Part shown: positions 1-45,259 of the stretch, piece after piece
Layout: every line of letters begins with the position of its first letter
How positions within the stretch are numbered: position 1 is the stretch's first letter
Origin: a virus
Reading direction: 5' to 3' (one strand)
DNA length: 45,259 bases
Virus record (IMG/VR): IMGVR_UViG_3300021438_000022
Span: 1 to 45,259 of that record
Program-made: the position numbers and the translations under genes
Notes under the pieces: model-generated
What the model saw: only the letters and a program-made list of their open reading frames with translations
The model's database searches: none
Told to the model about the DNA's origin: nothing

Positions 1-48
1 ACCAAGCAGGATGAATTAACCGCAATAATTATAATAAGTATTTTTACT

Positions 49-92
49 CAAGACAATTTGTCTTGTCCCTCAAAGTCGAATCGGTCTATGAT
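49..92 (+). promoter_or_regulatory. Putative early promoter with palindromic operator
   Basis: A perfect 8-bp inverted repeat (CAAGACAA-T-TTGTCTTG, 49-65) overlaps a possible -35 box TTGTCC (63-68). An 18-nt spacer leads to a possible -10 box TATGAT (87-92). The spacer holds GAATC (78-82), a GANTC site of the kind methylated by CcrM in alphaproteobacteria. It sits just ahead of the first plus-strand gene. The inverted repeat is certain; the promoter boxes and regulation are inferred. Confidence 0.35.
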
Positions 93-109
93 GCATTTGT
101 CACTTGCAT

Positions 110-120
110 AGGAGAACCAC
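110..120 (+). promoter_or_regulatory. Extended RBS AGGAGAACCAC
   Basis: AGGAG pairs with the 16S anti-Shine-Dalgarno sequence. The AACCAC that follows is not expected to pair, yet it recurs before several other early genes of this phage. It fixes the start of the gene at 124. Confidence 0.7.
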
Positions 121-123
121 ACG

Positions 124-366
124 ATGCAAACCACCCTAAGCCCAGCTTCTCTTGCTTTGTTTCTTGAATATGCAAAAGACGCTGAGAATTGGAACGGACA
201 ACCCCTAGTCGGCGGTAATGTTGCCACAACACCACAAGACAAGGGCTATTTGACCCAATTAAAGACTGCAGGCCTTATCAGCACGTTTAAAGAAGACGAC
301 TGCGTCTGGCTTGATTTTACCGAAGCAGGCAAGGCGCTGGCCTTGCAACATAACATTGCTATTTAA
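124..366 (+). CDS. Small early protein, possible winged-helix fold
   Basis: An 80-residue soluble protein of unknown family, first gene of the plus-strand early operon. The pattern 'DKGYLTQLKTAGLI' followed by 'CVWLDFTEAGKALA' (about residues 39-75) looks like a recognition helix plus wing, ending in the 'T..G..L' element common in small winged-helix phage proteins, so DNA binding is possible. No enzyme motif is seen. The start is supported by the extended Shine-Dalgarno sequence three bases upstream. Reading frame and expression are likely; function is uncertain. Confidence 0.75.
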   Translation: MQTTLSPASLALFLEYAKDAENWNGQPLVGGNVATTPQDKGYLTQLKTAGLISTFKEDDCVWLDFTEAGKALALQHNIAI

Positions 367-367
367 C

Positions 368-378
368 AGGAGAACCAC
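368..378 (+). promoter_or_regulatory. Extended RBS AGGAGAACCAC, abutting ATG
   Basis: Second copy of the motif. Here the ATG at 379 follows it directly, leaving a 6-nt gap after AGGAG. Confidence 0.7.
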
Positions 379-579
379 ATGCTTACCTTACAAATTCAAA
401 AGAACGACACTTTCTTTCGCTCCATTGTTCGTGAGAATGATACCATCCTCGATGTTTGCGATTTTGATGACGCTGAACAGGCGCAGGACTATGGTTTGAA
501 GTGCCTTGAGGCCGAAGCAGGCGAGCGGGCTAACCGTATCGCTGAATTAACCATTCGCTTCCGCGAAATGCACCAATAA
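379..579 (+). CDS. Hypothetical acidic early protein
   Basis: A 66-residue protein with no recognised family. The N-terminal half looks like two or three beta strands ('LTLQIQKNDTFFRSIV'). The C-terminal half is a charged helix rich in Glu, Ala and Arg, a small alpha/beta layout with no cysteines or membrane segment. It lies 12 bases after the preceding gene and in the same operon. Position, ribosome-binding site and lack of a better overlapping frame support it as a gene; the role is unknown. Confidence 0.7.
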   Translation: MLTLQIQKNDTFFRSIVRENDTILDVCDFDDAEQAQDYGLKCLEAEAGERANRIAELTIRFREMHQ

Positions 580-605
580 CCATCCAGCAACAGGAGACGG
601 CGAAA

Positions 606-860
606 ATGATTTACGTCAACATGACCGACAAATTTTTGAGTGGCTGGGGAAAAGCAAGCAACCAGCCTGCCCATTTGTCTATCCTCTGCGATAACTGGGA
701 ACAGGCTGAGGCAATCGAAAAGGCAGCGCATGAGCGTCCTGAAATGGTTCGCGTTGCCACATCTAACCATCCTCGGCGCAGCGATGGTTATCTGACCGTC
801 AAAACATTCGCTGATATGGGCGCAATTTGGAAACAATACTACAATCCCAAAGTGGCCTGA
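606..860 (+). CDS. Hypothetical early protein
   Basis: An 84-residue protein of unknown family. A short beta region ('MIYVNMTDKFLSGW') is followed by a segment with 'LSILCDNWEQAEAIEKAA', a strand-helix unit, then a polar C-terminus. No catalytic motif or membrane segment is visible. CAGGAGACGGCGAAA precedes the ATG, a good Shine-Dalgarno sequence that departs from the AACCAC version nearby. Two hairpins follow the stop codon, so it may end one segment of the operon. Confidence 0.7.
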   Translation: MIYVNMTDKFLSGWGKASNQPAHLSILCDNWEQAEAIEKAAHERPEMVRVATSNHPRRSDGYLTVKTFADMGAIWKQYYNPKVA

Positions 861-869
861 CAGCCAGTC

Positions 870-892
870 GGGAGCCGACGGGATCGGCTCCC
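870..892 (+). terminator. 9-bp GC-rich hairpin without U-tract
   Basis: GGGAGCCGA (870-878) pairs perfectly with TCGGCTCCC (884-892) around a 5-nt loop. No T-run follows, so it may be a weak terminator, an attenuator or an RNA-stability element. Confidence 0.4.
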
Positions 893-896
893 CTCT

Positions 897-917
897 GGTT
901 GCCAATGGTTGGCAGCC
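897..917 (+). other. Second hairpin in the same gap
   Basis: GGTTGCC (897-903) can pair with GGCAGCC (911-917), with one G-U pair and a 7-nt loop. It lies immediately before the extended RBS at 923-933, so the two stacked hairpins could influence translation of the next gene. Confidence 0.35.
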
Positions 918-922
918 TTAAC

Positions 923-933
923 AGGAGAACCAC
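923..933 (+). promoter_or_regulatory. Extended RBS AGGAGAACCAC
   Basis: Copy of the motif three bases before the ATG at 937 and just after the hairpin ending at 917. Confidence 0.7.
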
Positions 934-936
934 GAA

Positions 937-1284
937 ATGCTGAAAGAATATCAAAACATCTCTAAACCTACTTGGACGCCTTGGGGCCGTCCTGACCATG
1001 CCGAGGAAGTCTTTGCTGGTGTCTGGTCGGTCTATACTCCCAGCCACGGCGGTTTTTACGTCTCTGCCGAGCGGCGCAAAGATATGAACCAAAGCCTTCT
1101 TGCCTTGGGATTTAATGGGCAGGCATCGAAAGGATGGTTTGAGGAGGATTGTGACTGGTGCATGGTCGCGCTTGCCTTCCCTGATGAGTGGCGTCAATGG
1201 CGTGGCGAACGGGCTGCGGATGATCTGGAAGCAGCCGAGCGCACACTTCAGCAATGGATTTTACCAAAACGGGGGCAAAAATGA
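937..1284 (+). CDS. DUF7007-like protein
   Basis: A 115-residue protein. The segment 'TPWGRPDHAEEVFAGVWSVY' followed by 'TPSHGGFYVS' (about residues 12-44) matches my recollection of the DUF7007 family, short proteins of phages and plasmids with PWG...TPSHGG signatures and no established activity. A Trp- and Asp-rich middle ('WFEEDCDWCMVALAFPDEW') follows, then a helical, acidic tail. The stop overlaps the next start as ATGA. The gene is well supported; the family name rests on motif memory. Confidence 0.65.
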   Translation: MLKEYQNISKPTWTPWGRPDHAEEVFAGVWSVYTPSHGGFYVSAERRKDMNQSLLALGFNGQASKGWFEEDCDWCMVALAFPDEWRQWRGERAADDLEAAERTLQQWILPKRGQK

Positions 1285-1508
1285 TGAAGATAACCATTGA
1301 TATTTTGGAATTAGTCGATCTTCAGTCGGCTTTAAGGCGGGCCGAACACTACACAAACGAAGTTCTTTCGTGGGCTGAAGACAGAAATTTGCCCAAGTCG
1401 GTTGAGATTTATAAACTCGATTTGGAAAGATATTCGGCTTTGAGCAAAAAATTAGAGGCGGCATTTGATGAAGCCTATCCGCCCCCAGCAGAGGAGATAG
1501 CAGCATGA
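1281..1508 (+). CDS. Hypothetical helical protein
   Basis: The open frame extends upstream to 1254, but the ATG at 1281 overlaps the previous stop (ATGA), which points to translational coupling, so it is chosen. The 75-residue product is mostly helical and charged ('LQSALRRAEHYTNEVLSWAE', then 'LERYSALSKKLEAAFDEAY'), with no cysteines or membrane segment. It may form a coiled coil or helical hairpin. Family unknown. The next gene again starts inside its stop codon. Confidence 0.65.
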   Translation: MMKITIDILELVDLQSALRRAEHYTNEVLSWAEDRNLPKSVEIYKLDLERYSALSKKLEAAFDEAYPPPAEEIAA

Positions 1509-1606
1509 GCGAGAGATTTGTCGAATTTGTTTTAGAACTGGCCGAGTGCAGCGTTTTTGTTGCGTGGGCCACGTTTTGGGCCTTCGTCATGTGTTACTAC
1601 GGTTAA
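1505..1606 (+). CDS. 33-residue single-pass membrane peptide
   Basis: A very short gene sharing ATGA with the previous stop and ending three bases before the next ATG. The product has an acidic N-terminus (MSERFVEFVLELAE) and a hydrophobic stretch rich in Val, Ala, Trp and Phe (about residues 15-31), so it should span the inner membrane once. No family is recognised. The tight coupling on both sides and the clear membrane segment argue that it is real, although proteins this short cannot be proven by eye. Confidence 0.55.
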   Translation: MSERFVEFVLELAECSVFVAWATFWAFVMCYYG

Positions 1607-1609
1607 ACC

Positions 1610-1816
1610 ATGCGCCGCTATTTGGTGACATACAAAGACGGGACGCAGGCCGAGGTGTCTGCGCCCCATCACATGACCCTAAAAAATGCAGATAAAGACG
1701 GGCGAATCTTGTTTGCTCGTTTGCTGCCTGATGGGTCGGACATTAACAATTTACCCGAAAAGTCCCGTTATTACAGTGGGAAAAACCATACCAAAGGAGA
1801 ACCAAACAATGCCTAA
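1610..1816 (+). CDS. Hypothetical small protein
   Basis: A 68-residue protein opening with 'RRYLVTYKDGTQAEVSAPHH', a beta-hairpin-like start, followed by a polar, Asn/Lys-rich tail. The last eight bases overlap the start of the next gene. The extended RBS of that gene (1795-1804) therefore lies inside this coding region and encodes part of its C-terminus, which may explain the low-complexity tail. No family or function recognised. Confidence 0.6.
   Translation: MRRYLVTYKDGTQAEVSAPHHMTLKNADKDGRILFARLLPDGSDINNLPEKSRYYSGKNHTKGEPNNA
1795..1804 (+). promoter_or_regulatory. Extended RBS AGGAGAACCA inside preceding gene
   Basis: This copy lies within the 3' end of the gene at 1610-1816 and selects the internal ATG at 1809 over the upstream in-frame ATG at 1686. 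Confidence 0.65.
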
Positions 1817-2369
1817 CTGGTGCACAAATTACGTTGATATAAAGAGCGATGATGCCGATGCCATGCTGCGGTTATTGGCAATAATAACTACTTTACAAGA
1901 GTCAAAAGACCATGACAACAAAGGTTTTTTTAACCAGATAAAACCTTGCCCTCCTGAGTTGTTAGATAATGATCTGACAACTTGGGGCGGCAATGATGAT
2001 GAGGCAGCCGCACGAAAAGCTAAACAGGCTGCCATGAAAGAAAAATATGGTTTTGAGTCTTGGTATGATTGGCGGATAGAAAACTGGGGAACCAAATGGG
2101 ACATTCAGGAATTTGGTTATCTTGAGTATAGCCTTGCGGATGGTGAAATTCATCTGCAATTCGACACGGCTTGGTCGCCACCGCTCCCGATCTATGAGTT
2201 GCTGAACGAACAAGGCTTTACCGTCTATGCACAATACGTTGATGAGGGCATGGGTTTTGTTGGTGATTGGCGGGACGGTGATGACCAGTGCTTCAGCGAT
2301 AAAGAGTCACTACCTGATCGCTTGTCGCACCTGTGGCCAGAATATGACGAAGAGGGGGAGATGGTATGA
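1809..2369 (+). CDS. Api92/YubB-like (DUF1281) ferredoxin-fold phage protein
   Basis: A 186-residue protein. Its signatures are the MPNWCTN start, 'ENWGTKWD' (residues 91-98) and 'FDTAWSPP' (118-125), typical of Api92-like proteins with the YubB ferredoxin-like domain found in many phages and plasmids. The molecular role of the family is not settled. The C-terminus is strongly acidic (PEYDEEGEM). An open frame continues upstream to 1686, but the MPNWC start and the RBS at 1795 fix 1809. The next gene overlaps the stop as ATGA. Confidence 0.8.
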   Translation: MPNWCTNYVDIKSDDADAMLRLLAIITTLQESKDHDNKGFFNQIKPCPPELLDNDLTTWGGNDDEAAARKAKQAAMKEKYGFESWYDWRIENWGTKWDIQEFGYLEYSLADGEIHLQFDTAWSPPLPIYELLNEQGFTVYAQYVDEGMGFVGDWRDGDDQCFSDKESLPDRLSHLWPEYDEEGEMV

Positions 2370-2590
2370 AGCAGGCGTATGATCTTGTTTGGATTAACTT
2401 TGATGGGGTAGTTGAGCGCCACCCCTACATGCGAAAGCATGTGGCGCAAGCAATTTGCCATTACAGGAAAAACAAAAGCTGGATAGATGGTTATGTGGTT
2501 TTGAAGCATAATCGGGGCATTGGCATTTATGATCGAGACATGAATTGCCTTAAATTTTTTCTCAAAAGTGAGGAGTCTCTTGTATGGTAA
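2366..2590 (+). CDS. Hypothetical protein
   Basis: A 74-residue basic protein, coupled by ATGA to the previous gene. It contains 'WINFDGVVERHPYMRKHVAQAI' in two pieces and ends in 'IYDRDMNCLKFFLKSEESL', suggesting a small alpha/beta fold. No zinc ligands or membrane segment are visible, and no family is recognised. The following gene starts seven bases before its end. Confidence 0.6.
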   Translation: MKQAYDLVWINFDGVVERHPYMRKHVAQAICHYRKNKSWIDGYVVLKHNRGIGIYDRDMNCLKFFLKSEESLVW

Positions 2591-2760
2591 AGCTATTTGA
2601 AGTGAATGTTTACATTAAGCGCAAAACCGTTGTGGCGGCTAGAACCGTTGAGGATGCGCTCGAATTGGCAAACGAACAGCCTGCCTATGAATGGGAGACT
2701 GAACAGCAACATTACGAGGTCTTTGAAACATACGAGGACAACCCACGCGATGACGAGTGA
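2584..2760 (+). CDS. Small acidic protein
   Basis: A 58-residue gene whose ATG lies in the last codons of the gene before it. The protein starts with a beta strand (MVKLFEVNVYIKRKTVVAA), continues with a helix (TVEDALELANEQ) and ends very acidic (EDNPRDDE). This strand-helix-strand plan is common among tiny phage proteins of unknown role. Upstream overlap and the downstream overlap with the HTH gene suggest coupled translation of all three. Confidence 0.6.
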   Translation: MVKLFEVNVYIKRKTVVAARTVEDALELANEQPAYEWETEQQHYEVFETYEDNPRDDE

Positions 2761-2911
2761 AGAATTTGTAAATTGGATGGACAAAAAGAAATTGACAAAC
2801 GCAAAGGCGGCTTTTCTTTTTTATGTCAGTCCCAGAACCATCACCAGATGGAAGACTGGCCGCTCAAAAATTCCAAAGGTCGTCGAAAAACTTGTTTCCA
2901 CCTTTGCTTAA
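2750..2911 (+). CDS. Mini helix-turn-helix DNA-binding protein
   Basis: A 53-residue protein consisting of little more than one HTH. A first helix (EEFVNWMDKK) precedes 'LTNAKAAFLFYVSPRTITRW', a Cro/XRE-like HTH with the recognition helix around 'SPRTITRWKTG', then 'IPKVVEKLV'. It probably binds DNA as a dimer, as a repressor or replication accessory factor. Its ATG overlaps the previous gene by 11 nt and a strong terminator follows at once, making it the last gene of the early operon. The palindrome at 49-65 is a possible target, which is inference only. Confidence 0.75.
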   Translation: MTSEEFVNWMDKKKLTNAKAAFLFYVSPRTITRWKTGRSKIPKVVEKLVSTFA

Positions 2912-2916
2912 CAATG

Positions 2917-2955
2917 ACCCCCGCGAGGAGAACCACCAACTCGCGGGGGTTTTTC
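2917..2955 (+). terminator. Rho-independent terminator with RBS-like loop
   Basis: A perfect 11-bp stem, ACCCCCGCGAG (2917-2927) with CTCGCGGGGGT (2940-2950), is followed by five T's. It ends the plus-strand early operon and faces the minus-strand primase gene. The left arm and loop contain AGGAGAACCAC (2926-2936), identical to the extended RBS used by the early genes. Confidence 0.9.
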
Positions 2956-2956
2956 G

Positions 2957-3949
2957 TCACCCATTTGGAAGGGTGCGAAAGGCTGTTGGGCAGTATATAG
3001 CAGCTTCATGTCTTGCTGTCTCTAGCCCATGAATCTGAAGCACATCATTCCAATCTGCGCCCCTGATATTGGGAATTGCTACTGTTAATTCATATTGATC
3101 TGGATATGTTTTAGCTAGATGGTAGGCCAGTTTGTATGCGGATAACTGGCCGACATAATTGTGGTCGTTGTCGCCAAAGATAATAATCTTTTCAACCATC
3201 TCTGGCGGTTGCCATTTAACCATAATGGCCGCGCTGATCGCAGCCCAGACAGGAACATCAAAGATCGCTGAGGCTGAAAATGCTGTCTCAATCCCTTCTG
3301 CTATTCCAAGAATGTTCTGGTATGGTTGCAGACGAATCGCAGAACCATCTGGGATTGATCCCGACATAAGCATCTTGCGCTTGTTGATATTTGGCGCGGT
3401 TCCATCTGGGTCAATGTATGTTCGGTGAATTGACACTGGCTTGTTCTCTGGGTCGGACACTTTGGCGATCATGGCGTGATACGGTCTTTTTTCATCAGGA
3501 TGCCACAAATCAGTATGCGTTCTAAGCGCATTAGAAGCCCAATGGCGGCCAGTTCTGTTCTTCAGGTAGGTTGATACGGAATCACCCTCTCGAACCGCCT
3601 GTGCGCCGCTCCATGTTTTATTGAGCGCCTCTTTTTTTTGAGCATCCGTCATGCCTGTGGTGTCTTCTGGTTTTTTATAATCCACTTCCCCTACCACCTT
3701 TTCAATTTCCTGTATTGTCTGCTTGATCGTCCAGTTGTTGAACATCGCCACCAGTTGGACGCCTGATCCTGCCCCGCATTGGTTGCAGTAAAATGTCCCT
3801 CTGCCTTCTTTGTTGTCCCAGAAGTAGCGATCCTTGCCGCCGCATATCGGGCATGGCCCCCGCTGCTTATTCAGATAGCGGGTTGCAATGCCAAACTGTG
3901 GAAGGATTCCATGCCACTTCCCACGCGCTGCCTCAATCACATCGCTCAT
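2957..3949 (-). CDS. Phage DNA primase, zinc-finger and Toprim
   Basis: A 330-residue protein that should synthesise RNA primers at the phage fork. An N-terminal CPIC...CNQC zinc-binding site (C33, C36, C55, C58) with 'GKDRYFWDNKEGRGTFYC' resembles P4/T7-type primase fingers. The Toprim region shows 'AEGIETAFSA' (Glu near 218) and 'IIFGDND' (259-262) as metal ligands, then 'GADWNDVL'. There is no fused helicase; the SF2 helicase is the gene just upstream, sharing ATGA. The C-terminus faces the early terminator. Confidence 0.85.
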   Translation of the reverse strand: MSDVIEAARGKWHGILPQFGIATRYLNKQRGPCPICGGKDRYFWDNKEGRGTFYCNQCGAGSGVQLVAMFNNWTIKQTIQEIEKVVGEVDYKKPEDTTGMTDAQKKEALNKTWSGAQAVREGDSVSTYLKNRTGRHWASNALRTHTDLWHPDEKRPYHAMIAKVSDPENKPVSIHRTYIDPDGTAPNINKRKMLMSGSIPDGSAIRLQPYQNILGIAEGIETAFSASAIFDVPVWAAISAAIMVKWQPPEMVEKIIIFGDNDHNYVGQLSAYKLAYHLAKTYPDQYELTVAIPNIRGADWNDVLQIHGLETARHEAAIYCPTAFRTLPNG

Positions 3950-5439
3950 CGGAAAGCCCCCAACGCCTTTTCCTGCCGCTTGCGGCTTTTAATTTGCAAA
4001 TGCTTAACCATACTTTCGGTTTTTGGCGTCCACGGCAACGGTGTTTTGACAAATTTTTTATCGGGAGGGATGCCGTATCTTTCTATAAATTTGTGATATG
4101 CCCAGCCTCTTTTGTATTTTTTGTGATTCGCAAAAGAAAGTAATTCCCTATAAAAATCTTCCATCTCATTAAATTCATCATCAAAATCATTAAGACCGTC
4201 CCCTGTTAACTCCACCAAGGCGCCATCAGAGTAGCGCACACCAGAAAGCGGCTTTGGCTCAAAACCACAATTTGGGCACACCCTAATTCGCGCTGGCTTG
4301 AGAAACGTGCAAGATGGACATTCTTTCGGCAACGGCTCTTCGCGTTCTTTGCTGCCGCTGCTTGTGGCCTTTTGCCCATTGTTTAATTCATTGTGGTGTA
4401 TGTCCGTAACAAATCCAAGGCGCAGAGTTGTATCGCTATGGTCAAAGATCAAACAATCTATTTTGCCGTCTGCCCGCCGCAATCCACGCCCAATAATCTG
4501 CGTGTAAAGCATTTCGCTTTTTGTTGGTCTGGCCAAAATTAGGCATGAGATGAATGGAAGATCAACACCTGTCGTTAAAACACCGACATTTGCGATCATC
4601 TTCAGATCACCACGGCGAAACTGGGCGAGAATATCATCCCGCTCATCAACCGACATGGTTCCATCCATATATCCGCAGGCAACACCAGCAACATTGAAAG
4701 CATCGGCAATGTTTTGAGCATGAGCGCGATTGACGCAATAGATGAGGGTTGGTCTATCCTCCCCTTTGGTTAACCACGTTTCCACAATATCAGCAACAAG
4801 CCTAGCTTTGTTCATGGCGTTCCCCAATCCCTCTGGGTCATAATCGCCAGCGATTGTTTTAACGTCACTCAAATCTGGATGGCTCGGCGCAAAAACACGG
4901 AACGGAGACAGTATGCCTCGGTCAATCAATTCTTTCGTGGTCGTCCCAACAACTAATTTGCTATAAAGTTTGCCAAGACCTTTAGTCCAAGGCGTGGCAG
5001 ATAATCCAATAAACGGAACATCAGCCCATTCAGGGTCATTAAACCATCGGTTGTAAAGTTCAAATACTGTATGCGCTTCGTCTATGATAACAAGATCGGC
5101 TTTTGGAATTACTCGGCGTGTCAAAGTTTGCACCGAACAAATTTGGACTGGCTGTGTTTTATCGGTCATCTCGTGGATGCCCTGCATTACGCCAATGTCG
5201 TAAATGCCATCCTGCCTGAAGCTGTCGATGGTTTGGGTGATGAGGCTCAAGGCTGGAACCGTGAAATGTATTCGCTTGCCCTTGCCGAGCGCCGACCGAA
5301 TGATGGCGGCTGCTGTGGCTGTCTTGCCTGCTCCAGTCGGCAACTGGAACATGATTCGCTTGTGTCCGTCAGCAAGGGCTTGGCGCAGGTTGGCGATGCC
5401 CGTCTCTTGGTAGTCCCTCAGCTCGCGTGGCTGGCTCAT
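3946..5439 (-). CDS. SF2 DEAD/DEAH-box helicase with C-terminal zinc ribbon
   Basis: A 497-residue ATP-dependent helicase. Walker A 'PTGAGKT' lies at 34-40, DEAH at 120-123, 'GLSATP' at 145-150 and 'QIIGRGLRRA' (motif VI) near 321-330. Near residue 400 a CPSC...CPNC pair forms a zinc ribbon. The order matches UvsW/RadD-like phage helicases used in replication or recombination-dependent repair. It is coupled to the primase by ATGA. The start is set by AGGAGAGCCAC at 5442-5452. Unwinding substrate cannot be told from sequence. Confidence 0.88.
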   Translation of the reverse strand: MSQPRELRDYQETGIANLRQALADGHKRIMFQLPTGAGKTATAAAIIRSALGKGKRIHFTVPALSLITQTIDSFRQDGIYDIGVMQGIHEMTDKTQPVQICSVQTLTRRVIPKADLVIIDEAHTVFELYNRWFNDPEWADVPFIGLSATPWTKGLGKLYSKLVVGTTTKELIDRGILSPFRVFAPSHPDLSDVKTIAGDYDPEGLGNAMNKARLVADIVETWLTKGEDRPTLIYCVNRAHAQNIADAFNVAGVACGYMDGTMSVDERDDILAQFRRGDLKMIANVGVLTTGVDLPFISCLILARPTKSEMLYTQIIGRGLRRADGKIDCLIFDHSDTTLRLGFVTDIHHNELNNGQKATSSGSKEREEPLPKECPSCTFLKPARIRVCPNCGFEPKPLSGVRYSDGALVELTGDGLNDFDDEFNEMEDFYRELLSFANHKKYKRGWAYHKFIERYGIPPDKKFVKTPLPWTPKTESMVKHLQIKSRKRQEKALGAFR

Positions 5440-5441
5440 CC

Positions 5442-5452
5442 GTGGCTCTCCT
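5442..5452 (-). promoter_or_regulatory. Extended RBS AGGAGAGCCAC
   Basis: A G variant of the early motif (AGGAGARCCAC) read on the minus strand, two bases before the helicase ATG. Confidence 0.7.
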
Positions 5453-5492
5453 ACTCTTACTAATAACTAAAACCCCTCCTGTTGCTGAATAA

Positions 5493-5921
5493 CTAAGATC
5501 CATTCCATTCCATTCCATTCCTACGCCTACCATTATTGGATCGGTTATGGACTGCTCTTGTAAATTTCTCAGATGGTTCGTCGAACCGACCGTCGATGTT
5601 TGGTATTTTGGATGGCTGCGGCTTGTCAATACGTTGGTGTCTGGCCCAACCATCTATTTGTAAATACTCGATATTGTCAACTTCATATAATGTTATAAGA
5701 TCATTCTTGGAAAGCTCTGATAACATTCTGCTTATGGTGTCAACAGTTAATTCGTCAGATGGGAAAATCTGCGCTCTGATCTTCTTCGGGTTGGCTGTCA
5801 TGCGCCCCTTGTCGTCGGCAAAATTCCATAGCCCAATGAACATGAGCCGAGCAATCGGCGAACATTCCATGACTTGTCCGCTAGTCCAAAATTCGGGTTT
5901 AATAGTCCTTATACGGGCCAT
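5493..5921 (-). CDS. Replisome-organiser-like protein
   Basis: A 142-residue protein. 'MARIRTIKPEFWTS', 'SPIARLMFIGLWNFADDKGR' and 'PKKIRAQIFPSD' form the N-terminal domain of many phage replication proteins, thought to recruit helicase to the origin. The frame runs upstream to 5957, but the MARIRTIK start with a GGAGAGCCACA ribosome-binding site is the family start. Many relatives carry a longer C-terminal domain; here the protein stops shortly after a polar linker, at a GAATG pentanucleotide repeat, so it may be shortened. Confidence 0.75.
   Translation of the reverse strand: MARIRTIKPEFWTSGQVMECSPIARLMFIGLWNFADDKGRMTANPKKIRAQIFPSDELTVDTISRMLSELSKNDLITLYEVDNIEYLQIDGWARHQRIDKPQPSKIPNIDGRFDEPSEKFTRAVHNRSNNGRRRNGMEWNGS
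5501..5520 (-). repeat. Four tandem GAATG pentanucleotides
   Basis: CATTC is repeated four times on the plus strand (GAATG on the minus strand) inside the last codons of the replisome-organiser-like gene. It encodes the C-terminal NGMEWNGS. Because the unit is not a multiple of three, slippage by one unit would change the C-terminal frame. Confidence 0.85.
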
Positions 5922-5922
5922 T

Positions 5923-5932
5923 GTGGCTCTCC
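5923..5932 (-). promoter_or_regulatory. Extended RBS GGAGAGCCAC
   Basis: Minus-strand copy just before the ATG at 5921; it selects MARIRTIK over the in-frame ATG at 5957. Confidence 0.65.
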
Positions 5933-5966
5933 AAATTGTATATATGATATGTGGCATATTCTGTGA

Positions 5967-6176
5967 TTATTTGGTGTCGCTTATAAACACACCATGATCT
6001 AACAGGTTTTTAACAATATCGTCTGTAGCCATTTTACATAACAGTTTTGAGATTATCATCTCAAACTTTTTATTGTCTGCCCGCAGCCTTTCAATCTCGT
6101 TAGCGGCCTGTTCATAAACATCGGCATCAAATAAATTGTATTCTTTAGCCTTTCGGCATTGTTCAACAATGTCCAT
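5967..6176 (-). CDS. Coiled-coil paralogue A of the MDIVE/EIERLR family
   Basis: A 69-residue member of a six-gene tandem family: MDIVE start, a short variable stretch, then the helix 'AANEIERLRADN' and a private tail ending ISDTK. A GTG lies one codon upstream, but ATG at 6176 sits at good distance from GGAG. The first 32 residues match paralogue D (6685-6867) except for Asn/Asp at position 26, with nearly the same DNA, so one is a recent copy. Function unknown; heptad-like pattern suggests oligomerisation. Confidence 0.7.
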   Translation of the reverse strand: MDIVEQCRKAKEYNLFDADVYEQAANEIERLRADNKKFEMIISKLLCKMATDDIVKNLLDHGVFISDTK

Positions 6177-6480
6177 CACTCTTTCTCCAATGCTGTTTCC
6201 AATACCGTATCTGTAATAATATTGACTTTTTTACCGTTTCGTATGTTTCTCTGTCTTCATAAAGACCGCAATTCCAACCGAATTTCATTCCATTTAAATA
6301 TTGCATATCTGCATTGGCGTCTTTCTTGTCTAGTTCACTTTCCAGTTTCTTAATTTTTGCCCTAAGCCGCTCAATCTCGTCAGCGGCAACATGGTTCATA
6401 GTAGGCTCAACAATCACAGATGATTCTTCGGGCCAGCCATATGTGGGGCGGTAACGCCGCAACCTCTCAACAATGTCCAT
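6163..6480 (-). CDS. Coiled-coil paralogue B
   Basis: At 105 residues this is the longest member of the array. It begins MDIVERLRRYRPTYGW, carries the core 'VAADEIERLRAKIKKLESEL' (residues about 31-50, clear heptads), then a family-unique C-terminal domain with 'MKFGWNCGLYEDRETYE' and an aromatic, basic end (IRYWKQHWRK). The extra domain could be the working part, with the coiled coil as a joining handle; that is inference. The 3' end overlaps paralogue A by 14 nt. Confidence 0.7.
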   Translation of the reverse strand: MDIVERLRRYRPTYGWPEESSVIVEPTMNHVAADEIERLRAKIKKLESELDKKDANADMQYLNGMKFGWNCGLYEDRETYETVKKSILLQIRYWKQHWRKSDGHC

Positions 6481-6485
6481 TATGC

Positions 6486-6692
6486 CTACCCTTTATGCTT
6501 ATAAATGATGTAGTTAGCTCTATAAACTTCTGGGGATATTTTTTCCCATTTGCAAACATCAAACAAATCTGTCAACGCCTTTAACAATTCTGTTTTTTCA
6601 CCCCGCAGCCGCTCAATTTCCTGCGCCGCCTCTTGGTCAAGGTTGTCTTGGCAACAGTGTCGATTCATCAACCGTTCAACAATATCAGCCAT
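6486..6692 (-). CDS. Coiled-coil paralogue C
   Basis: A 68-residue member starting MADIVERLMNRH, with the core 'AAQEIERLRGEKTELLKAL' at about 27-45 and a tail with 'FDVCKWEKISPEVYRANYII'. The open frame reaches back to 6719, but the MADIVE start, overlapping paralogue D by 8 nt, agrees with the rest of the family. This is the only member with Ala inserted after the initiator Met, and it has a cysteine pair (HCCQD) in the variable stretch. Confidence 0.65.
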   Translation of the reverse strand: MADIVERLMNRHCCQDNLDQEAAQEIERLRGEKTELLKALTDLFDVCKWEKISPEVYRANYIIYKHKG

Positions 6693-6867
6693 AATAATCC
6701 GCCATTTCTGCCGCTTCAATTAAACGGTTTTCAAGATCTTCCACCTCTTCCTTTAATTTGGCATTTTCTTTCCGGAGCCGTTCAATCTCGTCCGCTGCCT
6801 GTTCATAAACATCAGCGTCAAATAAATTGTATTCTTTAGCCTTTCGGCATTGTTCAACAATGTCCAT
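6685..6867 (-). CDS. Coiled-coil paralogue D
   Basis: A 60-residue member, almost pure coiled coil: after the MDIVEQCRKAKEYN start comes 'AADEIERLRKENAKLKEEVE' and 'LENRLIEAAEMADYYG'. Leucines and charged residues fall in a clean heptad register. Its 5' portion is nearly identical to paralogue A. Start and Shine-Dalgarno sequence (GGGGAGAAAGAGTG before ATG) lie in the last codons of paralogue E, the same junction that ends paralogue F. Confidence 0.7.
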   Translation of the reverse strand: MDIVEQCRKAKEYNLFDADVYEQAADEIERLRKENAKLKEEVEDLENRLIEAAEMADYYG

Positions 6868-7121
6868 CACTCTTTCTCCCCTAGTGCTAAAATTATTTGA
6901 TGGCGGATCAAATCAAATATTGCGCTGTTTGGTGTTAAAGGCATATCATTCGGCATATTATCAATGCGAAACTTAATTTCGCGCAATGCTCCCCATACCC
7001 GTTTGTTTTCCTTCCGCAGCCGTTCAATCTCGTCAGCGGCTTCACCATACCAAGATGTGCCACACATAGGGAAAGATCTTTCCAAATCTAACAATTCACG
7101 CAACCGCTTAACAATGTCCAT
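6867..7121 (-). CDS. Coiled-coil paralogue E
   Basis: An 84-residue member: MDIVKRLRELLDLERSF, a variable linker with 'MCGTSWYG', the core 'EAADEIERLRKENKRVWGAL', and a C-terminal segment that looks globular ('NSAIFDLIRHQIILALGEKE'). It shares the ending LGEKE with paralogue F. The ATG at 7121 overlaps the stop of the 22-residue membrane peptide before it (TGATG), which rules against the longer frame starting at 7157. Confidence 0.65.
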   Translation of the reverse strand: MDIVKRLRELLDLERSFPMCGTSWYGEAADEIERLRKENKRVWGALREIKFRIDNMPNDMPLTPNSAIFDLIRHQIILALGEKE

Positions 7122-7189
7122 CACATCCTCGCCAAAACCGCACCAATTAAAAAGCAAACTGCGTAAAATGTTAGCGTCTGCATGTCCAT
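7121..7189 (-). CDS. 22-residue membrane peptide
   Basis: Between paralogues F and E lies an ATG overlapping the stop of F (ATGA) and a TGA overlapping the start of E (TGATG). The encoded peptide, MDMQTLTFYAV-CFLIGAVLARM, is one hydrophobic helix. The 5' end (GTGATGGACAT) is the same junction sequence that starts the coiled-coil genes. Perfect coupling on both sides and the membrane character argue for a real gene, but the size leaves doubt. Confidence 0.45.
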   Translation of the reverse strand: MDMQTLTFYAVCFLIGAVLARM

Positions 7190-7401
7190 CACTCTTTCTC
7201 CCCTAGTGCTTTAAGGGCATCTATAATGTAAACAGGTACCCATCCTTCAACAATTTGTACCGCTTCGTGTAAATGTCTTTCAAGCAGTTCGACCCGCTTA
7301 CGCAACCGTTCAATCTCGTCAGCGGCTTCTGTTTGAATTTCTGGGCTTTCGTAATACCCAAACATGGTATTCTCACTTCGCAACCGTTCAACAATGTCCA
7401 T
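7189..7401 (-). CDS. Coiled-coil paralogue F
   Basis: The first member transcribed, 70 residues: MDIVERLRSENTMFGYY, then 'TEAADEIERLRKRVELLERH' as the coiled-coil core and 'ALKALGEKE' at the end. GGAGG sits six bases before the ATG at 7401, preferring it over in-frame starts at 7407 and 7434. The last codons (LGEKE plus stop) also contain the GGGGAG used by the following small gene, so coding and translational signals are merged. Confidence 0.7.
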   Translation of the reverse strand: MDIVERLRSENTMFGYYESPEIQTEAADEIERLRKRVELLERHLHEAVQIVEGWVPVYIIDALKALGEKE

Positions 7402-7660
7402 CTTCATCCTCCTCCGGCCCAAGCCGTTGCACAATAGCCTGTGCCATAGTTAACCGCCCATCTTGGCGGCCTAAAAAATAAGCCTCAGTGATAGCTTTCT
7501 CTGTCAAACCATGCTCATCAATAAAATAAGCTGGCACATTGTCTTGCGCCTTCTTTAGCTTCGGGCTTGTGAACCATGCTTTACTGCATATTTGCCGTAT
7601 GTCGCGCTTCAGCCATTTGATCTGCATCCGCGCCTTTTCAAGATCCGTTGCGCCGACCAT
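7388..7660 (-). CDS. Hypothetical protein upstream of the coiled-coil array
   Basis: A 90-residue soluble protein. An N-terminal charged helix (DLEKARMQIKWLKRDIRQI) is followed by 'LTEKAITEAYFLGRQDGRLT' and an acidic tail (PEEDEDGHC). The same terminal 'DGHC' closes paralogue B, because in both cases the 3' end overlaps the next gene's start. It begins at an ATG overlapping the preceding TGA (TGATGG). No family recognised. Confidence 0.6.
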   Translation of the reverse strand: MVGATDLEKARMQIKWLKRDIRQICSKAWFTSPKLKKAQDNVPAYFIDEHGLTEKAITEAYFLGRQDGRLTMAQAIVQRLGPEEDEDGHC

Positions 7661-7848
7661 CACACTTCATCCTCCCAACGCAAGTTAAGCAGCAAACGCA
7701 TAAAAAACCGGTGCCACAAGTTAGGTTTTTTCTGAAAAGCAAACCGCCAATGTCCTATGCAATAATATCCGACTGTCGGCGGCGTGGAGCTAAACGAAAC
7801 TCCATAATCACCAAATCTCATTATTTCATTGCCGTCTAATTTAAACAC
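7660..7848 (-). CDS. Hypothetical protein with GTG start
   Basis: A 62-residue product if translation starts at GTG 7848, eight bases after a strong AAAGGAG. Longer in-frame ATG starts exist at 7875 and further upstream, but they lie inside the membrane peptide gene and lack a comparable ribosome-binding site. The protein starts VFKLDGNEIMRFGDYGVSF and has an aromatic, basic C-terminal half ('LWHRFFMRLLLNLRW'), possibly an amphipathic membrane-associated helix. Unknown family. Confidence 0.5.
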   Translation of the reverse strand: MFKLDGNEIMRFGDYGVSFSSTPPTVGYYCIGHWRFAFQKKPNLWHRFFMRLLLNLRWEDEV

Positions 7849-7957
7849 CGTTCTTTCTCCTTTGTAACCGCTCATCAATAAAAACTTGTTCCAGCATATA
7901 CCAGCACGCACCAATCCAAACGGCGCAGAACAAAAACACCAATTCAATGTCCATCAT
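7841..7957 (-). CDS. 38-residue single-pass membrane peptide
   Basis: Starts MMDIELVFLFCAVWIGACW and continues with a short charged tail (VFIDERLQRRKNGV), a classic N-out, positive-inside single-span layout. The ATG lies after TAAGGGTG, just past the GcrA-like gene's stop. The first codons (ATGATGGACATTG) repeat the start junction of the coiled-coil genes, linking this peptide to that array. The last eight bases overlap the GTG-started gene. Confidence 0.5.
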   Translation of the reverse strand: MMDIELVFLFCAVWIGACWYMLEQVFIDERLQRRKNGV

Positions 7958-7963
7958 ACACCC

Positions 7964-8476
7964 TTAAAACTTTCTGCGTTCTGGCCATTTTTCAGCCTCA
8001 CGCCTACGCTTCATTTCAGCCGCAGCCGCCCTTGCTATTGAATACGGAGTAAAGGCTCTACGGTAATGTTCTTTGCACCACGACGACCCTTTGACGGTTG
8101 GCTCGCCACAGATCATTCGACCCTCACCTTCAATCCACTTGCATTGTGTGCGATGCGAATCAATCAAATCTATTTTGCCGTAGGAAACATCCTTTTTCGC
8201 TTCGACAAACATTTTATCCAGATCGTAATCTCTAGGGGTTGGGCTTGCCTGCACGGATATGGGCCTTGGTGCTGAGGGCGCCCTCGTCCTTGGCTTTGCT
8301 GGAGCGGGTATTCTTTTGTAGACACCCATCACGATCTTACGTCTATGCAGCAAGCCTATGACTGAATTTCTGGTTCTACCTTTTAGCTCCATCGCAATCT
8401 CAGAGGCTTTATAGCCCTTCTGAGCCATCTCAATTGCTTTTTGTATCTCGCCTATCGTCCACGGTATTTGGCGCAT
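7964..8476 (-). CDS. GcrA-like cell-cycle regulator homologue
   Basis: A 170-residue protein. Residues 5-47 (WT.GEI..AIE...KGYKASEIA..L, then 'RTRNSVIGLLHRRKI') match the GcrA DNA-binding domain. The C-terminal 'CKWIEGEGRMICGEPTV' with 'WCKEHYRRAF' (C112, C123, C134, H137) matches the GcrA sigma-interacting end with its Cys/His cluster. In Caulobacter GcrA works with sigma-70 at methylated GANTC promoters. A middle Pro/Arg-rich linker joins the domains. GAGGAA before ATG 8476 sets the start. Confidence 0.8.
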   Translation of the reverse strand: MRQIPWTIGEIQKAIEMAQKGYKASEIAMELKGRTRNSVIGLLHRRKIVMGVYKRIPAPAKPRTRAPSAPRPISVQASPTPRDYDLDKMFVEAKKDVSYGKIDLIDSHRTQCKWIEGEGRMICGEPTVKGSSWCKEHYRRAFTPYSIARAAAAEMKRRREAEKWPERRKF

Positions 8477-8921
8477 AATATTTCCTCGCGTCTTCACCCA
8501 TCATTGCCGACACTTCGGTTAGCAACGCTGACATATCCATACCAATGATTACCTCTGTGACGATAAGATCAACCGCCATCGAAAAGAATTTTCGAAACTG
8601 ATCCTGTCCCATCGAGGCAAAACTAATGCTCTTGGTCTTGAACCAGACCTGTCCATCATGCCAAACAGTCTCATCGACATAACCAAGCCTGACTTTTAAC
8701 CATTCGAGCAGTTGTTCTGGGCGCTTGTAATGATCGTGATTGTCCACAACCAATTGTAAAAGCGCCCAAAATAGCCGGTGTTGTCTAGGGCTGCGGGAAC
8801 GCGATACACGCACAGTTAGGTCTGCACCCTCTGGTATGTCTAGCAACATTTCCCTATCAATTTCGGTAACAGGTTCCAGAATTGCTAGCTTACGCCGCAT
8901 GATAATCGCGTCCCCGCTCAT
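8430..8921 (-). CDS. DUF1367-like phage protein
   Basis: A 163-residue protein. 'RSRSPRQHRLFWALLQLVV' (about 42-60) and 'KTKSISFASMGQDQFRKFFS' (about 95-114) are the two typical segments of DUF1367, found next to recombination genes in lambdoid and other phages and, like NinB, suspected to act in recombination. It sits directly after the Erf-type annealing gene (TAATG overlap), which fits. The C-terminus overlaps the GcrA-like gene by 47 nt, encoding a disordered tail. Confidence 0.7.
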   Translation of the reverse strand: MSGDAIIMRRKLAILEPVTEIDREMLLDIPEGADLTVRVSRSRSPRQHRLFWALLQLVVDNHDHYKRPEQLLEWLKVRLGYVDETVWHDGQVWFKTKSISFASMGQDQFRKFFSMAVDLIVTEVIIGMDMSALLTEVSAMMGEDARKYYAPNTVDDRRDTKSN

Positions 8922-9580
8922 TACGCTGCTCCACCCCCATTGGCAGCAGCGTTAACCTGTGCTTGCGTTTTGTTCCATAAATCAGTGATTCCCCATTGGT
9001 GTTCATCAATTAACTGGGGCTTTACATCGCGCCAGTTTGACGCCCATGTTTGCAAATCTTGCTTACTTGCACACTGCCCAAGCTCTTTTACCATAATGTC
9101 AAACATCTCGGTGCTTTCTTTTGGGCTTAGCTTGTTGACAGGCTGGTTCGCTGGCTTGGGCTGCGCCTTTGGCTTAACACCCTTAGTATCAATATCCTTG
9201 GTGTCCTCGCCGTCCGTGTCATCCTCACCAGCAACACCAACGATAGCCGACAAAGCCTGCCGCTTGGCGTAGGTTAGAGCCGCACCCATTTGCTGGTGTG
9301 TCCCCATCGGGCTGACAGGATAAACACCCTCAATCCATTGTCCGCTTTCATGGGTCAGGCGCGTATGCAGGACAATACCAGTTTCGGTCACATCGGTCAT
9401 TTGCATGATCGAGACGCCATTTTTGGACAAAGCTGGACGCACCACGCTCAGCACCTCACCAAGATCTGCATACTTGGATTTGAAGTGTGGATTTACCCGA
9501 TTAAAGGATGGGTTTTTTACTTCACCTTGAGCCTTCGCTAAAGCAGCGGCAATAAGGTCGATTTGTTCAGACGTCCTCAT
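8921..9580 (-). CDS. erf: Erf-family single-strand annealing protein
   Basis: A 219-residue recombinase of the ERF family, which anneals complementary single strands in phage recombination. 'NPHFKSKYADLGEVL' (30-44), 'HESGQWIEG' and 'MGAALTYAKRQALSAIVG' (98-115) are diagnostic. An acidic, Pro/Lys linker leads to a C-terminal helical domain with 'DIMVKELGQCASKQDLQ'. GAGGAG upstream of ATG 9580 decides the start over 9595. It pairs with the YqaJ exonuclease two genes upstream, as in other exonuclease/annealase systems. Confidence 0.88.
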   Translation of the reverse strand: MRTSEQIDLIAAALAKAQGEVKNPSFNRVNPHFKSKYADLGEVLSVVRPALSKNGVSIMQMTDVTETGIVLHTRLTHESGQWIEGVYPVSPMGTHQQMGAALTYAKRQALSAIVGVAGEDDTDGEDTKDIDTKGVKPKAQPKPANQPVNKLSPKESTEMFDIMVKELGQCASKQDLQTWASNWRDVKPQLIDEHQWGITDLWNKTQAQVNAAANGGGAA

Positions 9581-9785
9581 TTTCAGTCTCCTCAATTCTC
9601 TCTAAAATGGACTGCACGACATGGGTCAGAACGGCAATTTTAAATTTCTTAGGCGTATCCTTAAACCACCCACCAAAGCTCAATGATATTCCCGTTTTTT
9701 TGTCCTCTTCTACTTCAAAGCCAACAACGGCAATGAGATTAAAGCCCTTTGCGGCCTCAATGGTCAGTTTATCTTCTTCTGTCAT
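9567..9785 (-). CDS. Small protein of the recombination operon
   Basis: A 72-residue acidic protein between exonuclease and annealase. It starts MTEEDKLTIEAAKGFNLI, has beta strands with 'ISLSFGGWF' and a final helix ('VLTHVVQSILERIEETE'). Coupled upstream by ATGA and overlapping erf by 14 nt. No family recognised. Context suggests a recombination accessory or single-strand-binding role, but nothing in the sequence shows it. Confidence 0.6.
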   Translation of the reverse strand: MTEEDKLTIEAAKGFNLIAVVGFEVEEDKKTGISLSFGGWFKDTPKKFKIAVLTHVVQSILERIEETENEDV

Positions 9786-10570
9786 TTTGCACCTTTAATG
9801 GTTATAGCGCCTGTGGATGATCTTGATGCGATGATGCCGTGGCCATAAGCCTCTTTAACATCAGGCTCGATTAGTTCTTTTAATTGTTTCTTGGATGTCT
9901 CGTGATCCTTTGCTGCCTTCTGCGTTTTAAGAAAATCAGATGCAGCAGACGCCCACGCATTGTTGCCGGTCATATCAATCTTGCGTTCGACAGGTCCGTC
10001 ATACTTTGGTGGTATAATCACTGGTGGTATTTTGGATTGAACGGCGTCCCAAAACTCTGTTTCAGCAGCAATGAGCGCTTCGGCGTAGTCATCATCCATT
10101 GGCACGGGGATAGCCTCCCATTTGTGATTGCCAAAGAACGTGGATAGCACCGCCTCATTCATGCCGCAGCAAAGCATATTGTGGGTCATCTGTGCGCGAT
10201 ACTGCTCAAAGACAAGCTGGGCATTGGAAAATGCGTTTGTGTGTTTGCCATCCCAGACAATCTTGTTGTCAACCAGACCGTCCAATGTGCAGCTCATAAA
10301 CGGCAAATCCATATTGATTCGCGTTTCGTTGCTGTTTGTCACCTTTTTCCCAGTTTGCTTTTCATACCAAAACCGATTGAATGGCTCAGTATACAAACCC
10401 ATTTGGACAGGTAGCACATCGCTAAGGTCATCTGGTCCAATTTCGCCAATCTTCTGGCGCCATAGATTGAGGATCTTAACATCGTCGCCACTCATAATGA
10501 TATTGGCCTCAGAACCACCAATAACATTTTGCCTAAACTCTTGCTGCTCTTTCGTTAAACCTAATTGCAT
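9782..10570 (-). CDS. YqaJ-like viral recombinase/exonuclease
   Basis: A 262-residue nuclease of the lambda-exonuclease-like YqaJ family, expected to resect double-stranded ends for Erf. Visible are 'RQNVIGGSEANII' (13-25), the Glu of 'MGLYTEPFNRFWYE' (E62) and the core 'CTLDGLVDNKIVWDGKHT' (D97, then D107-x-K109). The family normally has E-x-K at the second position, so Asp there is unusual. GGAG before ATG 10570 chooses this start over 10594. Confidence 0.78.
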   Translation of the reverse strand: MQLGLTKEQQEFRQNVIGGSEANIIMSGDDVKILNLWRQKIGEIGPDDLSDVLPVQMGLYTEPFNRFWYEKQTGKKVTNSNETRINMDLPFMSCTLDGLVDNKIVWDGKHTNAFSNAQLVFEQYRAQMTHNMLCCGMNEAVLSTFFGNHKWEAIPVPMDDDYAEALIAAETEFWDAVQSKIPPVIIPPKYDGPVERKIDMTGNNAWASAASDFLKTQKAAKDHETSKKQLKELIEPDVKEAYGHGIIASRSSTGAITIKGAK

Positions 10571-10571
10571 T

Positions 10572-10670
10572 TCACTCTCCAAAATGCGCGTCATAAATAA
10601 GGACTAATCCGTAGGCTACTACGCAGGCAAACGTCCCGCAGAATACGCCAAAAATAAAATCACCCGTCAT
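10572..10670 (-). CDS. 32-residue membrane peptide
   Basis: ATG overlaps the stop of the gene before it (ATGA), and the TGA ends one base before the YqaJ start. The product MTGDFIFGVFCGTF-ACVVAYGLVLIYDAHFGE is a single hydrophobic span with an acidic, short tail. The final codons (GGA GAG TGA) supply the Shine-Dalgarno sequence of the exonuclease gene. No family recognised. Confidence 0.5.
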   Translation of the reverse strand: MTGDFIFGVFCGTFACVVAYGLVLIYDAHFGE

Positions 10671-10879
10671 TCTGTTGCTTCCTTTAAAGCGTTGCTCAAA
10701 TGAGCCACAAACGATTCTTTGTCGCCTGACCACATGATGATAACTTCGCTAAATGAGATTTGTCCCTTGTTGTCTTTTGTATCGACAAGCAAGTGAAAGG
10801 CCGTGCGGATTGGGTTGGTTGGTAATTCACGCATCTCAACGCCAAGTTTAATGACGTTGGTAAAATGGACTGTTGCCAT
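10667..10879 (-). CDS. First gene of the minus-strand early operon, unknown
   Basis: A 70-residue protein, mainly beta ('TVHFTNVIKLGVEMREL', 'AFHLLVDTKDNKG', 'SEVIIMWSG') with a C-terminal helix. It opens the replication operon and is preceded by AGGAGAACCAC, so it is probably highly translated early after infection. No known family; small, early, soluble and operon-leading is all that can be said. Confidence 0.65.
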   Translation of the reverse strand: MATVHFTNVIKLGVEMRELPTNPIRTAFHLLVDTKDNKGQISFSEVIIMWSGDKESFVAHLSNALKEATE

Positions 10880-10880
10880 C

Positions 10881-10891
10881 GTGGTTCTCCT
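10881..10891 (-). promoter_or_regulatory. Extended RBS AGGAGAACCAC
   Basis: Minus-strand copy of the early motif, one base before the ATG at 10879; exact match to those at 110 and 923. Confidence 0.7.
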
Positions 10892-10963
10892 TTTTCAAAT
10901 CGCGGGGTTGCGATTTATTTTTTTTATGCTAGTTTAATCGGCAAATCAAGAGGGAAAATTCAC
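10892..10963. promoter_or_regulatory. Divergent early promoter region with inverted repeat
   Basis: The 72 bases between two divergent operons should hold promoters for both. A 7-bp inverted repeat, AAATCGC (10897-10903) and GCGATTT (10910-10916), could be an operator. An AT-rich tract with eight T's follows. Boxes are weak by eye: TTGCGA (10908) with TAGTTT (10930) is the best plus-strand candidate. The region's role is inferred from gene orientation. Confidence 0.4.
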
Positions 10964-11302
10964 ATGGCCAAAAATAGATTTGCAGTCGTCGAGCCTGAAA
11001 GGAGAACGATGGATGGGATTTTGTTCTCATCGAAAAAGGAAATGGTTCGATACTCTGAGCTAAAATTATTAGAGCGGGCCAATGAGATAAGCGATTTGGA
11101 ACTGCAACCAAAGTGGCCTGTGCATATCAATGGAAAACTGTTTTGCACCTACACGGCAGACTTTGCGTATAAGAATAAAGACGGAAATGTTGTGGTTGAG
11201 GAATTAAAATCTACGGGAACAGCAAAGGATGCCGCATACCGCCTTCGCAAGAAAGCGGCTGAACTTTATTGGGGGATAAATGTCACTGTCATTATTAAGT
11301 GA
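10964..11302 (+). CDS. DUF1064 nuclease-like protein
   Basis: A 112-residue protein of the DUF1064 family, a PD-(D/E)XK-like fold common in phages. 'DGILFSSKKEMVRYSELKLL' (17-36), 'EISDLELQPKWPV' and 'YTADFAYKNKDG-NVVVEELKS' are diagnostic; D66 and E80-x-K82 are the probable metal-binding residues. The frame opens at 10865, but MAKNRF at 10964 follows an AGAGGG ribosome-binding site and matches the family start. It leads the plus-strand operon of three nuclease-like genes. Confidence 0.82.
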   Translation: MAKNRFAVVEPERRTMDGILFSSKKEMVRYSELKLLERANEISDLELQPKWPVHINGKLFCTYTADFAYKNKDGNVVVEELKSTGTAKDAAYRLRKKAAELYWGINVTVIIK

Positions 11303-11429
11303 GTGGTTCTTATCAAAGTCTTTTGATGAGAGGGTTGCGATATTCTGTATGGCGCCATTGGTTTTTATCATCTGGTGGAGCGCTATAATACTTGTAAAAA
11401 TCACTATAACCAATTGGAGTAAATTATGA
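11280..11429 (+). CDS. 49-residue membrane protein
   Basis: The gene overlaps the end of the DUF1064 gene and shares ATGA with the next one. The protein starts MSLSLLSEWFLSKSFDERVA and then has a strongly hydrophobic helix ('IFCMAPLVFIIWWSAIILV', about 21-39) and a short polar end. This is a single-pass membrane protein with no recognised family. Ribosome-binding site GGGGGA is close to the ATG. Confidence 0.5.
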   Translation: MSLSLLSEWFLSKSFDERVAIFCMAPLVFIIWWSAIILVKITITNWSKL

Positions 11430-11647
11430 TTGATACCGCAGTTGAAGAGCTTGTGGATAAAATTGGCGCGGTGTTGGACGGCCAAGAAAACGCCATTGCT
11501 GTCCATGCCCTGATTACGTCATTGGCTGTCTTATTGCTTATGTCTGTTTCGCCATCCAGCAGAAATACTGCATTGGTATTTATCGTAAAAACTTTGCGCG
11601 AAATGGTGAAAAATGGAACTAACGCAGAGAAAGCGAGGCTTCAGTGA
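11426..11647 (+). CDS. Hypothetical protein with hydrophobic helix
   Basis: A 73-residue protein. An acidic N-terminus (TAVEELVDKIGAVLDG) leads to 'HALITSLAVLLLMSVS' (about 27-42), hydrophobic enough for a membrane helix, then a basic amphipathic helix ('FIVKTLREMVKNG'). It may be a second small membrane protein paired with the one immediately upstream. The GTG of the next gene overlaps its TGA. Confidence 0.6.
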   Translation: MIDTAVEELVDKIGAVLDGQENAIAVHALITSLAVLLLMSVSPSSRNTALVFIVKTLREMVKNGTNAEKARLQ

Positions 11648-12120
11648 TTACTGTCCATCTCACCGATTCCGAAATAATGATTTGCAGGCTTATCGGCTCA
11701 TTGCGAACGCTAAATTGTAGGGCGTCGAACGTGGAACAAAGGTATTATGCAACACCTAGCGACGACATAACGGGCGTCATTGGCGAATATGCTTTTGGCA
11801 AACATTACAATCTTTTTATGGATATAACTGTCCATGCTCGTAAAGGCGGCCATGATTTTACGGGCCAAAAAAAACAAACAATTGACGTTAAGTCAACAGC
11901 TCGCGCAAATGGTAGGCTTATTGCTCCAATTTTTAAAAATGAAACAACCTCGGATGTTTATGTTCTTGCTATTGTGAGCGAAGAATTAAAAATAGTTTCG
12001 CTAATAGGTTATGCCCACAGGGATGATTTTATTAAGGATGAAAATATCACTGATCTTGGGCGTGGACCTTGTTATGTGCTTTCAAGGGAACACCTCATGC
12101 CTCTTCCAGTGAGAGAATAA
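11644..12120 (+). CDS. PD-(D/E)XK nuclease-like protein, GTG start
   Basis: A 158-residue protein starting at GTG, coupled to the gene before. 'GVIGEYAFGKHYN' (44-56) gives a conserved-looking Glu; 'GGHDFTGQKKQTIDVKSTAR' (68-87) gives D71 and D81-x-K83, the pattern of a PD-(D/E)XK active site. The later strands ('SDVYVLAIVSEE', 'IVSLIGYAHRDDF') resemble restriction-like endonucleases. Target unknown; host DNA breakdown or phage DNA processing are possible. Confidence 0.6.
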   Translation: MITVHLTDSEIMICRLIGSLRTLNCRASNVEQRYYATPSDDITGVIGEYAFGKHYNLFMDITVHARKGGHDFTGQKKQTIDVKSTARANGRLIAPIFKNETTSDVYVLAIVSEELKIVSLIGYAHRDDFIKDENITDLGRGPCYVLSREHLMPLPVRE

Positions 12121-12485
12121 TGATCGAAGATGTGGGAACAACAAAGCGCGGAAGACTTACGCAGCGCATGAAATTATCTATTTGGGAGCGTGAACATGGC
12201 AAGTGCATGATTTGCGGCTCCAAATTAACGACTGGCCGGTTCATCTTTGAGCATGTTCGGGCCTTGGAATTGGGTGGTGAAGATACAGAGGAGAATATTA
12301 GATTAACATGCCTTGGTTGCGCAAAAGAAAAGACGAAAACAGATCACAAGACGGCGGCGAAAGCCAAACGCCAGAAGGCGAGTCATCTTGGATTAAAAAA
12401 ATCACGGACGCCGCTTCCAGCTGGGAAGAACAGCAAATGGAAGAAGAAACTAGACGGAACATTGGTATTAAGGGAATCAAAATGA
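12120..12485 (+). CDS. HNH endonuclease
   Basis: A 121-residue HNH protein: 'KCMICGSKL' (C29, C32), 'FIFEHVRALELGGEDTEENI' (His45 and Asn59) and 'LTCLGCAKEKTKTDHK' (C64, C67, then His) form a zinc-supported beta-beta-alpha metal site. A Lys-rich tail follows (KKSRTPLP, KWKKK). The start at 12120 overlaps the previous stop as TAATG; the frame upstream to 12069 is the shadow of that gene. It may be a homing or phage DNA-processing nuclease. Confidence 0.78.
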   Translation: MIEDVGTTKRGRLTQRMKLSIWEREHGKCMICGSKLTTGRFIFEHVRALELGGEDTEENIRLTCLGCAKEKTKTDHKTAAKAKRQKASHLGLKKSRTPLPAGKNSKWKKKLDGTLVLRESK

Positions 12486-12820
12486 ACCATAATGACATTC
12501 TGAGCAGCGCCATTAACATCATCCGCGAACGCGGCAATGAATATGGGGACATTGCTACGAACTTTACCCGCACAGCTGATCTTGCATCAACTCGCCTTGA
12601 CAAGAAAATATCGGCTTATGATGTAGCCGTCATTCTGTCTTGCTTGAAGCAAAGCCGGTTAAGCCACGACAACACGAAACAAGACTCGTGGATTGACCTT
12701 GTTGCCTATGAGGCTATCGCGGCGTCATTGGCTAACAAAAACTTTTTGAATGACGTTATCCTTGCCAATGTTGAGTCACGGCTCAATGATATTATTGGGG
12801 TTAAAGATGAAAATTCTTAA
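12482..12820 (+). CDS. DUF6378-like phage protein
   Basis: A 112-residue protein. 'ILSSAINIIRERGNEYGD' (6-23), 'NFTRTADLAS', 'DVAVILSCLKQSRLS' and 'DSWIDLVAYEAIA' match the DUF6378 pattern, small helical phage proteins often near nucleotide or recombination genes; the fold recalls all-alpha NTP pyrophosphatases, though catalytic Glu/Asp clusters are not obvious. ATG 12482 overlaps the HNH stop (ATGA), so the longer frame from 12308 is rejected. Biochemical activity unknown. Confidence 0.7.
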   Translation: MNHNDILSSAINIIRERGNEYGDIATNFTRTADLASTRLDKKISAYDVAVILSCLKQSRLSHDNTKQDSWIDLVAYEAIAASLANKNFLNDVILANVESRLNDIIGVKDENS

Positions 12821-12926
12821 TATCATTGCTGTAGCACTGAGTGTTACACTTGCTGGATGCTCTGTAACTATTCGTCAGGGTGATCCGCCGAAACAACCGC
12901 AAACATTTAAGGTAGAGCCAAAATGA
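12807..12926 (+). CDS. 39-residue lipoprotein
   Basis: MKILNIIAVALSVT-LAGC begins the sequence: two residues, a hydrophobic signal and a lipobox LAGC with Cys18 as lipidation site. After cleavage a 22-residue mature lipopeptide rich in Pro, Lys and Gln remains (SVTIRQGDPPKQPQTF...), suitable for the periplasmic side of a membrane. It overlaps both neighbours. Rz1 spanins look similar, but this gene is far from the lysis genes and in an early operon, so superinfection exclusion is an alternative. Confidence 0.65.
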   Translation: MKILNIIAVALSVTLAGCSVTIRQGDPPKQPQTFKVEPK

Positions 12927-13201
12927 CAGAGCTAACAGTAGATAGGGTGCGCTCTGCTGTTAACACAGCAGCCCCAGCCGTTGTCGTATCAGACTATATC
13001 AAACTGCTTGATAAGGTTGGTTTTAGGGAAGTGATGGCGACAGATGAAGAAGCCATGATTGCCCTTGGGTTGGATCACGCAAGCACCCTCGCCAGAAAAC
13101 TAAACCACCTTTACACCTATGGCCTAGCAACCAGAAAAAGGTTTATAGAGCATAGGCGTGGGCGATCTGCGTATTGCTACACTCTTAAAGATGGTGAGTA
13201 A
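12923..13201 (+). CDS. Winged-helix-like DNA-binding protein
   Basis: A 92-residue protein that looks like a winged HTH: 'LLDKVGFREVMATDEEAMIA' then 'LDHASTLARKLNHLYTYGLA' (recognition-helix region, about 50-69) and a basic wing 'RKRFIEHRRGRSAYCYTL'. The last gene of this operon; a strong terminator follows six bases later. Likely a transcription regulator, target unknown. Other reading frames there give nothing better. Confidence 0.65.
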   Translation: MTELTVDRVRSAVNTAAPAVVVSDYIKLLDKVGFREVMATDEEAMIALGLDHASTLARKLNHLYTYGLATRKRFIEHRRGRSAYCYTLKDGE

Positions 13202-13207
13202 CATAAG

Positions 13208-13233
13208 CCCCCGCCCGCAAGCGGGGGTTTATT
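13208..13233 (+). terminator. Rho-independent terminator
   Basis: CCCCCGC (13208-13214) pairs with GCGGGGG (13221-13227) around a 6-nt loop and is followed by TTTATT. It ends the plus-strand operon and overlaps the stop codon region of the facing giant gene, so it may help terminate both. Confidence 0.8.
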
Positions 13234-16200
13234 GTACCAAATTAGACAATGGCGCGAACGTGGGTTTTTTCTCAGGCACAACCCTGTTTAATACGCCCCT
13301 TGTTTTGACCATGACATTTTCAATTCTTGCATCAATTGAATCTAACTTTTGCTTGCGATCAACTGCCGACAATTTGTCATTTGCCCTAATTGATGAGGCT
13401 TGTTTGCGTAATTCAGCAATGGCCTTATCGGACTTTTCCATTGCCCCAACCGGACCCTGTTTCCATACAATTTTGCCATTTTCTATTGAAGCGCCCAGCT
13501 CTTTGCCAAGCGCTCTAAAATCAGCACGAACCTTTTCGTCCTTTGGATTAAGCTCCAATTGACGCTTTGCGTTTCGCAACTCATTTACTTTTTTGTCAAC
13601 CTCATCATGCAGTTCATAATAACGGCGACCTTCGCCTCCTCCCGCAGGCGCAAATCCCTTAACAATTGGTATTTTTTCAGCCGGTGTTGGCGTGCCCTCA
13701 ATGCTGTTTTTGGCCCAATTATATAAACCAGAAACAGAACTACCCAATCCACCAGTCATCCATTTTGCAGAATAATCAATCCAGCCGGGGTAAATATCTA
13801 AATTGCCGGGAATGACTTTAGACCCACCCGTTATCTCATTCAAAAATGATGCAATGCTGATTGATGCCTGTGTGTTTGTGGTAAAATACTGTTGAGAGTG
13901 TGGAACACCTTTGTTGTATTCTGTTTCTTTTGGAACGATTGGCGCCTCTGTAGGAAGTGCCTTATTTGAATACATTTCGAAAAATGGATCAACAAGGCTG
14001 GGCATTAACATATTCCAAATTGAGCCACTTCCCAACGGGTTGAAAGCATCAATAGTATTCATCATGACATTGTTTGCTGCCGTCAATGGTTTGACTTGCC
14101 CAGTCAAAACCATAGCCATTTGCTCACCCAAGTAATATGGGATTTTTAGCGCAAACGCCAAAGGAAGGATGCGAATGTAATCTTTTTCATTTGGCCCAGT
14201 TTTTACAACAAAATATCCGCGCCGAATATATTCAGGAATATTTGAATAATTCTTTTTCCATTTATCTGCTGGATCATTGCCTGATACAGCAAGGTTCATA
14301 AGTGTCATAAAGAATCCAAGGGGGACCAAAGACGCATATACCGCGCGCGCACGTTTACCAACAGCATCTTTGCGTGACAGCAGCTCTAGCATTTTTGCAG
14401 ATCCCTGCACGTTTGCATTATAGAACATATAAAGGCCGTTGATGGCAGATCCCCAAGCCCCACGCCGATTGAAGTTTACGGTTGATTCCCGTGCAAGCGA
14501 TGATGCCTTTTGATCTGAATACCCAACATCCTTTGCTGCCATAAACACCGCAAGACGGGTGGCGTTTTCTAAAGGTTCAGATATTTTATCTATTGCGCCC
14601 AGCGCTTTTTTAATAACGCCAAGAGTGTTGTCTTTTGCTTTTTGAGGCAAATTGCTCCACGTCAAGGGGTCAACACCGCCAACAAGGCGTTCTATTTCCT
14701 TGGCAATAGTTTCCATTTCCCTAAAGGAATTGTAGCTTATCTTGCCACCAGACAAACGCCACTGATCGTAAATACCAAGCTGTTGCGGTGTCGCTGTTCC
14801 CCCAGCAACACGAATAGCCGTCGCCATAGCGGCTGGATAATTTGCCAAGAATTTTTTTGCCATTTCAGGGCTTTCATTGAAAGCGCTAAATAACGCTTCT
14901 TGAAAGTCGCGCGTGACGTTTGGAATAAAAAACGCTGGGTTGCGTGTTGTTGCTAACTGCGAAAAGAACCTACCGACCTCAGCAATCTTTGCCATATATG
15001 GCCCAAGTTGGGATGCGCCCAATTTGCGATATGCTTGAGCCAAAGGAACATTTTTCAATATAATGAAGTTTGTCCTGCCCCCAACTTTTGCAACAACTAT
15101 GTTGTCGCCATAGCGTTGCGACATATCGGGAACATACTTAACAAGACCATCTTCACCAATGATGCGTTTTTTAGGCAATTTATTGACTTGCCACAACTCA
15201 TCATTAGGATTTGCTTGCGCCAACCGCAACAATGCCTTTGCCGCCCTATTTTTTTCAACTCGATAAATACCTTCTTCGGCCTGCATAATAGCATTTGCAA
15301 GCGGACTACCCGAAATAGATCCACGGCCTAACGCTGTCTTAAATTCTTTACCCGATACCGTTATGCCACGCCCAATATGCGGAATAAGATTATCCTCTTC
15401 AGCATCCCGTTCGGCAAAGCCACGCAAAGGAACGTAGTATTTGTAATTTTCGTAGCTGTCGTATGTAGCCTGATCTATCAAGCCGCTATCAAGACGCCGT
15501 TTATTGTCAGCCCTAATAATATCATAAACCATTTGGGCGGCTTTTTCTAATGTGGCTTCTTTGCCAGCATCACGAAATTCTTGAATTAAATCATCAGCCG
15601 TTTTATTCAAAATGCCCGAACCACCATCATTGCCAAACCGACTTGGGTCGCGCTTTGCCATTTCGGCATTACGTTCAGGCGCGTGTTTTGCCAACAAAAA
15701 CAAATCCAAATCGTCTTTAGAAATGTTGTTTTCTTTCATAAAGTCAATGATCGGCTTAGCTTCTTTATCGCGGAAAGTTTCTAGTCTTTCAGAAATTCGC
15801 CCCGGCAAAAGGCTTTGCGCCATATATGCGTTAAGAGTATCTGGCAACGGACTACCACGGCCAAGCTCAATCTCCTGTTGAACCGAACGGAGATATGTAA
15901 ATTCATCTTGCAGCAACCGTGTTGCTTCAGCAATTTTTCCATATGCTGGCGCCACAAAGGTAGCTGTTGGTTTTTTTGCAGCCTTTACTTTCATGCCATT
16001 GGCTTGATTCATGGCATTTATTTTATTAATTGCCTCATTTCCAAATGAAAATGCACGTTCCTGCTGCAATTGTTTGCCAATTTGATTGGCCTCATTCATT
16101 GCGCGGCGAGCAATTTCCCCAACGTATTGGTTGCGCATAAGGCTTTCGATATTTTTGTACCCGTTACCAGCAAGCCAGTTGCGGACCCCCTCGATAAATT

Positions 16201-19200
16201 TAAGAACTTTATCAAACATACGGCGCATAGCGCCGGGGAGATGTATTTGGTTGGGATTAACGCCAGCATCTGTATACAGCCCATAAAGCTCATTTGAGTA
16301 AGCCAAAAGCTCATGCAGTGGCATTTGCTGTATTGATTCTTGTGTGTATCCATTAGACAACAAGAAATTGCGCAAACGCGGTGCGGCAATTTCCCTCATC
16401 CTAATTTCTTGCGGGGTAAATGCACCCGCCATGTCTAGAACGTGATCTGCCTCGTGATACGTTGTCGCGGTTGTTGAGAGCGGGTCAAGCAAACTAGAAA
16501 CAACCATACGGATTGCGCCTTGCTCACGCGAAGTAATACCAGCTGGAGCGCGTAAATCGCCAACCAAGCCAGACTTACGAGCCTCTTCAACCGTAACGTC
16601 ATTTTCTGTTAATGGACGCATTGAAACTTCAGCAAGATTGCCCACAACACGTTGCGCAATATCATATACATTTTTGGTTATATTTTCGACTTGTGATACG
16701 CCGCGACGCACCGTTGCCGGTGTAAGGTTCATTGAGGCAGAGCGAACGGCTTCATTGCTAGTTTCAAATCGAGCGCCAAGATCCAAAAGACGCTGCACCG
16801 CCTCTTTAATATTAGATGAATATACCTTTGTGGACATATTTGACCGGCCTGAGCTGGTAAATCCACCGGTGATTTGCATCATTTTGTTATCTAAATAATA
16901 CTTTCCACCCTTGTCTTTGGCGCGGGGTGTTATGATGGTATATTCTTTAAAGCGAGGATTATACTGAAGCATCAAATCATTATTTGTGCTTGTTACCGTA
17001 TTGGTTGGCGATGTTGTCAGAGCAACAATCATTTCTTCTGGCGTCTTGATGACGGCCTTAGATTGCCCAACGGCTTCATCCATTGTTTTAATGCGAGACG
17101 GCAACATAATGCCTTGCCGCACAACTCCATCAGCGTCAGTGAAATTGATGATCTGGCCCTTACCAGACAGAGCATCAAAACCTGAAAGCAGGTTGCCCGT
17201 GGCAATAATTCGCTTTTCCCGCATACCGGATGTTGCAAGATCATCAAAGCTCTTAATCAATGACTCTGGCGTATCAGCCCATCCAACTCGTGCAATGCTT
17301 GTTTTGCTATCGCTTTCACCGCCTATTTGAATTTGCGACAATGGGATATTCATAATTGGATTGGAAGAAGGATAGGCGATGGCTGCTTCCCAGCTACCAA
17401 GGGCCAATGGATTTTTGCTTTTGCCTTTTTTTGCAAAATTAATAACTAATCCTTGGTATGTTTCACCATTCTGCAATTGCAACCGGATACGACGTCCGGG
17501 AATTAAAATGTCCGCTGCATCTTCAAACGCACTGCGCACCAAGCCCAGCCGTGACGATTCTTTTTCTAAATTTTCTGGAGCTGTATCATCCAAAATGGCC
17601 CGCTCATATGAACGAAATTCTTCTTTTGCGGCTTTAACCGTTGCAAGATGAGATTGTTCAAACGCAGTTTGCATTTGCTCAAGCGCCCGTATTGGATTGT
17701 CTCCTGCGGCTATTTCAGACTTTTGAGCAGCAGCAACGCGATCAATTGCGTCAGATGCGCTGATCGGCTTGCCCTGTTTTTTAATGTCATAAACCGTGTA
17801 ATTGACAGGCTCTGTGAAGGGGCTAGAGCTGTCGCCCTCTTTGACAACCCGCGTCTCGATTGGCCTTGCGTCAAGATCCAAATTCTTCGCCTCAAGAGTA
17901 TTGATACCCTGCGCTTCTAATTGGGCCATCATATCGCTATAACGCGCTTCTAATTCGGAATACACCTCCTCTTGCTGGCTAAGTGGCAGCAATGGGATGC
18001 GTCCGGTCAATTTCCGCATCAAATCCGCATTGTCCGCGCCAAGACCTTCCTTTGGCTCGCTGACTGCAACATCCAGTGCAATTTGCAAATCTGGGTTATC
18101 AATAAGAAACTGACCAGCCACATGATCGCCGTACTCATTGATAAAGTCTGGTACATTTTCCGCCTGCAACGCACCCTTGCGCGAGGCAGTTGTGTTTGCG
18201 CTAAGAGATGCCATTTTCTTTTGAAGAACAGCAGCTGGGCGTTTTTCAGCTGGAATATCTGCAATTAGTTGCGTGTAACGTGGCACAACAACCTGACCTG
18301 TGCGGTGAACGCGGCCAAGCATTTGCATATGCGTGTCGATATTCCCTTCTGGTTGCACAATAATCATATTGCGCGGACGCTGGTCTTTAAATTTCTCACT
18401 AGCATGAAGTGATAAGCCTGTAGCGCCAGCTTGGTTTAGAATAATGGCATCTATAGTTCCATTGTTAAAATCATTGATGGTTTTAATTCTTCCCTTGGCG
18501 CCAGTTTCTGCACTTGAACGGCTTGAAAGAGTCGGCACAGGGCCTGAATAATTAACCGTTGTGCCGCGACCGGTAATTTCTCCAACTTTATAACCTGCCT
18601 TTTCCATTTGATTGCGAATGTAATCAATCGGAGAAATTGGCATACCGCTAAAATCTAAGCTGTCTATATAATTTTGGATGCTTTTATAAAAAGCGGTAAC
18701 TTGCGGTCCAAGCTCTTCATCGGTCAGGTAGTGCCTAACGCTCCCCTTCGTAAATGGCTCACGGATGATAATTGTCCGAGTGCGATCAAGATAACGGTTA
18801 AGCAGATTACCAAAATCTAGATTGATGGGCGAACCAGTAGCAAGACCCTCTTCCTCGGCAACATTATTAAGAAATGACTCCATTGTATTGGCTACCGTAA
18901 AGACGGGCTTTTCACCGTTTTTCAGTGATTCAATGGCTTCTTTTACAGCTGGCTCAACTTTGGACGCCAACAACATTTGGTTAATCAGGTTGTGTAAAAC
19001 AGAAGTAAAGTTCGACGATTCGGCCCCAGCACCACCCGTTGACCGATCTGGGCTTGATCCTTTCGCCTCTGCTTTTAATTCCTCATCCATGCGTTTGGTG
19101 GCAACTTTGATTGCCTTTGAGAATTTTTGAATTTGTGAAATTGCGTTGGAGAAGTTGTCGTATGTTTCTCTATTTACAGGCACAACAGGAGCATCATACC

Positions 19201-22200
19201 GAACACCGGCAAATGATCGTTCACGGCGAATGTACTGGCCAGCCCTTGCAAGCATGGTCGCAACAATCTGTTGCATTGGAACGCCACCTTTTGAGATAGC
19301 CTCTGCCAAAGCATCAGGAGAATCCACCGCCTTACTCATGTCGGTTTTGTAATACAGGTCCATAACATCTGGGCGCTTTGCATACGTTGCCGATGAATAA
19401 AATGTTGCGCTTGAGTTGCCGACAAGATCACGCACATATTGAGCGCGGTTCATGCCCTGTCCTTCAGCGGCATCGGTCGATCCACCGCTGCCACCTGCAT
19501 TGTGACTTTCGTCCAAAATAAGAATTGCGTTAGGGGCAATGGCTTTCAAGAACCGTTGGCGTTCCGTTTCCTTGCCTTTTAACGTCTGCATCTGGCTATA
19601 GGTGGTGAACACCATATCGTAATCACCGATCTTGCCATTTTTTGCCAGCCTATCCAGCAAAGCATTATGAGACTTTGCATCACCTGTCTTAAGATATTTC
19701 CCCGCCTCAATGTCCAAAGGAACATTTCCAGAAGCATTGGTAATCAAAATCTTAGGCTCTTTACCGCTCGTTACCTGATTGATGCCAATATCGTTCATGT
19801 CACGATACATATCGCCGTAAAGATTTGGCTTTTCAGTCACAAAAATTGGAATTTTGTTGTTGTTGATAGCATACCGAATGATAGCTGCGTTAACGCGACC
19901 TTTACCAATACCTGTTTGATCGCCAATAATAAAACCGGCGTTCTTCTCAAAATTGTCAATAGCAAGGCCAATTGCGTCAACTTGTTCAGCAGAGAAATAT
20001 TTGCTCAGGCTGTTAACAGGATAGTTTAGGCGGTCTGCAACATAGTTATCAATGCTGCCATGTTTGTCTTGGATGCGTTGCAAAGCGTCGCTAATTGATT
20101 GCCGCATATTGACGGGAACAAGAGTGCCTAAACCCTGCGTTTTTTCAGATTTGGGCGCATAAGCAACCTGACGCTCTGTTTCCGTTTCCTGTTTTCCTAC
20201 TCTGACTGGGCTGGGAGCAACCAGCTCATCGAGTCGCTCGGACTGCTCCCGCTTAGCGCGTTCTGCAAGTTCTGCTGATTGAGGAGAAGGTATGGGTTGT
20301 TCAATACCACCTTCTTCAGAAACTCCTCGGTCGGATCGAACGCTGGATTCCCCGACAGGAGGCTGTTCGACGACAGCTGGTTTACGATTTGGCTCTTCTC
20401 GTATTCCTGCTGGTCTTGGTTCAGCTGATTGAATTGCTTGCGCAGGTGCTGCGCTAACTGCTCCCGTAACTTCATTTTTCAATTCCCCTTTAACATCATC
20501 CCATGTATTCAAAACCCGTGGCGGCTTGACGGCGGGCAACGGCAACGCGGATTTTCCTTCCCCATCAATAACTAAAACATCAACCGGCCATGCCGCACCT
20601 TGGCGCTCATATAATTTTCCAGCCACGGTAAAATGATCTACGACATTGTAGTTTTTATAGAGCGTCAGAAAAAATTCTCGTTTGGCTTTTGCATTGTAGG
20701 CGTCTGATCTTGCTTTTTCAGTGGTAGCAAGCGGCGATACGCTTCCAATAATGAAAGCGCCACGCCCGTTTTTTTTCATTTTATCAAGAGTGGCAAATGT
20801 AATTGCATGGTCAATTTCGGATGTATTGTATCCGTACTGAATCCAATCCATGTCAAATGACTTAGTGTCACCCTGTTCAGTTTTAACCGTTCCAAATGGC
20901 GGGTTAGCAATAACCACATCGAATTTACCGTCAACAAACGCCGGATCTGATGCGTCTTGTTTTTTAGGCTCAAAACCCAAAGCCTCAAGATTTTCTCTGC
21001 GCACCCGATTAATTTCGTTAACGACTGTTTTCTTTGGGTTGGCTTCCATGACCAAGGCGCCGTTGCCAGCAGTTGGTTCAAGCACCGTTACATCCTTGTT
21101 GATACCAGCAAGGCGTGATGCAACAAATGCCAACGGAAGGGGCGTTGAATATGCTTGGTTTTTAATACTTTCAGAAGTTCTTGTTTCTAGCTTTGGTTGT
21201 TTGTTGTACAAATCTAAAAGCCGGTCATACTTTTCATCGGTTGTAAGATTTTGCCCAACAATCTCCATTGCCTCTTTTACAAGGGCAAGTTCCATACTTT
21301 CTTCAATAAGTTTATTATCTTCAGTGCCAGTCAATTCTTTTGCAATTTTTCTTGCTTCTGCAATTGACTTGAAACCTTCACCTTTTAGCCTTTGCTGGAA
21401 AGCATCGCTTAAAGTCTCAAGGCGGCGAACAGGCTTGTTTTTGTCTGCCTTGTCTTCCTGCTTAACAAGATCCATTAAATCTTGTTGCTTACTGCTTTCA
21501 CCAAATAATCCATCTGGCTCTTTTTGTTCAACTTTAGGCGCAAGAGGTTTTTCAGCGCCACGTTGGGCCTGTTCTGCTTGGCTAATTTTTTCAGCACCGG
21601 GAATTACGAGCTGGGGTTTGCCTTCTGCCCCTTGTTCAACTGAGACTGGGCTAACTGCCTGTTTTTCTTCGCCAGCTCTTTCAGCTTCCTCTTTTTGTTC
21701 GGGTTTTGCTCCTTGTTCGCTAAGCGCTCTACCCTCTGGCCCCATTCCCTGTACTGCTTGACTGTGCCGCGCATTGTCAAATTCCTCTAATAATTTGTCG
21801 TAGTCATCATCTGTATTAAAATCGCTCTTCTGGATAACGCCCGCATCATTATTTTGTTTTTGGACAGCAAGGTGCCATGCGTCTTCTGGATTATGCCCTA
21901 TAGCCATAAAGTCCAACGCATCTTTTACCGATTCATCATCATGAGAAATGGCTTCATCGCGCATAAATTGATAAAGATCTTCACGATCTTTTTCTCGTTG
22001 CGCCAAAAATGCTTCTTTTTCGGCTTTATCAACCTTTTTTTGTGGCGGCGCAACACCCTCTGGGTAGATCCTTCTGGGGCTGCTCAAGTCGCTAAACAAG
22101 CGATCAATTTCGTTTTTCCCTATGGCCTGATCTTTTAGGTCTGGGTAAAAGCCCATTTCGACCAAACGAGTAATCGCATCGTCGGGAGAAATACCATTTT

Positions 22201-24673
22201 TATTATACAGACCCATTGACTCTAATTGTTTAAAATCAGGGTCATTAATGCCGCCCAATTTACGCACAGCAGTAGTTAATGGTGTTTTTTGATATTCACC
22301 TTTTTGTTCTACTTTTTCAGGCGCTGGTGGTTTTGGGTTAATTTTTTCTTGAAGCTCTGCAATGCGCTCAGGCGGCGTGTTTTGCAAAACCTGTTCTGCG
22401 TCCCGCAACGCAGTTGCTGTTATTCTGTTGCCTTCAGCATCAAATGAAGATTTTTTATATGCCTCTAAAAGATTTTTAGCATCCTCAATCTTTTTTAATT
22501 CATCTTGCGCCGCTTTTACTTCTGGAGAAACAATAGGCGCAACTGGTTCTGGTGCAACAATTGGAGCTATTGGTTCAGCTGGTGCAGCGGGTGCCACCTC
22601 CTCTTTTACCTCTGGTTGCTTTTGAGCGCCAACTTCTGCAATTGCCTGCAAAGGAGGAACGCCCTGTTGAACCAATTGAACGGCAGCTTCTGATGGAGCT
22701 GGTGGGGAAATTTCATTTTGTTCGCTTGCAGACAGCGCTATTGGCTTTGCTCCAGCCTCTTTGGCGTCTTTTAACTCGGCAGCAACTTCCGCTGGCGACA
22801 TTTCAAGAATGTCAGCAACAGAATAGCCAGCACCCTTTAGCGTTTCAGCATCCTCCTTGCTAACGGTCGGAGCAGCAGGAGGCGGGGGAGTAACCGCCCC
22901 CTGCGCCTCGACGGCTTCCCTCTGTGGAGTGGGGGAGACAGGAGAGGCCGGAGCTTGCTGCTGTGCTTGCGCAACAAAAGGAGATTGCAAATTAAATGGC
23001 GCGATTGTAGGCGGCATCATTTGCGGTGGCAATTGTTGTTTGCCAGCGTTTCTAAACGCTTCATAGCCCATATGGGCGCCACCAACCGTACCAGAGAATA
23101 GCGCACCAGATAAAGACCCGACAAGCATGTTGTTGGCGACGTCTTTGGTAAGTGTTGTATCTGGGTCATTTAAAAGGTGCATTTGCACAGCATTTTGCAA
23201 AAGCTGTTGCAAGCCTTCCTGCACACCCTCTTCACCTGACGAGGCAGCAACCATCCCAAGCCAACGAGTTAAACCGCCGCCGCTCGCATGTTCTAGGCGC
23301 TCAAAAAATCGGCTGATAGGCAATGCCTCTGTGGCGCCAATTCCAAGACCAAGTGTAAATGTTGTCCATTTGCGCCAATTTTGATTTACACTTGGGTCTT
23401 CCTGTGCGCGTTGTTCTGCTGCTTGCCACATTTGGGCGGCTTGCGGCAATGCGCCACCCACGGCAGTTGCGACCGGCAAAGAAAGCTGAAAACCCTTTGT
23501 CAAACCTGCGCCTGTTAATGCAAATGCGGCAGTGGATGCAACCCCTTGCACAACCTGCTGACCAAGATCTTCTGCTCGTGCTGCATCGGCATTAAATTGA
23601 GTGCGAATGGCCTTTTTCATATCAGCATCTTGTTTGCTGATAGCATTTTGAATTTCTAGCTTAGGATCAATTTTATCTCCATAAACTAAATATTCCATCA
23701 AACTAACTGGTGACGTCGCAATACGAGCAACAGCCGTTGCTGTATCTGCGCCCTGTTCTGCAATCGCTTGTGGGAACCTTTGAACCGCAGCATTAAATCC
23801 AGATTGTGTAATTGCTTGTTGCGCCCATTTAATTTTATCTGCGCGAGCTTTATCAATTTCACCCTGCGCATCTTCAATCGTGCGCCCAATTACACGCTCA
23901 TGTGCATCAAGATCTGTTTTTTTAATCTTCCCAGCTGCATACTGGTCGCGGTATCGTTGAAGGCGATCTTCTAGCGCCTTCTTATTTTCCGTCATTTTTT
24001 GAAGCGTTTCATCGTAGTTTTGATTTGCTTCTGCCCTACGTTCAGCCGTTTCGGCGGCCATAACGCGGCCCGGCTCTTCTTGTGTGGGGGCAAGTTTGCC
24101 AGATGTACGGAAAGGAAGATCTTCTTTTGCCTCACCCTCAAGCATTTGCATGACGGGTACGCCAGCTGCTTTGGCGCGAGCAATTTCTTCTTTTGTTGGC
24201 TGGTAAGGATACTCTTCCCCAGTTTCTGGGTTTTTGCTTCCCTTTATTTGACCTATTGTTGATTCGCCAGCCCCCAGCAAGGGATTAACAATAATTGGCT
24301 GTTGTACCCCGTTGGCCTGCTGTTGATATGCGGATGGGCGCGGAGGTGGTAACGGCGCATTGGTGCGCTGCCCCTGCAATGGACGAACCTGCTCCATAAC
24401 TCTTTGAAACGGTATTTGCTGGCGCTGGTAATTTTGTTCTTGCTCTGTAAGCTCAGACCGCATAGGCGCAGGAATCTGCGGTTCTGTTTTTGGCTGTGCC
24501 GCAAGTTCTTCTTTGGTCGGCACATAAGGCTCAGCAATACTTAAAGGGTCGCTAAATTTATATTGTTGCTCTTGCGGCTGCCTTGGCTCGTTAACGGGCA
24601 CAAGTGTAAATTTCGACGTTGGAGCAGCCGATTGTTTGGTATCTTCGACAGGAACCAAAGTAAAACTAGCCAT
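13229..24673 (-). CDS. Giant polyvalent protein: methylase, helicase, HExxH, LPD38
   Basis: A 3814-residue protein. In order: a Gln/Pro-rich start with FTLVPV twice (4-9, 22-27); a helical, Ala/Gly-rich region (about 390-550); low-complexity linkers; an N6-adenine methylase with 'LEPTAGNGA' (near 1197) and NPPF (1257); a strawberry-notch-like SF2 helicase with 'GDQTGIGKGR' (near 1584), 'DESHNAGG' (1721) and 'GRVHRTGQ' (2120); HEADH (2740-2744), a zincin-like HExxH; an LPD38-like region with 'TRNPAFFIPNVTRDF' (near 3242); and a coiled-coil tail. Similar DarB-type proteins are packaged and injected. It is last in the late operon, as expected for a virion cargo protein. The start has only a weak Shine-Dalgarno sequence. 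Confidence 0.88.
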   Translation of the reverse strand: MASFTLVPVEDTKQSAAPTSKFTLVPVNEPRQPQEQQYKFSDPLSIAEPYVPTKEELAAQPKTEPQIPAPMRSELTEQEQNYQRQQIPFQRVMEQVRPLQGQRTNAPLPPPRPSAYQQQANGVQQPIIVNPLLGAGESTIGQIKGSKNPETGEEYPYQPTKEEIARAKAAGVPVMQMLEGEAKEDLPFRTSGKLAPTQEEPGRVMAAETAERRAEANQNYDETLQKMTENKKALEDRLQRYRDQYAAGKIKKTDLDAHERVIGRTIEDAQGEIDKARADKIKWAQQAITQSGFNAAVQRFPQAIAEQGADTATAVARIATSPVSLMEYLVYGDKIDPKLEIQNAISKQDADMKKAIRTQFNADAARAEDLGQQVVQGVASTAAFALTGAGLTKGFQLSLPVATAVGGALPQAAQMWQAAEQRAQEDPSVNQNWRKWTTFTLGLGIGATEALPISRFFERLEHASGGGLTRWLGMVAASSGEEGVQEGLQQLLQNAVQMHLLNDPDTTLTKDVANNMLVGSLSGALFSGTVGGAHMGYEAFRNAGKQQLPPQMMPPTIAPFNLQSPFVAQAQQQAPASPVSPTPQREAVEAQGAVTPPPPAAPTVSKEDAETLKGAGYSVADILEMSPAEVAAELKDAKEAGAKPIALSASEQNEISPPAPSEAAVQLVQQGVPPLQAIAEVGAQKQPEVKEEVAPAAPAEPIAPIVAPEPVAPIVSPEVKAAQDELKKIEDAKNLLEAYKKSSFDAEGNRITATALRDAEQVLQNTPPERIAELQEKINPKPPAPEKVEQKGEYQKTPLTTAVRKLGGINDPDFKQLESMGLYNKNGISPDDAITRLVEMGFYPDLKDQAIGKNEIDRLFSDLSSPRRIYPEGVAPPQKKVDKAEKEAFLAQREKDREDLYQFMRDEAISHDDESVKDALDFMAIGHNPEDAWHLAVQKQNNDAGVIQKSDFNTDDDYDKLLEEFDNARHSQAVQGMGPEGRALSEQGAKPEQKEEAERAGEEKQAVSPVSVEQGAEGKPQLVIPGAEKISQAEQAQRGAEKPLAPKVEQKEPDGLFGESSKQQDLMDLVKQEDKADKNKPVRRLETLSDAFQQRLKGEGFKSIAEARKIAKELTGTEDNKLIEESMELALVKEAMEIVGQNLTTDEKYDRLLDLYNKQPKLETRTSESIKNQAYSTPLPLAFVASRLAGINKDVTVLEPTAGNGALVMEANPKKTVVNEINRVRRENLEALGFEPKKQDASDPAFVDGKFDVVIANPPFGTVKTEQGDTKSFDMDWIQYGYNTSEIDHAITFATLDKMKKNGRGAFIIGSVSPLATTEKARSDAYNAKAKREFFLTLYKNYNVVDHFTVAGKLYERQGAAWPVDVLVIDGEGKSALPLPAVKPPRVLNTWDDVKGELKNEVTGAVSAAPAQAIQSAEPRPAGIREEPNRKPAVVEQPPVGESSVRSDRGVSEEGGIEQPIPSPQSAELAERAKREQSERLDELVAPSPVRVGKQETETERQVAYAPKSEKTQGLGTLVPVNMRQSISDALQRIQDKHGSIDNYVADRLNYPVNSLSKYFSAEQVDAIGLAIDNFEKNAGFIIGDQTGIGKGRVNAAIIRYAINNNKIPIFVTEKPNLYGDMYRDMNDIGINQVTSGKEPKILITNASGNVPLDIEAGKYLKTGDAKSHNALLDRLAKNGKIGDYDMVFTTYSQMQTLKGKETERQRFLKAIAPNAILILDESHNAGGSGGSTDAAEGQGMNRAQYVRDLVGNSSATFYSSATYAKRPDVMDLYYKTDMSKAVDSPDALAEAISKGGVPMQQIVATMLARAGQYIRRERSFAGVRYDAPVVPVNRETYDNFSNAISQIQKFSKAIKVATKRMDEELKAEAKGSSPDRSTGGAGAESSNFTSVLHNLINQMLLASKVEPAVKEAIESLKNGEKPVFTVANTMESFLNNVAEEEGLATGSPINLDFGNLLNRYLDRTRTIIIREPFTKGSVRHYLTDEELGPQVTAFYKSIQNYIDSLDFSGMPISPIDYIRNQMEKAGYKVGEITGRGTTVNYSGPVPTLSSRSSAETGAKGRIKTINDFNNGTIDAIILNQAGATGLSLHASEKFKDQRPRNMIIVQPEGNIDTHMQMLGRVHRTGQVVVPRYTQLIADIPAEKRPAAVLQKKMASLSANTTASRKGALQAENVPDFINEYGDHVAGQFLIDNPDLQIALDVAVSEPKEGLGADNADLMRKLTGRIPLLPLSQQEEVYSELEARYSDMMAQLEAQGINTLEAKNLDLDARPIETRVVKEGDSSSPFTEPVNYTVYDIKKQGKPISASDAIDRVAAAQKSEIAAGDNPIRALEQMQTAFEQSHLATVKAAKEEFRSYERAILDDTAPENLEKESSRLGLVRSAFEDAADILIPGRRIRLQLQNGETYQGLVINFAKKGKSKNPLALGSWEAAIAYPSSNPIMNIPLSQIQIGGESDSKTSIARVGWADTPESLIKSFDDLATSGMREKRIIATGNLLSGFDALSGKGQIINFTDADGVVRQGIMLPSRIKTMDEAVGQSKAVIKTPEEMIVALTTSPTNTVTSTNNDLMLQYNPRFKEYTIITPRAKDKGGKYYLDNKMMQITGGFTSSGRSNMSTKVYSSNIKEAVQRLLDLGARFETSNEAVRSASMNLTPATVRRGVSQVENITKNVYDIAQRVVGNLAEVSMRPLTENDVTVEEARKSGLVGDLRAPAGITSREQGAIRMVVSSLLDPLSTTATTYHEADHVLDMAGAFTPQEIRMREIAAPRLRNFLLSNGYTQESIQQMPLHELLAYSNELYGLYTDAGVNPNQIHLPGAMRRMFDKVLKFIEGVRNWLAGNGYKNIESLMRNQYVGEIARRAMNEANQIGKQLQQERAFSFGNEAINKINAMNQANGMKVKAAKKPTATFVAPAYGKIAEATRLLQDEFTYLRSVQQEIELGRGSPLPDTLNAYMAQSLLPGRISERLETFRDKEAKPIIDFMKENNISKDDLDLFLLAKHAPERNAEMAKRDPSRFGNDGGSGILNKTADDLIQEFRDAGKEATLEKAAQMVYDIIRADNKRRLDSGLIDQATYDSYENYKYYVPLRGFAERDAEEDNLIPHIGRGITVSGKEFKTALGRGSISGSPLANAIMQAEEGIYRVEKNRAAKALLRLAQANPNDELWQVNKLPKKRIIGEDGLVKYVPDMSQRYGDNIVVAKVGGRTNFIILKNVPLAQAYRKLGASQLGPYMAKIAEVGRFFSQLATTRNPAFFIPNVTRDFQEALFSAFNESPEMAKKFLANYPAAMATAIRVAGGTATPQQLGIYDQWRLSGGKISYNSFREMETIAKEIERLVGGVDPLTWSNLPQKAKDNTLGVIKKALGAIDKISEPLENATRLAVFMAAKDVGYSDQKASSLARESTVNFNRRGAWGSAINGLYMFYNANVQGSAKMLELLSRKDAVGKRARAVYASLVPLGFFMTLMNLAVSGNDPADKWKKNYSNIPEYIRRGYFVVKTGPNEKDYIRILPLAFALKIPYYLGEQMAMVLTGQVKPLTAANNVMMNTIDAFNPLGSGSIWNMLMPSLVDPFFEMYSNKALPTEAPIVPKETEYNKGVPHSQQYFTTNTQASISIASFLNEITGGSKVIPGNLDIYPGWIDYSAKWMTGGLGSSVSGLYNWAKNSIEGTPTPAEKIPIVKGFAPAGGGEGRRYYELHDEVDKKVNELRNAKRQLELNPKDEKVRADFRALGKELGASIENGKIVWKQGPVGAMEKSDKAIAELRKQASSIRANDKLSAVDRKQKLDSIDARIENVMVKTRGVLNRVVPEKKPTFAPLSNLVQ

Positions 24674-24682
24674 TTATAATAC

Positions 24683-25351
24683 TCATTGATTAATTTTAAT
24701 TTCGTTTTTTTGGCCGTCTTTTACAACAAACCATTTTCCGTTTTCCTGATAGGCATTAGGAAACTCTTTTTTGATCTGTTGTTCAATTGGTATTTGTGGT
24801 TGTGTCGCACTTGCCGGCCTTGCGTTTGATTTTTGCGCGCCAATAGTTGATAATTTACTTTCGCGCTCCGCCTCAATTGCATCTTTTTGCCTTTTGGCCT
24901 CTGCAATATCTTGCTCGGAGGCAAGTGGATTTTGAATAATACTATCTTGATTTTTAACTAACCGATCATACCTGCGATTTATTAAATCTTCATTGCGAAG
25001 ATCCCTGTAAACCGACAGAGAACTATCTTCATCTCCTTTTTGAGCCTTATAAGCATCGAGCATTGCTTTGTACTGCAATTGTTTTAAGTTGTTAATTTTG
25101 TCTTGCGCTGACAATTGTTGTTGTTTTATTTGCGACAATGGCCCCTGCAACTGATTAGCTGCATTTGATATACTTTCTCCAAAACTACCGGTGCGGGTAG
25201 GAGCAAGAAAACCCTGTGCTAAAGCAAGCCAAGTTGGGTCAATTTGATTTAAAACACCACCTTGAGGCTTTAATAGTTGTTGCTGTTGCGCAATTTGATT
25301 GGCAATTTCTTGCTGATAGTCAGTTGTTGCCTTGTCCAAATCAATTGGCAT
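24683..25351 (-). CDS. Putative internal virion protein, Gln-rich
   Basis: A 222-residue helical protein. Gln- and Asn-rich helices (EIANQIAQQQQLL; 'LSQIKQQQLSAQDKINNLK') make up most of it, with a short C-terminal domain 'EFPNAYQENGKWFVVKDGQ' that looks like a small beta hairpin. No enzyme motif. Placed between a putative ejection protein and the giant polyvalent protein, and overlapping its upstream neighbour by one base, it is probably an internal or ejection protein. Confidence 0.55.
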   Translation of the reverse strand: MPIDLDKATTDYQQEIANQIAQQQQLLKPQGGVLNQIDPTWLALAQGFLAPTRTGSFGESISNAANQLQGPLSQIKQQQLSAQDKINNLKQLQYKAMLDAYKAQKGDEDSSLSVYRDLRNEDLINRRYDRLVKNQDSIIQNPLASEQDIAEAKRQKDAIEAERESKLSTIGAQKSNARPASATQPQIPIEQQIKKEFPNAYQENGKWFVVKDGQKNEIKINQ

Positions 25352-26406
25352 TATTTCCTCCGTCCACGGCTAGAGCGGCGGTTTTTGTTTCGAACTTTTA
25401 CATGTCCGCCCTCGGCAAATTTAACGCCAGAAAGCGCATTATAAAGGGACGCAGCACCGGCAATTTGTGAAAGCGGAGATGCTGAATAAGTGTTACCCGT
25501 TCCGGTCGTTGTAGTATTTTGAGATGTGGAATATGGCAAACCACGGACAAGGCTGTTAAGCATAGACAGTTGTTGAGCTGGATAACCGCGCTGTTCAAGA
25601 AAATCTTGATAGGCCAAGTCCAGATTTTTCTGACCCTGTTGCTGCTGCGTTTGGCCAACAGCTTCCAGAGCAGCAAGGTCTTTAAGGTTAACGCCCTGTC
25701 CGACGTTGGCCAAATTACCCAACTGACCAGCTGCTGACAATTGATTTGTTGCTGTTTGTGATGCAAGGTTGCCAGCCACCTGCCCAAGACCTGCTTGACG
25801 TGCCAAGTCTTGTTGAGCCGCTGTCATGGCCTGACCATAGCCCTGATTCAGCGCTTGGTTTTGCGCGGCCAAAGTGCTTTCTTGTGTGTCTCGCAGCGCT
25901 TTTCCAACTGCTGCTTGTTGCCCAGTTGAGCCATATTGACCGGATCTAACAAAGTTAGCCATAATTCCCGGCGCTAAATTCTCGGTCAAATTACGAGTAC
26001 CAAGCTCACCGATCCTATTTACAACATCCTGTGTATATGGATTCATGTAGTTGTTAATCACGCCCGGAACAGTTTGGTTTGCTTCGTTTAAATATGGTTG
26101 AGCTGCCGCGCTTGCATTGTTGTTTGCAACTGCATTTTGAGCGAGGTTGATTCCTGTTTGGACAGGTTGATTAAACGCGCCTACAGATTTGGATGTAAGA
26201 TCAAAGGCTGCGGTTTGTTCAGGAGAAAAGTCGGCAAGGCGTGGTTGTGTATAAGCCTGATACGGCTCCGCAGCAACAGCATTAGCACGGTTAAGCAAGC
26301 CGAGAGTGTAGTCGGACATAAACTGCGGGATGCCGGTAACGGTTGACCCATAAGTCGTCGTTGCCGGTGGGGGTGATCCCTGAAAAAGAAAATCAAGAAC
26401 GCCCAT
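25351..26406 (-). CDS. Putative ejection/DNA-transfer protein
   Basis: A 351-residue protein starting MGVLDFLFQGSPPPATTTYG, then long Ala/Gln/Asn helices ('GIMANFVRSGQYGSTGQQAA', 'GQAMTAAQQDLARQAGLGQ') and a final 'FAEGGHVKVRNKNRRSSRGR' basic tail. Low hydrophobicity, Gly/Ala helices and late position resemble pore-forming ejection proteins of podoviruses. FAEGG is a variant of a motif seen in three other virion-associated proteins here. Exact role unproven. Confidence 0.6.
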   Translation of the reverse strand: MGVLDFLFQGSPPPATTTYGSTVTGIPQFMSDYTLGLLNRANAVAAEPYQAYTQPRLADFSPEQTAAFDLTSKSVGAFNQPVQTGINLAQNAVANNNASAAAQPYLNEANQTVPGVINNYMNPYTQDVVNRIGELGTRNLTENLAPGIMANFVRSGQYGSTGQQAAVGKALRDTQESTLAAQNQALNQGYGQAMTAAQQDLARQAGLGQVAGNLASQTATNQLSAAGQLGNLANVGQGVNLKDLAALEAVGQTQQQQGQKNLDLAYQDFLEQRGYPAQQLSMLNSLVRGLPYSTSQNTTTTGTGNTYSASPLSQIAGAASLYNALSGVKFAEGGHVKVRNKNRRSSRGRRK

Positions 26407-26407
26407 T

Positions 26408-27520
26408 TTATGCTCCCTTTATGTACGAAAGAGGTGATTTGGCATTTGGTGCAAATTTGCCCTGCGCCAAAGCTCCGCCCTTTTGCTTGCGAATCTCGCG
26501 CCGCATTTCATCCAGTTTTCTGGCTCCAGCGTCAGATGAACCATCGCCCAGCATAGAAACTGTTTGTGCGTCCATAACATACTCGCCATCAGATAGCGCA
26601 GCTTTGATGCTATCAGATGTTCCCGTGCCGCCGCCGCGCACATACCGCCCTTGTGCGGCTGTTACAACGCCGCTTGTTGGCAATTGGTTGTTGTTAAAGA
26701 ATTGTGATGCCGGTCCGTAACCATAACGCTTTGTAACGGTTGGATTGGTTTGCGTCCGGTTAAATTCAACATTCGACAATTTGGTTTTTTGATTACTATC
26801 AACCGCCTGTGGCGCAACTGGCTGGGCAGCAGGCGCCTTTGATCCAGATAATGCCGCACCCAGCAAAAGCAACGGTGCGGCCTTCATCAAAGAGCCGCCG
26901 CCGAGCGAACCTAAAATGCCGCCACTTGAAGAACCTGCTCCGGCAGCGTTACCACCCGTTACGCCAGTCGCATCAGCAATGCTTGCATCCCTAACGCCAC
27001 CAGCAGTCGTTGCAGCGTTTGAAGCGGCGGTCCCAAGGCTTGTGCCACCAGTCAAAGAGCCAAGCGCATTAAGTGCATACGGCGTTGCTGCGCCCAAAGC
27101 GCCATACGTCAAAGCCCCTTTGGCGCCACCTGTTAAGCCACCAAGGCCCGCACCCAGCAATCCAGAACCGAGGGCTTGTGAGGCGGTTGTGCCAAGTCCA
27201 AGGCCAAGAGCATCGCTAACAGCAGAACCAGCGCTGCCCAAAAGATCGCCGCCCAGAAGGTTAGCGCCAACAGTGACAACGGGAGCAACCCAATCGCTAA
27301 ACCAGCCGAACTGCGGAATACCTGTTTTGGGGTTAATGCGACCGGGGCCAAATTTTTGTTTGATAAATTCATATTCTTCTGGGTTAACGTGAATAAGCAC
27401 CGTATCACGGTTATCAACCGCTTGACGCACATCCTCAGCCTTTTGTGCAAGGCCGCCTTTAGCATACCCATGCCGATTGGGTGGGGTAAAATCTATGCTA
27501 ATAGGAATGGTGCCGTCCAT
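26408..27520 (-). CDS. Virion protein with glycine-zipper membrane region
   Basis: A 370-residue protein. After 'GYAKGGLAQKAEDVRQAV' comes a globular N-terminal part (to about 75), then a long Gly/Ala/Leu stretch (about 80-225; 'LGSGLLGAGLGGLTGGAKGA') suited to membrane insertion or a glycine zipper, then 'TSDSIKAALSDGEYVMDAQT' and a basic C-terminus. The DGEYVM element is common in marine and freshwater phage tail proteins. AAGGAGA before ATG 27520 decides the start over 27535. Probably part of the ejection apparatus. Confidence 0.6.
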   Translation of the reverse strand: MDGTIPISIDFTPPNRHGYAKGGLAQKAEDVRQAVDNRDTVLIHVNPEEYEFIKQKFGPGRINPKTGIPQFGWFSDWVAPVVTVGANLLGGDLLGSAGSAVSDALGLGLGTTASQALGSGLLGAGLGGLTGGAKGALTYGALGAATPYALNALGSLTGGTSLGTAASNAATTAGGVRDASIADATGVTGGNAAGAGSSSGGILGSLGGGSLMKAAPLLLLGAALSGSKAPAAQPVAPQAVDSNQKTKLSNVEFNRTQTNPTVTKRYGYGPASQFFNNNQLPTSGVVTAAQGRYVRGGGTGTSDSIKAALSDGEYVMDAQTVSMLGDGSSDAGARKLDEMRREIRKQKGGALAQGKFAPNAKSPLSYIKGA

Positions 27521-27531
27521 AACGGTCTCCT

Positions 27532-27765
27532 TCAATTCGTCGCTTGCAAGAATCGTTCAGCCCATTCACGCCAATCATCAAATTGGTCTGGATGAGGAGC
27601 GAGTCCCGTCCATTGATTATTAATCAGTATAACAGCATTTGCCCATTCTTTCCAATGGGCAGGATCATCTAATTTTTCGGTAAACCCACCATACGGCAAA
27701 AGAAATGGAACCATCTTGTCGGTCCACTCCATAACGTCCATGCCGATGGGGTTAATTCCGATCAT
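27532..27765 (-). CDS. Small Trp-rich virion-region protein
   Basis: A 77-residue protein with 'MEWTDKMVPFLLPYGG', 'PAHWKEWANAVILI' and 'DQFDDWREWAERFLQ': a repeated W..WA pattern in acidic, amphipathic helices. Coupled upstream by ATGA to the tail protein. No established family; likely a structural accessory or chaperone for its neighbours, by position only. Confidence 0.6.
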   Translation of the reverse strand: MIGINPIGMDVMEWTDKMVPFLLPYGGFTEKLDDPAHWKEWANAVILINNQWTGLAPHPDQFDDWREWAERFLQATN

Positions 27766-29555
27766 CCCAACACCGTTCCGTCAGCTTCCTCAATATGGGC
27801 CAAGCAAAGCCCCATTTGGTAATTTCCGCCCACCGTGTTGCTGATAAACTTAAACCGCATTTGACGCCGTATATCTTTAAAAAATACAACCTGCTCTTGC
27901 GGGGTTTGTGGCGTCTCAGGGAAAACCTGTGGGTCTGTTGTTACCTCTGGCGCCCTTGCATTGGCCCTGCCAGTAACCTCTACCGACATATCACCAGATT
28001 GAACAAAATCAGGCTCAATCATGGCGATGCGTAAACTTTTGTTCTTTGACTGTTCAGCGGCAGCAATAGAAATATCCGACGTCACAAAATAGGACAATAT
28101 AGGATTAATTTCCTGACCGGCTACCTCATCGACGCCATCTTCGTGCCGCCACAAACTATATCCAGTAAGGCTGTCTACGTTAATTGAAAAACCAGATCCA
28201 CTTCCACCAAGATATGTGTTGCTGCATGTTAAATTATCTCCAACGGCGTATCCAGATCCACCATTTACAATTGTAACAGCAGTTACGACACCGGCAGTAA
28301 CCGTAATATTGGCGGTTGCATTTTGGCCCTGCGCCGATGTGTTATTTAACAATGGAACCTGATAATACGTCCCGCTAACATAAGATGAACCGCCGACAAG
28401 CCCAGTCACAGACAAGACAGAATTAATTGTCGTATTGCCAACCATCAATGGATATTGATAGATTTTGGCATATTGCGCATCGCAGCGGCCTTCGTTGGGC
28501 AAAATGGTGTCATACCAGCAATTTTCACGCACATTAAGGATAACAGCGTGTGTACATTCGGTTGCATCACCAAATGGGAAGCACCACCAAATCTCACCCC
28601 AACGAGGCACCTTAAAGGCATAAACTTTTTGCCGCTGGTCATAATTTAAATTATCGTAAAACCAGTTGATATTTAAGGAGTTTGGAACCTCGCGCACAAC
28701 GCCGTTGTACATCAAGAACCTGTCAATACCGGCCCAATAATATACCCCATCATATTCAATTACGCATTGAGATGAAAGAATTGAGCTTTCATCACTTACG
28801 GTATCAAAAGAGAACCAAACGTCATTAACGCCGGTGTAGGTCATACGAATTAGGCTATCTAGGCTCCACAATAGCCCAGCGGGAGAATTGCTTGGACCGC
28901 CGCGTGTCGGCATCCCATAAACAATTTTTTGCGAAGTTACGTTTGCGGCGCCGCCACCACCGCCAGTTGTCCAATCAGTTGGATCACCGGGGTTAGACCA
29001 AGCAACATATCCAGAGTTTCCGTATGCGACAACATATGGATGCAACACACAAATACCACCGGACACAGAAGGCGACGTTCCGCCCAATGCGGTGAGAGCT
29101 GATGTTCCAGTAATTGCCCCAGTCCAAATCTGCTTATCAACCGTGCTTGATATGTCATTAAGATTTGGTGCGGCATGAGCAATTAAAGCAGATCCCGTTG
29201 TCACGGGGTCAAACAATGAATCCATCGTCCACATGTTGTTTGCATCGCCAGTATATGTCGATGGCGTTCTATCTGTAATAGGGCTTGCTGTTCCGGTGGG
29301 CATGTCAACGGTCAAGCGAGTAAGATAATTTGCAGACCCAAAATGCCCATACAAAGTATTATCAGCAGCAAATGTATAAATGCCGCGCGATAATTCTGGC
29401 AAACTTTGCGATATTTGGCGATAGCCGCCCATTTTGCGGGGCAATCCACGCTGGAACCTGCACCATTGTCCATCAATATAATAATCGCCTTGCAGCCGCG
29501 TTCCATCCCGCTTAATGCCAGCAAGAGATTGAATATGGACTGGACGAGTAACCAT
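27762..29555 (-). CDS. Tail/DNA-stabilisation-like beta-propeller protein
   Basis: A 597-residue, all-beta protein. 'RDGTRLQGDYYIDGQWCRF' at the start and repeated aromatic, Gly-rich blades ('YVAWSNPGDPTDWTT', 'YYWAGIDRFLMYNGVVREV', 'RWGEIWWCFPFG') resemble P22 gp10-type stabilisation or tail hub proteins. A Gly/Thr-rich insertion around 400-450 ('VTIVNGGSGYAVGD') is typical of phage beta domains. It shares one base with the fibre gene before. Family assignment is by general pattern. Confidence 0.55.
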   Translation of the reverse strand: MVTRPVHIQSLAGIKRDGTRLQGDYYIDGQWCRFQRGLPRKMGGYRQISQSLPELSRGIYTFAADNTLYGHFGSANYLTRLTVDMPTGTASPITDRTPSTYTGDANNMWTMDSLFDPVTTGSALIAHAAPNLNDISSTVDKQIWTGAITGTSALTALGGTSPSVSGGICVLHPYVVAYGNSGYVAWSNPGDPTDWTTGGGGGAANVTSQKIVYGMPTRGGPSNSPAGLLWSLDSLIRMTYTGVNDVWFSFDTVSDESSILSSQCVIEYDGVYYWAGIDRFLMYNGVVREVPNSLNINWFYDNLNYDQRQKVYAFKVPRWGEIWWCFPFGDATECTHAVILNVRENCWYDTILPNEGRCDAQYAKIYQYPLMVGNTTINSVLSVTGLVGGSSYVSGTYYQVPLLNNTSAQGQNATANITVTAGVVTAVTIVNGGSGYAVGDNLTCSNTYLGGSGSGFSINVDSLTGYSLWRHEDGVDEVAGQEINPILSYFVTSDISIAAAEQSKNKSLRIAMIEPDFVQSGDMSVEVTGRANARAPEVTTDPQVFPETPQTPQEQVVFFKDIRRQMRFKFISNTVGGNYQMGLCLAHIEEADGTVLG

Positions 29556-30775
29556 CAGCCAAGACCTATCGCAAAAGCTATTGCAGATTCGTCAGTTTCA
29601 GATTTGGAGTAAACGTCTAATACACCACGAGCTGTTGCCGGTGTGGATGACTGGAATACACCGATACCTGTTGACCCACCGCCCAAGTTAATACGGGCGC
29701 CGGATGCAGATGTTGCGCCTGTGCCGCCATCGGCGATTGAAACGGGTGTGGCAATAGAAGCCGTAGAAGCATTAACGACACTTGTCCCATTGCAGTAAAG
29801 AATGGCGCGTGTGTTTTGCGGCACAGCATATCCGGTTCCTGCCGCAGTTTTAACCGTTAGCGTATATGCACCTGTAGTCGCGTTATCTACCCAATACTGT
29901 TGCACTGTTGGAGGAACAACCACGTTAATGTTACCCGACAGTGCGCCGGTGAATTTATATGTAATAAGATTCTGTTCGGCTGTTGATAGCGTGTATGTAC
30001 CCGATGCTGGCAACGCAATAACGGTATAACCAAACGTAAAATTAACATTCTGGCCAAAGCCAATTGTATAATAATTTGTTCCGTCGCAGAAAATAATGCA
30101 ACTTTCCGTTGGCGCGACTGCCTTAGTTGCATTGCCATCAATTTGTGTTGACCCGGGTGGCGTTAATATAACTGTACCGGTTCCTTGGTTGCGGAAATTA
30201 ATAAACCAATCGTTACCTGCCGTTGCTGGATCTTGGAAAGTCAAAACACCCGCGCCGCCATTCCACAGCAAAACACTGGCTCGGTCAGCAGAGCTAGTTG
30301 TATAGCTTGATCCAAATGTTGTTACAGGCATTGATTGGTTTAGGGTTGTGTTAATAGCCCTTAATCCATATCCAGCAAGCGACCCCGCATTAGCCGATGA
30401 AACACCCACGCCGTATTGCAACACTTGCCACAAGCCAGCAACGGTTGTGTTATCGGTCACATAAACTTGCCACAACTCGCCAGATGCTGGCGCGCACAAT
30501 GTCGTACCCGTCGCATCCTTAACGGTAAATTGATGCACCCCAACATTGTTAAAAAGAACAGTTTGGCCGGTCGAAACAAGGTTTGCCGCTGGCAACAATA
30601 CGCTTAGGCCATTTGATTGAGGTTGCACATCAACAATGCTTGCTGCAATAGGGACGTCAACATTGGCATCCAGCGGCCAATACAACTGAGTGTCTGCAAA
30701 TATTGAAATGTAATTAAATGTCACTTCGCTTGGATAGATGGTCGATCCACCAAAAACATTTGTATAATTGGTCAT
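29555..30775 (-). CDS. Tail fibre-like protein
   Basis: A 406-residue beta-rich protein. The N-terminal part 'VFGGSTIYPSEVTFNYISIF' is probably the virion anchor. Ser/Thr/Gly strands follow ('VILTPPGSTQIDGNAT', 'NINVVVPPTVQQYWVDN'), then 'IADGGTGATSASGARINLGG', the GGTGAT motif common in phage fibres, and 'VYSKSETDESAIAFAIGLG'. The short hydrophobic end resembles that of the 994-residue fibre (AVAMAIALG). No enzymatic motif is visible. Receptor binding is inferred. Confidence 0.65.
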   Translation of the reverse strand: MTNYTNVFGGSTIYPSEVTFNYISIFADTQLYWPLDANVDVPIAASIVDVQPQSNGLSVLLPAANLVSTGQTVLFNNVGVHQFTVKDATGTTLCAPASGELWQVYVTDNTTVAGLWQVLQYGVGVSSANAGSLAGYGLRAINTTLNQSMPVTTFGSSYTTSSADRASVLLWNGGAGVLTFQDPATAGNDWFINFRNQGTGTVILTPPGSTQIDGNATKAVAPTESCIIFCDGTNYYTIGFGQNVNFTFGYTVIALPASGTYTLSTAEQNLITYKFTGALSGNINVVVPPTVQQYWVDNATTGAYTLTVKTAAGTGYAVPQNTRAILYCNGTSVVNASTASIATPVSIADGGTGATSASGARINLGGGSTGIGVFQSSTPATARGVLDVYSKSETDESAIAFAIGLG

Positions 30776-30776
30776 A

Positions 30777-31436
30777 TTACGCTCCCGTTCTTACGGTAGA
30801 ACGATCAACAATCTTACGCAGATCTTCCTGATTAATGGCATTTTTAGAATCGGAGTAAAGCGCCTGCCAAACCTGAATACGTTCATCGTTCTTCAGGAAT
30901 GGTGTTGCTTCAAGCAGTGTTGCATACAGCAACATTTGAGGGGCATATTGTGTCAGCCAATTCGTCTGATTGGTCGTTGAAAGCAACGCAGGCAGCTCGT
31001 AATAGATGACCTCGTATGGATAGGCCAAGTCGGGTGTCGGCCCAAACAACCAGTTGTTGTAATTATAATCCGCATAAAACTTTGGCTGATCCATAACCGA
31101 TTCATCTGGCCAATAGTTGCGGATATACTCATACGAGCGAGGGAACATCGGAGTGCGGTTGTTAAAGTTTAAACCTGTTCCATAGTTAATAGATACTGTC
31201 ATCCTCCAGCGGTCTGGCTTAGGATATACAGAAACGCCGGGCTGCATTTGAGCCGTCGTGACAACTAAAAAACCTTGGATTTTTAAATCAACAGCGCAGC
31301 GCCGTTCAGCAAGAGTAATGAGCCTAGGAATTTGTTCATAAACTAAAGGGTCGGTCGCAGCGCTAAACCCGCGTTCAAGGTAGCGCCGAACGTCGCCCTC
31401 TAGCTCATCAAACGTCATTCCCGTTTCGCTGGTCAT
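30777..31436 (-). CDS. SU10-type head-tail adaptor protein
   Basis: A 219-residue adaptor. 'TFDELEGDVRRYLERGF', 'IPRLITLAERRCAVDLKIQG', 'YPKPDRWRMTVSINY' and 'PFLKNDERIQVWQALYSD' are typical of phage SU10-like adaptors, which join the portal ring to the tail in short-tailed phages. It is unusual to find it so far from the capsid and next to lysis genes. Coupled to the endolysin gene by ATGA. Confidence 0.75.
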   Translation of the reverse strand: MTSETGMTFDELEGDVRRYLERGFSAATDPLVYEQIPRLITLAERRCAVDLKIQGFLVVTTAQMQPGVSVYPKPDRWRMTVSINYGTGLNFNNRTPMFPRSYEYIRNYWPDESVMDQPKFYADYNYNNWLFGPTPDLAYPYEVIYYELPALLSTTNQTNWLTQYAPQMLLYATLLEATPFLKNDERIQVWQALYSDSKNAINQEDLRKIVDRSTVRTGA

Positions 31437-32029
31437 GCTGAAAATCTCTCGTATGCCTCAGCCAACTTTACATCATATTGATTCTTAATGTAAGCGGGTC
31501 CATTATAATGTTTGGCAAATCCGGCCCAATCCAGTTGCTGCAATTCATCCACCAAGCCCATAGATTTGATAAATGCGGCCATGTGTCGTAGCTGGTTTGC
31601 CTCGCTTTGCTTGGCTTCTTCAACCATCTCTTGAACAGACTTGCATTGTGCAGCGCGAAAATTGCTGCCCATGATCTGGCCCAGACCCCATGATGTTGAC
31701 TGCAAAGCAGCGTCTTCATCTATGGCGCAAGCAGCCTCAATTTCCGCATAAACTGCATCAGAGCCTTTAGGGTAAGGCTTTTCCCCCCATTTTGGGTATG
31801 CTAAACCCTGTTCAACCGCTTGAGATTGTTTATCAGGTGCATCAGAAAGAAGGCGGTAAAAGTAATGCCTCTCAAATAATGCTTTGGGACGATTTGCATG
31901 GTCAAATCCAGATCCTCCAGTTTCAACTGCCAGCACAGCGCGTAGTGCCGCTACCGGAACGTCGATAACAACTGCTACTGCTACAATATCTGCATCTTTT
32001 ATTTTTTCTCCGGCCCCCACAAAATCCAT
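31433..32029 (-). CDS. Endolysin, N-acetylmuramidase family
   Basis: A 198-residue lysin. 'ALRAVLAVETGGSGF' (28-42) has the probable catalytic Glu36; 'RPKALFERHYFYRLL' and 'TSWGLGQIMGSNF' complete the N-acetylmuramidase (DUF3380-type) signature. There is no signal peptide, so it needs a holin; a holin-like gene precedes it with a one-base TAATG overlap. The domain fills the whole protein, with no separate cell-wall-binding module. Confidence 0.85.
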   Translation of the reverse strand: MDFVGAGEKIKDADIVAVAVVIDVPVAALRAVLAVETGGSGFDHANRPKALFERHYFYRLLSDAPDKQSQAVEQGLAYPKWGEKPYPKGSDAVYAEIEAACAIDEDAALQSTSWGLGQIMGSNFRAAQCKSVQEMVEEAKQSEANQLRHMAAFIKSMGLVDELQQLDWAGFAKHYNGPAYIKNQYDVKLAEAYERFSA

Positions 32030-32532
32030 TATTTTTTATCCTCTGCAGATATATGCTGGTGAGCAGAACCAAAATAATACGATAGAACCAAAAATACAGC
32101 GCTGTCCAATGTACCAAGCAAGCGGGCTACAAGTTCTCGCATAGATGGCTCGATGACATTATGAAGCATAAAGTACTGAACAACCCCCCATAAAAGAACA
32201 ACGGCAATTGCCAATAAGCGCGGGGTTAAATCATGCGTCATAATCGCATAGTTGCGGGCGTTTGCACGATCATCGGCCGCAATTCGTTGCAGATCTATAT
32301 CCAAGGCCTTCATTTGCACTTTAAAATCTGCATCGACCTTGCGAATGGCTGCTATTTGATCGGGAGTAGCGGTTGCCAAAGCATTTTTAATGTCGTCTTC
32401 TGACCCACCGTCATGACCCAAGAGAGCTGTAGACAACGCCTTGACGGCCATACCGGCCACGGGTCCGCCCAAAGCGGTTGCGATAGTTGGTGCGACATTT
32501 TCTATTAACTTTCCAAAAACACCCAAATCCAT
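32029..32532 (-). CDS. Holin-like membrane protein
   Basis: A 167-residue protein. An N-terminal Ala/Gly helix ('APTIATALGGPVAGMAVKAL') is followed by a long charged segment (about 45-100; 'DADFKVQMKALDIDLQRIAA') and two C-terminal membrane spans ('LLAIAVVLLWGVVQYFML' and 'LGTLDSAVFLVLSYYFG'). This resembles 3TM holins of alphaproteobacterial phages and gene-transfer agents. Position next to endolysin agrees. The frame opens at 32646, but ATG 32532 after GAGGG is preferred because upstream codons look non-coding. Confidence 0.7.
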   Translation of the reverse strand: MDLGVFGKLIENVAPTIATALGGPVAGMAVKALSTALLGHDGGSEDDIKNALATATPDQIAAIRKVDADFKVQMKALDIDLQRIAADDRANARNYAIMTHDLTPRLLAIAVVLLWGVVQYFMLHNVIEPSMRELVARLLGTLDSAVFLVLSYYFGSAHQHISAEDKK

Positions 32533-32537
32533 TTTAC

Positions 32538-32603
32538 TTAAGCCCTCAAAAGTATAATCCCTATGGCCAGCATTATACATAACGATAATAGGACAATAAC
32601 CAA
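32538..32603 (-). CDS. Possible 21-residue hydrophobic peptide, TTG start
   Basis: In the gap between two lysis genes a TTG-started frame encodes an almost entirely hydrophobic peptide (Val, Ile, Leu, Met with one final Arg), two bases after the preceding stop. A GTAGGG lies immediately upstream, too close for a normal ribosome-binding site. It could be a mini-holin or antiholin; it could also be chance. The following ATG lies five bases after its stop. Confidence 0.3.
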   Translation of the reverse strand: MVIVLLSLCIMLAIGIILLRA

Positions 32604-32605
32604 CC

Positions 32606-32845
32606 CTACTTGCCAAAAATTTGTTTAATGTTAGACCAAAACCCAATTACACCGGCCACAGCGGTCCCCAAGGCAAAACATGCTCCCCCAACAGCAAGCA
32701 TCGTTCGCCAAGATCCCTCTGCATTATGCAAAATACGGAGAATCTCTTTTTGCGTATCTTTAATTTCGCAAACGTCAACCTCTAAGCGATCAACCCTAGC
32801 GAGCAGCCCGCCTATAGTTAAACTTGTATCTTCAAGAGCGCTCAT
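32606..32845 (-). CDS. XhlA-like lysis membrane protein
   Basis: A 79-residue protein. A coiled coil with 'LLARVDRLEVDVCEIKDTQK' (14-33) is followed by one membrane span ('MLAVGGACFALGTAVAGVIG', about 49-68) and a basic end. The same plan is seen in XhlA/hemolysin-like proteins and other small lysis helpers. It precedes the holin-like gene. GGAG seven bases before ATG supports the start. Confidence 0.65.
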   Translation of the reverse strand: MSALEDTSLTIGGLLARVDRLEVDVCEIKDTQKEILRILHNAEGSWRTMLAVGGACFALGTAVAGVIGFWSNIKQIFGK

Positions 32846-32874
32846 AGAGATTCTCCGTATATTAGGCTAGTCAA

Positions 32875-33048
32875 TCATGCAGCATGTTCATCTGGGTCTT
32901 GAGGCGCGGGAGCAGCAACCTTCAACTGATCTTCCGCATCCTTTTTGATCTTCGCGATCAAATCAGCAACTTCCGCAAATGGGCGTTGACCCAAAGATGC
33001 AAGAACATAGTTTGCTTCATCAACAGTCAGTGTCAGTGTGATAGTCAT
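32875..33048 (-). CDS. Small phage protein following the fibres
   Basis: A 57-residue protein starting MTITLTLTVDEANYVLASLG, a strand followed by 'PFAEVADLIAKIKKDAEDQL', a helix, and a Pro/Ala/Asp-rich tail. Tiny strand-helix proteins of this pattern are common in late operons of tailed phages, role unknown. Start overlaps the last fibre stop (TAATG), and that fibre's final codons carry the GGAG. Confidence 0.65.
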   Translation of the reverse strand: MTITLTLTVDEANYVLASLGQRPFAEVADLIAKIKKDAEDQLKVAAPAPQDPDEHAA

Positions 33049-34235
33049 TATTTACTCTCCAGTTTTGCTATACGAGTTTCAAGGGCATCAATTTTTGCGA
33101 CTGCTTCTTGTAGGGCAGCAACAAGGTGTGGAATTATTTTCCCGGGATCAACACCTTGTGGTTTAATTTTTCCTTCCTCGTCAACAGCATCCTTTTCGCC
33201 GATAACAGCAAGAGGAATTATTGCTTGTAGTTCGTGAGCAATAAATCCTTCGCCTTTTTCTTTATTAGCGACCCAATCATAAGTTACAGGTTTAAGCGCA
33301 GCAATAGTTGCGAGGCCAGTTGTAAGCGGCTGTACGTTTTCTTTAAGACGGTAATCTGAAGATGTGGCGTATGTAGTTGCACCAGATGTATTAGTTATAG
33401 CACCGGATGCTACGCCGTTATAAGTAAAATATGCTGCGTAAGCAGTACCAGTTGTACCTGTATAGTCTGACCTATAACCAATTGAATTTCCGCCACCACC
33501 GCTAAAAATTGCAGAATATGCACTATTAACAGCCCCGCAATTGCTAGTAATTTTACCGGAATAAGATGCCGTTGTCGTCCCCACCAGCAGATTGCCGGAG
33601 CCGTCAATCCGAGCGCGTTCATAAATAGAACCGCCGCCAGCCCCAGTTCGGAATAAAATATTGCCGCCAGCCCCACCAGTATACCGATTTGTAATGGCAA
33701 ATGAATTGCTGGAAGTTTCTTCTGATAAAGCAAGCATTTTGTAAGTATCAGAACCGCCAACAAAAACATAATCCGTAACCGCTGTGCTACTGCCAGCAAA
33801 AGCAGATGTCAGTTTCCCAGCAGCACTTGTCGTCCCCACGCACAGATTGCCGGAGGAGTCGATACGGGCGCGTTCGGCTCCAGCAGATTGAAAAATCATG
33901 TTGGAATATGGATTAAGCGTAATGTTACTTCCACTTTGAAGCGAAGCAATAGTGAAGTTAGCACTAGTATTGTAAATTTGTGTGCTAATGGTTCCGCCTT
34001 GGCAAAGATTTATAAGACCGCCATTGGTTGCGTTGTTAATTTGCAGAACCGTATAACCAGTAGCCGCTGTCGGCGATGTCGTCCCAATCCCCACATTGCC
34101 GCCAAATGACGAATTACCCGTCCCAGAGACAGTCAAGTTATTCCCAACCGTCACATTCCCGCTGCTATCAAGAGCGAGGTTGTTTGTGGCGGAGGCTGAG
34201 TCTTTTACGACCGATGCTTGTAATGTGCCGCTCAT
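33048..34235 (-). CDS. Tail fibre 3 with S74 intramolecular chaperone
   Basis: A 395-residue fibre. The stalk is Gly/Ser/Thr-rich and repeats 'ARIDSSGNLCVGTT'/'ARIDGSGNLLVGTT' and 'GNVGIGTTSP'. Near residue 290 'SSDYRLKENVQPL' begins the C-terminal peptidase-S74/endosialidase-type chaperone, which trimerises the fibre and cuts itself off at the Ser. 'GEGFIAHELQAIIP' and a leucine-zipper-like end complete it. This is the last of three tandem paralogues; stalks differ more than the chaperones. Confidence 0.82.
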   Translation of the reverse strand: MSGTLQASVVKDSASATNNLALDSSGNVTVGNNLTVSGTGNSSFGGNVGIGTTSPTAATGYTVLQINNATNGGLINLCQGGTISTQIYNTSANFTIASLQSGSNITLNPYSNMIFQSAGAERARIDSSGNLCVGTTSAAGKLTSAFAGSSTAVTDYVFVGGSDTYKMLALSEETSSNSFAITNRYTGGAGGNILFRTGAGGGSIYERARIDGSGNLLVGTTTASYSGKITSNCGAVNSAYSAIFSGGGGNSIGYRSDYTGTTGTAYAAYFTYNGVASGAITNTSGATTYATSSDYRLKENVQPLTTGLATIAALKPVTYDWVANKEKGEGFIAHELQAIIPLAVIGEKDAVDEEGKIKPQGVDPGKIIPHLVAALQEAVAKIDALETRIAKLESK

Positions 34236-34237
34236 GA

Positions 34238-35500
34238 TTATGCTCCAACCTTCGCTTTAAGGGCGGTGACTTCTGCGGATAGTTCTTGAATGGCAGCAAC
34301 AAGATGAACAACAATTTTGCTGTAGTCTACGCCTTGCGGTTTTATGCTTCCATCTTCATTAACTGCGTCTTTTTCTCCCGTTACAGCGAGAGGAATGACG
34401 TCTTGAAGTTCATGTGCGACAAAACCTTCACCTTTTTCATTAACGCCAATCCAGTCGTAAGTTACCGGCTTTAACGCGCCAATGATCGTCAACCCATTTG
34501 TCATCGGTGTGATGTTTTCTTTTAACCGATGGTCTGATGCAGTTACATAACTGACAGTTGTCGCTCCAGTTTGAGAAATAAAACCAGCACTACCATTGCT
34601 ACTGTTTGTAAATTGCATAAAATATGTGACAGTAGCGGATGTATTTTTTATATTTATACCATAAGTGCTACCGCCATTAGCAATCATACTTAAATATGAA
34701 CCACCAGTTGGAAATAAAGATGATGTTCCAACGTATAAGTAGCCATTGGAGTCAATACGCATGGCTTCAGCGCTGTATGTTGCAAAACGAATTGTTCCGG
34801 CGTAAGCACTCCCACTTCTACTGGTCATAGATATGCCGGACACATAACCTGCACTAGAGCCAGTAGAAATTTCTACTGAAGCGTCATCAAAATAAGTATG
34901 TATGGCATAAAGACTGGTCGCCCCGTATGTTCCCATACGGCCTGTAGTCAAATTGCCAGCTATGTTTAAAGTGTTTCCGGATGTTGCTAATGAACCTCCG
35001 GATATGCTTAACCTGCTTGGTGGCGATGTCGTCCCAATCCCTACGTTGCCGGAAGTATCAATACGCATACGTTCTGCGTTATTAGTAGCAAATAAAAGCG
35101 GGTGATTGGTGGATGTGTAAAGAACGCCCCCAACAGAACCAAAAACTGTGCCAAGGCCATCGGAAAGCAAATTCACACCAACAGTGTTGTTGTTTGATAA
35201 AATAGTTAAAAGAGCATTTGAATTAGTTGCTGTTGATAAATTCCGAATAGCAATTTGCGAACTTGATGAACCTGTATTTCTTACAACATCAATAGCTACA
35301 GCAGGGCTTGTTGTCCCAATCCCCACATTCTGAGACGCATCAATATACAACGCATTTGTGCCAGCGGTGGCTACAGCGTAGGTTGTGCCAGTAGGAAAAT
35401 ACGCGCCAGTGTTGGAATTGGTCGTATTGCTTTCCGCAGGTGCAGATGCCGAACCAAGAGGGTTTTGTATACCCGTTGTGCCGTTCAGGACAATTGTCAT
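34238..35500 (-). CDS. Tail fibre 2 with S74 intramolecular chaperone
   Basis: A 420-residue fibre. It starts MTIVLNGTTGIQNPLGS, followed by 'SQNVGIGTTSPAVAID', 'ERMRIDTSGNVGIGTTSP' and related repeats (stalk), and 'SDHRLKENITPMTNGLT' near 319 beginning the self-cleaving chaperone. The chaperone DNA is nearly identical to that of fibre 1 over long stretches. The last codons before the stop, AAGGTTGGAG, provide the ribosome-binding site of the next fibre gene. Confidence 0.82.
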   Translation of the reverse strand: MTIVLNGTTGIQNPLGSASAPAESNTTNSNTGAYFPTGTTYAVATAGTNALYIDASQNVGIGTTSPAVAIDVVRNTGSSSSQIAIRNLSTATNSNALLTILSNNNTVGVNLLSDGLGTVFGSVGGVLYTSTNHPLLFATNNAERMRIDTSGNVGIGTTSPPSRLSISGGSLATSGNTLNIAGNLTTGRMGTYGATSLYAIHTYFDDASVEISTGSSAGYVSGISMTSRSGSAYAGTIRFATYSAEAMRIDSNGYLYVGTSSLFPTGGSYLSMIANGGSTYGINIKNTSATVTYFMQFTNSSNGSAGFISQTGATTVSYVTASDHRLKENITPMTNGLTIIGALKPVTYDWIGVNEKGEGFVAHELQDVIPLAVTGEKDAVNEDGSIKPQGVDYSKIVVHLVAAIQELSAEVTALKAKVGA

Positions 35501-35503
35501 GTC

Positions 35504-36472
35504 TTATACTCCAACCTTGGCCTTTAATGCGGCAATGTCTGCGGCTTGTGCGTCTATTTTGGCAGCTGCTTCTTGAAGGGCAGCAACAAGATGAACAACG
35601 ATTTTGCTGTAGTCTACGCCCTGCGGTTTTATGCTACCATCTTCGTTTACAGCATCTTTTATACCCGTAACTGCGGCAGGGATAATCTCTTGCAATTCGT
35701 GAGCAATAAAACCTTCGCCTTTTTCGTTAAGACCTATCCAGTCGTATGTTACAGGTTTTAACGCGCCAATGATCGTCAACCCATTCGTCATAGGTTGCAC
35801 ATTTTCTTTTAAACGGTAATCAGAAGATGTTGCATAAGTCGTTGCCGCAGCTTGTACATAAATTGATCCGACTTGCGTATTTGACGGATTACGAAAATCA
35901 AGTGCGTTAGTGTTATTTACATCAGATTTATAATAAATGCCTGAATTATAGCTACCGCCGCAAGTTAACGCCATTTTATAACCTGCAACAGTGGTGCTAG
36001 TCCCCACCAGCAGATTGCCGGAGGAGTCAATACGCATACGCTCATTGGTGCCGTTGTTACGAAAAACAATTGCACCCGCATCACACCAATCAAAATATAG
36101 ATTGTTGTCAGAAAACCCAAACAAATGGAACCCAGCGGTAGAACCATTATAAGTTCCCGCATAATTTGGCATTGCTTGTTGTGTGGAATATGAAACTCCG
36201 TTTACCGTCAACTTCATGCCAGAAACAGGCGATGCCGTCCCAATCCCCACATTCTGCGATGTATCAATCGTCATTGCAGTCGTGTTATTTGACTGCAAAG
36301 TTAGTGCATTGCCTGTGCCGGAGTTAACCGTCTGGATTGTCAACGCGCCAGAGCCATTGTCAGCAAGCAGGTTTGTCCCGCTTGTAGGCAGCGTCAGCGT
36401 ATTATTGCCAGCAGTCGCCGCCGCTTGGATTTGGGTGTAACCAGACGTTGACCCATTTAATTTAACTGGCAT
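35504..36472 (-). CDS. Tail fibre 1 with S74 intramolecular chaperone
   Basis: A 322-residue fibre, the first and shortest of the three. 'MPVKLNGSTSGYTQIQAAAT' is a common phage fibre start, followed by 'LPTSGTNLLADNGSGALTI', 'ERMRIDSSGNLLVGTST' and, near 216, 'SSDYRLKENVQPMTNGL', start of the chaperone. ATG 36472 is chosen over 36487 because GGAG lies nine bases upstream and it overlaps the previous stop (TAATG). Confidence 0.8.
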   Translation of the reverse strand: MPVKLNGSTSGYTQIQAAATAGNNTLTLPTSGTNLLADNGSGALTIQTVNSGTGNALTLQSNNTTAMTIDTSQNVGIGTASPVSGMKLTVNGVSYSTQQAMPNYAGTYNGSTAGFHLFGFSDNNLYFDWCDAGAIVFRNNGTNERMRIDSSGNLLVGTSTTVAGYKMALTCGGSYNSGIYYKSDVNNTNALDFRNPSNTQVGSIYVQAAATTYATSSDYRLKENVQPMTNGLTIIGALKPVTYDWIGLNEKGEGFIAHELQEIIPAAVTGIKDAVNEDGSIKPQGVDYSKIVVHLVAALQEAAAKIDAQAADIAALKAKVGV

Positions 36473-36681
36473 TACACCACACTCCACGTTGAACCGGCGG
36501 GGATAGTAATCGTCACACCGGAATTAACTGTAATTGGGCCAGCAGTCATCGCATTGTTGCCGGTCGTAATCGTGTAATCAACCGTAACAGTCTGACCATT
36601 CTCATAAAAGATCTGGTCATTGCTGCCACCAACCGGCTGCGGTGGGTTTGGTAATACGTTGAGATAACTGTATGTGGACAT
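36472..36681 (-). CDS. Small fibre-associated protein
   Basis: A 69-residue beta protein: 'NPPQPVGGSNDQIFYENGQT' and 'GPITVNSGVTITIPAGSTWS' look like a short beta-helix or fibre tip fragment, comparable to single repeats in phage fibres. It overlaps the first S74 fibre gene by one base and may be a collar or adaptor for the fibres. Function inferred from position and composition. Confidence 0.6.
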   Translation of the reverse strand: MSTYSYLNVLPNPPQPVGGSNDQIFYENGQTVTVDYTITTGNNAMTAGPITVNSGVTITIPAGSTWSVV

Positions 36682-36694
36682 TTCCTATCCCCTA

Positions 36695-37021
36695 TTAGGT
36701 AATGTTCAAGACAGAGGCAATGACGTCAGCCGAGGATGCTGCGCTTGTTACAACCTTGAGAGCGTCACCGGTTGTTAAAACAACCTTTTGGTCGCCACCT
36801 ACGGCAACGAATGACTTGCCGATCGGAACCGATGCACCCTTAACGATGTAATAATCTACCGCCGAGCGGGTAAAATAAACATCGCAAGTGATCTGAGAGC
36901 CAGATGTATTCGCCACCGTCAGACCAATAACCGTTGTCTGCGTTGCTGATGCAACCGTAACAAGGGTAGAGGCCGATGTGCCGACCGATTTTGCTGCATA
37001 TGAAGTAAAGACATTTGCCAT
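36695..37021 (-). CDS. Small beta-rich structural protein
   Basis: A 108-residue protein with alternating Val/Thr/Ser strands ('STLVTVASATQTTVIGLTVA', 'CDVYFTRSAVDYYIVKGASV', 'GGDQKVVLTTGDALKVVTSA'). This is a compact beta sandwich, as in phage decoration or fibre-attachment proteins. No enzymatic motif. Situated between the long fibre and the three S74 fibres, so a fibre connector is likely. Confidence 0.6.
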   Translation of the reverse strand: MANVFTSYAAKSVGTSASTLVTVASATQTTVIGLTVANTSGSQITCDVYFTRSAVDYYIVKGASVPIGKSFVAVGGDQKVVLTTGDALKVVTSAASSADVIASVLNIT

Positions 37022-37056
37022 GTTTGAGGCTCCTTGTACCTATATTATCCTGTTTG

Positions 37057-40041
37057 TCATCCCAACGCAATTGCCATCGCGACTGCAGTTCCTGCTGGAT
37101 CTACTTGTAAATTTGTTTGTGCACCAGCAACAGTTGTTGCTCCTGTACCACCGTTGGCCAGCGCCAGTGTCCCCGCAACGGTAACCGCGCCAGTTGTGGC
37201 CGTTGCTGGTGTGAGGCCGGTCGATCCAAAGCTGATTGATGATACCAATGAGCTAGAAACGGTTGCCCAAGATGGAGCTGATCCAGTATTGCCAACCAGA
37301 ACCTGACCAGTTGTACCGGCAGCCGTTACCTGTAACGCGCTTGTTTCATTTCCGTAAATTACACCGTTGCTGGTGAATGTTGTGGCGCCAGATCCGCCAG
37401 CTGCAACAGGAAGCGTTCCTGCCGTCAGCGCAGAAGAAGAAGTAGAATAAATAGCGTTATTCGCGGCAGTAAATGTTGATAACCCAGTGCCGCCGCGATT
37501 GGTGGCAACAACCACGCCATTCCATGTTGCCGATGTAATTGATCCAGAATAGTCAAACGTATTTGTTGACCAGCTAACATTAGATGGGCCTTGATCGTGG
37601 CGGTCCCATGATCCGGCTGCTGTAGAATTAGATAGCAAGACAATTGTTGAATAACCACCCGAAGGGATTGTTGCAATCAGCGTTCCGGAGTTATTGTTGA
37701 TCGTTATATTGCCGCTTGACTGGTTGTTGTTAAATGAAAAAATAGGGCCATTTGCTAAAGTTGTTGCATTTGGAAGCTGAATAACCTGACCACCAGACCC
37801 TGTAACAACGTAAACGGGGGATGATGCAGCTGTTAAAACAATTGGTGTGCCGGAAGCCGCTACGCTTGTAAAACCAGCAAAAAATGCGTTGCCAGCAATG
37901 TTTGAGTTTGCATCACGCAATACAACACTATTTGCGCCGCTAGATGCCGTTACGCCTGTACCGCCATTGGCGACTGCAAGGGTACCGGCAAGGGTTATAG
38001 CGCCAGATGTGGGTGTGTTTGGTGTTAAACCAGTTGTGCCGCCCGAAAATGTAGACACAGCAACAGACGATGAATTAACCCAAGTTGGAGCCGACGATCC
38101 ATTGCTTTGTAAAATTTGGCCACTTGTCCCAGCCGCAGTAAACGCATATGCGGTTCCGGTTCCGTACGAAATTGCGCCAGCCGTGGGCGATGCTGAAGCG
38201 TTTGTGCCGCCCCGTGCGATTGGCAATGTGCCGCTCGCAATTGCAGATGTATCAATAGAAATTGATGTGTTCGACGCCGCTGTTAACTGACCCTGAGCAT
38301 TGACCGTAAATGTTGGTACGGACGATGCAGACCCATAAGAGTTAGCGGAAACTGCTGTATTTGTAATGCTAAATTGCGTACCTGCAAGAGTAAGGCCAGT
38401 TCCAGCTGTATAGGTACCTGCGCCAGAAAATTGCGCCCATGTAACAGCTGTAACTCCCAACGTGCCGCCCGGATCTACCGTACAAACCCAACCCGTGTCA
38501 CCAAGAGTAGCGCCTTGCTGAACAAAAACAAACGCAGATACAAGCTCATTCCATGTATCAGCATCGGTTGTACGGGTCCAAGCACCGGCGGAAGCAGCAT
38601 AAATACCATTTGTTGCCGGAGATGATTCATTTTTAACAAGGATACGATCACCGGCAGTAAGTGTGCCAGTCCATTCACCGCCAGCTTGCGTTCCAAGTCC
38701 AGATAACGTGATATTGCCCGTCGTTGCCCACGCAACAGCCGCCTTAATATTTAACCCTTGAGCAACTGAGTCAACGTAAGCCTTATTGGCAATATCCGTA
38801 TTGCCGGTTGGAGCCGTAGAAATAGTGCCAGTCGTAAGCGTTACAGCATTTATAGTCGTGTTTGACGCGCTAGTAATGCGGCCCTGAGCATCAATTGTGA
38901 TGGTTGGAACTTGATATGATGTTCCGTACGATGCTGCTGATACACCAGTTGCAGGAAGATCTGCTGCAACAATTGTTCTAAATGTGGGCGTTGCATCAGC
39001 GCCAGCTGTAGGACCGGCAAGGAATTTGTGGGATGCTTGTGTGTTGTAAGCAACGGTCAACGTGCCAAACGATGTGATTGGTGAGTTTGTAACAGCAAAG
39101 TCTGAAGGCATAGAAAGGCCGACAGACGTAACAGAGCCGCCGCCGGACAAGGTATACCAGCCACGATTACCTAGGTTATCTGTGCCGTAATATTTACTGT
39201 TCCCCGGAGAGCTGGAATCGCCAACAAGATTTAAAACAATGTTGGACGATAATGGGCCTCCACCAGTGATTGAGTATTGTCCTGTCACTGTGCGCGTATT
39301 TGGAACGGCGTCGGTTATGCCATAGCCAGCAAGAGTTGTTGGCGTGTTAATTACGTCTGTCCAATCAATAACAGGTACGTTTTCACCGATTGATGTAATT
39401 TGGCCTTGGGCATTAACAATAAATGTTGGGATCATGGATGCAGATCCATATTCACCAGCAATAACACCCGTATTAGATATAGAAATTGTTGGATTGCCTG
39501 AAGCACCATTGCCGTTGGATACAGATATACCGGTGCCAGCTGTAATTGTGCGTGTGGTCGATGTTCCGTAAGTCGTTTGCACAAATAGGCCGGTTGCTCC
39601 AACAGCAGCCAAACCAGTCAAAACATTGCTCAGAGGCTGAGCATCCGTAATGCCATACCCTGCTAAAGTCGTAGGCTTGCCAGTAATATCGTTAAAAGCA
39701 ACAGAAATTGCAGCTGTTGATACGCTTGTAAGCTGCCCCTGAGCATTGACAGACAAGACAGGAATAGTATTTGCCGCGCCATAAGTGCCAGCCGTTACGC
39801 CTGTATTGGCAATGTAAAGTGTGCGGTCCTGTGTAAGATCCCCGCCCCCAGCAAGCCCAGTTCCGGTGGCAATTATCCGGTTAGATGGAACCGTAACGAC
39901 ATTGATTAAGCTGCCAAGCGTAGCGCGATAAGTGTTTCCGTTTTGTACAACCATCAACTGGTCGGCAGTCGTCGGGTTGCCCGGAAGCGTTGGCAGCTGC
40001 GATATTGGGGTAGGGACGAGATTTGAAGGTACTGTACTCAT
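37057..40041 (-). CDS. Long tail fibre with internal repeats
   Basis: A 994-residue fibre. A unit of the form 'YG-x(4)-[IV]P-x(5)-[AD]QG[QR][IL]T' occurs four times (starting near 79, 189, 364 and 559), and 'PTTLAGYGITDA' twice (near 125 and 235). 'ARGGTNASASPTAG', 'ANGGTGVTASSGA' and similar GGTG motifs fill the distal part. The N-terminus, 'PTPISQLPTLPGNPTTADQL', is a likely attachment domain. There is no chaperone or enzyme domain; the end AVAMAIALG recalls the fibre at 29555. Confidence 0.78.
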   Translation of the reverse strand: MSTVPSNLVPTPISQLPTLPGNPTTADQLMVVQNGNTYRATLGSLINVVTVPSNRIIATGTGLAGGGDLTQDRTLYIANTGVTAGTYGAANTIPVLSVNAQGQLTSVSTAAISVAFNDITGKPTTLAGYGITDAQPLSNVLTGLAAVGATGLFVQTTYGTSTTRTITAGTGISVSNGNGASGNPTISISNTGVIAGEYGSASMIPTFIVNAQGQITSIGENVPVIDWTDVINTPTTLAGYGITDAVPNTRTVTGQYSITGGGPLSSNIVLNLVGDSSSPGNSKYYGTDNLGNRGWYTLSGGGSVTSVGLSMPSDFAVTNSPITSFGTLTVAYNTQASHKFLAGPTAGADATPTFRTIVAADLPATGVSAASYGTSYQVPTITIDAQGRITSASNTTINAVTLTTGTISTAPTGNTDIANKAYVDSVAQGLNIKAAVAWATTGNITLSGLGTQAGGEWTGTLTAGDRILVKNESSPATNGIYAASAGAWTRTTDADTWNELVSAFVFVQQGATLGDTGWVCTVDPGGTLGVTAVTWAQFSGAGTYTAGTGLTLAGTQFSITNTAVSANSYGSASSVPTFTVNAQGQLTAASNTSISIDTSAIASGTLPIARGGTNASASPTAGAISYGTGTAYAFTAAGTSGQILQSNGSSAPTWVNSSSVAVSTFSGGTTGLTPNTPTSGAITLAGTLAVANGGTGVTASSGANSVVLRDANSNIAGNAFFAGFTSVAASGTPIVLTAASSPVYVVTGSGGQVIQLPNATTLANGPIFSFNNNQSSGNITINNNSGTLIATIPSGGYSTIVLLSNSTAAGSWDRHDQGPSNVSWSTNTFDYSGSITSATWNGVVVATNRGGTGLSTFTAANNAIYSTSSSALTAGTLPVAAGGSGATTFTSNGVIYGNETSALQVTAAGTTGQVLVGNTGSAPSWATVSSSLVSSISFGSTGLTPATATTGAVTVAGTLALANGGTGATTVAGAQTNLQVDPAGTAVAMAIALG

Positions 40042-40340
40042 GGCTTGTAATACTCGTCCTGCTGCTCGTTGATAATAAACTGATTGTCGCTTTCTGTAAC
40101 AACACCAGCTGGCTGAGTAGCAATATTAACATCGGGCCGATAAAATGGAAGCGTAATTACTTCAGGTTGCCGAGCTGGCAAGCGATATGGATCAAGCTCA
40201 TCACGATCCTCAAGGCAGACACGCAAACCGGGAGAATTAAGATCTGGATACAAATCAAGAATAGACATTTTGCGGTTGCATCTATCGCAAACCCCAATCG
40301 CCAGTGTCGATCTGCCGCGTGTGTCAAGGTAAACTGACAT
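40038..40340 (-). CDS. Zinc-ribbon-like structural-module protein
   Basis: A 100-residue protein. 'GVCDRCNRKMSILDLYPDLN' and 'LRVCLEDRDELDPYRLPARQ' form a pattern with a CxxC (C18, C21) and a later Cys (C42), likely a small zinc-binding domain. Such proteins commonly lie beside connector genes of short-tailed phages. It sits between connector and long fibre and overlaps the latter by four bases. Precise role unknown. Confidence 0.65.
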   Translation of the reverse strand: MSVYLDTRGRSTLAIGVCDRCNRKMSILDLYPDLNSPGLRVCLEDRDELDPYRLPARQPEVITLPFYRPDVNIATQPAGVVTESDNQFIINEQQDEYYKP

Positions 40341-40342
40341 TG

Positions 40343-41398
40343 TTACCTCGTATACATTGAGATGTTCGGCGCCATCATGAATGGCGAATTATCGCGCTCT
40401 TCACTAAATGCCGCTGCCATTTGCTGGGCAGCAATGGGGGCAAGACGGTCAGCCATGCCAATATCAACATCCTTAATCTCATAACACAGCCTGTGCGCCA
40501 GCTCCCATGTGATTGCATCAACCCAACGCTGGGGAAGTTCAATAGTTTGGGTCAGGGTGCCAACATCCATGATATGGCGTTGCCGCCAAGTCACGAATTG
40601 CGCAAAAATAGATTGCTGATTAGGTACCGGCCATAACCTAGCAATGGGAGCATCCAACTGACGATCCAGCCAAAATTGCAAAGGACGGCCTTGGAAAGTT
40701 TTGTTTGGCAGGTTTGTATAATCGTCCTGATTGAGGCGAGCAAAGGGAATCTCAGTCGGGTTACCCGCCACATAAAATTCAGCGACATTAAGAGCTGCTC
40801 CGCCTGTCTCCTCAAGTTTCCAATACTGAGCCGCAATCGCCGGATTAATGTCATACCAATTCCATTCCCCGTCGCCATAGGTTACAGATCCCGGAGCCAG
40901 AACCTGCGTCCAATTTGTATTGTCATTGGAATAGGAAATGACCAGATCGTAAGTGCCACCAGTCAGCATATTGACGCCAAGCGTCGTTACTGTTTGCGCA
41001 GAGCCAAGATTCTGAATGATGTATCCGTTTGGCGTTGTTTGTGTGCAAGCCGTGGAAAGATCATTATCTTCGGAATAGTCAGCAATGCCTTCTGACGCCG
41101 TTGCAGTGAAAGAATACCGCGTGACCCAGCGATAATTTGAGTTGAGCAAATCAATCGTACCCGATGGCATGGGAACGTAGCCATTGTTGAGATAGAATGG
41201 CAGGATTATTTTCTCAATTGTCCAAAGCTGGATTCCGGTATTGCAAAGAGACGAGATAAGCAAATACAGGCTGTTTAAGGCTGTATCCTGCATCTCAGAA
41301 GTAACAGTTTCAGGCGCGACCTTGCAGCGGCGAAAAGCCGTGTCAAGGATGCTATTGGTATTAAAAACCGTTTTAGAAACTGTACCGGAGGTTGCCAT
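40343..41398 (-). CDS. P22 gp4-like connector with discoidin-like insertion
   Basis: A 351-residue protein. Residues 1-94 and 214-351 ('IPFARLNQDDYTNLPNKTFQ', 'PLQFWLDRQLDAPIARLWPV', 'ELPQRWVDAITWELAHRL') match P22 tail-accessory (gp4-like) connectors, which attach to the portal. Residues about 95-213 look like an inserted F5/8C or galactose-binding beta sandwich ('EDNDLSTACTQTTPNGYIIQ', 'YDLVISYSNDNTNWTQV', 'QYWKLEETGGAALNVAEFYV'). Its purpose there could be carbohydrate binding or capsid contact. Confidence 0.75.
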   Translation of the reverse strand: MATSGTVSKTVFNTNSILDTAFRRCKVAPETVTSEMQDTALNSLYLLISSLCNTGIQLWTIEKIILPFYLNNGYVPMPSGTIDLLNSNYRWVTRYSFTATASEGIADYSEDNDLSTACTQTTPNGYIIQNLGSAQTVTTLGVNMLTGGTYDLVISYSNDNTNWTQVLAPGSVTYGDGEWNWYDINPAIAAQYWKLEETGGAALNVAEFYVAGNPTEIPFARLNQDDYTNLPNKTFQGRPLQFWLDRQLDAPIARLWPVPNQQSIFAQFVTWRQRHIMDVGTLTQTIELPQRWVDAITWELAHRLCYEIKDVDIGMADRLAPIAAQQMAAAFSEERDNSPFMMAPNISMYTR

Positions 41399-41895
41399 TA
41401 GCGCCTCTTGGTCCGACCACCCATTTTCATGCCGCCGATAGCTGGCGCTGAAACATCAGTAGGAGCTTGAATTGAAGTTGTATCAGCTGGACCAATCTGG
41501 CCGGGCATGGACTGACCGCCAATGCGCGGTCCACCGGTTGCTTGCATAATCTGTTGAGTTTTGCCTTTATCAGACCGCATTTTACGAACGCCAAATTTGC
41601 CGCCCTTTGCATATGAAGGTGTGCCGGGGTCGCTCATGTTGCTGTCCATGTCTGAGTTATACCCAGTTTGCTTGCGGACATTGCTGAGGTTTTTCAAAGA
41701 TTTGTTAAGCTGGCTTGCTGGCTTCATCGCGCTGTCTTGAACATCGCGTGTTGCCTTTGCCTCTTGAGTGCTTTCTGAGCGCATACCGCCTTCAGCATAC
41801 CCGCCGCGCATATAGCCCTTTACCGTCTTTTTACCAGCAGATCCGGTAAAACCGTGGCATGGGTCAAATGAAAATTCACCATACTTAATCGTCAT
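41398..41895 (-). CDS. Basic virion-associated protein with YAEGG/YAKGG motifs
   Basis: A 165-residue protein, low complexity and basic: 'RGGYAEGGMRSESTQEAK', 'SYAKGGKFGVRKMRSDKGK' and a Met/Gly/Lys-rich end 'GGMKMGGRTKRR'. Disorder is likely, with two copies of the [YFM]A[EK]GG motif. It may bind DNA in the head or act as a scaffold or linker. Overlaps the connector start by one base. No family recognised. Confidence 0.6.
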   Translation of the reverse strand: MTIKYGEFSFDPCHGFTGSAGKKTVKGYMRGGYAEGGMRSESTQEAKATRDVQDSAMKPASQLNKSLKNLSNVRKQTGYNSDMDSNMSDPGTPSYAKGGKFGVRKMRSDKGKTQQIMQATGGPRIGGQSMPGQIGPADTTSIQAPTDVSAPAIGGMKMGGRTKRR

Positions 41896-41898
41896 GGC

Positions 41899-42579
41899 TT
41901 ACCCCTTGTGAAAGGATTTTAAGGTTTTTGCCAAACGTGCGCGTTTTGCTACGGTTGGATTGTCGCTGTGCATTGCTGCATTAAGTTTTTTGGCGGGAAT
42001 TTTTTCACCCATAGGAACGCCAAGAGAACGATGCAATGCGCCTTTGTTTTTAATTGCTCCAGCAATCCAATTACCGCCTTTAGCCATACCGCCACGTTTT
42101 TTGCCAATGACGATAGCAGGCTCACCAGCTTCACCCATACGAACGCCGGGAAGGCTGTATTTTTTGCGATCAAAATCAGGTTGGACACTTGATTTGCTTG
42201 GAATAAGAGATTCAAGATCTTCTTTTTGTGTTTTGACGGGCATACCACGTTGCGAAGTTGTATCCTCCATGCTTGGCCGAGAACCGCCGGGCATAGCAAC
42301 GGTGCTTTCTTCAACGCTTGGACGGCTTTCACTGTCTTTGTATTCATTTACTTCTGTTTCAGGTTTGGCTCGTCCCATCATTGGTTTGTTAGACTTAGCC
42401 ATCTCGGTTGTGTATTTTTTGCCTTCAAAATCAAATGTTTTATCACCCCTATTGCGTGCTTCCGCAAAAGCAGAATTGAAGCGAGAGCGGACAGATCCAC
42501 CTTCTGCTTTTTTTATTGCTTTACCACCCCAGCAATAATGGCCTTCCATCATTTGCTCTTTTGTTTTAAAACCCTTCAT
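41899..42579 (-). CDS. Basic virion-region protein with conserved C-terminal motif
   Basis: A 226-residue protein. The N-terminal part is charged ('GKAIKKAEGGSVRSRF'). A disordered Pro/Ser/Glu section follows, then 'GNWIAGAIKNKGALHRSLGV' and 'GEKIPAKKLNAAMHSDNPTV', a C-terminal element (about 168-215) that I recognise from several environmental phages near capsid genes. 'GGMAKGGNW' is a variant of the motif shared by its neighbours. Likely DNA-binding or capsid-internal; not proven. Confidence 0.65.
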   Translation of the reverse strand: MKGFKTKEQMMEGHYCWGGKAIKKAEGGSVRSRFNSAFAEARNRGDKTFDFEGKKYTTEMAKSNKPMMGRAKPETEVNEYKDSESRPSVEESTVAMPGGSRPSMEDTTSQRGMPVKTQKEDLESLIPSKSSVQPDFDRKKYSLPGVRMGEAGEPAIVIGKKRGGMAKGGNWIAGAIKNKGALHRSLGVPMGEKIPAKKLNAAMHSDNPTVAKRARLAKTLKSFHKG

Positions 42580-42731
42580 TTGCCCCTCCTAGCAGCGGCT
42601 GCGTTGTCAACTAAATTTGGATATGGGCGCCCAGCCTTTTTAGCCGACGCTTTTGCGGATGCTTTCTGTGAAGGAGTTAGCTTTTTGCTTTCCTTCTTTG
42701 GATTTTTTGTGTTCCAAAATGCTTTTGCCAT
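42576..42731 (-). CDS. 51-residue basic Lys/Ala-rich protein
   Basis: The gene lies one base after the previous stop and shares ATGA with the following gene. Product: MAKAFWNTKNPKKESKKL, then 'SQKASAKASAKKAGRPYPN' and 'VDNAAAARRGK'. It is strongly basic with Ala/Lys/Ser repeats like DNA-binding tails of histone-like proteins. Probably packaged with DNA or a capsid-associated small protein. GGAATTGCTGAC lies before the ATG (weak ribosome-binding site). Confidence 0.6.
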   Translation of the reverse strand: MAKAFWNTKNPKKESKKLTPSQKASAKASAKKAGRPYPNLVDNAAAARRGK

Positions 42732-42732
42732 G

Positions 42733-42993
42733 TCAGCAATTCCATGCTCTCAAAGATTTGTTGATACGGCTGTTTGGATCATTGGCAGTTTTTGAAGATG
42801 TTAGTTTCTTCTTCATGCCTGACATTCTGGCGCAAAATGAAGCTCGCCGCCCCTCATCCTTTTTGGTTTTAGGATGTGGAGCTGGCGGCTTTAAATTATG
42901 TCCTTCAGCCTTTGCAGAAGCGCGACCCTTAGCGTTTAACCCGCCTTTAGGATTTTTACCTTCTGCGCGTTGCCATGCTGGGGTCTTTGCCAT
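42733..42993 (-). CDS. DUF6321-like small basic protein
   Basis: An 86-residue protein with 'AKTPAWQRAEGKNPKGGLNA' and 'KGRASAKAEGHNLKPPAPHP' at its N-terminus and 'RRASFCARMSGMKKKL' centrally, a pattern I associate with DUF6321 phage proteins. It is basic, with Lys/Arg-rich segments. The frame opens at 43035; ATG 42993 (MAKTPAW) is chosen because it matches relatives, although the first 29 bases overlap nothing. Function unknown, possibly capsid-associated. Confidence 0.7.
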   Translation of the reverse strand: MAKTPAWQRAEGKNPKGGLNAKGRASAKAEGHNLKPPAPHPKTKKDEGRRASFCARMSGMKKKLTSSKTANDPNSRINKSLRAWNC

Positions 42994-43004
42994 GTTAGAT
43001 CCTA

Positions 43005-43418
43005 TTAGGATTGCGCAACGTAAGTTTTGATGCACTCAAGAACAATAGTATATCGGTCACCAGAGCTTGCGCCAACAGTGGTGAATAGCACATTTCCATT
43101 TACGCCTGTTCCAGCATTATTGGAAATACCGCCAAATTCACTAAAGTCCATTTTGTACATTTCGTTCTGGGGAACAGTCACAGCAATGACATCGGTGGTT
43201 GCATCCCAAAGGATGTTGACACCCATACCGTCGGTCAAAGCCCAGATTTTATTGATCTTTACACCATTGCAGGCATAGCCAAACTGGTTTGGATTGAGGG
43301 CAGAAACGTCAATTTTAACAACAGCGCTCTCACCAGTGCCATCAGAGATGTTGGTGTATTTTGCTATATACAAACGATCACCATCAAGGATCGTTTGCGA
43401 AGTTACAGCGTCGGCCAT
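43005..43418 (-). CDS. Putative capsid-decoration/structural protein
   Basis: A 137-residue, beta-rich protein ('GDRLYIAKYTNISDGTGESA', 'AVVKIDVSALNPNQFG', 'NGNVLFTTVGASSGDRYTIV'). This Gly/Asn/Val-rich composition and its place shortly after capsid genes fit a head decoration or minor structural protein. GGAGG seven bases before ATG gives a strong start, right after the hairpin at 43440. No family named with confidence. Confidence 0.6.
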   Translation of the reverse strand: MADAVTSQTILDGDRLYIAKYTNISDGTGESAVVKIDVSALNPNQFGYACNGVKINKIWALTDGMGVNILWDATTDVIAVTVPQNEMYKMDFSEFGGISNNAGTGVNGNVLFTTVGASSGDRYTIVLECIKTYVAQS

Positions 43419-43439
43419 TCTATCCTCCTATTAAAAGAA

Positions 43440-43457
43440 GGGGGGAATAATCCCCCC
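43440..43457 (-). terminator. Terminator-like hairpin between structural genes
   Basis: On the minus strand GGGGGGA (43457-43451) pairs with TCCCCCC (43446-43440), a 7-bp stem with a 4-nt loop, followed by TTCTTTTAA. It could partly stop or attenuate late transcription after the capsid-proximal genes, lowering expression of those downstream. Confidence 0.6.
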
Positions 43458-43461
43458 GTTA

Positions 43462-44187
43462 TTAGGCAGGAGTTACGCCAATAGCGCCAGCCTGAGTTGC
43501 GTTCGGGCCAGCCTGAATAGCAGTCAAGCCAATCGCAATCACAAGACGGCGGGTACCGTTTGCTGCGTTGCCGCTAGGTGCAAATGTACCACGAACGTCA
43601 CCGGTTGTTGCGGAGGGGGTTGTTGCATCGGCAGCAACAAATGTGCCACCATTATCAGCAACTACGTTATCCCAACCAGTGCGCACAAGGTAGCCCGCAT
43701 TGGTCACGGCATAAGGAAGACCAAACACGTTTGCGTTACCAGCCGACAAGTTACCGGCAAGGGCTGCTGACACCGCAACCTGAGTGATGGTTTTGAATGT
43801 CTTGGTGCTGGTAACAGTCGTTGTGCCATTCAGCGTCAAGGTCTGGGTCTGGGTCTGGCCATAATAATCAGTACCGGTAAATGTTATGGTCTGAGATGTA
43901 TCGCCAGCGTTTGAAGATACAATTGTAACCGCGCGGGCATAATCAAATGTTGCCACGCCGTTGGTTGCAGAAGCACCGTTAATTGTTGCGTTGCCAGCAG
44001 CAGCTACGGCCTGAGCAGCGCAAACTGCTGTTGCCGAAAGCGTGGCAGGAACAATGTCAAAAATGTAAATGCGGCCTGCTGGGCCTACGCCGCGACCAAT
44101 TTGGCCGGGGTTACCACCAGATGCCCAAGATGCGGTTTGTGGGCCTGTTGCATTGCCCAAGTAAAGATCATCACTCTGTTGTCCCAT
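43462..44187 (-). CDS. Abundant structural protein, Ala/Thr-rich
   Basis: A 241-residue protein with long beta segments of Thr, Ala, Val and Gly ('ATINGASATNGVATFDYARA', 'SQTITFTGTDYYGQTQTQTL', 'FVAADATTPSATTGDVRGTF'). Likely a capsid decoration or head-fibre protein; its place right after the capsid gene (with a homing endonuclease between) and the terminator behind it suggest high expression. Shine-Dalgarno AAGGAG precedes the ATG. No domain named. Confidence 0.65.
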   Translation of the reverse strand: MGQQSDDLYLGNATGPQTASWASGGNPGQIGRGVGPAGRIYIFDIVPATLSATAVCAAQAVAAAGNATINGASATNGVATFDYARAVTIVSSNAGDTSQTITFTGTDYYGQTQTQTLTLNGTTTVTSTKTFKTITQVAVSAALAGNLSAGNANVFGLPYAVTNAGYLVRTGWDNVVADNGGTFVAADATTPSATTGDVRGTFAPSGNAANGTRRLVIAIGLTAIQAGPNATQAGAIGVTPA

Positions 44188-44250
44188 TGGTCTGCTCCTT
44201 GAAAAGTTTGACCGGTTAAAGATGTATCAGTATGCAATATTTTATAGGGT

Positions 44251-44931
44251 TTAGCTAGTAAATTTTTTAAGATAGTCTATGGCCTTTTGCAAAATGTTTA
44301 CATCGTGGTTGAATGCTCCAATTGCATTGTTGCACGCTCTGCACAGCAATCCACGAACCTTTTTTGTGTCATGGCAATGATCTACGGCAAGGGAAATTGG
44401 ACGACCGTGAATGATGGCAGTTTCTGGCTGGTCGCATATCATGCAAAGACCATTTTGCCGTTTATGCTGAGCATTGTACCATTCAAGATCAACGCCATAA
44501 GTTTTTTTAAGATCCATATTTTTGCTATAATATACGTTCTTGGCCCGTTTTTTCTTTTGCCATTCACGCATATACAAAGCGCGGTCTTTTCTTGCTTCTG
44601 AACTTAATTCAGTTTCTTTCCAAAAAAAATTATGGGCTGACCAAGGTTCGCTTTTATTTGGCCTATAAATTTTTGCATGGTCAGATGGTTTTTCTGGTAT
44701 TTGTTTGACAAAAGACCAAAAATCTAACCAATCGGCTGGAATGATTTTTTTATGATGCCTAATTAGGCCGCACCAAGATTTATATGATGGGTGCTTTTCT
44801 CTTTCACCCCAATCACTTGGTCTTGTTTGCTGCGTCGTACCATGGCGGGCAACGCGCTTTCGATGTTTGTCGCACAGGCCATGCGAGACGGCCTGTGCTG
44901 TGCAGTTATGAACGTAGCATTTCTCTGGCAT
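44251..44931 (-). CDS. Homing endonuclease, endonuclease-VII-like HNH
   Basis: A 226-residue protein. N-terminus 'KCYVHNCTAQAVSHGLCDKH' (C5, C10, C20, H23) is a small zinc finger seen in free-standing homing enzymes. C-terminal domain (about 155-226) with 'LCMICDQPE' (C163, C166), 'LAVDHCHDTKKVRGLLCRAC' (D184, H185, H187, C197, C200) and Asn201 is an endonuclease-VII-type HNH. It sits between two virion genes, as intron-less homing enzymes often do. No sign of inactivation. Confidence 0.8.
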   Translation of the reverse strand: MPEKCYVHNCTAQAVSHGLCDKHRKRVARHGTTQQTRPSDWGEREKHPSYKSWCGLIRHHKKIIPADWLDFWSFVKQIPEKPSDHAKIYRPNKSEPWSAHNFFWKETELSSEARKDRALYMREWQKKKRAKNVYYSKNMDLKKTYGVDLEWYNAQHKRQNGLCMICDQPETAIIHGRPISLAVDHCHDTKKVRGLLCRACNNAIGAFNHDVNILQKAIDYLKKFTS

Positions 44932-44981
44932 GTCATCCTCCGTGTTTTACCACTTATGGACTGATGCCAGAGATTTGTCAA

Positions 44982-45259
44982 CTAGAGGCCGGCTGTGCCG
45001 TAAACGCCACGCGGATCGGTCCAACCGAACTTATAACGCTCGGTTGCCTTGTAACGCATGGAGTCAGTTTCAAAGTCGCCTTCCATGCTCTTTTCGAGCG
45101 GACGGCGCATCAGCAACTTCAAGCCTTCCGGAGCGTCAGTCTCAACCCACCAAGCGGTGTTAGAAGTCAGACGGGACAGGTTAGCCTGACCGCCGGGCAA
45201 CTGGTTGGACGAAACGAGCGGGTTGACGTCGTTGTTGTTTGTGCCGGTACGGAGAGCCG
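44982..45259 (-). CDS. Major capsid protein, C-terminal fragment
   Basis: The frame is open to the right edge, so only the last 92 residues or so are visible. They contain 'NNNDVNPLVSSNQLPGGQA', 'TSNTAWWVETDAPEGLKLLM', 'RRPLEKSMEGDFETDSMRY' and 'KATERYKFGWTDPRGVYG', typical of the C-terminal end of capsid proteins of short-tailed phages. The TTG at 45200 is not a real start. Identification rests on pattern, position ahead of the structural genes and tight spacing to the endonuclease gene. Confidence 0.7.
   Translation of the reverse strand, partial: ALRTGTNNNDVNPLVSSNQLPGGQANLSRLTSNTAWWVETDAPEGLKLLMRRPLEKSMEGDFETDSMRYKATERYKFGWTDPRGVYGTAGL

Follow-up and report, generated by a model that had tools for sequence, protein, structure and literature searches.

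A predicted phage polyvalent protein of 3,814 residues joins a Strawberry-notch-type methylase-helicase core to a shared C-terminal module and a duplicated N-terminal peptide

The Dar protection of phage P1 works in cis only. DarB is a head protein of P1, and its first 30 residues are enough to direct a reporter to the capsid (PMC9024508). For the DarB-like gp69 of the Lessievirus JC1, a protein of 4515 aa, 51 unique peptides were recovered from CsCl virions (PMC9144972). Giant proteins of this kind were described as the polyvalent class by Iyer et al. 2017, who considered their injection probable, presented a model of in-cis methylation and met helicases similar to Strawberry-notch (Sno) only 'in a few instances' (PMC5512222). 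The larger question is how giant proteins are chosen to enter the head and how chains of 400 kDa pass through the narrow portal. Here we describe two candidate sorting or delivery signals. One is a C-terminal module that is conserved while its payloads are interchangeable, the other an N-terminal peptide that is duplicated and varies by phage.

The window analysed is an entire IMG/VR virus record of 45,259 bases. One gene fills a quarter of this phage fragment, as the preliminary description had it, and we can add that the open reading frame (13229-24673, 3814 aa) lies on the minus strand, starts with ATG and is complete, with no interruption; the coordinates of all protein regions given below are on the same strand. 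The low-complexity linkers that had been mentioned are located at residues of about 650-760 and 1400-1460. NCBIfam gave no match, and a sequence search with the whole protein found no relative among solved structures. The three families expected from the preliminary description (N6-methylase, SF2 helicase and LPD) were all matched by Pfam, and together with a zincin motif they bring disparate domains into one large polypeptide, encoded beside virion and late genes (an ejection gene and structural and tail-fibre genes on the same strand). A methylase-helicase dyad with zincin and LPD38 next to a DNA-ejection gene agrees with the published class (PMC5512222), and judging from sequence the assignment as a phage polyvalent protein, already made in the preliminary description, is well supported. 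The class itself is known; what is new is the Sno core on a shared C-terminal module, combined with a duplicated N-terminal peptide.

The first part of the core is a gamma-class N6-adenine methylase-like domain, predicted at residues of about 1097-1400 (20474-21385). Pfam places Eco57I/N6_Mtase at residues 1226-1310 (1.5e-5), and motifs X (STP, 1176), I (EPTAGNG, 1199) and IV (NPPF, 1257, of the form NPP[YF]) follow each other in order and are kept in 72 sequences. The position of NPPF is exactly the one given for it before. The second part is a putative Sno SF2 helicase at residues 1495-2182 (18128-20191). Both Strawberry-notch-type helicase models of Pfam exceeded their curated cut-offs, AAA_34 at residues 1559-1839 (7.7e-22, 78.0 bits vs 27) and Helicase_C_4 at residues 2028-2182 (4.4e-22, 79.5 bits vs 30.5); the strawberry-notch-like helicase previously put at 1584-2120 is thereby placed at 1559-2182. 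Its motifs are complete and conserved, namely GDQTGIGKGR (1584), DESH (1721), SSATYAKRP (1760) and MQMLGRVHRTGQ (2116). A conserved extension at residues 2183-2640 (16754-18127) accompanies the core in all 80 relatives.

These relatives come from a scan of IMG/VR with the 3814-aa protein, which returned 80 loci. Residues 1080-2640, comprising methylase, helicase and extension, were recognised in every one of them, some of the records being cut, and the core-bearing proteins reach up to 5,632 aa. A second scan with the core returned nearly identical contigs again and hence few independent cases. Only 4 of 50,697 phage records matched the core; the Sno-type methylase-helicase is rare in isolated phages and common among environmental ones.

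The alignment of 72 cores shows near-invariant catalytic motifs, and the methylase-helicase core is under strong constraint. Such conservation matters for the idea that the protein is mainly a structural component of the ejection channel, with methylase and helicase as passengers of minor or lost function. The helical N-proximal segment, the largely helical C-terminal module and the ejection-protein neighbours, all described below, would suit this role. However, few positions of the core are as conserved as the catalytic motifs, while the flanks are variable, and we regard a mainly structural protein as quite unlikely.

In PADLOC, the mad2 model of the MADS defence matches the methylase (residues 1093-1355, window 20609-21397, minus strand, 3.2e-12). 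This resemblance could point to a methylase-helicase that acts on host DNA, attacking or marking it, or that keeps out rival phages, instead of protecting the DNA of its own phage. Yet the match spans the methylase only, as would be the case for any member of the methylase family, and no other MADS component showed up within the protein itself. We find such a role improbable and keep to the reading in which the dyad protects the phage's own DNA.

A predicted zincin-like metallopeptidase follows at residues 2690-2880 (16034-16606). The zincin-like site of the preliminary description was readily found as HEADH at residue 2740 (H2740-E-A-D-H2744) with E2788 as the third ligand, which is the pattern of the polyvalent-type zincins, HExxH with a third-ligand Glu in the next helix. 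The domain was recovered in 7 of the IMG/VR loci, and both histidines and the downstream Glu are invariant in 7/7 aligned rows (the window and six relatives).

The LPD38 domain had been expected at about residue 3242. It is present, but Pfam (PF18857) locates it ~230 residues later, at residues 3474-3671 (13661-14254; 5.8e-31, 108.5 bits vs a cut-off of 27). Residue 3242 and its surroundings lie in a conserved C-terminal module of greater length (residues 2900-3790, 13304-15976), of which LPD38 is a part. Of the 71 core proteins whose end is intact, 49 have this module of ~890 residues, and in all 49 it ends 7-30 residues from the C-terminus. It is also C-terminal in proteins of Burkholderia phage CSP3, Ruegeria phage 45A6, Vibrio phage D66 and Bacteroides phage BS-TP4 (E 3e-209 to 7e-114), and tblastn of residues 2660-3814 matched 142 phage records. 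The megaprotein is split in loci L045-L047, with the methylase-helicase on a core gene of about 3166 aa and the module on the adjacent downstream gene (1806 aa).

What stands ahead of the module differs: CSP3 has a DarB-type core with SLT and LPD3, 45A6 has GNAT and an order with the helicase first, L031 an L,D-transpeptidase, L018 a PBECR1 RNase with ddrB-ParB, and both L041 and BS-TP4 have InPase. Because proteins of such different payloads, window protein included, have the module in common, it appears to be a conserved carrier on which the payload has been swapped.

Structure prediction had been proposed in the preliminary description. The AlphaFold model of the C-terminal module is mostly helical (mean pLDDT 70, pTM 0.60) and has no solved relative: Foldseek against PDB gave nothing significant (best E 0.15), and the sequence profile of the C-terminus against solved structures remained at chance level (best 0.18). 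Among predicted viral proteins the model had 75 significant matches, many of them annotated as large polyvalent proteins. A search for LPD38 across 397 genomes from the same order as the L082 genome recovered mostly proteins of 1,500-1,850 residues, at loci too short for N-termini.

Regarding the two regions left unassigned before, 390-550 and 800-880, Pfam gives an accepted domain in neither. The first corresponds to a conserved helical N-proximal segment at residues 390-560 (22994-23506) with the invariant pattern G...G...E...E..QE.......N. Relatives of residues 390-550 were found in 9 IMG/VR and genome loci as well as in 45A6 and D66, and in these two phages the segment is similarly N-proximal. 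The predicted fold of residues 245-575 is all helical with low confidence, and since its mean pLDDT is 51 the model is too weak for a fold search. With this model as a guide, the segment is probably not an enzyme and would more likely belong to the delivery apparatus than act as an effector. The suggestion that effector domains may be hidden in these regions thus loses ground for 390-550, which looks structural, albeit at low confidence. The second region, residues 795-900 (21974-22291) with the GGI...ISPDDAI pattern, yielded no relatives in any of our searches. The only Pfam trace in 800-880 is a UBA hit below threshold at 832-843, and single-sequence searches with residues 250-650, 650-1080 and 780-1010 in phage and viral collections returned no relatives.

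The extreme N-terminus has a feature of its own. The protein starts with MA-SFTLVPVEDTKQ-SAAPTS-KFTLVPVNEPRQ, i.e. with one peptide in two copies. Self-alignment delimits copy 1 at residues 2-14 (ASFTLVPVEDTKQ, 24632-24670) and copy 2 at residues 20-32 (SKFTLVPVNEPRQ, 24578-24616), with a score of 39 vs a shuffle mean of 23.5 (p=0.010). Many relatives have duplicated N-terminal peptides of their own which are mutually unrelated, such as KLVPVDFDPF in L002, KFWE(D/N)DP in L003 and GMFDEFL in L012, and further NPFAKY in L014 and GFE(I/L)I in L038. The N-terminus encoded at L083:9269-9500 contains two different peptides, LF(A/D)DLP and GMY(Q/E)NGQ, each of them twice.

The duplication in the relatives was first spotted by eye and then tested on the same set, in which 23 of 43 dereplicated N-termini reached p<0.05 against shuffles and 17 had the smallest possible p. 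A z above 3 was obtained for 21/42 proteins longer than 1500 aa vs 7/198 shorter genes from the same loci. In a further small set, four genome loci gave z of 7.5, 11.6, 5.5 and 2.9 and three more viral loci 1.5, 2.9 and 1.9. The pattern generalises, with z>3 in 3/7 of this small independent sample. In half of the relatives no duplication is detectable, and CSP3, D66 and 45A6 are without one. We met no description of such a duplication in the literature searched, where one may still exist.

In the window the two copies use different codons at 6/7 shared residues, with 1 the same vs 2.8 expected if codons were independent, and over 26 repeats the codons differ at 110 of 195 identical residues. 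With such differences, the majority of the copies did not arise by recent duplication, and selection probably maintains the sequence of the peptide. We propose that the duplicated peptide serves as a phage-specific virion-loading tag. It was sought in the other window proteins and not found, so we see no sign of a tag common to cargo proteins. Alternatively, the duplication may be no tag at all, and instead a short-lived product of slippage or a by-product of biased composition. Codons in L084 are identical at 7/7 shared residues, as slippage would leave them, Ala/Pro-rich tracts lie behind some scores (CSP3, L062), and 20 of the 43 N-termini missed p<0.05. However, the shuffles were made for each sequence and so control for composition, the codon differences speak against slippage, and few of the other genes at the same loci show any duplication. 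We hold such a by-product to be possible but somewhat doubtful, and retain the tag as our proposal.

The gene directly upstream (24683-25351, minus strand, 222 aa) has no PHROG match, and its relatives were found in L002 and L003 only. Next to it on the same strand is a member of a DNA ejection protein family (25351-26406; phrog_4287, 3.2e-19) with relatives in 24 related loci, and structural and tail-fibre genes follow. Three consecutive tail-fibre-like genes at 33048-36487 (minus strand) have the same C-terminal family matches, which suggests a tandem duplication of receptor-binding genes. The motif [FYIKM]A[EKQ]GG occurs 6 times in proteins of the virion region (25351-26406, 26408-27535, 41398-41895 and 41899-42579, minus strand), and shuffles of 25 window proteins gave a mean of 0.22 and at most 2 for this pattern, which was picked post hoc. 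We recognised neither a terminase nor a portal or major capsid gene in the genes that were scanned (with window 40343-45259 noted), and the genome in the record is therefore probably incomplete. Related loci in bacterial assemblies come from MAGs labelled Alsobacter, Rhodospirillaceae, Rhizobiales and Rhodobacteraceae, with one Moraniibacteriota, and an alphaproteobacterial host is plausible for the window phage.

The location of the gene also bears on whether the protein travels in the virion or acts only in the infected cell, where it would methylate progeny DNA or remodel late complexes. Methylase-helicase couples occur outside polyvalent proteins too (PMC5512222), and we infer the packaging of the window protein. 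On the other hand, the gene lies within a virion/ejection block, and the C-terminal module is common with a Lessievirus protein whose JC1 counterpart is virion-associated, although our comparison was made with CSP3 and the step from JC1 to the module rests on the two phages sharing a genus. An exclusively intracellular protein seems unlikely to us, and virion carriage is the reading that we follow below.

The explanation that we consider likely for all of these features jointly is an injected antirestriction protein, carried in the virion, with a C-terminal carrier and an N-terminal loading tag. The protein would be a late product, made along with the ejection proteins; it would be packaged into the head and enter by injection with the DNA. 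In the cell, the Sno-type helicase would track along the incoming duplex and the N6-adenine methylase would modify it, which would shield the duplex against restriction by the host. The zincin may cleave the chain and free parts of it before or after entry. The C-terminal module of ~890 residues would act as a carrier that phages re-use for a variety of payloads, and the N-terminal duplication as a loading tag specific to each phage. We tentatively extend this to a two-ended delivery chassis, in which the N-terminal peptide would load the protein into the head of its own phage, the C-terminal module would take it along the ejection path, and anything in between, be it a Sno or DarB methylase-helicase, GNAT, L,D-transpeptidase, RNase or pyrophosphatase, would be delivered into the cell.

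Among the known systems, P1 DarB is similar in that an adenine methylase is fused to a helicase of the SWI2/SNF2 clade in a virion-carried antirestriction protein. DarB differs in having neither the C-terminal module nor the N-terminal duplication; its signal for the capsid does not consist of a repeat, and the two cores are not detectably homologous. The core profile matched neither P1 DarB nor the CSP3 protein, and phmmer with DarB as the query found CSP3 (1.2e-55) but not the window protein. DarB was therefore rejected as the parent family of the core, and of the DarB-like character claimed in the preliminary description the architecture stands and the homology does not. The GXGU motif that LPD36 has ahead of the methylase was found by a narrow pattern search at residue 78 of P1 DarB and neither in the window protein nor in CSP3, so that a negative by this pattern weighs little, and Pfam gave no LPD36 hit in the window protein.

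The CSP3 protein (WBF05226.1; Bcep22-like, Lessievirus) shares the C-terminal module (5.3e-168), the HExxH motif and the place after virion genes, whereas its methylase-helicase is homologous to that of DarB, an SLT transglycosylase and LPD3 are added, and its N-terminus has no clear repeat. Gp3 of BS-TP4 (5391 aa) shares the Sno core (2.9e-300), the C-terminal module (6.7e-114) and a duplicated N-terminal peptide (p=0.005); it differs by additional ddrB-ParB and InPase domains, and HExxH was not found in it. With the polyvalent proteins of Iyer et al. the window protein has in common the dyad of methylase and SF2 helicase, the zincin and LPD38 in one giant protein near virion genes. The Sno type is rare in their collection, whereas here it is the type found in about 80 environmental relatives.
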